Assembly (NCBI GenBank): GCA_024691985.1
Contig: JAILNC010000043.1
Coordinates: 1 to 50,220 of the forward strand
Reading direction: 5' to 3'
Length of the DNA: 50,220 bases
Source of the DNA: Oscillospiraceae bacterium
GTDB lineage: Bacteria > Bacillota > Clostridia > Oscillospirales > Oscillospiraceae
Of this stretch, positions 1 to 50,220 are shown piece by piece. The position numbers and the translations under genes are program-made. The notes under the pieces are model-generated. The model did not search any database. It saw only the letters and a program-made list of their open reading frames with translations, and was not told the DNA's origin. Each line of letters begins with the position of its first letter. Within the stretch, counting starts at the first letter, position 1.

Positions 1-52
1 GGTAAACGGCCCCGCCCTAATGAGTTATCTTATACGTAAGCATAAGACGCCG

Positions 53-136
53 TCACTTGGCCGAGTGGCGGCGCCTGCTTTTTACCGTGATCGTCACAGT
101 GACATTCAATACATGAAACGTCAATGTAATCGGCAT
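53..136 (-). CDS. very small basic/beta-rich ORF (MPITLTFHVLNVTVTITVKSRRRHSAK), probably mobile-element associated
   Basis: ATG on the minus strand at 136, stop at 53; purine-rich RBS-like GAAAGGGGG about 7 nt upstream; not in the supplied ORF track because of its length. Confidence 0.4.
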   Translation of the reverse strand: MPITLTFHVLNVTVTITVKSRRRHSAK

Positions 137-350
137 GGCAACACCCCCTTTCGGGTGGTGTAGCGGGTCCGCCTACCGTATTGTTGGCAACGCTCTACCC
201 TTTCGGGCAGTTGTAATTCTACAAGAAAAACGAGAAACCGTCAATATACCTTGAAATAAAACTGAACAGAACAAGGAGCATACATCTTCGTCTTTTCCTT
301 TCTTATTCATTTAATCAAATCTTTTTTGACGGTTTCTCCATTTTTCGACA

Positions 351-424
351 GGATGCGACGCAAGCGGCAGAGCGTACGGTTCGCATCCGTAAGGTCAAGG
401 GTTCGAATCCCTCCGTCTCCACCA
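351..424 (+). tRNA. tRNA-like gene, anticodon loop TTCGCAT (CGC, would be Ala); imperfect acceptor/D stem, possibly degenerate
   Basis: Anticodon stem TACGG/CCGTA (375-379/387-391), T-loop TTCGAAT, acceptor 3' CGTCTCC + A + encoded CCA; 5' GGATGCG pairs only partly and the D-stem is weak. Confidence 0.5.
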
Positions 425-472
425 AAAAGTGAAGCAGGCGTCCCGCCAGGGATGTCTGCTTTGCTTTTTGAT
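425..472 (+). terminator. long stem-loop terminator after the tRNA-like gene
   Basis: AAAAAGtgAAGCAGgC...GtCTGCTTtgCTTTTT inverted repeat followed by a T tract. Confidence 0.6.
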
Positions 473-691
473 GTCTCCCGTGGGATTCGAACCGAGCGGC
501 AGTGAATGGCGTGTCGGGGACACGCCAGAGCCGTGAGGCGGCTCGCCCGCAGGCGAGGAATCCCACCTGCTGCGCCATAAAAGGTAGGTAATTTTGATAG
601 AATTGCGTGTTTCATAATTCCGACATTTTTTCAGCTGCGTCCGGGCGCATGCCCGCATACGACGGTGCAGTTGAAAAACGGGAAATACATA

Positions 692-730
692 TTGACAAAT
701 TTCTATGTAAGTATTATTCTACACATAGAA
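692..730 (+). promoter_or_regulatory. arsR promoter with operator dyad
   Basis: TTGACA (692-697), 17-nt spacer, TATTCT (715-720); perfect inverted repeat TTCTATGT (701-708) / ACATAGAA (723-730) overlapping the -10. Confidence 0.65.
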
Positions 731-754
731 ACTGTTGAATGTAAGGGGAAGCCA

Positions 755-1072
755 ATGGAACAGATTTATACAGATACCGCGAAAATGCTCCGGGCCATAT
801 CCGATCCCAAACGGCTGCGGATTGTGGATATGCTCTCCTGCGGCGAACTGTGCGCCTGCAAGATCCTTGAAGCGTTTCACATCACGCAGCCGACGCTCTC
901 CCATGACATGAAAGTGCTTGCAGAAGCAGGGATTGTGATACAGAGACGCGAAGGGAAAAACATTTTCTACTCTCTGAACACCAAGGCCCTCAGTACGATG
1001 TACCAAAGCCTCGGACGAGTGTTTGAGGAAAAGCCGGACTGCATCTGTCACAGGAAGAACTGCTGCGATTGA
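755..1072 (+). CDS. arsR: ArsR/SmtB-family arsenic-responsive repressor
   Basis: MEQIYTDTAKMLRAISDPKRLRIVDMLSCGELCACKILEAF..., ELCxC metalloid-binding motif in the DNA-recognition region, Cys-rich C-terminus CICHRKNCCD. Confidence 0.85.
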   Translation: MEQIYTDTAKMLRAISDPKRLRIVDMLSCGELCACKILEAFHITQPTLSHDMKVLAEAGIVIQRREGKNIFYSLNTKALSTMYQSLGRVFEEKPDCICHRKNCCD

Positions 1073-1154
1073 GCCGAAGCCGTACTTCGGTCGGCTCTAT
1101 CGTTCCGTAGAGTATGGAATCAATTGAATGTTTCGACAGGAAAGGCGGACGAAA

Positions 1155-1634
1155 ATGAAAGAAGATATCCTGATAGAAAACAATATCGGCGAACCTCTGA
1201 CCGTTGAGGTCTGTAAGGATACGGAAATCATGAGGGAGATATTCACAGAGTATTCCCGGATCAAAGGAGCGGAAAGCTGTTTCAGGTCTTTTGACGCGGA
1301 AATAGCCGATTTGAATTCCTATTATGAGGGCGGCGCCATGCTTCTCGGCTCCTTCGGCGGCGTCCCGGCGGCGAGTATTGCAATAAAGCGGATCGACGAG
1401 AATATCTGCGAGGCAAAAAGGCTTTACATCAGGCCGGCTTATCGGGGCAGGGGATATGCCAGGGTGATGCTGAACGCCATGCTTGACAAAGCGAAAGAAC
1501 TCGGATTCAAAGAGGTCAGATTTACAACGAAACCGGAGGTCATGCGGATCGGATACGAATTGTATAAGAGGATGGGCTTCCTGGAGACCGGAGAACAAGA
1601 CGGCATTGTTGAGATGAGAATGTACCTGGGATAA
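1155..1634 (+). CDS. GNAT-family N-acetyltransferase in the ars module
   Basis: ICEAKRLYIRPAYRGRGYARVMLNAMLDKAKELGFKEVRFTT, the R/Q-x-x-G-x-G/A acetyl-CoA motif of GNAT. Confidence 0.8.
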   Translation: MKEDILIENNIGEPLTVEVCKDTEIMREIFTEYSRIKGAESCFRSFDAEIADLNSYYEGGAMLLGSFGGVPAASIAIKRIDENICEAKRLYIRPAYRGRGYARVMLNAMLDKAKELGFKEVRFTTKPEVMRIGYELYKRMGFLETGEQDGIVEMRMYLG

Positions 1635-1687
1635 AAAGCCCGGATCATACGGACCGAGATCATTCTGTGAAAAGAGGTTGTGAAAAA

Positions 1688-2581
1688 ATGGATGACAGGA
1701 TTCAGCAGATCCATGAGAGCGTAAAAGACTATTATTCCAGATTGACGACGCAGAAAGACGGTGAGCTGGCCTCGGCGGCGTGCAGCTGTGCTTCGGGGAG
1801 CATACCCGACCCGGTCAGGAAGATCGTTTCCGAGCTGCCGGAAGAGATCCTCACGCGTTATTACGGATGCGGCTCACCCATTCCGGACAAAATTGAGGGC
1901 TGTACCGTCCTCGATCTCGGCTGCGGCACAGGTCGGGATGTCTATGTCGTTTCAAAGCTTGTCGGAGAAAACGGCAGGGTGATCGGTGTTGACATGAACG
2001 ATGATCAGCTTGCGGTAGCCGAAAAGTATAAGGATGAGATGGCCCGAAAATGGGGATTCTCAAATGTGGAATTTCGGAAAGGTTTTATCGAGGATCTTGC
2101 TTCTGCGGGGATAGGGGACGCATCGGTCGATGTTGTGATCTCCAACTGTGTGATCAATCTCTCCCCCGACAAGGAAAGCGTCTTCTCCGAGATCCGGCGT
2201 GTTCTGAAAGACGGTGGCATATTGTATTTCAGCGACATTTTTGCCGACAGAAAAGTTCCGGAAGAGATCAGCACACATCCGCTGCTTCTGGGGGAATGCC
2301 TTGGCGGCTCCATGTCACATGACGAGTTTCGTGAGATCATGAAACGCCAGGGCTGGAGGCTTTACGCAGTCGTTTCGTCCCATGACAGCCCGATCAACAA
2401 TGAGGAAATCGAGAAGTTGGTCGGCGATATCCGATACACATCGGAAACCATACGGGCAGTGAAATCTCCCGGGCGGGGAGCGCACGGCGCTCCTTCCGGT
2501 CAGCCTGCCCGGCCCATCGCCGTACCGTATCCGCAGCAATCCTGCTGCAGCAGCGGAAGCGGGTCATGCAACTGCTGCTGA
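1688..2581 (+). CDS. arsM: arsenite S-adenosylmethyltransferase (ArsM-like) with atypical Cys-rich C-terminus
   Basis: VLDLGCGTGRDVYVVSKLVGENGRVIGVDM SAM motif, ISNCVINLSPDKESVFSEIRRVLKDGG, downstream of arsR; ends QQSCCSSGSGSCNCC. Confidence 0.85.
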   Translation: MDDRIQQIHESVKDYYSRLTTQKDGELASAACSCASGSIPDPVRKIVSELPEEILTRYYGCGSPIPDKIEGCTVLDLGCGTGRDVYVVSKLVGENGRVIGVDMNDDQLAVAEKYKDEMARKWGFSNVEFRKGFIEDLASAGIGDASVDVVISNCVINLSPDKESVFSEIRRVLKDGGILYFSDIFADRKVPEEISTHPLLLGECLGGSMSHDEFREIMKRQGWRLYAVVSSHDSPINNEEIEKLVGDIRYTSETIRAVKSPGRGAHGAPSGQPARPIAVPYPQQSCCSSGSGSCNCC

Positions 2582-2795
2582 GCCTGTGACGAAAGGTCCC
2601 AGTGAAGAAGTGCTTCAGGCATATACGACGCACAGGAGGGACTGAAAGATAGTCGGAATTGTGAAACACGCAACAGAAGCTGTCTTATAGCTTTTATATT
2701 ATGCAATCCTTTTGGGACTCTCGATCCATTATTCAGTTGAGTAAGAATCAACGATTATCTCTGTTTTGTCAAAATAGCAATCTTTAGCCAAACAA

Positions 2796-2822
2796 AAGAC
2801 AGGCCGTTTGGCCTGTCTTTTT
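2796..2822 (+). terminator. rho-independent terminator
   Basis: AAAAGACAGGCCGTTTGGCCTGTCTTTTT. Confidence 0.8.
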
Positions 2823-2926
2823 GTTGCATTCGGACGCCGTTGATCCTATAATAACCTATAATAGTACGCAGCTGTCCGAAGCCGAAGGGGACGGGCGGCA
2901 GATTTCGCAGCAAGGAGAAAACAGGC

Positions 2927-4033
2927 ATGGAACACAGCCATTCCAAAAGAAAAGCTTTGATCGGGGTCCTCCTGATGCTCATCGCAGCAACGGCCATCAT
3001 CACCGCGATCTGGTTGGCGGGCAAAAAGCCGCAGCCGCTCAGCACGTACTGGCCGTCCGACTCGACCGTGGCGCAGAGCCTCCGGAGCTACGTGTCCAAA
3101 GTGACGAACCCGAAGGATCCGGACAATTACATCCCGGAAAAGGACCGCATCGCCGTGTTCGACATGGACGGGACGCTCACCTGCGAGACCTACTATACCT
3201 ATTACGACACGATGATGTTCATCGAGTACTGCCTGGACGACCATCCGGAGAAGGTCTCGGACGAGCTGAAGCAGGTCGCGGCGGCCATAGAGCCGGGCTA
3301 TCTTGCGGACGAGACGCTCGCGCGGAACTTCGCCAGAGCCTATGCCGGGATGACGGTGGAGGAGTTCTACGACTACGTGGTCGAGTTCGGTCAGAAGTAC
3401 ACTGCGAGCTTCACCAACATGCGCTACATCGACAACTTCTATCTCCCGATGGTCGAGCTCGTGGAGTACCTGTACGACAACGGCTTCACGATCTATGTGA
3501 TCAGCGGCACCGAGCGCACGACGACGCGGGCGATCGTGGCCAACTCCCCCATCCGGGATTTCGTGACGCCCAACCACGTGATCGGCACGGATTTTGAGGT
3601 CAAGCAGCCGGGACACGAGGAGCAGTCGTCCAACATGGATTTCAAGTATGAAAACGGCGACGAGCTGATCCTCACCGGCGGCTTCATTCAGAAAAACCTC
3701 AACGCCAACAAGTCCATCTATATTGAGCGGGAGATCGGGCAGCGTCCGGTGCTGGCCTTCGGCAACAGCGGCAGCGACACGAGCATGATGAACTATACGA
3801 TCGACAGCCGGAACCCCTATCCCGCACAGGCGTACATGGTCGTCGCCGACGACAGCGTCCGGGAGTGGGGCAAGCAGGACTGGGAAACCAAGTCTGCGGA
3901 GTATATCGCGAAGGGCTATATCCCGGTCTCGATGAAAAACGACTTTGCGCAGATCTACGCGGAGGGGATCGTCCCTGCCGCGGAGCAGTACCAGCCGCGC
4001 GACTGGTCCGAGGAGTACGAAAAAGCCGCATAG
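2927..4033 (+). CDS. membrane-anchored HAD-superfamily phosphatase
   Basis: N-terminal TM segment then RIAVFDMDGTLTCETYYTYYDT; later IYVISGT and FGNSGSDTSMM motifs. Confidence 0.8.
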   Translation: MEHSHSKRKALIGVLLMLIAATAIITAIWLAGKKPQPLSTYWPSDSTVAQSLRSYVSKVTNPKDPDNYIPEKDRIAVFDMDGTLTCETYYTYYDTMMFIEYCLDDHPEKVSDELKQVAAAIEPGYLADETLARNFARAYAGMTVEEFYDYVVEFGQKYTASFTNMRYIDNFYLPMVELVEYLYDNGFTIYVISGTERTTTRAIVANSPIRDFVTPNHVIGTDFEVKQPGHEEQSSNMDFKYENGDELILTGGFIQKNLNANKSIYIEREIGQRPVLAFGNSGSDTSMMNYTIDSRNPYPAQAYMVVADDSVREWGKQDWETKSAEYIAKGYIPVSMKNDFAQIYAEGIVPAAEQYQPRDWSEEYEKAA

Positions 4034-4145
4034 AAATAGAGATCCCGTCCTGCTTTTACAATCTTGTCGAAACCGCGCATACCGGCGGCGGATACAAGTT
4101 TGAGGACTTCGCAAAAAGCGTACTGAATGATTTATAAGGGGACAT

Positions 4146-4778
4146 ATGAAGCTATACATTTTACGGCACGGAGAAACCGCGCTGAATTCAAAGGGAGTCA
4201 TGCAGGGCTGGCTTGACGAGCCGCTCAATGAAAACGGGCGCAGACTTGCCGTGCTTTCGGGCCAGGCCATGAAAGGCATTCGCTTCGACCGTTGTATCTC
4301 CAGCCCGCTCATCCGGGCAACCCAGACCGCGGAGATCATTCTGCGGGAAAGCGAAAACGCCGTGAAAATTGAAATCGACGACCGCATCCGCGAGATCAAT
4401 TTCGGAGATCTGGAGGGCAAAAGTCTTTCCGAAATGGGAAAAGAGGGCTATCTGTTCTATACCGATCCCCTCCGTTTCGCAGGGTTTCCGAACGGCGAAA
4501 GCATCAGAGACGTATGCGAAAGGACGCAGGCCTTCCTCAAAGAGCTCATTGCCAAAGACGACGGAAAGGTCTGTCTGATCAGCACGCACGGCTGCGCGAT
4601 GAGAGCGATGGTCAACTGTCTGAAAGACGATCCTTCGGATTACTGGTACGGTCACGCGCCCTATAACTGCTCGTTCACGATCGTCGAAACGGAGACCGGA
4701 ACGCCGAGGATCACCGCCGTCGACAAAGTGTATTACGACAGCAGCCTGATCGTCGACCATTTCAGGCAAAAGGATTGA
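4146..4778 (+). CDS. histidine phosphatase family (phosphoglycerate mutase-like) protein
   Basis: MKLYILRHGETALNSKGVMQGWLDEPLNENG (RHG motif), STHGC distal His. Confidence 0.85.
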   Translation: MKLYILRHGETALNSKGVMQGWLDEPLNENGRRLAVLSGQAMKGIRFDRCISSPLIRATQTAEIILRESENAVKIEIDDRIREINFGDLEGKSLSEMGKEGYLFYTDPLRFAGFPNGESIRDVCERTQAFLKELIAKDDGKVCLISTHGCAMRAMVNCLKDDPSDYWYGHAPYNCSFTIVETETGTPRITAVDKVYYDSSLIVDHFRQKD

Positions 4779-4947
4779 CAGCTTCCGGTCTATCGTATCC
4801 CCCTGTCGGTCAAAACACGCCCCGCCGGGCCGTCTTCTGTCATACCGCAGATCAGCGTTTGACAGACTGCCGCGCGGGATTTAGAATACGCGTATACAGC
4901 AAGCTGTCCGGAGCGGCGATCTATCACTTTGTACCGGAGGAAGCGCC

Positions 4948-5394
4948 ATGGCAGATAAGGAACAGGTGCCTCGGGAGCTGATCGACAATCCGGTGCTCCT
5001 CGGCTCTCCCACCTTCGGCGGGAATCCCGTGTGCTGCGCCGCCGCCATTGCCGCCATCGACTATATCCTGAAAAACGACGTCCCCGGCATATGCACAGTC
5101 CGGGGCAAGCAGCTGAAAGCAGGCCTGCAGTCCCTGGCGGAGAAGTATCCGAACGTCATCCGGGAGGTCCGCGGGATCGGGCTGATGCTCGCCGTTGAGT
5201 TCCACTCCCATGAGATCGGCTACGAGACCGCCAAGGGTCTCTTCAAGCGCCGGGTCTTGACCTCCGGAACGCTGGTGAACGCGAAGACGATCCGCTTCGA
5301 GCCGCCCGCGCTGATCTCCGAGGAGGATATCGAAGACGTCATTTCACGGATGGACATGGCGCTGGCCGACACCGTGATCTCGATGAAGCTGTGA
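4948..5394 (+). pseudogene. C-terminal remnant of a class-III (putrescine/acetylornithine-type) aminotransferase
   Basis: LLGSPTFGGNPVCCAAAIAAIDYI...HEIGYETAKGLFKRRVLTSGTLVNAKTIRFEPP matches the C-terminal third of PatA-like enzymes; the N-terminal PLP-lysine region is missing upstream. Confidence 0.7.
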
Positions 5395-5504
5395 GCCCTG
5401 CGCCGGATGCGCGTCGGTTTCAAGTGCTGCGGGACTGCGGCAGTGTTTCCCCGCAGGGTGTTTCGTGCAGATGCGAAGCGCATGTGAAGTCATGATCGAT
5501 TGAT

Positions 5505-6038
5505 ATGGAAATTTCTTTTATTTCACTCGAATTGCTTTTTGCGGCTGTCTGGCTGCTGTGCAGGATCGCCGTGTGGATCAGGCAGGGCCGGATCGACTGG
5601 AAGCGGGAGGCCGTCCTCCTTCTGATGTATGTCAATCTCGCGGTCATCATCCGTTTCTCGTTTTTCCCCAAGACGCGTGTGAACGGCCGGGTGCAGCCGC
5701 TGCTTTTTGACGCCGCGGCGGCGTTTCCTTTTCGCGTGAATCTGATCCCCTTCGTGAATCTCTTCGATTACGACAATATGAGATCTCTTCTGTGGAACGT
5801 CGTCGGGAACACCGCCATGCTTATCCCGAGCGGGATCATTCTGCCGATCGTCTACCGGAAGCTGGACAGTTTTTGGAAGGTGGCCGCCGCCGGCGCGATG
5901 CTCTCCCTCTGCATCGAGCTTCTGCAGCTTCCCTTCAGCGCCAGGGCCTCCGACATTGACGATCTGATCCTGAACACGGTCGGCGTGATGCTCGGATACG
6001 GGATCTATCGGCTCGCGAAGGCTGCCGCAAATCGATAA
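5505..6038 (+). CDS. VanZ-like family membrane protein
   Basis: VNLIPFVNLFDY..LLWNVVGNTAMLIPSGIILPIVY...ELLQLPFSARASDIDDLILNTVGVMLGYGIY. Confidence 0.8.
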   Translation: MEISFISLELLFAAVWLLCRIAVWIRQGRIDWKREAVLLLMYVNLAVIIRFSFFPKTRVNGRVQPLLFDAAAAFPFRVNLIPFVNLFDYDNMRSLLWNVVGNTAMLIPSGIILPIVYRKLDSFWKVAAAGAMLSLCIELLQLPFSARASDIDDLILNTVGVMLGYGIYRLAKAAANR

Positions 6039-6134
6039 GCCCCGGGGCAGAAAAAAAGGTTCCCGTTTCGCGGAAGCTGTGGTATAATTACTTTATCAAT
6101 CGCTTTATCCATTCAGAGAACGGGAGGCAAGACG

Positions 6135-6395
6135 ATGAAAATCACAAAACGAAACGGCAATGTCGTCGTCTACGACGACGAGAAGATCATCCAGAGTATT
6201 CTCAAGGCCAGTGCGGTCGCCGGTGAGGAGGTCAGCGAAAAGACCGCCGCCTATATCGCGGGTGAGGTCTTTGCCCGGCTCTCGGCCTCGGAGGATATTT
6301 TCTCGACCGAGGATGTGCGCAAGTGCGTGTACAAGGCGCTGTATCACAAGGGCTACACACAGACCGCGAAGATCTACGCGGAATACAAAAAGTAA
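6135..6395 (+). CDS. stand-alone ATP-cone domain protein
   Basis: MKITKRNGNVVVYDDEKIIQSILKASAVAG...FSTEDVRKCVYKALYHKGYTQTAKIYAEYKK, the ATP-cone signature without any RNR or NrdR zinc ribbon. Confidence 0.8.
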   Translation: MKITKRNGNVVVYDDEKIIQSILKASAVAGEEVSEKTAAYIAGEVFARLSASEDIFSTEDVRKCVYKALYHKGYTQTAKIYAEYKK

Positions 6396-6410
6396 ACGCA
6401 GAAACGTCAT

Positions 6411-6440
6411 TGAGACCGCCATTCGGCGGTCTCAATGCTT
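6411..6440. terminator. stem-loop terminator between convergent genes
   Basis: TTGAGACCGCCATTCGGCGGTCTCAATGCTTTTT. Confidence 0.75.
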
Positions 6441-7013
6441 TTTAATACTTTTTGTTATCCCCTGCTCCGTTACGACGGCGTCCATGCGGATATCCAGATC
6501 GTCGGTCGGGACGTCTTCGCACAGCAGAGCCTCATAGCACAGGCAGAGCGTCCGGCAGGGGTGCAGAGCCAGAAAGCGGTCATAATAGCCCAGCCCGTGG
6601 CCGAGGCGCCGTCCGTCCCGCGTCACGCTCATACACGGCACGAGGGCAAGGTCGATCCCGCCCTCCCCCGGGCGCTCGCCGTCCTCCGGCGGCTCGGGGA
6701 TGCCGAGCAGCCCCGAGCCGAGCTCCGCGGTGCTGCGGATGCGCACGGCCTCCAGCGTCTTGTCGGGGCGGCACAGCGGCACATACAGCGTCTTGCCCGA
6801 CGCGAGGGCGTCGGCCAGCAGCAGGCGCGTGTCCGGCTCGGCCCACATGCTGACATAGACGAAGACCGTCTCCGCGCTCCGCCAGGCCTCGCTCTCCAGG
6901 ACCGCCCGCCGGATGGCGGCGTCGGCGCTCAGGCGATAGTCCGGCGTCAGCTCCGCGCCGCGCTGCCGGAGTACGCGGCGCAGCGCCTGTTTCTCCTCGC
7001 GCAGCCCGCTCAT
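6432..7013 (-). CDS. 5-formyltetrahydrofolate cyclo-ligase
   Basis: MSGLREEKQALRRVLRQR...LVPCMSVTRDGRRLGHGLGYYDRFLA (RLGxGxGYYDRF motif); start chosen at the ATG overlapping the lysA end. Confidence 0.85.
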   Translation of the reverse strand: MSGLREEKQALRRVLRQRGAELTPDYRLSADAAIRRAVLESEAWRSAETVFVYVSMWAEPDTRLLLADALASGKTLYVPLCRPDKTLEAVRIRSTAELGSGLLGIPEPPEDGERPGEGGIDLALVPCMSVTRDGRRLGHGLGYYDRFLALHPCRTLCLCYEALLCEDVPTDDLDIRMDAVVTEQGITKSIKKH

Positions 7014-8302
7014 ACGTCCAGCGCGCACAGATCCTCGGCGCGCTCGCGCCGGACGGCGACATAGCTCTCTCCGCCGCGCAGCATCACGACCGGGGGCCTG
7101 CCGAGGCGGTTGTAGTTGGAGGACATCGCGTAGTTGTACGCGCCCGTGGTGCACACAGCCACAGTTTCGCCGCGCTTTATATCCGCGGGCAGGGGCACGT
7201 CCGGCTGCACGATGTCGCCGCTCTCGCAGCAGCGCCCCGCCAGCGTGAAGCGCTCCGTCTCCCCGCCGCGCTCGGCGTGCAGGACCGTATAGGCCGCGCG
7301 ATAGAGGCACCAGCGCGGGTTGTCGGTCATGCCGCCGTCGACGATGACATAGTTCTTGCAGTTCGGGATGTGCTTGACCGTGCTTACGGTGTAGACCGTC
7401 ATCCCCGCGTCGGCGACGATGCTGCGCCCCGGCTCCATCAGGACCGCGGGCAGGGCGAGGCCGAGGGCCGCGCAGCGCTCCTTTATGAAGGCCGCCAGCG
7501 CCGCGATGCGCGCCGGGATGTCGACCTGCTTGTCCGTCTCCCGATAGCGCACGCCGTAGCCGCCGCCGAGGTTGAGCACCCGCGCCTCGAAGCCGAGCTT
7601 CTCCTTCATCTCGGCCATGAAGCCCAGCATGATCTCCGCCGAGTCCTCAAACACGTTCTCATCGAAGACCATCGAGCCGACGTGGCAGTGGATGCCCTCG
7701 AGCTCCAGCCCCTCCTGCGCGAGGGCGAGGCGCGCGAATTCCAGCGCCGCGCCGGTCTGGATCGCAACGCCGAACTTGACGTCCACGGTGCCGGTGTTCA
7801 CGGCCTCGAAGGTGTGCGGGTCGATGCCCGGTGTGACGCGCAGCAGGATGCGCTGTCGGACGCCCTGCCGCCGCACCTCCTGTGCGAGGGCGAGCAGCTC
7901 CGTCTCGTTGTCGACGATGAAGCAGCCCACGCCCTGCCCGACGGCGTAGCGTATGTCTGCGTCCGTCTTGCCGTCGCCGTGGAACCAGATGCGCTCCGCC
8001 GGAAAGCCCGCGGCGAGGGCGGTATGGATCTCCCCGGAGGAGACCGTGTCCACGCCCATGCCCTCCTCGGCCATGATGCGGTACATCTGCTTGAAGGCGC
8101 AGGCCTTGCTGGCATAGAGCGGCAGGGCGTCTTCGCCGAAGCTTTCGCGCAGGGCCTGCCGGTACATGCGGCAGTTTGCGCGGATGCGGTCCTCGTCCAT
8201 GAGATAGAGGGGCGTTGCGTATTCCTCCGCCAGCGCGGGCACGCTCTGTCCCGCGAAGCGCAGCGTTCCGTCCGCGTCCCGGGTAATGTTGCTGCTGAGC
8301 AT
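7010..8302 (-). CDS. lysA: diaminopimelate decarboxylase
   Basis: TPLYLMDEDRIRANCRMYRQAL, YASKACAFKQMYRIM (PLP Lys), HCHVGSM, LNLGGGYGVRY, CESGDIV motifs. Confidence 0.9.
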   Translation of the reverse strand: MLSSNITRDADGTLRFAGQSVPALAEEYATPLYLMDEDRIRANCRMYRQALRESFGEDALPLYASKACAFKQMYRIMAEEGMGVDTVSSGEIHTALAAGFPAERIWFHGDGKTDADIRYAVGQGVGCFIVDNETELLALAQEVRRQGVRQRILLRVTPGIDPHTFEAVNTGTVDVKFGVAIQTGAALEFARLALAQEGLELEGIHCHVGSMVFDENVFEDSAEIMLGFMAEMKEKLGFEARVLNLGGGYGVRYRETDKQVDIPARIAALAAFIKERCAALGLALPAVLMEPGRSIVADAGMTVYTVSTVKHIPNCKNYVIVDGGMTDNPRWCLYRAAYTVLHAERGGETERFTLAGRCCESGDIVQPDVPLPADIKRGETVAVCTTGAYNYAMSSNYNRLGRPPVVMLRGGESYVAVRRERAEDLCALDV

Positions 8303-8375
8303 AATCCTCACCGCCGTGATCAAAAGATACCGTATTTTAGCATATTGTTAAAAAACGGTCAAGGGCCCGCGGCCG

Positions 8376-8414
8376 ACAAAAAAAGTGAGCGACAGGGCCG
8401 AAGCCCTGCCGCTC
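8376..8414 (-). terminator. terminator of the LysM-protein gene
   Basis: Minus-strand AGCGGCAGGGCTTCGGCCCTGTCGCT followed by a T tract (plus-strand AAAAAAA at the low-coordinate side). Confidence 0.7.
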
Positions 8415-8453
8415 TGGGGGGAGATAGGGGGGTAATACTTTAGTTTGGTTTGC

Positions 8454-11400
8454 TTACTGGAGTGCTACCGAGATCGACACGCTCTGGTTGTTCTCGAGCT
8501 TGGAGAAGTCCAGACCGAATGTCGCCTCTGCGTTTCCGCCGTCAAAGGTGACCGTTACATTGTCGCCCTTGGTGCCTTCGGCGCTGAACGCATCGGGGCT
8601 GGTAACCATAAGCATCACATCGGCCAGTTTCGCAGTGCCGCCGGTGCCGCCCTCCGTAACATTGATGGTAGCGTTGTTCGGTTCGGTAGTGCTGCCGCTG
8701 TCCTTGGACAGGTAGACCTTGCTCGCCGCATCGCCCGCGTAGCTGAAGTTGAGGGTGATGACCTTTTCCTTGACGGTTTCCACAACGTCGGTTTCCTCGA
8801 TGTTGCTCGTCACAGTGTAAGGTCCGAAGTGTCCCTTGTTCACTCCGCTTGTCTGCTTGCTGAGCGCGGTTCCCTTGATCGAGACGGCATCCAGATACCT
8901 GCTCGCTTTGGCTACCTTTACATCGACATAAACGACCTCGCCGTCTGCGACTTCTTCAACCACGTTGCCGTTCTTATCATAGAAGGTCAGCGCGCGGTTG
9001 CCGGGATCGGTCTTCGCGGGGAGCGTGCGTGCCGGCGTCAGAATATCCAGGCTGATACTCACGGTGTCGCCGTTGTTGACCGCGGACATATCGACGGTCA
9101 TCGTGTACTTGTAGGTAGCATCCTTGTTGGCGGAATACTTGTCGGTATCGCCGCCGGGATTGTCGAACTCATAATCCGCAGGCTCATGGAGAATGATTGT
9201 GATTTCCTTGCTCGCTTCCTTCACATCGCTGACCGTGACGCTGCTGTCAGTCGAGACAGTCCCGTTGACCTCGGTCTTGAGGCCGGACGGCGCGTTGTTG
9301 AAGGTGATCGCGACCGTAACGACCTTGTCATGGGTCGTAACAACGATCTTCTCTTTAGCAAGATCTTCCGTTACCTGGAAGGGGCCAAACGTACCGTCGG
9401 AATTCTGAGTGAGCTCTTCGCCATTGACTTCAACCTTATAGTACTTGCCTGCAGGTGCGTCAGACGTGGGCTTGACATAAATATCAGTGCTCACCGGAGC
9501 TTTCTCGCGATCGACCGCTTCACCGCCGCTCGTGGTGTACGACAGAGCATAGCCGTTATTGTCCTTTTCCGGGAGTTCGACCGTCGGCGATTCGAACTTG
9601 ACCGTGAGCACCACGGTGTCGCCGTTGTTCTTTCCTTCGGGCTTCAGCGGTTTATCAACACTTGTGGCCGCTGAATCCGAGCTCGCCGAGAGGCCGTCGA
9701 CGAGGAACTTGGCAGGATCGGAGCTATCGGTGTTCTCGATCTTGATATTCTTGCCGTGTACCACCATGGGCGACAGAGTCGTGCCGGAGATGGGGATCGA
9801 GGCCGTGGCGCCGCCATCGACCGAAACCGTCAGCGCCGCATCAGAGGGGGCGTTCTCCACCGCGATCTGGACCTGATACTGCTTCGTGGCAAGCGCTGTC
9901 TCGGCAGTGAGTGTGTAGTCCTGCGTCAGATCATCCGGGTTCTCGGGTACAGTGAAGAATTCGCCGTCTGCAACCTCGACGAGCTTATCGGTACCCTTCA
10001 GGAAGGCGATGGGTCCGTCAAGCACCTTCTCCTGAAGATCCTCGTCCACCATGACTTTCAGCTTGGTGCCGCTCTTCACGGTCAGATCAGTGAGGACCTC
10101 GTCAGCTTCCGTGACATACTTCAGCTTCACGCTGCCGCCGTCAACCTTCGCCGTGGAGGGCAGTGTCACGTCGACAGGCTCGATCCCTGCGGGCACATCG
10201 TTCAGCTTCACAGTGACCGTGCAGTCGCCGGCAGGCATTACGAACTTCTTGCCGTTGCCGGAGTTCTCGATGGTATCAGCAACGGTCTTGTTGCCGGGAA
10301 CCGGCAGGGTCTTGGGCGTGACAGTGAACGTGGCCTTATCCATCGTGACGCCCATCTTCACCGCAAGATCAGTCATCAAGATCTTCACAGTGCTGCCATA
10401 GGGGATGGACTTGAAGTTGTTGCCGCTGGGCAGCACGTCGGCATCCGCGTCGGCTTTTTCATAAATGACCTTGACATAGCCCAGGGATACCGGATCGCCG
10501 TTCTGATCCAGGACGTTGAGCGTCAGATTGTACTTGATAGGCTGGAAATTGACCGTGACGCTCTTGTAATTCTTCTGCGGCATGGTAAAGGTGTAGGCCG
10601 TCTTGCCGTCGACCGTCGTCTCGGCGAGATCCATATGCCCGCCGTCGACCTTGACGGAGATGTTCCACGGATCGGTATAGTAGCCCGGCGCGGCAGACGG
10701 GATGATGGCGACCAGATCTCCCGCATAGGCGACAGATGTGAACGTGTTGAGGGCGGACAGCCCGCTGGGGGAATCCAGGATCACATATTCCACATTTCCG
10801 CGGGTGGAGTCGTTGACGCTGTGGTTGAGCTTGATGGGATTCTTGACCGCGGTCAGAGACTTCGATTTGAGCCTGATAATCAGGTTGATGGGATTGGTCG
10901 CGAAGTCGCCGGTTACCTTGAAGCTCGTCTTCTTCGAGATGAAGTTGTTGACATCGGTGGAGACGAACTCGTACTCGGAACTGCCGACCTGGGTCAGCGC
11001 GACGCTGATGGTGTCGCCATACTCGACGCTCATCTGGGTGGCCAAGTTATCAACGACCGTCTCGGAACTGTTGCGCGTGATCTTCACATAGCTGCCGCCG
11101 GTCAGCGGATCGCCGTTCTCGTCGATCGTGGTGATATTCAGGATATATCCGAGCTTCTCGAAGACGGCCTCCACCTTTACGCCGTCCGCGGGCATCGCGT
11201 CGAAGCAGTACATGTACGAGCCGGCGCTGGTGGGATGGGGGATAGGCCCGGCGATCGGCAGGATCTCGCCGCCGGTATCCTTGCGGAAGACGCGAAGGCT
11301 GGAAGTGATCGAGGCAGGATTGCTGCCGTCAGCATCGTAGACGTAACCCTCACCGGGCGCGACCGAAAGCCAGAACGGTACGCCGGCCTTGACGCCGTTG

Positions 11401-13838
11401 ACGGAGAGTCCGTTGGTGCCGTCCACAATGCCGATCGTGCCGAGGCCGGTGACCTTCATGTCGGCAGGTGTGATCTTCACCATGTTGGACACGAAGTAGG
11501 CGCAAACCTCAAAGACTGTATTCGTGCCGGCCACCTGTGCGAACGTGGGCATCTGGAAGCAGCTGTTCTTCTGCAGCTCGCTCGTGAGCATGGGATCGAT
11601 CGCGCCGTTGACCCAGACCTCATAATGATCAAGGGCGACGTTCTTGCTGCTGACGCTGTAGCTGACATTGACATACTCGCCGACGTTGGCGGGGTGCTGA
11701 GCCGCCGCGCCGTCGTTGGTGATCTGATACTCGTTGCGCAGCGCCTCAGAATCGGCCTGGAGGTACAGGCTTGCATCCTGATACTGATTGATCGCCTGCC
11801 CGTCAAGGAACACGCTGCCGGTGTAGATGCGCTGAGCGCGCTGGACAGCACCGGTCACGGTCGCGCCGCCCACAGGCATGCGGAACCAGACGCCGGTATC
11901 ATCAATGACGACGGGGACACGCAGTCCGTCGGAAATGCGGGTCACGATGTATGCGTCCGCATTGTTCGGGTCGGTGACCATCGCATAAGAGGTGTCCGCG
12001 GCATCCTCGGGCAGCCAGTTGAGGTAGACCCTGCTATTGGTGCCAGCCTCGCGGTCCGCGTCATTGCGGATGCTGGTGGGAGTGGGATTCGGGTTCGGAT
12101 CCGGGGCGCCGACAGTGGCGTAGAACTGGCCGCCCTGGACAGGATTGATGACGATCTGGTTGTTCCCCTTCGGGACAAAGTTGACCACAACATCCACATC
12201 CGCCGCAGGCATCGTGAAGGTGTTGTTGAATGCGCTGATAAAGTTCCCGTTGTCGTGGCGCTGAACCGTGATGCCCCGGACGATCTGGCCGCCGATAACG
12301 GCATCGCCGACGATGTAGCCGTTGTTGGGCTTGGCCACGATGGTGACCTGGGCGCCCTTGGCAGCCCTGGTCACATTGTTGCCGTTGACCTGTACGGAGT
12401 AGCTGCCGTTGGGGACATCAATCACGTAGAACGCATAGGTGGGAACAGCCTCGAGCGTGACCTCGACCTTGACGTCGGCGTCGGGCATGATGAAGCCCTG
12501 GTCAATGTTGGTGAGCGCCTCACGCTTTACGCCGTTCATCGTCTTATAGCTGACATAGACCTCAGTGGGAACCAGGCCGGAATCAAGGCTGACCACCGTG
12601 ACCGCGGCGCCCGTGGCGGCCGCGTTCATCGAAACGCCGTCGACCAGCGTGGCGGCCTTGCCGATGTAGTTGCAGTCAACCGTGATATTGTGGCCCTTCA
12701 TGACGTCCGCGTCGATCTGGATATCGCAGCTGGGCATGGTGAAGGAGAAGGACTTCAGCAGCAGATCGGCCTGGCCGTTGGCGAACTTGACCCGGACGTT
12801 CTTGGCAGCCCTGCCTGCCTTGGTGTTGACAGAGACATTGACGGTGTCGCCGGCCTTCGCTTCCTTGACCTGCTTGCCGTTGACAAAGAACTCGACATTG
12901 GCGGCAGCGGTGTCGATGGCGCTGGTGAGCTTATAGGTCTGAACGACCGTGGTCGTGCCGTCGCTGCTTGTCGTGGTGGTCTTGTTGTTCGAGGTAGTAT
13001 CGGACGGAAGCGAGATCGTGGTCGCGACCGGGTAGTAGAAAGGATCGCCCGCCTTCAGCTTGGCCAGATTCGAGTGCTCTTCATTGATGATCTCCAGCAT
13101 CGGCTTGATGGCGTTGTAGTCAAGCCCTCTGTCGGTCACAACGCCGTACGCGGTCTCGCCGGATTTCATGAGATGGCGATAGACCGTGATGCAGCTGGTG
13201 CCGTTGGCAGGCTTCGCCACCGACGGGATCCACAGCGTGGTCCCCGCGGGGATGCTGTTCCAGTTCGTGATCTTGTTGATCTTCTGGATCGTGCTCTTAT
13301 ACTTTTTGTAGGAGACGCCCAACGCGTTGCACGCGTCGGTCACGGTCTCGCCCATGGCGAGCTTATACGGCACCATATACCACCAGCAGGTGTCCTTGGA
13401 GATGGCGGTGTCGATGGCCGACTGTGTCGTGGTGGTCTTCGTGGTGGTCTTGGCCGTCGTGCTCGAAGCGGTCGACACTGTCGCGACAGGCGTCGTGATG
13501 CTGCTGGTGGCAGCAGTAGCCGTCTTCGCAGTGGACCCATGGCCGGTCGCGATCACGACAGCATCCGCGTCAGTGGCCGGCAGCGTCAGCACTCTGCCGA
13601 CAGCCAGCTTGTTCCACTGGTTGTCGGAGATGTTGTTGAGCTTCATGATGGCGATCTTGCAGGTGTAGTAGTTGAGACCCAGCTTCTGGCAGATCCTCAG
13701 CACGTAGTCTCCGCTCTTCATCTGATACGTCATCGTAGAGTAAGAGACTGTTTCTGCGTTCGCACTGAGGTTGTACCCTGCGAACAGAGATACGACCAGC
13801 ACCGCGACCAGAAGGATGCTTATGAGCCTTTTCTTCAT
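8454..13838 (-). CDS. very large secreted LysM protein with many beta-rich FTMPxxDVxVxxxF repeat domains
   Basis: Signal peptide MKKRLISILLVAVLVVSLFAGYNLSANA; three LysM-like segments (YQMKSGDYVLRICQKLGLNYYTC..., YKLAMGETVTDACNALGVSYKKY..., HLMKSGETAYGVVTDRGLDY...); repeated FxMPxADVxVxV units. Confidence 0.85.
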   Translation of the reverse strand: MKKRLISILLVAVLVVSLFAGYNLSANAETVSYSTMTYQMKSGDYVLRICQKLGLNYYTCKIAIMKLNNISDNQWNKLAVGRVLTLPATDADAVVIATGHGSTAKTATAATSSITTPVATVSTASSTTAKTTTKTTTTQSAIDTAISKDTCWWYMVPYKLAMGETVTDACNALGVSYKKYKSTIQKINKITNWNSIPAGTTLWIPSVAKPANGTSCITVYRHLMKSGETAYGVVTDRGLDYNAIKPMLEIINEEHSNLAKLKAGDPFYYPVATTISLPSDTTSNNKTTTTSSDGTTTVVQTYKLTSAIDTAAANVEFFVNGKQVKEAKAGDTVNVSVNTKAGRAAKNVRVKFANGQADLLLKSFSFTMPSCDIQIDADVMKGHNITVDCNYIGKAATLVDGVSMNAAATGAAVTVVSLDSGLVPTEVYVSYKTMNGVKREALTNIDQGFIMPDADVKVEVTLEAVPTYAFYVIDVPNGSYSVQVNGNNVTRAAKGAQVTIVAKPNNGYIVGDAVIGGQIVRGITVQRHDNGNFISAFNNTFTMPAADVDVVVNFVPKGNNQIVINPVQGGQFYATVGAPDPNPNPTPTSIRNDADREAGTNSRVYLNWLPEDAADTSYAMVTDPNNADAYIVTRISDGLRVPVVIDDTGVWFRMPVGGATVTGAVQRAQRIYTGSVFLDGQAINQYQDASLYLQADSEALRNEYQITNDGAAAQHPANVGEYVNVSYSVSSKNVALDHYEVWVNGAIDPMLTSELQKNSCFQMPTFAQVAGTNTVFEVCAYFVSNMVKITPADMKVTGLGTIGIVDGTNGLSVNGVKAGVPFWLSVAPGEGYVYDADGSNPASITSSLRVFRKDTGGEILPIAGPIPHPTSAGSYMYCFDAMPADGVKVEAVFEKLGYILNITTIDENGDPLTGGSYVKITRNSSETVVDNLATQMSVEYGDTISVALTQVGSSEYEFVSTDVNNFISKKTSFKVTGDFATNPINLIIRLKSKSLTAVKNPIKLNHSVNDSTRGNVEYVILDSPSGLSALNTFTSVAYAGDLVAIIPSAAPGYYTDPWNISVKVDGGHMDLAETTVDGKTAYTFTMPQKNYKSVTVNFQPIKYNLTLNVLDQNGDPVSLGYVKVIYEKADADADVLPSGNNFKSIPYGSTVKILMTDLAVKMGVTMDKATFTVTPKTLPVPGNKTVADTIENSGNGKKFVMPAGDCTVTVKLNDVPAGIEPVDVTLPSTAKVDGGSVKLKYVTEADEVLTDLTVKSGTKLKVMVDEDLQEKVLDGPIAFLKGTDKLVEVADGEFFTVPENPDDLTQDYTLTAETALATKQYQVQIAVENAPSDAALTVSVDGGATASIPISGTTLSPMVVHGKNIKIENTDSSDPAKFLVDGLSASSDSAATSVDKPLKPEGKNNGDTVVLTVKFESPTVELPEKDNNGYALSYTTSGGEAVDREKAPVSTDIYVKPTSDAPAGKYYKVEVNGEELTQNSDGTFGPFQVTEDLAKEKIVVTTHDKVVTVAITFNNAPSGLKTEVNGTVSTDSSVTVSDVKEASKEITIILHEPADYEFDNPGGDTDKYSANKDATYKYTMTVDMSAVNNGDTVSISLDILTPARTLPAKTDPGNRALTFYDKNGNVVEEVADGEVVYVDVKVAKASRYLDAVSIKGTALSKQTSGVNKGHFGPYTVTSNIEETDVVETVKEKVITLNFSYAGDAASKVYLSKDSGSTTEPNNATINVTEGGTGGTAKLADVMLMVTSPDAFSAEGTKGDNVTVTFDGGNAEATFGLDFSKLENNQSVSISVALQ

Positions 13839-14213
13839 AGTTGCTCCCCCTAACACATACCCTTTCGGGTGGAATGATGACTTTGGCACAGCTTTTTAAA
13901 AAGCCGCAACCGGCGAAAAGTAAAAAAAGTATTACGATTCGGCTATAATATTACAGCAACAGCCCAGAAAAAGCAAGACCCAAATGATAAAAAATTTCAA
14001 GAAATTTCATTTTGGTAACACGTCTTCATGGGTCACGAGGCCGAATCCCTTGCTGTGCAAGGCTTTCCGGTCTCTGCTCTCCGTCGGTCCCGCGTTCTCT
14101 GTTCGCGCCGAAATCAGCCTTCCCGTCTTTCTGTCAGTTAGGACGGCGCTCCGGAAGGAATGTTCCCGCATGTTTTACGAATTTTTAAAAATCAGGAAAA
14201 CTTTTTTTACACG

Positions 14214-14253
14214 AAACGGGACGGGAAGCTCTACCGCTTCTCGTCCCGTTTTT
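14214..14253. terminator. stem-loop terminator
   Basis: AAACGGGACGGGAAGCTCTACCGCTTCTCGTCCCGTTT. Confidence 0.75.
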
Positions 14254-15014
14254 TATTCGATTCCGAACAGCCTCTTGCCGTTCTCGCTTGTGACGGCGGC
14301 GATCTCCTCCTGCGTCACGCCCTTGATCTCGGCGATCTTCTGTGCGATGTAACACAGATTGCGGGAGTCGTTCCGTCTGCCTCGCATCGGGACCGGGCTG
14401 AGATATGGGCTGTCGGTCTCGATCAGCATCCTGTCCAGCGGACACAGCGCCAGGATCTCCGGCGCCCTGCGCGCGTTTTTATAGGTGACGGGGCCGTCGA
14501 AGCCGAGATACCAGCCTTGCTTCAGCAGCTGCTCCGCCATCTCCGCCGAGCCGGAGTAGCAGTGGAACACGCCGCGCAGACCCTCGTAGCGGCTGACGAT
14601 CTCCAGGCAGTCGCCGTGCGCCTCGCGGTCATGGACGATCACGGGCAGATCCCGCTCGAGCGCAAACTCCAGCTGTTTTGCAAACAATGCCTTCTGCTCT
14701 TCCTTCCGGCTCGCGTCCCAGTAATAATCCAGCCCGATCTCCCCGACCGCCGCGCAGCGCTCGTTTCCGGCCAGCTCTGCAATGCGCGCGAGATCGCCCT
14801 CCCGACAGCCCGCGAGCTCCTCGGGGTGGATGCCGACCGCGGCGTAGACGAAGGGGTGCTTTTCCGCGATCGCCAGCGCCCGCTCGCTGCTCTCGACGTC
14901 GCAGCCCGGGATCAGGATCAGCCCGACCCCGGCCTCAGGCATGGCCGCAAGCAGCTCCTCCCGGTCGGCGTCGAACGCGCGGTCGTCGTAATGTGCATGG
15001 GTGTCAAAATACAT
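14253..15014 (-). CDS. TatD-family metal-dependent deoxyribonuclease
   Basis: MYFDTHAHYDDRAFDADR, AVGIHPEE, AVGEIGLDYYWD, HCYSGS, IETDSPYLSP. Confidence 0.92.
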   Translation of the reverse strand: MYFDTHAHYDDRAFDADREELLAAMPEAGVGLILIPGCDVESSERALAIAEKHPFVYAAVGIHPEELAGCREGDLARIAELAGNERCAAVGEIGLDYYWDASRKEEQKALFAKQLEFALERDLPVIVHDREAHGDCLEIVSRYEGLRGVFHCYSGSAEMAEQLLKQGWYLGFDGPVTYKNARRAPEILALCPLDRMLIETDSPYLSPVPMRGRRNDSRNLCYIAQKIAEIKGVTQEEIAAVTSENGKRLFGIE

Positions 15015-15133
15015 AGGGCTCCCCCTTCTGCTCTTTTGTCGGGACTATCATATCCCGGCCCGGCCGTTTTTGCAAGCGCGATCCCTTCCGCCGCCCCGGA
15101 AATGAGAGCTGAAAAAAGCTGCGCGTCCTGTTC

Positions 15134-16645
15134 TTGCAAAGCGAAGTCTGCTGTGGTAGAATAACAAAAGCGTTATCCATAATCAGTTTCGGAGTGCTTG
15201 GGATGCAGCTTCTTCAACCCGCCGGCGAGAAGGCCTTCCGCCACACGCTCGCTTTCTTTGCCGCCGCTTTCTTATTATTTTATATGGTATGCCCGGTCGC
15301 GCCGCAGCGCTGGAACGACCTCTATGTCGCCTACGGCCGCGGGGCTGTCTTTGCCATGGCCGGCATCTACTTCTTCGTATGCCGCCTGCGCGGGAGGCTT
15401 GAGGTCCGTCTGGTCGTCTATTATACGATCTGGGTCTTTCTCACCCGCCTGCTCAACACCGACTTCTATCTGCAAAACGAGCTGGACCTGGTCATCAGCC
15501 GCATCCTCTGCTGCGTGATCCTCCCCGTCGGGCTCCTGCTCGAGCCGCAGGAACGTCTGCGTCTGCTCGACGTGCTGGCCGTCTTCGCCGGTATTTACTA
15601 TTTCATCACGGCGCTGCTCGGCCTGTATGCGGCGATCTTCGGCGTCTACTTCTATATCCCGCCGGAGGGGGTCGTCTTCGGCATTAACGACAAATCTCTG
15701 TTTTACAGCAACTTTGTCTATATCATGGCCTGGGCGACCAACCGCACCATCTCCGCCGTCTGGTTCTATCTGGCCTGGTGCATGATGATCTACGCCTTTC
15801 TCCGCACCCGCAGGACGGCGCTGCGCATCCCCATCGTCCTCGCATTCTTCGTCTTTTATCTGGCGCTGGCCTTCTGCCGCTGCCGGAACATCAAGGTCGC
15901 CGTCTCCCTCAATGTCGCCATGCTGCTTTTCCTCTGGGGACAGACGCTTCTGCGCAAAAAAAAGACCGGGCTGCGCATCGCGCTTTTGTGTGCGGTGCTG
16001 CTGCTCTCGATCCCCGCCGTCTATAAAAGCTTCGATGTGATGACTTCGGCTTCGGCCGCGCTGTACAACGCGCTGGATCCCGATATCGAGCGCACGGCCG
16101 ACGCTTTCATGGGCGACGAATATATCGAAGACACAAAGGACGGGCAGGACTTCGCGGATACGCGCGATTTAAAGACCAGTCTCTCCAACCTCTCCAACCG
16201 CAGGGAGATCTATGCGAGTGCGATCCCCACCTTCCGGGAGGACCCGCTGCGGCTGCTGATCGGCAAATACAGCAGCAAGATCATGCTCATCCCGAACAAG
16301 TATCAGTCCTACCCCTACTGGCACATGCACAACTATCTGCTGCAGGTCCTGATGCTGACGGGCATTCCCGGCTTCCTGCTTGTGCTCGCGTTCAGCGTGC
16401 TGCTGGTCTGGCATGCGGTGCGGCTCTTCTTCTCCGCGGCGCCTGCGGTGATCAAAACGCTGGTCCTCCCCATCTCCGGCATTTTGTTTTACGGGATGTT
16501 TGAGATCATCATCTTCACGGAAAGCGCCGATATGCGCGCGCTGACCGATTTTCGGGAGCTGTTCTTCTTCCTGCTCGCCGGCATCGTGCTGGCCTATTCT
16601 GGTGAATTCCCGTCTGCCGTCGGCAGGCGGGAGTCTGGAGCGTGA
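15134..16645 (+). CDS. O-antigen ligase / polymerase-like polytopic membrane protein
   Basis: Multiple TM segments, large extracytoplasmic loop, then PYWHMHNYLLQVLMLTGIPGFLL (Wzy_C-like H-N-x-x-L-Q motif); true start may be downstream. Confidence 0.65.
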   Translation: MQSEVCCGRITKALSIISFGVLGMQLLQPAGEKAFRHTLAFFAAAFLLFYMVCPVAPQRWNDLYVAYGRGAVFAMAGIYFFVCRLRGRLEVRLVVYYTIWVFLTRLLNTDFYLQNELDLVISRILCCVILPVGLLLEPQERLRLLDVLAVFAGIYYFITALLGLYAAIFGVYFYIPPEGVVFGINDKSLFYSNFVYIMAWATNRTISAVWFYLAWCMMIYAFLRTRRTALRIPIVLAFFVFYLALAFCRCRNIKVAVSLNVAMLLFLWGQTLLRKKKTGLRIALLCAVLLLSIPAVYKSFDVMTSASAALYNALDPDIERTADAFMGDEYIEDTKDGQDFADTRDLKTSLSNLSNRREIYASAIPTFREDPLRLLIGKYSSKIMLIPNKYQSYPYWHMHNYLLQVLMLTGIPGFLLVLAFSVLLVWHAVRLFFSAAPAVIKTLVLPISGILFYGMFEIIIFTESADMRALTDFRELFFFLLAGIVLAYSGEFPSAVGRRESGA

Positions 16646-16651
16646 TGCATC

Positions 16652-17500
16652 ATGTCGAAACCTGTCATCATCAGTGCCGACAGCACCTGCGACCTGTCCC
16701 CGGAGCTTCTGGAGCGCTTTGACATCAAGCTCATCCCGCTGACGATCCTGCTCGGCGGCGAGAGCTATCTCGACGGCGTGGAGTTCACCACCGAGGATAT
16801 CTACGCCCGCTACCGCGCGGACGGGACACTGCCCAAGACCTCCGCCCCCGGCATCCAGCAGTTTCTGGATTTCTTCACGCCCTGGGTGGAAAAGGGCTTC
16901 GAGATCGTCCATCTGGACATCAGCTCCGAGCTGTCCGGCACCTGCAGCAACGCCTGCATCGCGGCGGCGGAGCTGGACGGCGTGTACGTTGTGGACAGCC
17001 GCATGCTCTCGACCGGCGTCGGCCTGCTGTGCATCGAGGGGGCCGAATGCCGCGACCGCGGCATGGAGGCCGCCCGGATCGCGGAGCATCTGCGCTCGCT
17101 CACGGAGAAGGTCGACACCAGCTTCGTGCTCAACACGCTCGATTTCATGTGGAAGGGCGGGCGCTGCTCCGGTGTCGCGGCCCTGGGCGCGAACCTGCTG
17201 CACCTCAAGCCGGCTCTGGAGATGGCGGACGGCAAGCTCGGCGTGTACAAGAAATACCGCGGCAGCATCGAGGCCGTCTACCGCCAGTATGTGCGCGAGC
17301 GCCTGGCCGGCAAGGAGATCCGGCCCAACCACATCTTTGTCACCGACTCCGGCGAGGTGCCGGAGGAGACCCTGCGGGAGCTGATGGCCATGGTGCGCGA
17401 GACCGTCCCCGGGGCCGAGGTGCACAACACCAAGGCGGGCTGCACCGTGACCTCGCACTGCGGGCCGAAGACGCTCGGCGTGCTGTTCATCCGGGCGTAA
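16652..17500 (+). CDS. DegV family (fatty-acid binding) protein
   Basis: MSKPVIISADSTCDLSPELLERFDIKLIPLTILLGGESYLDGVEFT..., TSAPGIQQFLDFF, HLDISSELSGTCSNA. Confidence 0.92.
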   Translation: MSKPVIISADSTCDLSPELLERFDIKLIPLTILLGGESYLDGVEFTTEDIYARYRADGTLPKTSAPGIQQFLDFFTPWVEKGFEIVHLDISSELSGTCSNACIAAAELDGVYVVDSRMLSTGVGLLCIEGAECRDRGMEAARIAEHLRSLTEKVDTSFVLNTLDFMWKGGRCSGVAALGANLLHLKPALEMADGKLGVYKKYRGSIEAVYRQYVRERLAGKEIRPNHIFVTDSGEVPEETLRELMAMVRETVPGAEVHNTKAGCTVTSHCGPKTLGVLFIRA

Positions 17501-17512
17501 GGAGGGCATGAC

Positions 17513-17839
17513 ATGATCGAACCGAATGACGTGATGAAGGTCGGCGAAGAGGACTGGGAACAGTTCAAGAAGGACGCCGCGAAGGACGAGCTGTATTATA
17601 CAGGCCCCGGCGATCTGCTGGACACGGCCGAGGGGCGCGCGAAATTCTGCCGCCTGAACACGACCGGCGTTTTCCGCAAGCCGGATCCCTCCTATCCCGG
17701 CTATAAGATCTGGGTCTTCAACAACCAGGGCCAGGGTATGGTGGTCAAAAAACGCAGCCATGTCGATCCCCGTCTCATGGAGGATATCGAGTACGACGCC
17801 GACGGGAAGGAAATCAGCAAATCCTTTGAGCCGGCGTGA
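17513..17839 (+). CDS. conserved-looking small protein of unknown function
   Basis: Complete 108-aa ORF with RBS (AAGGAGGG) immediately downstream of degV; no recognised motif. Confidence 0.6.
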   Translation: MIEPNDVMKVGEEDWEQFKKDAAKDELYYTGPGDLLDTAEGRAKFCRLNTTGVFRKPDPSYPGYKIWVFNNQGQGMVVKKRSHVDPRLMEDIEYDADGKEISKSFEPA

Positions 17840-17860
17840 GCCGGGCTCAAACCATATGAC

Positions 17861-17904
17861 GATCCCCGGCGAATACGTGCGTTTGTCCGTATTCGCCGGG
17901 GATC
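17861..17904. terminator. long inverted repeat between convergent genes
   Basis: GATCCCCGGCGAATAC ... GTATTCGCCGGGGATC. Confidence 0.6.
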
Positions 17905-17943
17905 CGTTCCCTCTCAGCGTCTCTGTTTCCTGTCGGGCTTCGC

Positions 17944-18606
17944 TTATTTTGCCTTGCCGGTATTGGTAAAAAAACTGATTTCCTTCTCCAGCAGGCGAAA
18001 AACATTTGCGACCAGATACCCGTCCGCGATCGCGTGATTCAGCCGAACGCTGACAGGCATGACAAGCTTTCCGTTTTCTTCTCTGTATTTCCCCCAGTTG
18101 ACGATCGGCGCGAAGAACAAATATCCGTCGGGCAGTTCGATATGCAGGGCGTCATAGGAAAGCCACGAGATATACGACGCGTCGAACCAGTTGGGATGAT
18201 TCGCCGTATCCAGCCCGTACTCTCTCGTCTTCTTCGCCTCTTCGACATCCCGTACAGCGGCGGCGTAAAAGCTTTCATAATCCTCACAGTACTCCGTATA
18301 CACAGGCGTGCAGGTTTCCGTATCCTCATGAAAAACATACTGCGTGGGATTGATCACGTCATAGCAGATCAGCTCGTCCGTCTGCCAGAGATAGCCCATT
18401 CTGTAATCTTCGCGGGAATTCATGACCTTGGAGAGAATATACAGGAAGTTGATATAGAACTTTGTCCCCGTCTTCTTCGAATAGGCGGCGAGCTCTGTCA
18501 CATCTATTCTCGCCGTCATGGAGGTCGAGCATTTGCAGTCTTCCGAAAAGTGACGGAACACACCTTTTCTGTAATATGTCTCTCTGTCGATCACCTTATA
18601 GTTCAT
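17944..18606 (-). CDS. chloramphenicol acetyltransferase (CATase fold) family protein
   Basis: MNYKVIDRETYYRKGVFRHFSED...TARIDVTELAAYSKKTGTKFYINFLYILSKVMN; active-site type NHAIADGY (HxxxDG). Confidence 0.82.
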   Translation of the reverse strand: MNYKVIDRETYYRKGVFRHFSEDCKCSTSMTARIDVTELAAYSKKTGTKFYINFLYILSKVMNSREDYRMGYLWQTDELICYDVINPTQYVFHEDTETCTPVYTEYCEDYESFYAAAVRDVEEAKKTREYGLDTANHPNWFDASYISWLSYDALHIELPDGYLFFAPIVNWGKYREENGKLVMPVSVRLNHAIADGYLVANVFRLLEKEISFFTNTGKAK

Positions 18607-18636
18607 CTTCGTCATCCTCACAAATACCGCTGCAAA

Positions 18637-18664
18637 CAGGCGCGCCGCATCCGCGGCGCGCCTG
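18637..18664 (-). terminator. perfect 12-bp stem-loop downstream of the HerA-like gene
   Basis: CAGGCGCGCCGC-ATCC-GCGGCGCGCCTG. Confidence 0.55.
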
Positions 18665-18682
18665 TCGGATCACATGCTTTGT

Positions 18683-20344
18683 TTACTTCTTGTTCCCCAG
18701 CAGGCCGCGGATGATGGCGCTGGTCCCGGAGCGCATCACGGAGCTCAGAGCGTTCTTGGCGGCGCGCTTGGCGATGGTCTGCGCGCTGGTGGTCTTCCCG
18801 CCGGTGGCGGCGTTGACGATGTTGGTGGACAGGGCGCTCGCGACCGAGGATGCGGCGTTGGTGGCCGCCTGCTGGACGACCTTTTTCTTCTTCGCGGCGG
18901 CGGCCTCGGCGGCCTTCTGGGCGGCGGCCTCCTCCTTGAGACGCTGCTTCTCGGCGGCGGCCTCTTCCTTCAGGCGCTGCTTCTCGGCCTCGAGCTCGGC
19001 CTTCTTGCGGGCGGCCTCCTCCGCGGCGGCTGCGGCGGCCTCCTCCTTCTGGCGGGCCAGCTCCTCATTGGCGCGGGTGAGGATCTCATAGGCGGACTCG
19101 CGGTCGACGCCCTCGCGGTACTTGTCGTCGAAGGGATCGGTGAGGATGAGGCGCTTGACCTCGTCCTTCCCGGCGGCGCCCATGAGGCTCTGCGGCGGCA
19201 GGATGAAGGCGCGCTCCACCAGACCGGGGATGCCCTCCTCGTCGAGGAAGCTGACCAGCGCCTCGCCGACGCCGAGCTCCATGATGGCGTCCTCCGTCTT
19301 GAAGGCGGGGTTGGCGCGGAAGGCCTTGGCCGCGGCGCGGACGGCCTTCTGCTCGTCGGGCGTGTAGGCGCGCAGGGCGTGCTGTACGCGGTTGGAGAGC
19401 TGGGCCAGCACGTCGCCGGGGATATCTGAGGGGCTCTGGCTGATGAAGTAGACGCCGACGGCCTTGGAGCGGATGAGCTTGACGACCTGCACGATCTTCT
19501 GGACCAGGGCCTTGGGCATGCCGTTGAAGAGCAGATGCGCCTCGTCGAAGAAGAAGATCATCTTCGGCTTGTCGAGATCGCCGACCTCGGGCAGGTTCTC
19601 GAACAGCTCCGTCAGCATCCAGAGCAGGAAGGTCGCGTAGACGGTGGGACTCTGGATCAGCTTCTGGCTGGAGAGGATATTGATGTAGCCGCGGCCGTTC
19701 TCGTCGGTGTGCATCCAGTCCATGATCTCGAGCTCCGGCTCGCCGAAGAAGAGCTCGCCGCCCTCGTCCTCAAAGGCGAGCAGCGCGCGCTGGATGGCGC
19801 CGATGCTCGCGGCGGAGACGTTGCCGTACTCCACGGTGAACTCGGCCCGGTTCTCGCCCACGAACTGCAGCATGGCGCGCAGATCCTTCAGGTCGAGCAG
19901 CAGCAGGCCGTTGTCGTCTGCGACCTTGAACACGATATTCAGCACGCCCGACTGGATCTCGGTCAGGCCGAGCAGGCGCGACAGGAGCGTCGGGCCCATG
20001 GAGCTGACGGTGACGCGCACGGGGTGGCCGACCTCGCCGAAGATATCCCAGAAGCGGGTGGGGTAGGCGTGGAAGGAGAAGTCCTCGATCCCGAAGCGCT
20101 CGATGCGGCTGCGCATGTCGGCGCTGTCCTTGCCGGGCTTGCACATGCCGGTCAGGTCGCCCTTGATGTCGGCCAGGAAGACCGGGACGCCCATCTCGGA
20201 AAAGGACTCCGCCATGACCTTCATGGTGACGGTCTTGCCGGTGCCCGTCGCGCCGGCGATCAGACCGTGACGGTTGGCCATGTTCGGCAGCAGGAAGATG
20301 CGGTGATCGGACTGTGCCATCCAAATTTTATTGTCTGTGAACAT
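18683..20344 (-). CDS. HerA-like/DUF853 P-loop ATPase
   Basis: [46 protein letters not shown] Walker [14 protein letters not shown] Walker B; Ala/Lys/Glu-rich coiled-coil tail. Confidence 0.88.
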
Positions 20345-20555
20345 CTGTCTGTCCCCCTATATGTTGTAGTGGTGAAAATATAATAGCACAAGTTTTTCCC
20401 GCATACAACAGGAAAATGCACTTTTCTTTCCGCAAGCTTCCGCCGTTTTTGCTTCTTCGGCAAGTTTTCCCCCGCCGACGCTTGCGTTTGCCGTCTTTCT
20501 ATGGTACCCTGTATGCATCTTCCCAACGGAATCCCCGGACAGGAGAGTCGCAGCT

Positions 20556-21353
20556 ATGAAAACCAGAATCATTTCCGCCCTTATCCTGCTCACGATCGTG
20601 GCCGTCTGCATGCCGCTGGCCGTCACGCGCCTGCTGTTTTTCACGGTCGCGGGCGGGCTTTGCGCCTATGAATTCAGCAAGAGCGTGGAAAAGCTTGACG
20701 CCCGGTGCACGCTCTGGGTCATGTTCGTCTACCTCGCCGCCCACGCGCTGCTCTGCTATCTGGACGTCGGGCTCTTCTCCTACTCCGTGTGCTTTGTGTT
20801 CTGCATCTATCTGGCGCTGTTCTCCGGCGTGCTGCACAGCAAGGTCTCCGGCCGCGGCGCGCTGTTCACGCTCGCGGGGCTGACCTATCCCTGCGTGCTC
20901 TTCGCCATTTTGATGGACATCTCCCTCAGCCCCATCTGGTGGCAGACGCTGGTGATGGGCGCCGTTTCCAGCTGGCTGTGCGACACCGCCGCCCTCGTCG
21001 GCGGCACGCGATACGGCAGGCATAAGCTCGCCCCGTTGGTCAGTCCCAAAAAGACCTGGGAGGGCGCGCTCTTCGGGGCTGCCTCCTCTGTGGTCTCCGC
21101 CCTGCTGTGCTGGCTGCTCTACCGCGCGTTCTGCCCCATCCCCTTCTGGCTCTGCCTGGTCACGGCCTTCCTCGCCTCGACCCTGGGGCAGATCGGCGAC
21201 CTGGCGGAATCCCTGCTCAAGCGCATGATCGGCGTCAAGGATTTCAGCAATCTGATCCCCGGGCACGGCGGTCTCTTCGACCGGGCGGACAGTCTGCTGT
21301 TCGCGATCCCGACGGCCTATTTCTGCTTCCTGCTCGCCGGCGTCGGCGCGTGA
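20556..21353 (+). CDS. cdsA: phosphatidate cytidylyltransferase
   Basis: SPKKTWEGALFG...STLGQIGDLAESLLKRMIGVKDFSNLIPGHGGLFDRADSLLFA (CTP transferase signature). Confidence 0.92.
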   Translation: MKTRIISALILLTIVAVCMPLAVTRLLFFTVAGGLCAYEFSKSVEKLDARCTLWVMFVYLAAHALLCYLDVGLFSYSVCFVFCIYLALFSGVLHSKVSGRGALFTLAGLTYPCVLFAILMDISLSPIWWQTLVMGAVSSWLCDTAALVGGTRYGRHKLAPLVSPKKTWEGALFGAASSVVSALLCWLLYRAFCPIPFWLCLVTAFLASTLGQIGDLAESLLKRMIGVKDFSNLIPGHGGLFDRADSLLFAIPTAYFCFLLAGVGA

Positions 21354-21365
21354 ACGAATAATAAT

Positions 21366-21396
21366 AAACGGGAGCTTTTCATAAGCTCCCGTTTTT
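21366..21396. terminator. bidirectional stem-loop terminator
   Basis: AAACGGGAGCTTTTCATAAGCTCCCGTTTTT. Confidence 0.8.
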
Positions 21397-22278
21397 GTCT
21401 TTGCACAGCTCGATCAGAAAATCCCGGAACTCCCGGATCTCCTTTCTGTGCAGGCCTCCCGCGCAGATGAAGTGCAGGGAGGAGCTGCTCTCGGGCACGA
21501 GCGGGACCGCGGCGACGTGATAGTATTCCGCGAAGGACTTGGGCCCCAGGATGAGCCCCCGCCCGTTGCGGACCAGATTCATGATCGTGCCGATCCCGTC
21601 CGAGCGGTAGACCCGGTCGAGCGTGATGCCGTGCCTGCGGCAGATCTCCCGAAGAGCGCGCGCCTCGGAGGTGTTCTCCAGGCCGGAGATCATGGTCGAG
21701 CCCTGCAGCTGCTCGAAGGAGATGCCGGGCAGCTTCGCGCGCGGGTCCGACTCCGCCATCAGGACGCACTGGCGCTCGCAGATCAGCGGGCAGGAATAGA
21801 ACTCGCTGTGGGCGTCCAGGTAGTTGTCCGAGGGCAGGATGTCCAGCGCCACGTCGATGCTCTGCTGACGCAGGGCGATGAGGAAGTCCCCGCAGGCGTC
21901 GGTGATGAACGACACCTCGATCTCCGGGCGCTTGTCAAAGAAGTCCACGATCTCCGGGAAGAGGCCGTTGGAGTACACGCGCGAGCCCATGCCGATGCGG
22001 AAGGGCTTTTTGAGCTGGGTGTTGTCCGCCTGCACATTCCTGCACAGCGTGTTCCAGGCCTCGGCCGCGGGCCGGGCCTCCTCGCAGAAGCGCGCGCCCG
22101 CCTCCGTCAGCTCCAGTCCGCGGACCGTCCGGGAAAACAGGCTGTAGCCGAGCTCCCGCTCGAGGCGGAGGATCTGCTGCGAGATCGCGGACTGGGAGAT
22201 GTAGAGGCGCTCCGCCGCCAGCGAGATGCTTTTGCAGTCCGCCGCCTCCAGTACATAGATCACCTGTGAAATCGTCAT
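21379..22278 (-). CDS. LysR-family transcriptional regulator
   Basis: MTISQVIYVLEAADCKSISLAAERLYISQSAISQQILRLERELGYSLFSRTVRGLELTEAG; divergent from the 22.6-29.1 kb cluster. Confidence 0.92.
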   Translation of the reverse strand: MTISQVIYVLEAADCKSISLAAERLYISQSAISQQILRLERELGYSLFSRTVRGLELTEAGARFCEEARPAAEAWNTLCRNVQADNTQLKKPFRIGMGSRVYSNGLFPEIVDFFDKRPEIEVSFITDACGDFLIALRQQSIDVALDILPSDNYLDAHSEFYSCPLICERQCVLMAESDPRAKLPGISFEQLQGSTMISGLENTSEARALREICRRHGITLDRVYRSDGIGTIMNLVRNGRGLILGPKSFAEYYHVAAVPLVPESSSSLHFICAGGLHRKEIREFRDFLIELCKDKNGSL

Positions 22279-22516
22279 GAAATCCGCGCCCCATTCATTT
22301 CTATTAGTAAAGCTTATGTCTGTATTATAAGATATTGATTTACATTTTTCAAGTAATTTTATATAATTAATATGTAAGCGGGACATCTATTTTTGTGGAA
22401 TGTGGAAAGGCGGCCTCGTCGATGCGCGCGCTTCTTCTCAACGAAAATAGAACGACAGGCAGTGCGGCGGCGGACATCGCTTCGCGCCGTGCTTTTCTGC
22501 GCCCGTTCTTTTTTGC

Positions 22517-22545
22517 TTGCGTTTTTTCGCGTCTGGGATTATACT
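22517..22545 (+). promoter_or_regulatory. candidate sigma-70 promoter of the ior cluster
   Basis: TTGCGT (22517-22522), 17-nt spacer, TATACT (22540-22545). Confidence 0.55.
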
Positions 22546-22615
22546 TTACTTATGTGAAGCCGCTGGGGTCTTGACCTCGGCGGCGCATGCTTTTTTTGAA
22601 AGGAGACGGTAAATC

Positions 22616-22903
22616 ATGATCCATTATGTGCTGCTGAAGCTCGCGCCCGGTACGGACAAGGACGCGGTGGAAGCGCGCGTACGCAAGACCTATCAGGAGC
22701 TGGACGAGGCCCTGGACTTTCTGCATGACCCCCAGGTATTCCGCAGCTGCGTGGAGCGGGACTCCAATGCGGACATCATGGCGGTCATCCGTCTGGACGG
22801 GGAGGAGTACCTCAAGCCCTACCTGACCCATCCGCTGCATCTCCAAATGGCCGGAGACCTGAAAGACGCCGTCATCGGGCGGACGTCCTTCGATCATCTG
22901 TAA
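22616..22903 (+). CDS. Dabb-family (stress-responsive alpha/beta-barrel) protein
   Basis: MIHYVLLKLAPGTDKDAVEARVRKTYQELDEAL...RDSNADIMAVIRLDGEEYLKPYLTHPLHLQM. Confidence 0.75.
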   Translation: MIHYVLLKLAPGTDKDAVEARVRKTYQELDEALDFLHDPQVFRSCVERDSNADIMAVIRLDGEEYLKPYLTHPLHLQMAGDLKDAVIGRTSFDHL

Positions 22904-22930
22904 TCGCTTCGAAAGAGAGGGTTTTAAAAA

Positions 22931-24085
22931 ATGAAGAAATCCGGTATTTTTGCCGCAACGTACATTGCCGTTGCCTCCGTATGGCTCGGCGGCCACTTCG
23001 GCCCCGGCTTCGCCACCGGCGCGTTCAGCGCGCAGTATTATGAGAAATACGGCCCGATCGGCCTGTTCATGCCTCTGCTCGCGATGCTCATCACCGGCGG
23101 CGTCATGTTCTATATGGTCGAATATGCCCGCAGCCACGGCACCACGAACTATCGCTCCTTTGTTGAGTCCGCCTTCGGCGACGGCGCCCTCGCCAAGATC
23201 ATGCCGATCTTCTATGACATTCTCTTCATCGGCACCGTCATCGGCGCCGGCGGTCTCGCCGTCGCGGGCGAAGCCAACATCCTCGGCAAGCTGTACGGGC
23301 TGGGCTTCTGGGTGGCCGCGGTCCCGACCATCATCGTCTCCGCGCTGCTGTGCCTCTACGGCTCCAAGCTGGTGGCCCGCTCCTCCAAGTACATGATGTA
23401 CGCGATCGTCGTCATCGTGCTGCTCATCTTCGTGCTGAGCTCTGCCTCCGGCAAGCCCGACTATGCCAAGGCCTTCGCCGCGCCCGCGATCGAGCAGAAC
23501 AACACCCTGCTCAATGCCATCTGGAAGGCCATCCTCTACGGCTGCTTCCAGTCCACCATCGCGTTCAACGTCATGTCCTGCGCCGACCTGCTCGAGAGCA
23601 GGGCGGAGACCAAGAAGGCCGTCGTCACCGGCTACATCGTCACCGTCATTCTGATGATCGCCATCGCCGCCACGCTCTTCGGCTATCTCCCCTCCAACCC
23701 CGACATCATCAACCTCGGCAAGACCCCCGTCCCGATGATGAGCATCATCATGGGTCTGGGCATGCCCTGGCTGACCTATCTCTTTGTCATCCTCATGACC
23801 TGCGCCGTGCTGACGAGCACCGCCGGCATCGCCAACGCCGGCTGCATCCGCTTCAGCAAGCTCTTCTCCGGCATCAGCAACGTCCAGCTCCGCCGCGCGG
23901 TCATCACCGCGATCCTGCTTCTCGTCGCCGCCTTCGGCGCCTGGCTGGATATGGAGCGTCTGACCAAAACCGTCACGACCTATATCGGCTACGCCGGTAT
24001 CTTCGGCCTGGTCATCCCGGCCTTTACCATTGTCCGCTCCAAGCTCAACAAGGATGAGAAGGCAGCGGAAAAAGCAAAGAAATAA
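22931..24085 (+). CDS. YkvI-like membrane transporter (APC/LeuT-fold-like)
   Basis: About 10 TM segments; GHFGPGFATGAFSAQYYEKYGPIG, GTVIGAGGLAVAGEANIL. Confidence 0.72.
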   Translation: MKKSGIFAATYIAVASVWLGGHFGPGFATGAFSAQYYEKYGPIGLFMPLLAMLITGGVMFYMVEYARSHGTTNYRSFVESAFGDGALAKIMPIFYDILFIGTVIGAGGLAVAGEANILGKLYGLGFWVAAVPTIIVSALLCLYGSKLVARSSKYMMYAIVVIVLLIFVLSSASGKPDYAKAFAAPAIEQNNTLLNAIWKAILYGCFQSTIAFNVMSCADLLESRAETKKAVVTGYIVTVILMIAIAATLFGYLPSNPDIINLGKTPVPMMSIIMGLGMPWLTYLFVILMTCAVLTSTAGIANAGCIRFSKLFSGISNVQLRRAVITAILLLVAAFGAWLDMERLTKTVTTYIGYAGIFGLVIPAFTIVRSKLNKDEKAAEKAKK

Positions 24086-24259
24086 CATCTTCCCCCGCCG
24101 CAGGGTGAGGCCGCCGGAGCGCAGCCTCATCCTGCGGCGCTCGCCCGCCCGCATCCTTCGGATGCGCGGCCCCTGCCCAGTCGTTTTGTTTCGCCGGCAG
24201 CGCGTCTGCCGAACTGCCGGCGGACAGTATATAAATCATTTTTCGAAAGAAGGTTCGAT

Positions 24260-26008
24260 ATGAAACATCTCATGTCCGGCAACGAGGCGATCGCGCGCGG
24301 CGTATACGAAGCGGGCGCGCTGGTCTGCTCAGCCTATCCCGGCACGCCCAGCACAGAGATCTTTGAAGACCTTCCCCAGTACAGCAGCGAGCTGTACTGC
24401 GAGTGGGCGCCCAACGAAAAGGTCGCCACCGAGGTCGCCTACGGTGCGAGCATCGCCGGAGCCAGAAGCTTCACGGCGATGAAGCACGTCGGTCTCAACG
24501 TCGCGTCCGACCCCGTGTACACCGCGGCCTACAACGGCGTGCGCGGCGGTTTCGTGATCGTGTCCGCCGACGACCCCAGCATGCACTCCTCCCAGAACGA
24601 GCAGGACAACCGCTGGGTGGCCAAGCACGCGAAGATCGCCTGCATCGAGCCCTCGGACTCGCAGGAGTGCAAGGACTTCGCCAAGGCCGCCTTCGAGATC
24701 TCCGAGCGCTTCGACATGCCGGTGCTCCTGCGCACCACGACGCGTGTGTCCCACTCCAAGAGCCTGGTCGAGTTCGGCGAGCGCGAGGAGCACATGCCCG
24801 AGGACTACAAAAAGGACGCGGGCAAATTCATGTGCACGCCCGCCAACGCCTACAAGAACCATCCCAAGGTGGAGAAGAACCTGGCGGCGTTGGCGGAGTA
24901 CGGCAACAGCTGCGCGCTGAACAAGGTGGAGATGGGCGACGGAAAGCTCGGCGTCATCACGGCGGGCATCTCCTATGAGTATGCCAAGGACGCCTTCCCG
25001 GAGGGGACCTCCTTCCTCAAGCTCGGCCTGACCTATCCCCTGCCGATGAAGCTGATCCGCGACTTTGCCGCGAAGGTGGAAAAGCTCTACGTCATCGAGG
25101 AGCTCGACCCCTTCATGGAGGAGCAGATCAAGGCCGCCGGCGTCGACTGCGTCGGCAAGGAGCTGGTGAGCCCCATGTACGAGCTCAACCCCCAGCTTCT
25201 GAAGGAGCAGGTCTTCGGCGAGAAGCCCGTCACGGTCGACGTGGGCGTCAAGGCGGTCTCCCGTCCGCCCGCCCTCTGCCCGGGCTGTCCGCATCGCGGC
25301 TTCTTCTACACCATGTCCAAGCATAAGGACTACGTCGTGGCGGGTGACATCGGCTGCTACACCCTCGGCGGCTCGGCCCCGCTCAGCGCCTCCGACACCT
25401 GCGTCTGCATGGGCGGCGGCTTCTCGGTCGCCGCGGGCCTGGCGAAGGCCTTCGCGGCCTCGGGCCAGAAGAAGACCGTCTTCGGCGTCGTGGGCGACTC
25501 CACCTTCTTCCACAGCGGCATGACCGGCGCGGTGGAGATCCTCTACAACAACGCCGACGTCATCCCCGTCGTGCTCGACAACCACATCACCGGCATGACC
25601 GGCCATCAGGACAACCCGGGCAGTGGCTACAACCTGCGCGGCGAGGTCGCGGCCGAGGTCAAGATCGAGGATGTACTGCGCGCCTACGGCTTCCGCGACG
25701 TGATCATCGTGGACCCGCAGGATCTCAAGGCCATGCAGAAGGCCGTGGACGACGCGCTGGCGTCGAACGAGCGCGCGGCCATCGTCTGCCGCCGCCCCTG
25801 CCTGCTCATCAAGCGCATCAAGCACGACAAGGGCCTGTGCGTCGTGGATACGGACAAGTGCATCGGCTGCAAGAGCTGTCTGAGAGTCGGCTGCCCGGCC
25901 GTGATGGTAAAGAACAAAAAGGCGTTCATCGACCCCAACCAGTGCGTCGGCTGCACGGTCTGCGCACAGGTGTGCCCGAAGGGCGCGATCAGCAGAAAGG
26001 AGAGCTGA
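24260..26008 (+). CDS. iorA: indolepyruvate ferredoxin oxidoreductase, alpha subunit
   Basis: MKHLMSGNEAIARGVYEAGALVCSAYPGTPSTEIFEDL; RPPALCPGCPHRGFFYTMSK; TPP motif GDSTFFHSGMTG; C-terminal ferredoxin clusters CIGCKSCLRVGCP / CVGCTVCAQVCP. Confidence 0.94.
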   Translation: MKHLMSGNEAIARGVYEAGALVCSAYPGTPSTEIFEDLPQYSSELYCEWAPNEKVATEVAYGASIAGARSFTAMKHVGLNVASDPVYTAAYNGVRGGFVIVSADDPSMHSSQNEQDNRWVAKHAKIACIEPSDSQECKDFAKAAFEISERFDMPVLLRTTTRVSHSKSLVEFGEREEHMPEDYKKDAGKFMCTPANAYKNHPKVEKNLAALAEYGNSCALNKVEMGDGKLGVITAGISYEYAKDAFPEGTSFLKLGLTYPLPMKLIRDFAAKVEKLYVIEELDPFMEEQIKAAGVDCVGKELVSPMYELNPQLLKEQVFGEKPVTVDVGVKAVSRPPALCPGCPHRGFFYTMSKHKDYVVAGDIGCYTLGGSAPLSASDTCVCMGGGFSVAAGLAKAFAASGQKKTVFGVVGDSTFFHSGMTGAVEILYNNADVIPVVLDNHITGMTGHQDNPGSGYNLRGEVAAEVKIEDVLRAYGFRDVIIVDPQDLKAMQKAVDDALASNERAAIVCRRPCLLIKRIKHDKGLCVVDTDKCIGCKSCLRVGCPAVMVKNKKAFIDPNQCVGCTVCAQVCPKGAISRKES

Positions 26009-26009
26009 G

Positions 26010-26582
26010 ATGGAAAGCAAAAGTGTTCTTCTTGTCGGCGTCGGCGGTCAGGGCGCGATCCTGACTGCGAAGATCCTGGTCAACGGCCTGATTTCCGCGG
26101 GCTATGACGTAAAAATGAGCGAGGTGCACGGCATGAGCCAGCGCGGCGGCAGCGTGTCGACGCAGGTGCACTTCGGCAAAAAGGTCAATTCTCCCGTGAT
26201 CGGCCTCGGCGCGGCGGACATCCTCGTGGCCTTTGAGAAAATGGAGGCCGTGCGCTACTCGCCCTATCTCAAGCCGGACGGCATCGCCGTCATCAACGAC
26301 TATGCCATGGAGTCCTCCACGACCGCGGCGGGCCTCGCCGTGTATCCCGAGGGCTGCGTGGAGGCCATGCAGGAGCACTTCACCTGCCATGTGCTGAATG
26401 CGCAGGCGATCGCCGCCTCGCTCGGCAATGTCAAGTGCATGAACGTCGTCCTCTTTGGCAGCATGGTCAAGGCCCTCGGCATGACCGACATCGACTGGGA
26501 GGCGGTCATCGCGGAGACCGTTCCGCCCAAATTCCGGGAGCTGAATCTGAAAGCCTACCGCGCGGGATACGACGCGGTCTGA
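26010..26582 (+). CDS. iorB: indolepyruvate ferredoxin oxidoreductase, beta subunit
   Basis: MESKSVLLVGVGGQGAILTAKILVNGLISAGYDVKMSEVHGMSQRGGSVSTQVHFG. Confidence 0.93.
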   Translation: MESKSVLLVGVGGQGAILTAKILVNGLISAGYDVKMSEVHGMSQRGGSVSTQVHFGKKVNSPVIGLGAADILVAFEKMEAVRYSPYLKPDGIAVINDYAMESSTTAAGLAVYPEGCVEAMQEHFTCHVLNAQAIAASLGNVKCMNVVLFGSMVKALGMTDIDWEAVIAETVPPKFRELNLKAYRAGYDAV

Positions 26583-26589
26583 GCTGCCT

Positions 26590-27909
26590 ATGTCCTTCTA
26601 CGACGAGTACCGGAGCAAGCTCCGCAGCCCGGAGGAGGCCGTCAAAATCGTCAGGGACGGCGACTGGGTGGACTACATCTCCAACGTCGGTTTCCCGAGT
26701 CTGCTGGACGCCGCCCTTGCGAAACGGCGGGACGAGCTGCACGGCGTCAGGGTTCAGGGCAACCTGATGTTCGGCCCGATGCAGGTGGTGGAGTGCGACC
26801 CGAGCCGGGAGCATTTCCACTACAACAGCTGGCACCTGTCCGCCTACGAGCGCAAACTCTGCGACCGGGGGCTGTGCAGCTTCTCGCCGATGCTCTTCCG
26901 CAACCTTGTCTGGTATTACCAGAATTTCCTGCATGTCAACGTTGCGATGATGTGCGTCACGCCCATGGACCGGCACGGGTATTTCAATCTCTCCTGCGCG
27001 ACGGGTATGGGTCTCGGCATCCTGCGTTCGGCCGACGTCGTCATTCTGGAGGTCAACGAGCGTCTGCCGCGCATCTGCGGCGGCTTTGACGAGGTCGTCC
27101 ACATCTCCGAGGTCGACTTCGTCGTGGAGGGGGAGCATCCGCCCCTGCCGCAGTTCCCGCTCCAGACGCCCACCGCGGAGGACATCGCTATCGCGCAGCT
27201 GCTGATCCCGCATATCCGGAGCGGCGCAACGCTGCAGCTCGGCATCGGCGCGATGCCGAACGTGGTCGGCGCCGTACTGGCCGAGTCTGACGTGAAGGAT
27301 CTGGGCATGCATACGGAGCTGTGCGGCGACGCCTACTATCGGCTCTACAAGGCCGGAAAGCTCACGAACCGGCGCAAGAGCTTCCAGCGCGACAAAGGGG
27401 CGACGGGTCTGGTATTCGGCACGCAGGAGCTGTACGACTGGGTCGCCGACAATCCCGGCGTCATCGCCGAGCCGCTGTCCTTCCTGAACGATCCGGCCGT
27501 GATCGCGAAAAACGACAATATGATCTCCGTCAACAACTGCATCGCCGTGGACCTCTACGGCCAGATCTACGCGGAGACCGCGGGGATGCGCCAGATCAGC
27601 GGGACGGGCGGCCAGCTCGACTACCTGACGGGCACGGTCGGATCGAAAGGCGGCAAGGCCTTCATCTGCATGACCTCCTCTTTCGTCGACAGGGACGGCG
27701 TCCGCCATTCCCGCATCTTGCCCGAGCCAACCGGCGGCATCGTGACCGACCCGCGCAGCCAGGCCTTCTGGATCGTGACGGAGTTCGGCGCGGTCAATCT
27801 GGCCGGGTGCGCCACCTGGGAGCGTGCGCAGAGGCTGGTCTCCGTCGCGCACCCCGACTTCCGCGAGGAGCTGATCCGAGCGGCGGAAAAACAGAGAATC
27901 TGGAAATAA
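26590..27909 (+). CDS. acetyl-CoA hydrolase/transferase family CoA-transferase
   Basis: ATLQLGIGAMPNVVGAVL, MHTELCGDAYYRLYKAGKLTNRRKS, QISGTGGQLDYLTGTVGSKGGKAFICM. Confidence 0.88.
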   Translation: MSFYDEYRSKLRSPEEAVKIVRDGDWVDYISNVGFPSLLDAALAKRRDELHGVRVQGNLMFGPMQVVECDPSREHFHYNSWHLSAYERKLCDRGLCSFSPMLFRNLVWYYQNFLHVNVAMMCVTPMDRHGYFNLSCATGMGLGILRSADVVILEVNERLPRICGGFDEVVHISEVDFVVEGEHPPLPQFPLQTPTAEDIAIAQLLIPHIRSGATLQLGIGAMPNVVGAVLAESDVKDLGMHTELCGDAYYRLYKAGKLTNRRKSFQRDKGATGLVFGTQELYDWVADNPGVIAEPLSFLNDPAVIAKNDNMISVNNCIAVDLYGQIYAETAGMRQISGTGGQLDYLTGTVGSKGGKAFICMTSSFVDRDGVRHSRILPEPTGGIVTDPRSQAFWIVTEFGAVNLAGCATWERAQRLVSVAHPDFREELIRAAEKQRIWK

Positions 27910-27948
27910 GATAATACAGGAACACAGAAACAGGAGGTAAAAAAAACC

Positions 27949-29127
27949 ATGCTCAATCAAACCATGCTCGCCCTCGGAACGAAGCGCTCCTGCATCCGGG
28001 AGCTGTTTGAGTACGGACTCAAGCAGGCCGCGATCGTCGGGAAGGAGAACGTCTACGACTATTCTCTCGGCAACCCCTCCATCCCCGCTCCGCCGGAGGT
28101 CAACGAGACCTTTGTCAGAGTGGTCAAGGAGATGGACAGCCTCGCAGTCCACGGCTACACGCCGGCCCCCGGCGCGGCAGAACCCAGGAAGGCGATCGCG
28201 GACAATCTGAACACCCGTTTTGGGACCGCTATCCGCCCCGAAAACATCTTTATCACCTGCGGGTGCGCCCCGGCTCTGATTTCCGTGATTCGGGCGCTTG
28301 CCGTTCCGGACGCCGAGATCATCGCCTTCGCGCCTTTCTTCCCGGAATACAGGCCCTTCGTGGAGTCCAACGGCGTGCGCTTTGTTGAGATCCCGGCAGA
28401 CTACACCGCTTTCCAGATCAATCTGGAGGCGCTGGAGGCGCACATAACAAAGAATACCCAGGCTGTCATTATCAACACCCCGAACAACCCCTCCGGCGTT
28501 GTCTACAGCCGCGAGACGCTGACGAAGCTGGCCGCGCTGCTGGACAGGAAGGGCAAGGAGATCGGCCACGCCATCTACGTCATCGCCGACGAGCCCTACC
28601 GCGAGCTGGTCTACGACGGCGTCGAGGTGCCCTTCATCCCGACGATCTATGCGAACACCATCGTGTGCTACTCCTGGTCCAAGTCTCTCTCCCTCCCGGG
28701 CGAGCGTATCGGCTATGTCTGCGTGCCGGATGAGGCAGAGGACAGCGCCAATGTCTTTGCGGCCATCGCCGGGGCTGCCCGCATCTGCGGCCACACCTGC
28801 GCGCCGTCGCTGCAGCAGCGGGTGGCTACCCTGTGCATCAACTGCCCGCCGGATCTGAAAGCCTATGACGAGAACCGCAAGCTCCTGTACGACGCGCTGA
28901 GCTCCTACGGCTACGAGTGCGTCAAGCCCCAGGGCGCGTTCTACATGTTCGTCAAGGCGCCGGGCGGGGACGCCCAGGCCTTCTCGGACAAGGCGAAGGC
29001 GAAGAATCTGCTGATCGTGCCCGGCGGCGATTTCGGCTGCCCGGACTACTTCCGCATCTGCACCTGCGTGTCAAAGGACATGATCCTGCGCAGCCTGCCC
29101 ACCTTTGAGGCCCTTGTGAAGGAGTAA
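27949..29127 (+). CDS. PLP-dependent class I/II aminotransferase
   Basis: VYDYSLGNPSIPAPPEV, NTPNNPSGVVYS, VIADEPYRELVYDG, CYSWSKSLSLPGERIGY (PLP Lys). Confidence 0.92.
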   Translation: MLNQTMLALGTKRSCIRELFEYGLKQAAIVGKENVYDYSLGNPSIPAPPEVNETFVRVVKEMDSLAVHGYTPAPGAAEPRKAIADNLNTRFGTAIRPENIFITCGCAPALISVIRALAVPDAEIIAFAPFFPEYRPFVESNGVRFVEIPADYTAFQINLEALEAHITKNTQAVIINTPNNPSGVVYSRETLTKLAALLDRKGKEIGHAIYVIADEPYRELVYDGVEVPFIPTIYANTIVCYSWSKSLSLPGERIGYVCVPDEAEDSANVFAAIAGAARICGHTCAPSLQQRVATLCINCPPDLKAYDENRKLLYDALSSYGYECVKPQGAFYMFVKAPGGDAQAFSDKAKAKNLLIVPGGDFGCPDYFRICTCVSKDMILRSLPTFEALVKE

Positions 29128-29157
29128 AAAGAGCTCTGATTTCCTCTCAATATTTCT

Positions 29158-29210
29158 TAAAAGCAGGAACTCCACCGGGTTTTTCCCGGTGGAGTTCCTG
29201 CTTTCTTTTA
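29158..29210. terminator. bidirectional terminator between the ior cluster and the GT2-GtrA gene
   Basis: AAAGCAGGAACTCCACCGGGTTTTTCCCGGTGGAGTTCCTGCTTT. Confidence 0.85.
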
Positions 29211-30350
29211 TTTCTGGTCTCGAAAAACCCAGTTTTTTTGGATGAAATAACTGATGACGAACAGGATCAGCTCGATCACGATCTTGACCGCGGTCGCCAG
29301 CACGGGGTGGACGATGTCGAGCGCGTTGACGAGGGAGGTCAGACAAACCGTGGAGACCAGCGTCTGCGGCACGCAGAGGCAGTAGTACTTGCCGAGCGAG
29401 GCCCAGTGGTTCTCATTGGTGAGGAAGACGAAGCGGTCGTTCACCGTGAAGTTGAAGAGCGAAGACACCACACGCGCGCAGACCTGGGCCACGGGCGAGG
29501 CGTTGGCGAGCCTGGCGCCCAGCAGACTGAACAGAACCAGATAGAGCCCGTTGTCCAAAATCCAGGACAGGACCGCGCTCACCGCGTAGCGAAAGCCGGA
29601 GCCCGTGCAGAAGAAGCGGGCCATCACCCTGGTGATGCGCAGCGAGTCCTTGACCGGGTTGTAGTGCGAGCTGTAGTCCTCCGGGTCGTAGACGGTGGCG
29701 ATGGGCTGCTCCAGAAAGTCGATCCCCATGCGCTTCATGTGCAGCAGCATGTTCGTCTCATACTCGAAGCGCTCCCCCTCGATATCGCAGAAGGGCCCGA
29801 GATACTGCGCCGGGATGGCGCGCAGGCCCGTCTGTGTGTCGGAGAGGCGGATGCCGAAGATCAGCCGGAAGAAACGCGAGGTGGTCTTGTTGCCCGCCAC
29901 GGAGCGCGGCGGGATCCCGGGGAGGTTAAAGTCACGGCAGCCGAGGACGACCTTGTCGCCTGCCTCCAGCATCCTGTCGCCGCAGGCGACGATGTCCGGA
30001 AGCAGATGCTGCCCGTCCCCGTCGATGGTGATGACGCCCTTGAGCTCGGGAAGATTCTCCGCCACATAGGAGAACGCCGTCTTGAGCGCCCTTCCCTTGC
30101 CCATGTTGACCGGATGGGTCAGCACCGTGCAGCCGGGCTTTTCGGCCGCCTCCTCGAAAAAGCGTCTGGCTTCGGCGGAGCTGCCGTCGTCCACGATCAC
30201 GATATGGGCAAATCCCTCCCGCACGAGGCCGTCGACGACACGCGCAAATTTTTCATCGGGGTCCAGCGAAGGCAGCACAATGGCTGTGCTCCTGCGGCAG
30301 TCCGTCCCTGTTTCTGTACATGCGGATTCCATCTCAGTAAAGCTCCACAC
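29208..30350 (-). CDS. fused family-2 glycosyltransferase / GtrA-like membrane protein
   Basis: AIVLPSLDPDEKFARVVDGLVREGFAHIVIVDDGSS..., GVITIDGDGQH; C-terminal 4-TM GtrA half (FRYAVSAVLSWILDNGLYLVLFSLLG...VNDRFVF...YFIQKNWVF). Confidence 0.88.
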   Translation of the reverse strand: MWSFTEMESACTETGTDCRRSTAIVLPSLDPDEKFARVVDGLVREGFAHIVIVDDGSSAEARRFFEEAAEKPGCTVLTHPVNMGKGRALKTAFSYVAENLPELKGVITIDGDGQHLLPDIVACGDRMLEAGDKVVLGCRDFNLPGIPPRSVAGNKTTSRFFRLIFGIRLSDTQTGLRAIPAQYLGPFCDIEGERFEYETNMLLHMKRMGIDFLEQPIATVYDPEDYSSHYNPVKDSLRITRVMARFFCTGSGFRYAVSAVLSWILDNGLYLVLFSLLGARLANASPVAQVCARVVSSLFNFTVNDRFVFLTNENHWASLGKYYCLCVPQTLVSTVCLTSLVNALDIVHPVLATAVKIVIELILFVISYFIQKNWVFRDQK

Positions 30351-31470
30351 CCTCGGCCAGGAGACGCTCGCCGTCGTCGTAGACCAGAATCTTCAAGTTG
30401 CTGGTGCTGGTCTGATCGCCCTTGCCGTAATAGTAGTAGCTGGCCGAAGCGGTCAGATCGACCTCCGAGAAGCCGTTCACAAGCTCGAGCACGGAGTTGA
30501 CAAAGACGCTGTCCACATTGATATAGGAGGTATGCGCCCAGCTCAGTCCGTCCAGCGCGTCGTACATGCGGTTATACAGCGTGCCGTCCTCCAGCATGTA
30601 GTTTTTCAGCTCCGCAAGGCGTACGCCGGGGTCGCCCGCGCCGGAGATATAGCTCAGATACGCCGTGGCGAAGGGGACGGCGAAATCCGTATAGCGCGCC
30701 AGCTCGTCTCCGGAGACATAGGTCGTGAACTGTTCGTCCCCCTGATTCGGGTCGATGACGGTCGGCTGCCCGTCCCCGTCGCGGATCTCGGTCTGCGCTT
30801 CGCCGATGATATGGTCGAAGCGGTAGGTCACCTTGGTGGGCAGGCCGTTCCAGTAGCTGTAGTATTCCTTGTTGATGTTGTCATAGGGGATGCCCTTTTC
30901 GACGATGTATTCGCTGCCGAGCTGGACGCCGTTGACAAATACCTGATAATTGAACGGGACCGTGACCTCCACCGAATTGTAGAGAGCGTTGAAGTCAAAG
31001 CTGTCCCCCGTGACCTTCCAGGGATAGAGGTTCCACTTGAGCCAGGACCAGGGCTTCTGCGTGGTGTCGATCCGGCTGCGGTAGCTGGTATCCTCCTCGA
31101 TCGTGACCGTGCCGATCTCCCTGCCGCCGCAGCGAAGACTGTAGACGCTCATGGTCTCGCTGCCGCCCTTGCGCACGGCGGTAACGCCGCTGGAGAGCTT
31201 GTCCTGCACGAAGGCCTTGATCTCCTCGTCCGTCTGGGCCTCATGGGGCATGGCCGCGACCGCCTCCGCGATCCCGTCGCTCCAGCGCTCTCGGTTGAGC
31301 TCTTCCAGATAATCGTCGATCGCATGATACGATCTGGTATATTCGTACTCCTCGGCATAGGTCCAGACCATGAGCAGCCCGTATGCGGCGGCGGCCAGGA
31401 GCGCTATCGCGAACAGGACCAGAAAAAACGTATAAAGTGCGGCGCGGCGTCTTCTCTTTCTCGCCATCAT
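30334..31470 (-). CDS. single-pass membrane protein of unknown function (paralog A)
   Basis: N-terminal basic + TM; aligns with 31510..32643 along its length (MPHEAQTDEE, PTKVTYRFDHIIG, LDGLSWAHTS). Confidence 0.75.
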   Translation of the reverse strand: MMARKRRRRAALYTFFLVLFAIALLAAAAYGLLMVWTYAEEYEYTRSYHAIDDYLEELNRERWSDGIAEAVAAMPHEAQTDEEIKAFVQDKLSSGVTAVRKGGSETMSVYSLRCGGREIGTVTIEEDTSYRSRIDTTQKPWSWLKWNLYPWKVTGDSFDFNALYNSVEVTVPFNYQVFVNGVQLGSEYIVEKGIPYDNINKEYYSYWNGLPTKVTYRFDHIIGEAQTEIRDGDGQPTVIDPNQGDEQFTTYVSGDELARYTDFAVPFATAYLSYISGAGDPGVRLAELKNYMLEDGTLYNRMYDALDGLSWAHTSYINVDSVFVNSVLELVNGFSEVDLTASASYYYYGKGDQTSTSNLKILVYDDGERLLAEGVELY

Positions 31471-31509
31471 GTTTCCCTCTCTTTCCCCGCCGCAACCGGC
31501 GGGGCTTTC

Positions 31510-32643
31510 TCAATACAGTTCCAGGGCGATCGCCCTGACGTCGTCGTTTTTCTTTTCGACGAACACGCGCATATTGCTGACGTTCACTTCCTGCCCCTTG
31601 CCCATGGCGAAGGTGGTGGCCGTGGCCGTCATGTCGCAGACATAGAATCCGCCTCCCAGCGAGAGCGCCCCGTTCAGGCGGGAGGAATCGACGGTGATGG
31701 AGGAGGTGTGCGCCCAGCTCAGCCCGTCCAGCATGCCCTTCATACGCTGCTCCATCTCCGAATCGGGCTTCAGATAGGGCTCCAGCCTCTGGTAGGCGTA
31801 AGTCGAGTCGGAAACGCCGGCGGCATATTTCAGATAATTCGCCGTGAAGCCCGCGGTGAATTCCGCAAGGCGCGCAAGCTCCTCCTCGCTGCAGGGCTTG
31901 ATGAACTGGGAATCGTCCTTCCCCCGGTCGATGGAGAAGACTTCTCCGTCCTCGTCCCGGATCTCGGGCACGAGCCGCCCGATCACATTGTCGAAGCGAT
32001 AGCGCACCTTGGTGGGGAGATCCTCGCTGTACTTGTAGTAATCCGCCAGGGCCTGAAAGGGGATCCCCGTCTCCGTGATATACTCCTCCCCCAGTCTGAC
32101 GCCGTTGAGCCAGACGGAGAAGGTCTCCGGAACGACGACCTCCACGGAGCTGTACAGGCCGTTGAAGTCAAATTCCTCTTTCTCGACCTTCCAGGTCTTC
32201 AGGCTCCAGGGCAGGAGCGACCACGGGCGGCGCGAGATATCGATCCCGGGAACATGGTCGGGATCCTCGGCCAGCGTGACCGTGCCGAAGGCCTTGCCGT
32301 TGCAGCGGAGCGTATACACCGCGCGGCCGTCGCCGCCGCCCTTGCGGGCAAAGCTGACGCCGTCGCGCAGCAGCTCGCGGACATGCACGGCGACCTCCTC
32401 GTCGCTCTGGACCTCATGGGGCATGGCCGCAACGGTCTCCGCGATCCCCTCATCCCAGAGCTGCTCGCTCAGGTTGGCGACATAGATCTGCATGGCCCTC
32501 TCGGGACGGGACGCTTCATACTCCGCCGCGTACTCCCAGATCCGGCTCAAAGCGTAGATCGAGGCGGCGATCAGCGCGAGCCCCCACACATAGAGGCACG
32601 CCGCATAGATCAGCTTTCCCCGGCGTGTTTTCCTTCTTGCCAT
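31510..32643 (-). CDS. single-pass membrane protein of unknown function (paralog B)
   Basis: N-terminal basic + TM; shared motifs MPHEVQSDEE, PTKVRYRFDNVIG, LDGLSWAHTS with the neighbouring ORF. Confidence 0.75.
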   Translation of the reverse strand: MARRKTRRGKLIYAACLYVWGLALIAASIYALSRIWEYAAEYEASRPERAMQIYVANLSEQLWDEGIAETVAAMPHEVQSDEEVAVHVRELLRDGVSFARKGGGDGRAVYTLRCNGKAFGTVTLAEDPDHVPGIDISRRPWSLLPWSLKTWKVEKEEFDFNGLYSSVEVVVPETFSVWLNGVRLGEEYITETGIPFQALADYYKYSEDLPTKVRYRFDNVIGRLVPEIRDEDGEVFSIDRGKDDSQFIKPCSEEELARLAEFTAGFTANYLKYAAGVSDSTYAYQRLEPYLKPDSEMEQRMKGMLDGLSWAHTSSITVDSSRLNGALSLGGGFYVCDMTATATTFAMGKGQEVNVSNMRVFVEKKNDDVRAIALELY

Positions 32644-32664
32644 ACGCTCTCCTCGAAACCGGGA

Positions 32665-33849
32665 TCACTTGTAGAGCCAGGCGTCGGGCAGGGGGCGGGG
32701 CTGTCCGTTCTCTGCGGAGCAGCTGTTGACATAGTGGTCCTTGTAGTACATGACCGTGGAGGAGCCGCCGTCCATGTTGATGGCGTTGATCGCGCCGTAG
32801 TCAAGCATGATGTCCGTCATATCCTGGTAGGTGGCGCCGGTGGAGTGGACCTGGCGTCCGTCGATGACCAGCATCAGGATCGCGCCGTCCGCACGCTGGC
32901 CGATGGCGGTGCGGGGGTTGACGCTGCTGCTGGGGGGATCGGCGGGCAGGCCGTTCGTGATCAGGATGGGGCCGAAGGAAACGGCGTTGACGATGTTGTT
33001 GGCCTGGCACTCCTCCAGCGTGTAGAAGCCGACGTGCAGGATGCCGTCCTTATCCAGGCCGGCGAAGCCCTCCGTCTGCCCGCTGTTGTCGTTGTAGCAC
33101 TGGCCGTCGATGATCGTGAGCCCCTCGGGGATGCCGCCGAGGCCGCCGCCGCCGTCGTCCTTGAAGCCGCCGGCGTTGATGCCGCCGATGGCGCCGTATT
33201 TTTTGACCATCTCCTCCAGCGTCAGGCCGATGCCGCCGTAGCTGTCGGGCATGCCGACGAAGACGCGCTTGGGGTCAAGGATGACCGTCATATAGCCCAT
33301 ATAGCCGTTGCCCTTGACGTCGAGCAGGATGATGCCGTCCCCGTCCTCGTCCACCAGACCGTAGGCGTCGGTATGGTTGTCATCCTCGCCCTGCGCATCC
33401 TCATGCGCGGCGATGGTGATGAGGTTCGCGTCGGTCGCGATGTCCGACGGCGCCTCTTCCTTTTTCGTCAGCTCCTGCATCTCCGCCTCCGTCAGGAAAA
33501 GACGGGGGATGAAGCGGAACCGGCGCGTCTCGTTCATGGTGTTGATGAACATGTCGCGCAGGGCGGGAGAGGGGCCCTTGATGATCACATATTCAAGACC
33601 GAGGCAGAAGCAGCCGGTGACCAGCACCAGAACGATGATGAAGCCTGCCACCCTGTCCCAGAAACGCATCCTCTTTTTATGGCGGACCTTCTTCCGAAGG
33701 ATCTCGCGTTCGGCCTCGCGATCGGTCTCGCTCCCGGTTTCGCCGCCGGCCGCACGCGCGAGCTCCTGCTCGTTCACTTCTTCCGCCGGAGATACAGTCT
33801 TTTTCTTCTTCACAGTTACACCCTCGTATGATGAAATGATGGATCTCAT
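32665..33849 (-). CDS. phosphodiester glycosidase (NAGPA-domain) family exported protein
   Basis: GAIGGINAGGFKDDGGGGLGGIPEGLTIIDGQ, NPRTAIGQRADGAILMLVIDGRQ, GAINAINMDGGSSTVMYYKD. Confidence 0.85.
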   Translation of the reverse strand: MRSIISSYEGVTVKKKKTVSPAEEVNEQELARAAGGETGSETDREAEREILRKKVRHKKRMRFWDRVAGFIIVLVLVTGCFCLGLEYVIIKGPSPALRDMFINTMNETRRFRFIPRLFLTEAEMQELTKKEEAPSDIATDANLITIAAHEDAQGEDDNHTDAYGLVDEDGDGIILLDVKGNGYMGYMTVILDPKRVFVGMPDSYGGIGLTLEEMVKKYGAIGGINAGGFKDDGGGGLGGIPEGLTIIDGQCYNDNSGQTEGFAGLDKDGILHVGFYTLEECQANNIVNAVSFGPILITNGLPADPPSSSVNPRTAIGQRADGAILMLVIDGRQVHSTGATYQDMTDIMLDYGAINAINMDGGSSTVMYYKDHYVNSCSAENGQPRPLPDAWLYK

Positions 33850-34025
33850 TTACATAACAACCCAAATTACACGTTATTCTACCACATGCCGCCGATACTG
33901 GCAAGCGCATTTTGCCGGAATTCACAAATATGTTAGATAATACCGCCGCTTCCCGGCGAAAGCAAGGGAAAGGCGTCGAAGGCGATCTCCCGGCGCGCCG
34001 GGAGATTTGACTGCCTGAGGCGCAA

Positions 34026-34066
34026 AAAGTTCCCGTCCCCCCATATCAGGAGGACGGGATTCGTTT
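34026..34066 (-). terminator. terminator downstream of the carbohydrate-binding-like gene
   Basis: CCCGTCC ... GGACGGG stem (34032-34059) with flanking A tract (minus-strand T tract). Confidence 0.6.
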
Positions 34067-34075
34067 TTGGTCGGA

Positions 34076-36163
34076 TCAGGGCTCGAAGCGAAATGCCAGA
34101 AGCAGACCGCACGCGAGCGCCAGCAGAGAGAGCGTCAGCAGGATCCAGGTCGACGCGTCCGGCACGAACTGCGTCTGTTCCGCCTCCGCCTGCTCTTCCG
34201 TCTCCGTCTCTTCGGACGGCGCCGCAGCATCCGGGCGCTCGCCGCCAAAATCCGGCATATCCGGAGGCGTGCCCATCTCCCCGTCGCCGGGGAAGCTGCC
34301 GCCAAAGTCCGGCATATCCGGAGGCGGACTCATTTCCGCGCCGGGGAAGCCGCCGCCGAAGTCGGGCTTCTCCGGGGGCGCTGCGGGAGCGCCGCTCTCG
34401 TCCGTGCGCTCCTCCCTGTGTCCGCCGGGACGTCCGCCGGTGCGCTGCATGCCGCTGCCCCAGTTCATCGGTCCGCCGAACATGGAGCTCGCCGCGTTGC
34501 CGTAGGAGGCCGCGGTCGACGACAGCGTGATCTCCTCCGAGCTGTCGCCGATGACGATGCGATAGCTCTCGCCGAGCTGCAGCCCGGGGGCGCTGATGGA
34601 GACGGAGTCAAAGGAGCAGGGCACGGTATAGCTCACGAGGGTCTGACCGTCCAGGGTCTCCAGGGAGACCGTCGACCCGGCCTCGGCGCCCTCGCTGAAA
34701 TTGTACAGGATGGCGCACTGGGTGGAGGATTCATCAAAGCCCTCGGCCATCGAATAGCTGCCGCAGGCCACGATCTCGCCGCCGGTGACGGTGCAGGTGC
34801 CGCCGCTTTCGCTGCCGTAATCCAGGGCGCTGTTCGTGCCGCCGGCGGGAAGGCTCACCCGGATGACGCCGCCGCTGATGACGATGTCGCCGTTGGAGTC
34901 GATGCCGTCCGCGTCCCGCGCGGTCGTGTTGGCGACGGTGAGCGTGCCGCCGCTGATGTGGACCCAGGTCTCCGTGTCGGACGAAGCCGTTTCGGCACCG
35001 GGGCCGAAGCCGAAGCCGCCGGAGCCGCCGTTTGCGTTCAGGCCGTCGTCCGTGGGGTAGACGGTCAGGTCGCCGCCGCGGATGTCGATGGTCAGCGCCT
35101 CGACGCCCTCGTAACAGTCTTCGATCAGGATCTCGCCGCCCGTTACCGTGATCGCGGCGTCGGAGTGGATCCCGTCGTCGCCGGCGCGGATCTGCAGACT
35201 GCCGCCCGCGAGCAGGATGTCCCCGGCGGCGTGGATCGCGTCGTCTGCGGCGTTGATGCTGAGACTGCCGTCCGTGAGCTGTATGTTCCCGTCGGACTGG
35301 ACCCCGTCGTTTCCGGCGCGGATCTGCAGACTGCCGCCCGCGAGCAGGATGTCCCCGGCGCTGCGGAGCCCGTCGTCATCGGCGCTGAGCGCAAAGGTCC
35401 CGGACTCGATATACAGCGTCCCCCCCGCGCCGTTGAGGACCAGCGCGTCGTCCCCGGCCTCGGCCGCTATGTCGGCATTGCAGATGTGCAGCGCGTCGTT
35501 GGCGCGGATGGCGTCCTGCACCGCGCTGACCCTGATCCTGCCGCCGGTGATGATCAGATCGTCGTTGGCTGAGATGCCGTGCCGGTAGAGCGCGCTGAGC
35601 GTGAGACTGCCGCCGCCGTTGATCGTCAGATCGTCATGCGAAAAGATCACGCCGTCCGTATTGTCCGCGAGCGCTTCGTCGGAGTAGGCTTCCCCGCTCG
35701 TCATGCGGTTGTCGGAGCCCTCCGCCAGCGTCAGAAAGACCTTGTCCGCCTGATCGACGCGCAGGCAGGCGTCGTCCGGGCAGTTGATCTCCACCCCGTC
35801 CAGCAGCAGCCAGACCTTGGAATCGCGCTCGGCGTCGACGACGACGCTGCCGCCCTCCAGCGCGCCGCGGAGCACATAGCGTCCGGCGGAGGAGATGATG
35901 ACGTCGCCGTTGTAGAAGTAGGCGCCGCCGCCCGAGATCGAGGCCTTGTCCCCCTTGAGCGTGATCACCGCGGCGGACGCGCTGTCCCAGCCGCCGTTGA
36001 GATCGTTGGCGGTGAACCAGCCCGATCCGGCGCTGCCCTCGGCATCCTCGTCCACAAGGACCTGGATGCCGAAGCGCTCGCCGTTGATGAACAGGACGGT
36101 CAGCAGCAGCGTGAGGATGAGCACGGCAATGCATATGAAATCTATGCCCTTGCGCGTTGACAT
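34076..36163 (-). CDS. carbohydrate-binding-domain (DUF4353-like) repeat protein, membrane anchored at both ends
   Basis: N-terminal TM; repeated GNDGVQSDGNIQLTDGSLSINAADDAIHAAGDILLAGGSLQIRAGDDGIHSD units; C-terminal PPDMPDFGGSFPG repeats and TM WILLTLSLLALACGLLLAFRFEP. Confidence 0.8.
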   Translation of the reverse strand: MSTRKGIDFICIAVLILTLLLTVLFINGERFGIQVLVDEDAEGSAGSGWFTANDLNGGWDSASAAVITLKGDKASISGGGAYFYNGDVIISSAGRYVLRGALEGGSVVVDAERDSKVWLLLDGVEINCPDDACLRVDQADKVFLTLAEGSDNRMTSGEAYSDEALADNTDGVIFSHDDLTINGGGSLTLSALYRHGISANDDLIITGGRIRVSAVQDAIRANDALHICNADIAAEAGDDALVLNGAGGTLYIESGTFALSADDDGLRSAGDILLAGGSLQIRAGNDGVQSDGNIQLTDGSLSINAADDAIHAAGDILLAGGSLQIRAGDDGIHSDAAITVTGGEILIEDCYEGVEALTIDIRGGDLTVYPTDDGLNANGGSGGFGFGPGAETASSDTETWVHISGGTLTVANTTARDADGIDSNGDIVISGGVIRVSLPAGGTNSALDYGSESGGTCTVTGGEIVACGSYSMAEGFDESSTQCAILYNFSEGAEAGSTVSLETLDGQTLVSYTVPCSFDSVSISAPGLQLGESYRIVIGDSSEEITLSSTAASYGNAASSMFGGPMNWGSGMQRTGGRPGGHREERTDESGAPAAPPEKPDFGGGFPGAEMSPPPDMPDFGGSFPGDGEMGTPPDMPDFGGERPDAAAPSEETETEEQAEAEQTQFVPDASTWILLTLSLLALACGLLLAFRFEP
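35181..35360. repeat. 48-bp direct repeat (two copies, 132-bp period) inside the beta-solenoid coding region
   Basis: CCGGCGCGGATCTGCAGACTGCCGCCCGCGAGCAGGATGTCCCCGGCG at 35181-35228 and 35313-35360. Confidence 0.9.
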
Positions 36164-36199
36164 GAAACAGTTACCTCCCCGAGGAGTATAGATGGGGGT

Positions 36200-36871
36200 T
36201 TATCCCATGTAGTCGCCGTTGTAGCTGACCAGGACGGCGCTGTGAACGCCCTCGAGCTCTGCCAGATGGTTGATGAAGGAGGTGTCGTCCTTGGCAAGAC
36301 GGACCTCGAGATTGAGCTCCACCGCGCCGCGCTGCACGGTCTTGCTCTTGACGACGCAGCGCTTTGTCCTGCTGCGCAGATAGGCCACGGCCTTCTCCTC
36401 GCTCTGCGGCCCGTCGCAGCTGAGCACGACGATATAGGGCTTGGTCGTGTCGCTGCGGTTGGCGAAGATCAGGATGATCACGCCGATCATCACGCTGCCG
36501 AACACGGCCAGCGGGATCATGCCCGCAGCCAGCACGATGCCGACGGCGATGGCCCAGAACAGAAACGCGATGTCCATCGGATCCTTGATGGCGGTGCGGA
36601 AACGCACGATGGACAGCGCGCCCACCATGCCCAGACTCAGCACCACGTTCGACGTGACGGCGAGGATCACCAGCGCCGTGATCATCGTCAGCGCGATCAG
36701 CGTGACGCCGAAGCTGGCGGAATACATCACGCCCGCGAAGGTCTTCTTGTACACGAAGAAGATGAACAGGCCCAGCCCGAAGGCCAGCACCATCGCCAGC
36801 ACCATGTCCAGAAGACTCACGGCGTTGACGTTCTCGAGAAAGCTGGATTTGAAGATGTCACTGAAGGTCAT
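36200..36871 (-). CDS. DUF4956 domain membrane protein
   Basis: VLSLGMVGALSIVRFRTAIKDPMDIAFLFWAIAVGIVLAAGM (characteristic DUF4956 core). Confidence 0.85.
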   Translation of the reverse strand: MTFSDIFKSSFLENVNAVSLLDMVLAMVLAFGLGLFIFFVYKKTFAGVMYSASFGVTLIALTMITALVILAVTSNVVLSLGMVGALSIVRFRTAIKDPMDIAFLFWAIAVGIVLAAGMIPLAVFGSVMIGVIILIFANRSDTTKPYIVVLSCDGPQSEEKAVAYLRSRTKRCVVKSKTVQRGAVELNLEVRLAKDDTSFINHLAELEGVHSAVLVSYNGDYMG

Positions 36872-36905
36872 GTTGCGTTTCTCCTTTGTATCGTGAAATC
36901 ATTTG

Positions 36906-37583
36906 TTATCCGTAGATCCTGCACTGGGCGTACTTGGAAAAGGCCCCCGCGCGCAGGTTTCCCGTCTGCACCGCGCCGCGGATGACGGAGGGCAGATAGG
37001 CGTCCCACTTGACCTCAAGTAAAATGGGCGCGTCCCCCGCCGGGATCGTCACGCAGTCCGGATTCAGAAAGTCCGTGCATAGAAGGCCCGTGCGGATATT
37101 GTAGTCGAAGGTGACGCGGACGTTGCCCGGGCGGTAGATGAAGGGCTCGCGCGTGTAGTCCACGATGGTGCGCGGCCGGAGCCCCTGTGTGCGCATCTTG
37201 CAGTAGAGCTCCTGCACCAGCGGTCTGCCGCTGTCCATCATCCAGCCGAGCTCGCCGTCGACGATCTTCTGCGCCTCGTCCGCGCTCAGATCCGCGCTGA
37301 ACTTCGTGCCCAGGCCGCTGCGTCTGCACTTCTTTTCCAGATGGATGACGGAGGGGTCCCCGTTGTAGTAGCGGATGCGGAACTTCTCCCGCAGGTTCAC
37401 GCCGTCGATCTTCTCCCGCAGGGCCTTGTCGCCCGGCGTGTCAAAATAGAGACTGCGGATCAGATACTTCCCGTCGACCGCGTGCGGGTCGGGCTCGCAC
37501 ACCGCGCGCAGGCGCTGCCGGATGCACAGCAGATCGGCCTGGCTGATCTCGTGCTTCCACTCGTGCCGGTAGACGATATCCAT
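36906..37583 (-). CDS. VTC-domain polyphosphate polymerase-like protein
   Basis: YRHEWKHEIS, YLIRSLYFDTPGDKALREKIDGVNLREKFRIRYYNGDPSVIHLEKK, REPFIYRPGNVRVTFDYNIRTG, ILLEVKWD. Confidence 0.88.
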   Translation of the reverse strand: MDIVYRHEWKHEISQADLLCIRQRLRAVCEPDPHAVDGKYLIRSLYFDTPGDKALREKIDGVNLREKFRIRYYNGDPSVIHLEKKCRRSGLGTKFSADLSADEAQKIVDGELGWMMDSGRPLVQELYCKMRTQGLRPRTIVDYTREPFIYRPGNVRVTFDYNIRTGLLCTDFLNPDCVTIPAGDAPILLEVKWDAYLPSVIRGAVQTGNLRAGAFSKYAQCRIYG

Positions 37584-37725
37584 CTCCTGTCACCTTCTCT
37601 CCCGTTTCCTCGCTCAGTATAACGGCTCTTTCTAAAACGTAGCTGAAAAGGCCTGTGAAGCTTCTGTGAACGCTCTCGGGCCTCGCACCCCGTTTCTGTC
37701 ATTTTAATCTCTCCGGGGCACGCTG

Positions 37726-38616
37726 TCAACACGAAGCGAAGAGCGCTGCGAGACTTTGCTCCGTGAACGCGTCCAGCGCGGCAAAATCCATGGCGGGGCG
37801 GATGAGCGCCTCCAGCTCGTCGTGCAGCGCCTTCGCCTCGGCAAGCTTCCCGACCGCGTCCTCCCTCGCCCTGCGGGCCGCGGCGCTCTGCGTCTCGGGC
37901 GGCGCGAGCAGGGCCAGCGACAGTGCGGGGATGAGCACCGCCTCCAGCGCCTGCGCGTCCAGCGGACGCGGGCAGACGATCACGTCCAGCCCCTGCGCCG
38001 CAGCCTGCTCCGCAGCGGCAGCCAGGTCCGGAGGGGCGACGGATGAGACATAATTTTGTTTACATAATGATTCCAGCGTCTCGGTGAGACGCAGTTCGCC
38101 CCGGCAGGTGATCGCGGAGAGATACCGCCGCCGCAGACGGACGCCCGGCCGCGGCAGACAGGGCTCCTCCCCGCTCCGGCCTGCTTCCAGCGCCGTGTGC
38201 AGCAGCGCGTAGGCATCCCGGTAACAGCTCTTGTACGCCGTGTTCAGGTAGGCGGCATGCTGCCGCTCCGCCTCCGGCAGCGGCGTCCGGCAGAAGCGGC
38301 CAAGGTTTACATAATCTGAATCCACACCGAACAGGACGGGTTCGCGGACATGCGGGGCCGTGCCGTCCACCCAGGCCTGGCCGAGCGTGGGGATGCAGAG
38401 CGCGTCCAGGGAATCCGGATCGCCGGAGCAGAGGACGGTCTCGGTATCGAAGCCGCGCGTCGCGGCGGCGTCGCGGATGCGCCGCATGAAGCCGGATTTC
38501 CCCGTGCCCGGGCCGCCCTTGATGATGTGCAGGAAAACGCCTTCGCCCGGGAAGTCCTCATAACACGACGCGAAGCCGCGTCCGGAGTTCGCCGCGAGAA
38601 AGAATGTCTGATCCAT
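37726..38616 (-). CDS. P-loop ATPase (PRK06851-like)
   Basis: MDQTFFLAANSGRGFASCYEDFPGEGVFLHIIKGGPGTGKSGFMRRI; CSGDPDSLDALCIPTLGQAWVDGTAPH. Confidence 0.7.
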   Translation of the reverse strand: MDQTFFLAANSGRGFASCYEDFPGEGVFLHIIKGGPGTGKSGFMRRIRDAAATRGFDTETVLCSGDPDSLDALCIPTLGQAWVDGTAPHVREPVLFGVDSDYVNLGRFCRTPLPEAERQHAAYLNTAYKSCYRDAYALLHTALEAGRSGEEPCLPRPGVRLRRRYLSAITCRGELRLTETLESLCKQNYVSSVAPPDLAAAAEQAAAQGLDVIVCPRPLDAQALEAVLIPALSLALLAPPETQSAAARRAREDAVGKLAEAKALHDELEALIRPAMDFAALDAFTEQSLAALFASC

Positions 38617-38670
38617 GCTGTTCTCCCCTTTCCTGCTAACAGGATATGCGGCGCAAAGAAAAGAGACACA

Positions 38671-38702
38671 AAAGCGCCCGGACAGTTGTCCGGGCGCCTG
38701 GA
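38671..38702 (-). terminator. stem-loop
   Basis: GCGCCCGGACAGTTGTCCGGGCGC. Confidence 0.5.
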
Positions 38703-38717
38703 TCGTTGTGATTCTTT

Positions 38718-40472
38718 TCAGGCTTTCGGCAGCGGAAGATCGAGCGAGGGGCCGATGACGCCGAGCGCCCAGCGGGCGCAGACCGCGGGAGGCGCGCTTT
38801 GGACGGCGGGAGCAGCCGCGGCGTCGCCGCCGGGCTCTGTCACGAATTCCTTTGTCCCGAAGCTGAGCACGATCTCACCCTCCAGATCGGAACGCACGTT
38901 CCCGGTCAGTGCGCCGCTCTCTACCCCCTGGTAGCGGTGCGCGCCCTTCGGCCGGATATCGTCGATGCGGTAGCTCGCCCCATGGGGGAGCACGGCGCTG
39001 TAGTCCGTCTGATCGTCCGCGGCCTTCTCGCCGTCGATCCAGACGTCGAAGGTCCCGTAGCCGTCCAGCGTCCCGCTCTCCGTCCCGTCGAGCAGGCCGT
39101 TGACGTCCAGAAGGCCGACCGCGTGCAGGAGCACAAATCTGAGGAGGAGACCGTTGTAGTCATAGAGCCGCGAGGGCATGGCGCAGAGCTCCTCCTCGGA
39201 GATCCAGACATAGCCCTCCTCCGTGGCGCGCACCTCGTCCGGGCTGGAATCCAGCAGCAGGAAGCGGTCGAGCGATTCGTCATAGTCCACGAGCGCCATG
39301 ATGTGGCCGGGAACGCTGCAGATCGCGGCGCAGCCGTGCAGCAGCATATCCTTCAGCTCCGCGTAGCTGTCCGTCTCGCCCGCATACTCGATGCCGCAGA
39401 GCATCCCGTAGGTCCCGGCAAAGCTGCTGTAGAATTCCCATCGGGTACCGCCGGCGATATGGCAGTCGGCGGCGGTCGCGTACTCCGCCGCGAAGGTCGG
39501 ATCCACAAAGATCCCGTTGAGATAATAGACCGCGTTCGTAAAGGCCAGGATCCCGCAGCCGGCCGAGGCGATCGTGGCGGCGTCGGCGCTGTCGCTGTAG
39601 CCGTACGGCGCGGCGGCCCAGCGGACGTCGCTCTGCAGGAAGACCGTCGGCGTTTCGCGCGCGGGGTCCGGCGCAACGGGCAGGACGATGAGCGGCTCGG
39701 GCGGCGCGGTCCGCAGAGGCAGGTCCTCTTCCTCGTCGAACAGGGCGCCCTCATCAAGCGGGAAAAGCGTCACGTCGACGGTCTGCTCCGGCTGTAAGCC
39801 CGCCGCGGCGGGGTCGGGCGTGTCGACCGTAAACGGGATCTTGTATTCGGGATCGTACCCGTCGCAGGCGGCGTCATAGACATAGCAGCCGGGCAAAAGC
39901 AGGCAGCCGTCTCCGGACGCGGTGCAGATCGTGATCCAGGAACCGTCGGCGCGCTGTGCGCCCTCATAGACGGTGACGACCGTGTCCATCGGGTCGCAGG
40001 AGAAGCGAACGAGAACGGCGCGCTGCTCCTCCTGAGGCGTCTCCGCCTCAAGCTGTGCGTCGTCCCGGGGCGCCTCTTCCTCTTCGGGCTCTTCGGGCTT
40101 CTCCTCTTCGGGCTGAACGCCGTACTCCGGCCCATCGTCTTCGCTGTTGTTTTCGTCCTCTTCGGCGGGGACGGGCGCCTCTTCCGCCTCCTCGGGCGGA
40201 TCGTCTGCCTGAACGGCAGGCTCCTCTGCGGGAATCTCCTCCGGAACTTCCGGTTCCTCGGGTTCCTCGGGTTCCTCGGGTTCCTCGGGTTCTTCGGGTT
40301 CTTCCGGTTCCTCCGCTTCCTCCGCAGGCGCTTCTTCATACGCTTCTTCAAGCGCTTCTTCGAACACTTCTTCGGGGGCGGGCTCCTCCGGCATCTCGTC
40401 GTCCGCATAGGCGGCGGGCGTCAGCGACAGCAGCAGTGCAAGGCACAGCAGCAGGCTCAGCAGCTTTTTCAC
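38718..40472 (-). CDS. secreted C39-like cysteine-protease-fold protein with long Glu/Pro-rich N-terminal region
   Basis: Signal peptide MKKLLSLLLCLALLLSLTPAAYA; (EEP)n tract; VFLQSDVRWAAAPYG...IASAGCGILAFTNAVYYL...CSVPGHIMALVDYDESLDRFLLLDSSPDE. Confidence 0.75.
   Translation of the reverse strand: MKKLLSLLLCLALLLSLTPAAYADDEMPEEPAPEEVFEEALEEAYEEAPAEEAEEPEEPEEPEEPEEPEEPEEPEVPEEIPAEEPAVQADDPPEEAEEAPVPAEEDENNSEDDGPEYGVQPEEEKPEEPEEEEAPRDDAQLEAETPQEEQRAVLVRFSCDPMDTVVTVYEGAQRADGSWITICTASGDGCLLLPGCYVYDAACDGYDPEYKIPFTVDTPDPAAAGLQPEQTVDVTLFPLDEGALFDEEEDLPLRTAPPEPLIVLPVAPDPARETPTVFLQSDVRWAAAPYGYSDSADAATIASAGCGILAFTNAVYYLNGIFVDPTFAAEYATAADCHIAGGTRWEFYSSFAGTYGMLCGIEYAGETDSYAELKDMLLHGCAAICSVPGHIMALVDYDESLDRFLLLDSSPDEVRATEEGYVWISEEELCAMPSRLYDYNGLLLRFVLLHAVGLLDVNGLLDGTESGTLDGYGTFDVWIDGEKAADDQTDYSAVLPHGASYRIDDIRPKGAHRYQGVESGALTGNVRSDLEGEIVLSFGTKEFVTEPGGDAAAAPAVQSAPPAVCARWALGVIGPSLDLPLPKA
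40252..40314. repeat. 9-bp tandem repeat in the Glu/Pro-rich coding tract
   Basis: Seven consecutive GGTTCCTCG-type units, the first four identical. Confidence 0.9.
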
Positions 40473-40571
40473 CGAAGTATCCCCCCCTCTCTGAATCTGA
40501 GAATACTATAGCGCTGTTTTATTATTATGTCAACTGTTATATGCAGGTTCGTTCCTGTCTTCGGCGCGGCG

Positions 40572-41072
40572 TCAAAGTTCGATCAGCACCACGCGCAGGC
40601 CGCAGCGCTGCGCATAGAGGATGGTGTTCATCGTGCCGCCGGGGCGGCCGTCGTAGCAGGCCAGCAGGATGTCGGAGCGGTCGACCATCCAGCGGTTGCG
40701 GCGCATCATGCAGTCGCCGGTGTAGACGGTCTGGAGCACGGTGACGCCGTCGGCGGCGTTGATCAGCGCATTGTAGCGGCGGCGCTGCTTTTCGTTCCAG
40801 CGCCCCGGCTGGTCCCCGAAGGGGATCGCGGCCTCCAGACGCAGATCCGGGTGCAGATCGCGCAGGGCGAGTACAGCCTCGGCAAAATACATGTCGCAGC
40901 CGATGGCCATCCCGCACAGGAAGCGGCGGCAGCCGAGCTCATACAGGCCTTCCAGCCGCGCGGCGAGCTCCGCCTTGAGCGCGAGACAGCGCGGATCCCC
41001 CTCGTTCATGCCCCAGGGGAGCTTCTGCGGTCTGTGCCCGGTAAAGCAGCAGGTCAGCGCATGCTCGTCCAC
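40572..41072 (-). CDS. SLOG / DUF1273-family protein
   Basis: CCFTGHRPQKLPWG...LYELGCRRFLCGMAIGCDMYFAEAVLAL...RSDILLACYDGRPGGTMNTILYA. Confidence 0.85.
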   Translation of the reverse strand: MDEHALTCCFTGHRPQKLPWGMNEGDPRCLALKAELAARLEGLYELGCRRFLCGMAIGCDMYFAEAVLALRDLHPDLRLEAAIPFGDQPGRWNEKQRRRYNALINAADGVTVLQTVYTGDCMMRRNRWMVDRSDILLACYDGRPGGTMNTILYAQRCGLRVVLIEL

Positions 41073-41121
41073 ACGTTTTCACCCCCGTTTCCGTCTCACA
41101 TTCTACCCCCGCTTTTTCCTC

Positions 41122-41150
41122 TTGTCAAAAGCTTTTGCGCGTGATATACT
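41122..41150 (+). promoter_or_regulatory. sigma-70-type promoter for the FMN riboswitch/ribU transcript
   Basis: TTGTCA (41122-41127), 17-nt spacer, TATACT (41145-41150). Confidence 0.65.
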
Positions 41151-41295
41151 GTAAACACTTCGTATTCACAGTATAATTGAATGCGCGAAATCCTCGCCCC
41201 TTACAGGGCAACCGGATTTCATGCGCATGAAATCCCCATGGGACAACTTTGATTCATCGTGGCGCAGTTTGCGCTGCATGGGGATTTCTTTACAC

Positions 41296-41404
41296 GTCTT
41301 CAGGGCAGGGTGAAATTCCCGATCGGCGGTAAAGTCCGCGAGCCGTATGGCAGGAACCGGTGCGATTCCGGTACCGACAGTAACAGTCTGGATGGAAGAA
41401 GATG
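41296..41404 (+). promoter_or_regulatory. FMN riboswitch (RFN element)
   Basis: TTCAGGGCAGGGTGAAATTCCCGATCGGCGGTAAAGTCCGCGAGCC...ACCGGTGCGATTCCGGTACCGACAGTAACAGTCTGGATGGAAGAAG. Confidence 0.96.
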
Positions 41405-41436
41405 TTGCCGTTGTATTGGCGGCGGATGTCGCTTTG

Positions 41437-41466
41437 CCCGAAGAATGTTTTCTTCGGGTTTATTAT
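41437..41466 (+). terminator. riboswitch expression-platform terminator
   Basis: CCCGAAGAATGTTTTCTTCGGG followed by TTTATTATTTTT. Confidence 0.8.
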
Positions 41467-41483
41467 TTTTGGGAGGTCTTGTC

Positions 41484-42206
41484 ATGGAAAATCTGGGATT
41501 CATCCTCGCCTGCATTCTCACGGTCGCGCTGCTGTTCGTGCTCGCGTCGCTGTTCGAGCGCTTTCGGATGCAGAACAAAAAGCCCTTTTCGAGCACGCAC
41601 TATATCGCCTACACGGCGATGTTCGCCTGCCTCGCGGGCGTGCTGATGCTCCTGGAGATCCCGCTGTTCTTCGCCCCGCCCTTTTACAAGATCGACCTGA
41701 GCGAGATTCCGGTGCTGATCTGCACCTTTTATCTCGGGCCCGTGGCGGGCGTCGCGGCAGAGCTCGTGAAGGTCCTGGTCAAGCTCGTGCTCAAGGGCAC
41801 CAGCACCGCTTTCGTGGGGGATTTTGCCAACTTCGCGGTCGGCTGCTCCTTCGTTCTGCCCGCGAGCATCGTCTACCACGCGAAGCCCGGCAGGAAGACC
41901 GCGCTTCTGGGCATGGGCGTCGGCACCGCGATCATGACCGTGTTCGGCAGCGCCTTCAACGCGGTCTATCTGCTGCCCAAATTCGCCGCCCTCTACGGGA
42001 TGCCCATGGAGGCCATCATCGGCATGGGCACCAAGGTCAACAGCGCCATTACCAGCGTGACGACGCTGGTGCTGTTTGCGGTGGTCCCCTTCAACCTGCT
42101 CAAGGGCGTGGTCGTATCGGCGCTGACCTTTATCCTGTACAAGCGCATCTCGCCCCTGCTGCACCGCGGGGACGCGAAGCTCAGACAGCGCGCGGAAAAG
42201 GCGTGA
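41484..42206 (+). CDS. ribU: riboflavin ECF transporter S component
   Basis: Polytopic protein with IDLSEIPVLICTFYLGPVAGVAAELVKVLVKLV directly behind the FMN riboswitch. Confidence 0.9.
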   Translation: MENLGFILACILTVALLFVLASLFERFRMQNKKPFSSTHYIAYTAMFACLAGVLMLLEIPLFFAPPFYKIDLSEIPVLICTFYLGPVAGVAAELVKVLVKLVLKGTSTAFVGDFANFAVGCSFVLPASIVYHAKPGRKTALLGMGVGTAIMTVFGSAFNAVYLLPKFAALYGMPMEAIIGMGTKVNSAITSVTTLVLFAVVPFNLLKGVVVSALTFILYKRISPLLHRGDAKLRQRAEKA

Positions 42207-43500
42207 CGCGCCGCAGCCGCCACAGGCTCAGCGTGAAGTTGAACAGTTCCGTCACATAAAACACGCCGATGTAGGCCGTCAGTCCCCAGCGCGGCAGGAG
42301 CTGCCACACCAGAAGCAGGCCGAGCAGGGATTCTGCGATGTTGACGCCCATGCTCCACACCTGCTGGCCCAGCCCCTTGAGACAGCCGTCCACCGCCATG
42401 TCCGTGTACATGACGGGCACCAGCGGCGCGAGGATGCGGATATAGCGTCCGGCCTCGAAGCTGCGGTAGATCGCGAGACCCAGTTTCTCGGCGAAGAGGA
42501 AGAGGAACAGTCCCACCGCGCCGGAAAAGAGCGCGCCCGCGCGCAGGAGCTCCCGGGTCGCGGCTCTGATGGCCCGCTCGTCGCCGCGCACCTGCGCCGC
42601 CGTCAGCTCGGGGACGATGAGCTCCGCGGCCGCGCCCAGGATGCAGGCCGGGAAGGACAGGACCGGCAGCACCATGCCCTGGATGACGCCGTAGCCCGAG
42701 AGCGCGCCGTCCGCCGACCAGCCCGCAGCCCGCAGCCCCCGCGGCACCAGCAGATGCCGGAGCGTGGTGAGCGCGCTGCGCGCGTAGGCGGACAGGGCCA
42801 GCGGCACCGCGATCGACAGCATGCGCCCGGTATAGCCCGCGCCGTCCTCCTGCTCTGCGTAATGCCGCCGCCTGTCCAGCACATAGGCCAGGGCCGTCAT
42901 CGCAAGGCCCAGCACGTTCGCCGCCGTGGTTCCCAGGGTCACGGCGGCGCAGCTTTTTTCCAGATCCCCGCCCGGGACCGCGCGCAGGAAGCAGGCCACG
43001 AGCGCGACGCCCGCAAGCTGCTCGACAAAGTGGATCAGCGTCGGCTTCCAGACGCGCGAGCTCGCCGTGAAGTAGCCGGAGAAGGCCGCGCACAGGGAGA
43101 TGCAGGGCATGCTCAGGGCGGCCAGGCGCAGCGAGAGCACCGTGCGCGCGTCCCCGATCCAGAGAAAGCCGAGGGGCTCGGCCAGGGCGCGGAGGATGAA
43201 GGCCGCGGCAAAGCCGAACAGGCCCGCATAGCCGAGGCAGCGCCCCATGGCCGCGCGCACCCCCGCCGTATGCTCCGCGCCCAGCTCCTCCGCCACGAGC
43301 CGGGTCGCGGCGAAGCGGACGCCGGAGACGGCGAAGGTCGCCGTCAGGTTCATCACCGACAGCACGAGCTGATACAGGCCAATCCCCGCCGTGCCGATGC
43401 GCCCGACCAGCCAGGCCTGAAAGGCCATGGCTACGGCGTTCATCGCGAGCGACGAGACCGTCAGCAGCGCGGTGTTGTACAGAAGTCTCCGTCTGCGCAT
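42181..43500 (-). CDS. SpoVB/polysaccharide-flippase-like (MOP superfamily) membrane protein
   Basis: LLYNTALLTVSSLAMNAVAMAFQAWLVGRIGTAGIGLYQLVLSVMNL...LGLAIYRSFEAGRYIRILAPLVPVMYTDMAVDGCLKGLGQQVWSMGVNI. Confidence 0.82.
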   Translation of the reverse strand: MRRRRLLYNTALLTVSSLAMNAVAMAFQAWLVGRIGTAGIGLYQLVLSVMNLTATFAVSGVRFAATRLVAEELGAEHTAGVRAAMGRCLGYAGLFGFAAAFILRALAEPLGFLWIGDARTVLSLRLAALSMPCISLCAAFSGYFTASSRVWKPTLIHFVEQLAGVALVACFLRAVPGGDLEKSCAAVTLGTTAANVLGLAMTALAYVLDRRRHYAEQEDGAGYTGRMLSIAVPLALSAYARSALTTLRHLLVPRGLRAAGWSADGALSGYGVIQGMVLPVLSFPACILGAAAELIVPELTAAQVRGDERAIRAATRELLRAGALFSGAVGLFLFLFAEKLGLAIYRSFEAGRYIRILAPLVPVMYTDMAVDGCLKGLGQQVWSMGVNIAESLLGLLLVWQLLPRWGLTAYIGVFYVTELFNFTLSLWRLRRVTPFPRAV

Positions 43501-43631
43501 GCGCTCCCCCCTCTCCGTGCCTCCATTCTATGCGGCGCGGAGAGCGTTCTTGTCCGATGGTGAAAGCTCATACTTGAAAAAGCCGCCTCTCCATGGTATG
43601 CTGAAAGCAGCAAAAGCAGAGGAGAATCCAT

Positions 43632-44225
43632 ATGATCATCACCTTCGGCAGACAGCACGGCACGCGCGGCTATCTGATCGCGCAGCAGCTCGCAGACCAG
43701 CTCGGCTGCCGCTGCTACGACAAGGAGATCCTGGAGCGGGCTGCGGAAAACTCCCACTTCAGCCGCGAGATCCTGAAATCCTACGACGAAAAGCGCGTCT
43801 TTCCCTATTTCATCCCGGAGAACGGCTCGCTCGAGCTGGGGGATTTTCGGCTGAACATGCGGCTGGCCAACGCCGAGTTCGACGCGATCCGGGAGCTCGC
43901 GGACGAGGGGGACGCCGTCTTCGTCGGGCGCTGCGCCGACTACGTGCTGCGGGAGAGGAAGGATCTGGTGCGGGTCTTCATCACCGCCGAACGCGATTTC
44001 CGCATTCAGACCGTGGTCGAGAACTCCGATCTCACAGCCGAGCAGGCGAAGAAGCTCATCAAGTCCGTCGACAAGGAGCGCGCGAATTATTACGAGTATT
44101 ACACCGATCAGACCTGGGGCGACCCCTCGGTCTTTGATCTGTCCCTCAACGTCACCCGCATCCCGGTCGAGGGGGCGGTTCAGATCATCCGCGCCGCCGT
44201 CGAGGCCATTTTACAAAAACAGTAA
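43632..44225 (+). CDS. cytidylate kinase-like family protein
   Basis: MIITFGRQHGTRGYLIAQQLADQLGCRCYDKEILERAA...AVFVGRCADYVLRERKDLVRVFITA. Confidence 0.85.
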   Translation: MIITFGRQHGTRGYLIAQQLADQLGCRCYDKEILERAAENSHFSREILKSYDEKRVFPYFIPENGSLELGDFRLNMRLANAEFDAIRELADEGDAVFVGRCADYVLRERKDLVRVFITAERDFRIQTVVENSDLTAEQAKKLIKSVDKERANYYEYYTDQTWGDPSVFDLSLNVTRIPVEGAVQIIRAAVEAILQKQ

Positions 44226-44318
44226 CTCTCAATGTTTCCGCCGCATCGTTTCGATGCGGCGGTTTTTTTGCGCTTTTCCGGGCATGCTAACGGAAAAAGC
44301 ATGAAAGGTGGAATCATC

Positions 44319-45332
44319 ATGGCCGAACGCATCGGGCGGCAGACGCTGCGCCTGACGGAGGACGTGCATGTCGGCGCATACGCGGCGGCGGGCGGAAAGA
44401 AGGAGGGCGAGGGACCGCTGGGCGGCGGCTTCGACCTTATCTCCGAAGACGCCTGGTTCGGGCAGGACAGCTGGGAAAAGGCCGAGACCGCCATGCTGCG
44501 CGGCTGTCTGGGCGCCTGTCTCGCCAAATGGGACGTGCCGACGCGCAGGCCCGAGCTGCTGCTGGGCGGCGATCTGCTGAACCAGTGCATCAGCTCCGCC
44601 TATGCCGTCCGCGAATGTGCCGAGCCCTATCTGGGCCTGTACGGCGCCTGCTCGACGATGGCCGAGGGGCTCATGCTGGCCGCGCTGCTCGTCGACGGGG
44701 GCGGCTTTGCCTCCGCCTGCGCGCTGACGGGCTCGCACTTCTGCACCGCGGAGCGGCAGTACCGCTTCCCGCTGGAATACGGCGGGCAGCGCACGCCCAC
44801 CGCCCAGTGGACCGTCACCGGCGCGGGCGCGGCCGTGCTCGAAAAGGGCGGCGGGACGCTGCGCGTGACCCACGTGACGCCCGGGCGCATCGTGGACGCG
44901 GGCGTGACGGACGCCTGCAACATGGGCGCCGCCATGGCACCCGCGGCCTTTGACACGATCACGGCGCATTTCCGGGATACGGGCCGGGACTTCGGGGACT
45001 ACGACGCGGTCTTCACCGGCGACCTCGGCGCGATCGGGCACGACATCCTGCAAGATCTGCTGCAGAAGGACGGGCGCTCGCCGGGGCTGCGCTATATGGA
45101 CTGCGGCGTGCTGCTCTACGATCTCAAGACCCAGGACGTGCACGCGGGCGGTTCCGGCTGCGGCTGCTCGGCGGCGGTGCTGTGCGCGCATATCCTGCCC
45201 GCCATGGAGCGCGGCGTCTGGAGGCGCGTGCTATTCGCCGGGACCGGGGCGCTCATGTCTCCACTGAGCGTGCAGCAGGGCTGCTCCATCCCCGGGATCT
45301 GCCACGCGGTGGCCATCGAGCGGGAGGACTGA
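44319..45332 (+). CDS. spoVAD: stage V sporulation protein AD
   Basis: SEDAWFGQDSWEKAETAML...GGDLLNQCISSAYAVRECAEPYLGLYGACSTMAEGL, thiolase-fold SpoVAD. Confidence 0.93.
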   Translation: MAERIGRQTLRLTEDVHVGAYAAAGGKKEGEGPLGGGFDLISEDAWFGQDSWEKAETAMLRGCLGACLAKWDVPTRRPELLLGGDLLNQCISSAYAVRECAEPYLGLYGACSTMAEGLMLAALLVDGGGFASACALTGSHFCTAERQYRFPLEYGGQRTPTAQWTVTGAGAAVLEKGGGTLRVTHVTPGRIVDAGVTDACNMGAAMAPAAFDTITAHFRDTGRDFGDYDAVFTGDLGAIGHDILQDLLQKDGRSPGLRYMDCGVLLYDLKTQDVHAGGSGCGCSAAVLCAHILPAMERGVWRRVLFAGTGALMSPLSVQQGCSIPGICHAVAIERED

Positions 45333-45334
45333 GC

Positions 45335-45700
45335 ATGGATGTGCTGCTGCCCTTTCTGCGGGCTTTTCTCGTGGGCGGGCTGCTTTGCCTGATCGGGCAG
45401 GCGCTCATCGACCTGACCGCCCTCACCCCCGCGCGCATCCTCACGAGCTATGTGGTCGCGGGCGTCGTGCTCGGAGCGCTCGGCCTCTACCAGCCGCTGT
45501 GCGACTGGGCGGGCGCGGGCGCGGCGGTGCCGCTCACGGGCTTCGGAAACGCGATCGCCAGGGGCGTGAGGCAGGCCGTCGCGGAGAAGGGTCTGCTCGG
45601 GATCTTCTCGGGCCCCTTCACCGCGGCCTCCGCGGGTCTCGGCGCGGCGGTTCTCTTCGCCCTGCTCGTCTCGCTCCTGGCGAAGCCGAAGGAAAAATGA
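45335..45700 (+). CDS. spoVAE: stage V sporulation protein AE
   Basis: Small polytopic protein FLRAFLVGGLLCLIGQALIDLTALTPARILTSYVVAGVVLGALGLYQPL directly after spoVAD. Confidence 0.9.
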   Translation: MDVLLPFLRAFLVGGLLCLIGQALIDLTALTPARILTSYVVAGVVLGALGLYQPLCDWAGAGAAVPLTGFGNAIARGVRQAVAEKGLLGIFSGPFTAASAGLGAAVLFALLVSLLAKPKEK

Positions 45701-45702
45701 AA

Positions 45703-45726
45703 CGACCCGCGGCTTGCCGCGGGTCA
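45703..45726. terminator. stem-loop between convergent genes
   Basis: GACCCGCGGCTTGCCGCGGGTC. Confidence 0.5.
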
Positions 45727-45728
45727 TG

Positions 45729-46343
45729 TCATCGAATCACATAATCGAAAAGCTCGATATTCACAAAGCCCATCGCGCGCAGCCTTGCGGCGCTGCGCGC
45801 CTGGTCCTCCGCGCTGTTGTACTCCGGGATGCGCGGCACGCGGACCCGGATACGCTCCGGCCCGACCGCCTCCAGGAGCAGACGCAGGTTCGCCTGCATC
45901 CGTTCTCCGTCCCCGCCCGTATAGCGGCGGTAGATCTCCGCGTCCATGTCCTTGCAGTCGACGATGAAGCTGTCGACCGCTTCGGCGGCAATTTGAACCT
46001 GTTCGGCCGAGACCGCAAGACTCGTCTCGGCCCAGAGACGCCATTCGGGCGGGCACAGCGTCCGGAAGCGCCGGAGAAAGGCCGCGTGCAGCAGGCTCTC
46101 GCCCCCGCCGAAGCACACGCCGCCCCCGGTCGCGCGAAAGTACAGATCGTCGATCCTGACGCGCTCGAACAGCTGCGCCGCCGTCACCGGCTCGGGCTTC
46201 GCGCGCCGCAGCAGCTCCGCGTTGATGCACCAGCGGCAGGACAGCGGACAGCCGGCCCCGGCCGCCAGCGTCGTGACCCCCTCCCCGTCGGTCCCCATGC
46301 GCAGGCGCGACAGGCGCAGAAGCGGGTACAGGGGCTCATCCAT
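45729..46343 (-). CDS. minimal radical SAM protein (PFL-activase/NrdG-like)
   Basis: GAGCPLSCRWCINAE (CxxxCxxC), GGGVCFGGGESLL; start chosen at ATGGATGA overlapping the upstream stop (alternative start 46358). Confidence 0.82.
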   Translation of the reverse strand: MDEPLYPLLRLSRLRMGTDGEGVTTLAAGAGCPLSCRWCINAELLRRAKPEPVTAAQLFERVRIDDLYFRATGGGVCFGGGESLLHAAFLRRFRTLCPPEWRLWAETSLAVSAEQVQIAAEAVDSFIVDCKDMDAEIYRRYTGGDGERMQANLRLLLEAVGPERIRVRVPRIPEYNSAEDQARSAARLRAMGFVNIELFDYVIR

Positions 46344-46791
46344 CGGTTTCCGGGACATACGCCACGTCGCCCGTCAGCTCGAACATGCCCGGCTCCTCAT
46401 CAGGGTCGGTCTCGGGCTCCTCCGTCCAGGCGACCTCGCCCTCGGTGACGAAGATCTCCGGCGTCGGCTCCGGCGTGGGTTCTTCATAGAGCATGGCGCC
46501 GCTGAGCTCCTGGCCCGGGTCCGGCGTCGGCTCCCCGTGGCTGATGGGCGCGCAGCCCGCGCCGACAAGCGCCAGTCCCGCGCACAGCGCCGCCACGCTC
46601 ACCTTCCGGCCCAGCGCGGCGCGGCGCTCGAGCTGCCGCTCGAGATAGCGCAGCTCGCTCTCGCAGCGGGGACAGGTCCCGCTGCACGCGCCCTGATGGC
46701 TGCATTCGCTCGTCACATACGGGATATCGTTTTCGTCGGCGATCCTCTGGCGGATCTCCTTGAGGATTTTGCACTTCTGCCTGCCAAGCAT
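46336..46791 (-). CDS. 4-Cys / lipobox-containing small protein paired with radical SAM
   Basis: MLGRQKCKILKEIRQRIADENDIPYVTSECSHQGACSGTCPRCESELRYLERQLE, hydrophobic segment VAALCAGLALVGAGC, then acidic/Pro-rich tail. Confidence 0.75.
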   Translation of the reverse strand: MLGRQKCKILKEIRQRIADENDIPYVTSECSHQGACSGTCPRCESELRYLERQLERRAALGRKVSVAALCAGLALVGAGCAPISHGEPTPDPGQELSGAMLYEEPTPEPTPEIFVTEGEVAWTEEPETDPDEEPGMFELTGDVAYVPETDG

Positions 46792-46822
46792 ACGGCTCCC
46801 TCCCGGTTTTTCGTTCTGTCCT

Positions 46823-48640
46823 TCAGACGGGCATGAAGGGGAAAAGTTCCGACATGAAGGGAAACGACTCCGTCGACAGCGGGTCGTCGCGGCGGATGCG
46901 CTCCATGATGCGCCCGACCAGCGCCGTGCGGGCGAAGGGCGTGACGATGTAGTAGCCGTCCACATAGGGACGCATGCGCCGCGCAAAGCCCGCGGAGAAC
47001 TCGATCGCGAGCTCCTCGGCCTTTTCGCGGTCCGCGCCCTCATAGCAATCGATGATGAAATCATCCACCGTGATGCCCGAGATCTCGCTGTTGATGAATT
47101 GGGCGTTTCGTTTGCTGACGATGGGCAGGATGCCGCCGAGAAGCTTGCCCCTGAGCGTCTCCCGGGCGAGCTTCAGATTCTCGAGCGCCTGCCAGGTCAG
47201 GATCGGCTGGGTCATGAAGGCCTCGCAGCCGTTGTCCTCCTTCTTCTGCGCCATCTCGAGCTGGATGGCGAAGTTGCGCGCGTTGACGTTCAGCGCCCCG
47301 TAGATGTGGAAGGGCTGCGGCAGGACGGCCTGGTTCAGGCTGGCGACATAGTGGATGAGCTTGCGGGAGTTGAAGTTGTAGACGCTCTTGACCTCGTCGC
47401 GGCTGGCGGTGGGGATGGGGTCGCCCGTAACGATGAGGACGTTGCGCACCCCCTCGGCACACAGGCCGAGCAGCAGGGCCTGCGTCGCGTTGAGGTTGCG
47501 GTCGCGGCAGGTCATGTGCGGCAGGACGTTCACGCCGAGCTCGCGCTGGAGCTTGCAGGCCATGAGGCTGGAGTCCATGCGGGTGCGGGCGACGGGGCAG
47601 TCCGCGATCGTGATGATATCGGCCCCGCAGTCGCGCAGCTCCTCGGCGCACTGCATAAACTTGCGCGTGTCGGCGAGGTCCGGCGGGTCCAGCTCTACCG
47701 CGAAGGGGCGGCGCTCCGGATCGCAGAGGGCCTCCCAGAAGGGGTCCTCCTTCGGCTTCTCCTGCGTCTGCTCCCGACTCGTCGGGTAGCTCACCATGGC
47801 GACGGGGGTCTGGATGGCAGCCGGGATGGCCGCGATATGCGAGGGCGTGGTGCCGCAGCAGCCGCCCAGGATGCGCGCGCCCATGGCGTGCAGCACAGCC
47901 ACCTGCTGGGCAAAGTAGGAGGGCACGCCGTCGTAGAAGGTGCGGTTGCCGCGCACGGTCGGATAGCCCGCGTTGGGCATCACGGAGAACAGGCCGTCCA
48001 CCGGGGCGACGCGCTTCATGATCTCCACCATGTGGCGGGCGGAGGTCACGCAGTTGAAGCCCGCGGCGTCGATGTTGGGGTCGGCCTGCGTGCGCGCGAC
48101 CAGATTCTCCGCCAGCTCGCCCTGGCGGGTGAAGCCGCCGGGCTGAATGGCGTAGGAGCAGATGATGAAGGCCTCCGGGTCCCGCTCGCGGATGTAGGCC
48201 GCGATGTCGTGGAGGTACTGGTCACTGCTGTGGGTCTCAAACAGAAAGCAGCGCACGCCGTTTTCCAGGAAGCGGTCGACGACGAATTGATACTCCGGCA
48301 GAAGGTCGCGGTCGTCGGGAGCCTCGATGGGGCCCATGTCGGCAAAGACCCAGGCCCTGTCCCCCGCTGCGCGCCGCGCGATCTCGCAGCCCGCGGCCAG
48401 GACGGCGGCGCAGCTGTCCTCGGGGAAGCTCAGGCGGCTGACGGCGTAGGTGTTGGTCTTGATGGCGGCGCAGCCCGCGTTCAGATAGGCGCGGTGGATC
48501 GCCTCGACCTCGTCGGGGTTCGTGAGGTTCGCCCACTCGCAGGCGCGGTGCGAGCTCTGGGTGCGGGCGGCGATATAGGTGCCCATGCCGCCGTCAAAGA
48601 TCAGCGGACCCTCTTCAAGAAATGCACGTATATCCCTCAT
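46823..48640 (-). CDS. bifunctional homocysteine S-methyltransferase / methylenetetrahydrofolate reductase
   Basis: MRDIRAFLEEGPLIFDGGMGTYIAARTQ...ILGGCCGTTPSHI (zinc ligands) followed by MetF-like FAVELDPPD...NVLIVTGDPIP. Confidence 0.9.
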   Translation of the reverse strand: MRDIRAFLEEGPLIFDGGMGTYIAARTQSSHRACEWANLTNPDEVEAIHRAYLNAGCAAIKTNTYAVSRLSFPEDSCAAVLAAGCEIARRAAGDRAWVFADMGPIEAPDDRDLLPEYQFVVDRFLENGVRCFLFETHSSDQYLHDIAAYIRERDPEAFIICSYAIQPGGFTRQGELAENLVARTQADPNIDAAGFNCVTSARHMVEIMKRVAPVDGLFSVMPNAGYPTVRGNRTFYDGVPSYFAQQVAVLHAMGARILGGCCGTTPSHIAAIPAAIQTPVAMVSYPTSREQTQEKPKEDPFWEALCDPERRPFAVELDPPDLADTRKFMQCAEELRDCGADIITIADCPVARTRMDSSLMACKLQRELGVNVLPHMTCRDRNLNATQALLLGLCAEGVRNVLIVTGDPIPTASRDEVKSVYNFNSRKLIHYVASLNQAVLPQPFHIYGALNVNARNFAIQLEMAQKKEDNGCEAFMTQPILTWQALENLKLARETLRGKLLGGILPIVSKRNAQFINSEISGITVDDFIIDCYEGADREKAEELAIEFSAGFARRMRPYVDGYYIVTPFARTALVGRIMERIRRDDPLSTESFPFMSELFPFMPV

Positions 48641-50220
48641 CCGAGCACCTGCCTTGCAATGTCGACGCTCGCCTTGGCGTCTTTGGCGTAATAGTCCGCG
48701 CCGATCTCGGCGGCGTACTCCGGCGTCAGCACAGCGCCGCCCACCATGATCCTGCACGGGTGGCCGCTTTCGCGCAGGGCGCGGATGGTCTCCTCCATGC
48801 TCACGACCGTGGTGGTCATCAGGGCCGACAGGCCCACGAGACGCACATCCTCGCGGACGGCGGCGTCCACGATCTCCTGCGCCGGCACGTCGCGGCCCAG
48901 GTCGATCACGGTGTAGCCGTAGTTTTCCAGCACGACGCGCACGATGTTCTTGCCGATGTCGTGGATGTCCCCGTGCACGGTGGCCAGGATGATCTTTCCC
49001 CTGGAGACGGAGGCCCCGCCGCGTTTGGCGATGCGCTTCTTGATGATCTCGAAGCCCTCGCAGGCGGCGTTGGCCGCGTTGATGAGCTGGGGCAGGAAGA
49101 TCTCCTGCTTCTCGTAGCGCTCGCCCACCCTGTCCAGGGCGGGGGTCAGCAGATTGTTTACCACGTCGAGCTCGTCCATGGTCTCGAGCGCCTCGCGCGT
49201 CAGGGCGGCGGTCTCCTCCTTGAGGCCGCGCATCACGGCGTCGGCGAGGGTCATGCGCCCGGGCGTTTTGGGCGCCTCGGCTTCCGCGCCCGCGTCGGCG
49301 AAGCGGCGGATGTAGGCCTCCGCGTCCTTATCCTGGCCGGAGAGGACCCGGAAGGAGGCGATCGCGTCCATGACGGCGGGGCTGTTCGGGTTGACGATGG
49401 GCAGGTCCAGCCCCTCCTGCATGGCCTGGGTCAGAAAGCTCACGGTGATATGCTCGCGCGCGGGCAGACCGAAGGAAATGTTGCTCACGCCCAGGAGGGT
49501 GCGCACGCCGAGCTCCTCCTTCACCCAGCGCAGTGCGCGCAGGGTCTCGCGCGCCTGGGACTGCTGGGCCAATACCGTCAGCGTCAGGCAGTCGATGAAG
49601 ACGTCCCGCTTGTCGATGCCGTGAGCGAGGGCGGCGTTTACGATGCGCTCCGCGATCGCGGCGCGCTCCTGCCAGGTCTGGGGGATGCCGCCGCGGTCCA
49701 TGCACAGACCGACCACCGCCGCGCCGTACTTTTTGCACAGCGGGAGGATCGCATCGAGCACCTCGGCCGTGCCGTTTACGGAGTTTACGATGGCCTTGCC
49801 GTTGACCGCGCGCAGCCCGGCCTCGATGGCGGCGGGGTTTGAGGAGTCGAGCATCAGGGGCAGGTCCGTCACGCTCTGCAGGGCGCGGACCACGCGGACC
49901 ATCATGACAGCTTCGTCGATGCCGGGCAGGCCGACGTTGACGTCGAGGATCTCGGCCCCGGCGTCCTGCTGTTCGATGCCGCGCTCGACGATGTAGCCGA
50001 GGTCGTTTTCGCGCAGGGCCTGCTGGAAGCGGCGCTTGCCGGTGGGGTTGATGCGTTCGCCGATGACGTGCACGCCCTTCAGCTCCACGGTGCAGCCGGC
50101 GGAGCAGACCCCCTCCCGGGGAGCGGGCCGCTTGATGCGCGGCGCCTCTTCGGGCAGAGCGGCGCGCAGGGCGCGGATAAAGTCCGGCGTCGTGCCGCAG
50201 CAGCCGCCGAAGATCGTGAC
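48637..50220 (-). CDS. metH: cobalamin-dependent methionine synthase (MetH-like), N-terminus cut by window edge
   Basis: Window-end translation VTIFGGCCGTTPDFIRALRAAL (Hcy domain), then GERINPTGKRRF pterin-binding domain, then GDIHDIGKNIV B12-binding domain; ends after the B12 domain. Confidence 0.9.
   Translation of the reverse strand, partial: VTIFGGCCGTTPDFIRALRAALPEEAPRIKRPAPREGVCSAGCTVELKGVHVIGERINPTGKRRFQQALRENDLGYIVERGIEQQDAGAEILDVNVGLPGIDEAVMMVRVVRALQSVTDLPLMLDSSNPAAIEAGLRAVNGKAIVNSVNGTAEVLDAILPLCKKYGAAVVGLCMDRGGIPQTWQERAAIAERIVNAALAHGIDKRDVFIDCLTLTVLAQQSQARETLRALRWVKEELGVRTLLGVSNISFGLPAREHITVSFLTQAMQEGLDLPIVNPNSPAVMDAIASFRVLSGQDKDAEAYIRRFADAGAEAEAPKTPGRMTLADAVMRGLKEETAALTREALETMDELDVVNNLLTPALDRVGERYEKQEIFLPQLINAANAACEGFEIIKKRIAKRGGASVSRGKIILATVHGDIHDIGKNIVRVVLENYGYTVIDLGRDVPAQEIVDAAVREDVRLVGLSALMTTTVVSMEETIRALRESGHPCRIMVGGAVLTPEYAAEIGADYYAKDAKASVDIARQVLG

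Follow-up and report, generated by a model that had tools for sequence, protein, structure and literature searches.

GT2 enzymes of the group found in this locus synthesise polyprenyl-phosphate sugars, and GtrA proteins are thought to flip these products. An undecaprenyl-phosphate sugar is a sugar-1-phosphodiester, and sugar-1-phosphodiesters are hydrolysed by enzymes of the NAGPA type. In B. subtilis, lipid-linked sugars are hydrolysed by UshA (PMC11898649). The L. johnsonii glucan requires a GtrA/GtrB pair near which a further transferase gene was not found (PMC7117936); it illustrates a general puzzle and is uninformative on NAGPA. In streptococci and clostridia, genes for CotH, a polyphosphate polymerase and DUF4956 adjoin pel genes (PMC7112168). 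Deleting the DUF4956-type or the CotH homologue of Streptococcus intermedius alters aggregation or Pel level, a change in either is not reported for deletion of the VTC homologue, and the authors of that study report having found no instance of this trio away from the Pel locus (PMC12345266).

We analysed a window of 50,220 nucleotides from an Oscillospiraceae bacterium, which is an entire contig (C67) of a genome that is 79% complete. Its named relatives among public genomes come from uncultured bacteria of the gut and rumen and in some cases bear the label Candidatus Limivicinus; because of these names, the window's genus is most likely Limivicinus-like. The window carries two adjoining gene sets, unit A (VTC, DUF4956 and Cthe_2159 beta-helix genes) and unit B (NAGPA, one or two NTF2-fold membrane proteins, here called twins, and GT2-GtrA). 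We propose, with a probability of roughly 0.6, that two independently conserved envelope cassettes, with the roles set out below, became neighbours here. All seven reading frames that the initial annotation had placed on one strand at 29208-37583 were recovered on the minus strand at the coordinates given beforehand, and Pfam matches bore out the families it had named. The features are as follows.

37701-37729, minus strand: putative unit A promoter, TTGACA-17-TAAAAT (consensus scan, 11/12)
36906-37583, minus strand: VTC-domain protein of the polyphosphate-polymerase type, 225 aa (PF09359, E 1e-32)
36200-36871, minus strand: DUF4956 membrane protein, MgtC-like (PF16316, E 1e-12)
34076-36163, minus strand: Cthe_2159-type beta-helix carbohydrate-binding protein, membrane-anchored (PF14262, E 1e-76)
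34031-34059, minus strand: intrinsic terminator closing unit A, 13-pair stem
33876-33904, minus strand: putative unit B promoter, TTGCCA-17-TAGAAT with extended -10 (promoter scan)
32665-33849, minus strand: NAGPA-type phosphodiester glycosidase with N-terminal anchor (PF09992, E 4e-40)
31510-32643, minus strand: twin 1, one TM helix, then NTF2-like domain, beta-domain and NTF2-like domain (AlphaFold, Foldseek)
30334-31470, minus strand: twin 2, paralogue of twin 1 (45% identity)
29208-30350, minus strand: GT2-GtrA fusion, predicted polyprenyl-phosphate-sugar synthase and flippase (PF00535, PF04138)
29160-29204, no strand assigned: terminator separating GT2-GtrA from a convergent aminotransferase gene, 20-pair stem

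Judged by their sequence signals, units A and B are two transcription units. The initial annotation had drawn such a layout around a terminator at 34026-34066, and the terminator located there (34059-34031) is followed by a promoter at 33904-33876. Both signals are retained at the equivalent spot in a sister species, G030, which also carries TTGACA-17-TATACT at the position equivalent to the unit A promoter. Upstream of NAGPA, the motif TTG[TC]CA-17-TAnAAT occurs in 14 of the 17 loci inspected, the window and G030 included and the others without unit A, and a leader, TTTGGGTTGTTATGTAAAT, is common to several species of the genus. Because the signals are kept in G030 and the NAGPA promoter is kept across the genus without unit A, the boundary between the units is, by sequence, a real one. 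Additionally, the start used by orthologues suggests that the true start of NAGPA is likely GTG 33813 and not ATG 33849.

The VTC domain scored 113.6 bits against a curated Pfam cut-off of 23, and its alignment profile matches yeast Vtc4 structures (7e-21) with the catalytic K/R positions aligned. Residues K10, R69, R71, K85, K94, R145, R156 and K217 of the window VTC align with K200, R264, R266, K281, K294, R361, R373 and K458, which we take to be the catalytic basic residues of Vtc4, and all eight are conserved without exception or almost so among 24 relatives. The DUF4956 protein shows weak similarity to the MgtC/SapB family. The third gene matched PF14262 only; a CotH kinase was not found by Pfam in unit A of the window, nor was any Pel-type family among the part of the window's open reading frames that was scanned. 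Since the same genome encodes PPK1, supplying polyphosphate is not peculiar to VTC, and we rejected VTC as the sole polyphosphate synthase. A short PRK06851-like ATPase is encoded upstream of VTC (37726-38616), and three relatives have a homologue of it close to unit B. On another contig of the genome (G000:C87:6029-6151), 41 residues that are 68% identical to the VTC N-terminus lie within a 274-codon open frame, either a remnant or a recombinant second VTC copy.

The expectation that VTC, DUF4956 and beta-helix genes recur together held well beyond the genus. In a class-wide sample of 40 VTC loci that took one from each genus without selection for neighbours, DUF4956 accompanies VTC in 39, a Cthe_2159 gene is present in 20 and a CotH gene in 14. 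Around VTC in a further set of 20 loci (18 from the genus), the VTC and DUF4956 genes are paired throughout, mostly with the beta-helix gene. We regard unit A as an accessory of a known kind, a portable VTC-DUF4956-(CotH or Cthe_2159) module of surface-polysaccharide systems. The VTC-DUF4956 module is widespread beyond Pel clusters, which contrasts with the earlier report (PMC12345266).

In unit B, the NAGPA domain scored 138 bits against a Pfam cut-off of 25, and the protein significantly matches human NAGPA structures. Its invariant core across 63 homologues comprises N225, R313, D321, N355, D360-G-G, S364 and R385. A fold model computed from the single sequence had a pLDDT of 37 and was discarded. 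The window genome encodes a second NAGPA (L184, G000:C87, 5815-7242), fused to a domain resembling the C-terminal NTF2 domain of the twins.

No Pfam match above cut-off was obtained for the twins, and matches of their sequences to designed helical repeats in the PDB were set aside as chance in favour of fold comparison. In the AlphaFold model (pLDDT 83), two NTF2-like domains flank a beta-domain after one TM helix, and Foldseek matches the twin 1 model to NTF2-fold proteins with probability 1.00; the best solved-structure matches of the twins are NTF2-fold proteins, among them TcpC and the ARC6/VirB8 group. A search for viral relatives of the twins found none. Outside the genus, a twin-type gene directly follows NAGPA in 15 of 39 NAGPA loci, a place that elsewhere in the Clostridia goes to a different single-TM protein. 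This twin adjacency, the NAGPA fusion and the substitute partners support a core of unit B in which NAGPA is paired with a membrane partner. In L200 (7318-8346) and many similar Clostridium-type loci, the protein directly after NAGPA is a single-TM protein of ~345 aa without a Pfam match.

The GT2 and GtrA domains lie in a single protein by Pfam, which resembles AglJ and PpgS at scores below the cut-offs of those families. From joined class-wide homologue lists and reading of the loci, we found NAGPA beside 11 of the ~42 full-length GT2-GtrA genes outside the genus (G131, G176, G199, G251, G267, G303, G321, G339, G341, G351 and G370), in nine families and several gene orders. By chance, ~0.09 such cases are expected, an estimate that assumes independent genomes, uniform gene placement and 2.5 Mb per genome, so that the size of any p-value derived in this way is not to be taken literally. 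Descent alone hardly accounts for such shuffled order across nine families. Clostridia also often have NAGPA but no GT2-GtrA, with the different single-TM protein following it, and the NAGPA substrate therefore need not be a lipid-linked sugar. The NAGPA-GT2-GtrA association is the new element of unit B and the part worth testing.

Whether units A and B belong together is a separate matter. Unit B has the same gene order in all 20 genus loci compared around the first twin, varying in having one or two twins (twin 2 is missing from part of the genus) and, occasionally, a duplicated NAGPA-twin pair. Among the fetched genus loci, the units adjoin only in the window and G030, although some contigs are short, so that elsewhere the two may lie more than ~10 kb apart. 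The distribution is likewise discordant, with homologues of the first twin in 89 of 91 genus genomes and full-length close VTC homologues in 28. For these reasons, we found no support for an obligate seven-gene system and rejected it, and the single integrated pathway suggested by the initial annotation does not stand as a rule. It had staked this grouping on homologues of the unit B genes occurring beside VTC units, and these do occur. In G341 and G176, VTC-DUF4956-Cthe_2159 genes lie together with NAGPA and GT2-GtrA on one strand in differing orders, and we withdrew our own view that the association is absent elsewhere. The NAGPA of these two loci led to a second NAGPA subfamily with a different membrane partner. 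Of its 16 loci, 4 (G341, G176, G313 and G443), from four other families, place a VTC unit no more than 6 kb away. With the two discovery loci left out, the count is 2 of 14, where chance would give 0.05-0.08 (p ~0.001-0.003, genomes again being treated as independent and 2.5 Mb each). Between the VTC unit and NAGPA of G313 lie genes for an ABC transporter and a phosphotransferase-family (APH) protein, and in G443, NAGPA matched as a fragment only. The Cthe_2159 gene adjoins second-subfamily NAGPA in G451, G159 and G494. In most loci, this subfamily is also adjoined by a small protein of ~130-160 aa with 2-4 TM helices and without a Pfam match (L214 4980-5366, L217 2833-3252 and relatives).

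Since VTC units adjoin the other NAGPA subfamily above chance in four families, an occasional A-B coupling looks real from gene neighbourhoods, as an exception and not the rule, and as a weaker link than that between NAGPA and GT2-GtrA. One could go further and assign all seven genes to a single pathway that builds a surface glycopolymer containing phosphate, and the four loci just described, two of them with both gene sets on one strand, speak for it. We consider it unlikely, however, given the separation of the units in all other fetched genus loci, their unequal spread over the 91 genomes, and the lack of any NAGPA or GT2-GtrA of the window's kinds within ~6 kb of VTC in the 40 unselected class loci; the NAGPA of the other families, moreover, belongs to another subfamily with another membrane partner. 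The units are usually apart, yet joined in several unrelated gut bacteria, and may therefore serve one surface polymer.

To the observed gene content, boundaries, conservation, predicted folds and recurrent adjacency we add a mechanism, whose chemical steps, like any shared polymer, we infer. For two cassettes that became neighbours, VTC would work at the inner face of the membrane, with DUF4956 as membrane partner, and produce polyphosphate or a polyphosphorylated product like it; outside the cell, the beta-helix protein would bind glycan. GT2-GtrA would load a sugar onto undecaprenyl phosphate and then flip the product. On the outer side, NAGPA, anchored in the membrane and kept together with the NTF2-fold twins, would have a sugar-1-phosphodiester as its substrate. 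The flipped lipid-linked sugar, or a sugar-1-phosphate decoration derived from it, is the most plausible candidate, and NAGPA would release sugar and carrier lipid or transfer the sugar. Because an undecaprenyl-phosphate sugar is itself such a phosphodiester, NAGPA may split off the sugar supplied by GT2-GtrA or pass it on. The neighbourhood data yield a concrete guess at the NAGPA substrate, undecaprenyl-phosphate sugars, and a candidate extracytoplasmic enzyme class outside the GT-C fold.

A bolder version, which we regard as speculative and improbable, has the NAGPA-fold enzyme replace the GT-C transferase altogether: the sugar of a flipped undecaprenyl-phosphate sugar would be hydrolysed or transferred and the carrier freed, the NTF2-fold proteins would present the acceptor, and the polyphosphate unit would be coupled in some lineages. 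It is possible, though doubtful, that unit B is instead ordinary three-component transmembrane glycosylation with its GT-C elsewhere and with NAGPA trimming a phosphodiester-linked product or recycling it. GT2 and GtrA are two of the three components of such systems (PMC7389260, PMC8035078), and other contigs of the window genome encode four PMT_2-like GT-C proteins, two of them above the family cut-off; yet none of the 20 genus loci has a polytopic GT-C transferase within the conserved cassette, whereas NAGPA is always present. The many Clostridia with NAGPA and a different single-TM protein, without GT2-GtrA, would fit a NAGPA-twin pair with a general role as envelope phosphodiesterase, independent of GT2-GtrA and next to it in the genus by ancestral chance. 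The reordered adjacency in nine families argues against such a coincidence and makes it very unlikely.

At 7277-16645 of the window, four consecutive proteins that lack Pfam matches, the size of one being 1365 aa, precede an O-antigen-ligase (Wzy_C) protein (15134-16645), and this region is possibly another envelope-polymer cluster. The product of 38718-40472 is a secreted protein that carries a long acidic EEPEEPE repeat and weakly matches a C39-like peptidase. The sporulation protein SpoVAD (44232-45332) is present, so the organism may sporulate.

Compared with described systems, unit A shares the VTC-DUF4956 pair with the VTC/DUF4956/CotH genes of Gram-positive Pel clusters (PMC7112168, PMC12345266), and both have a secreted or anchored third protein and adjoining surface-polysaccharide genes. 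Its third gene, however, is Cthe_2159 instead of CotH, and its neighbour is the NAGPA/GT2-GtrA cassette in place of a pel family, none of which appeared among the scanned window frames. The window VTC shares the profile match and active-site positions with yeast Vtc4, whereas the bacterial protein has no SPX or TM domain and its DUF4956 partner is separate. With the human uncovering enzyme (NAGPA/DUF2233 glycosidases), the window NAGPA has the catalytic domain family and the invariant core in common, but it is bacterial, membrane-anchored and equipped with a dedicated partner. If NAGPA frees undecaprenyl phosphate from lipid-linked sugars, it would share this reaction with UshA of Bacillus subtilis (PMC11898649), an alpha/beta hydrolase of an unrelated family. 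Finally, unit B has a GT2 synthase and a GtrA flippase in common with three-component systems (GtrA/GtrB/GtrX; CsbB-GtcA-YfhO type), but here the two are fused, and in place of a GT-C, the cassette adds a NAGPA enzyme and NTF2-fold partners.
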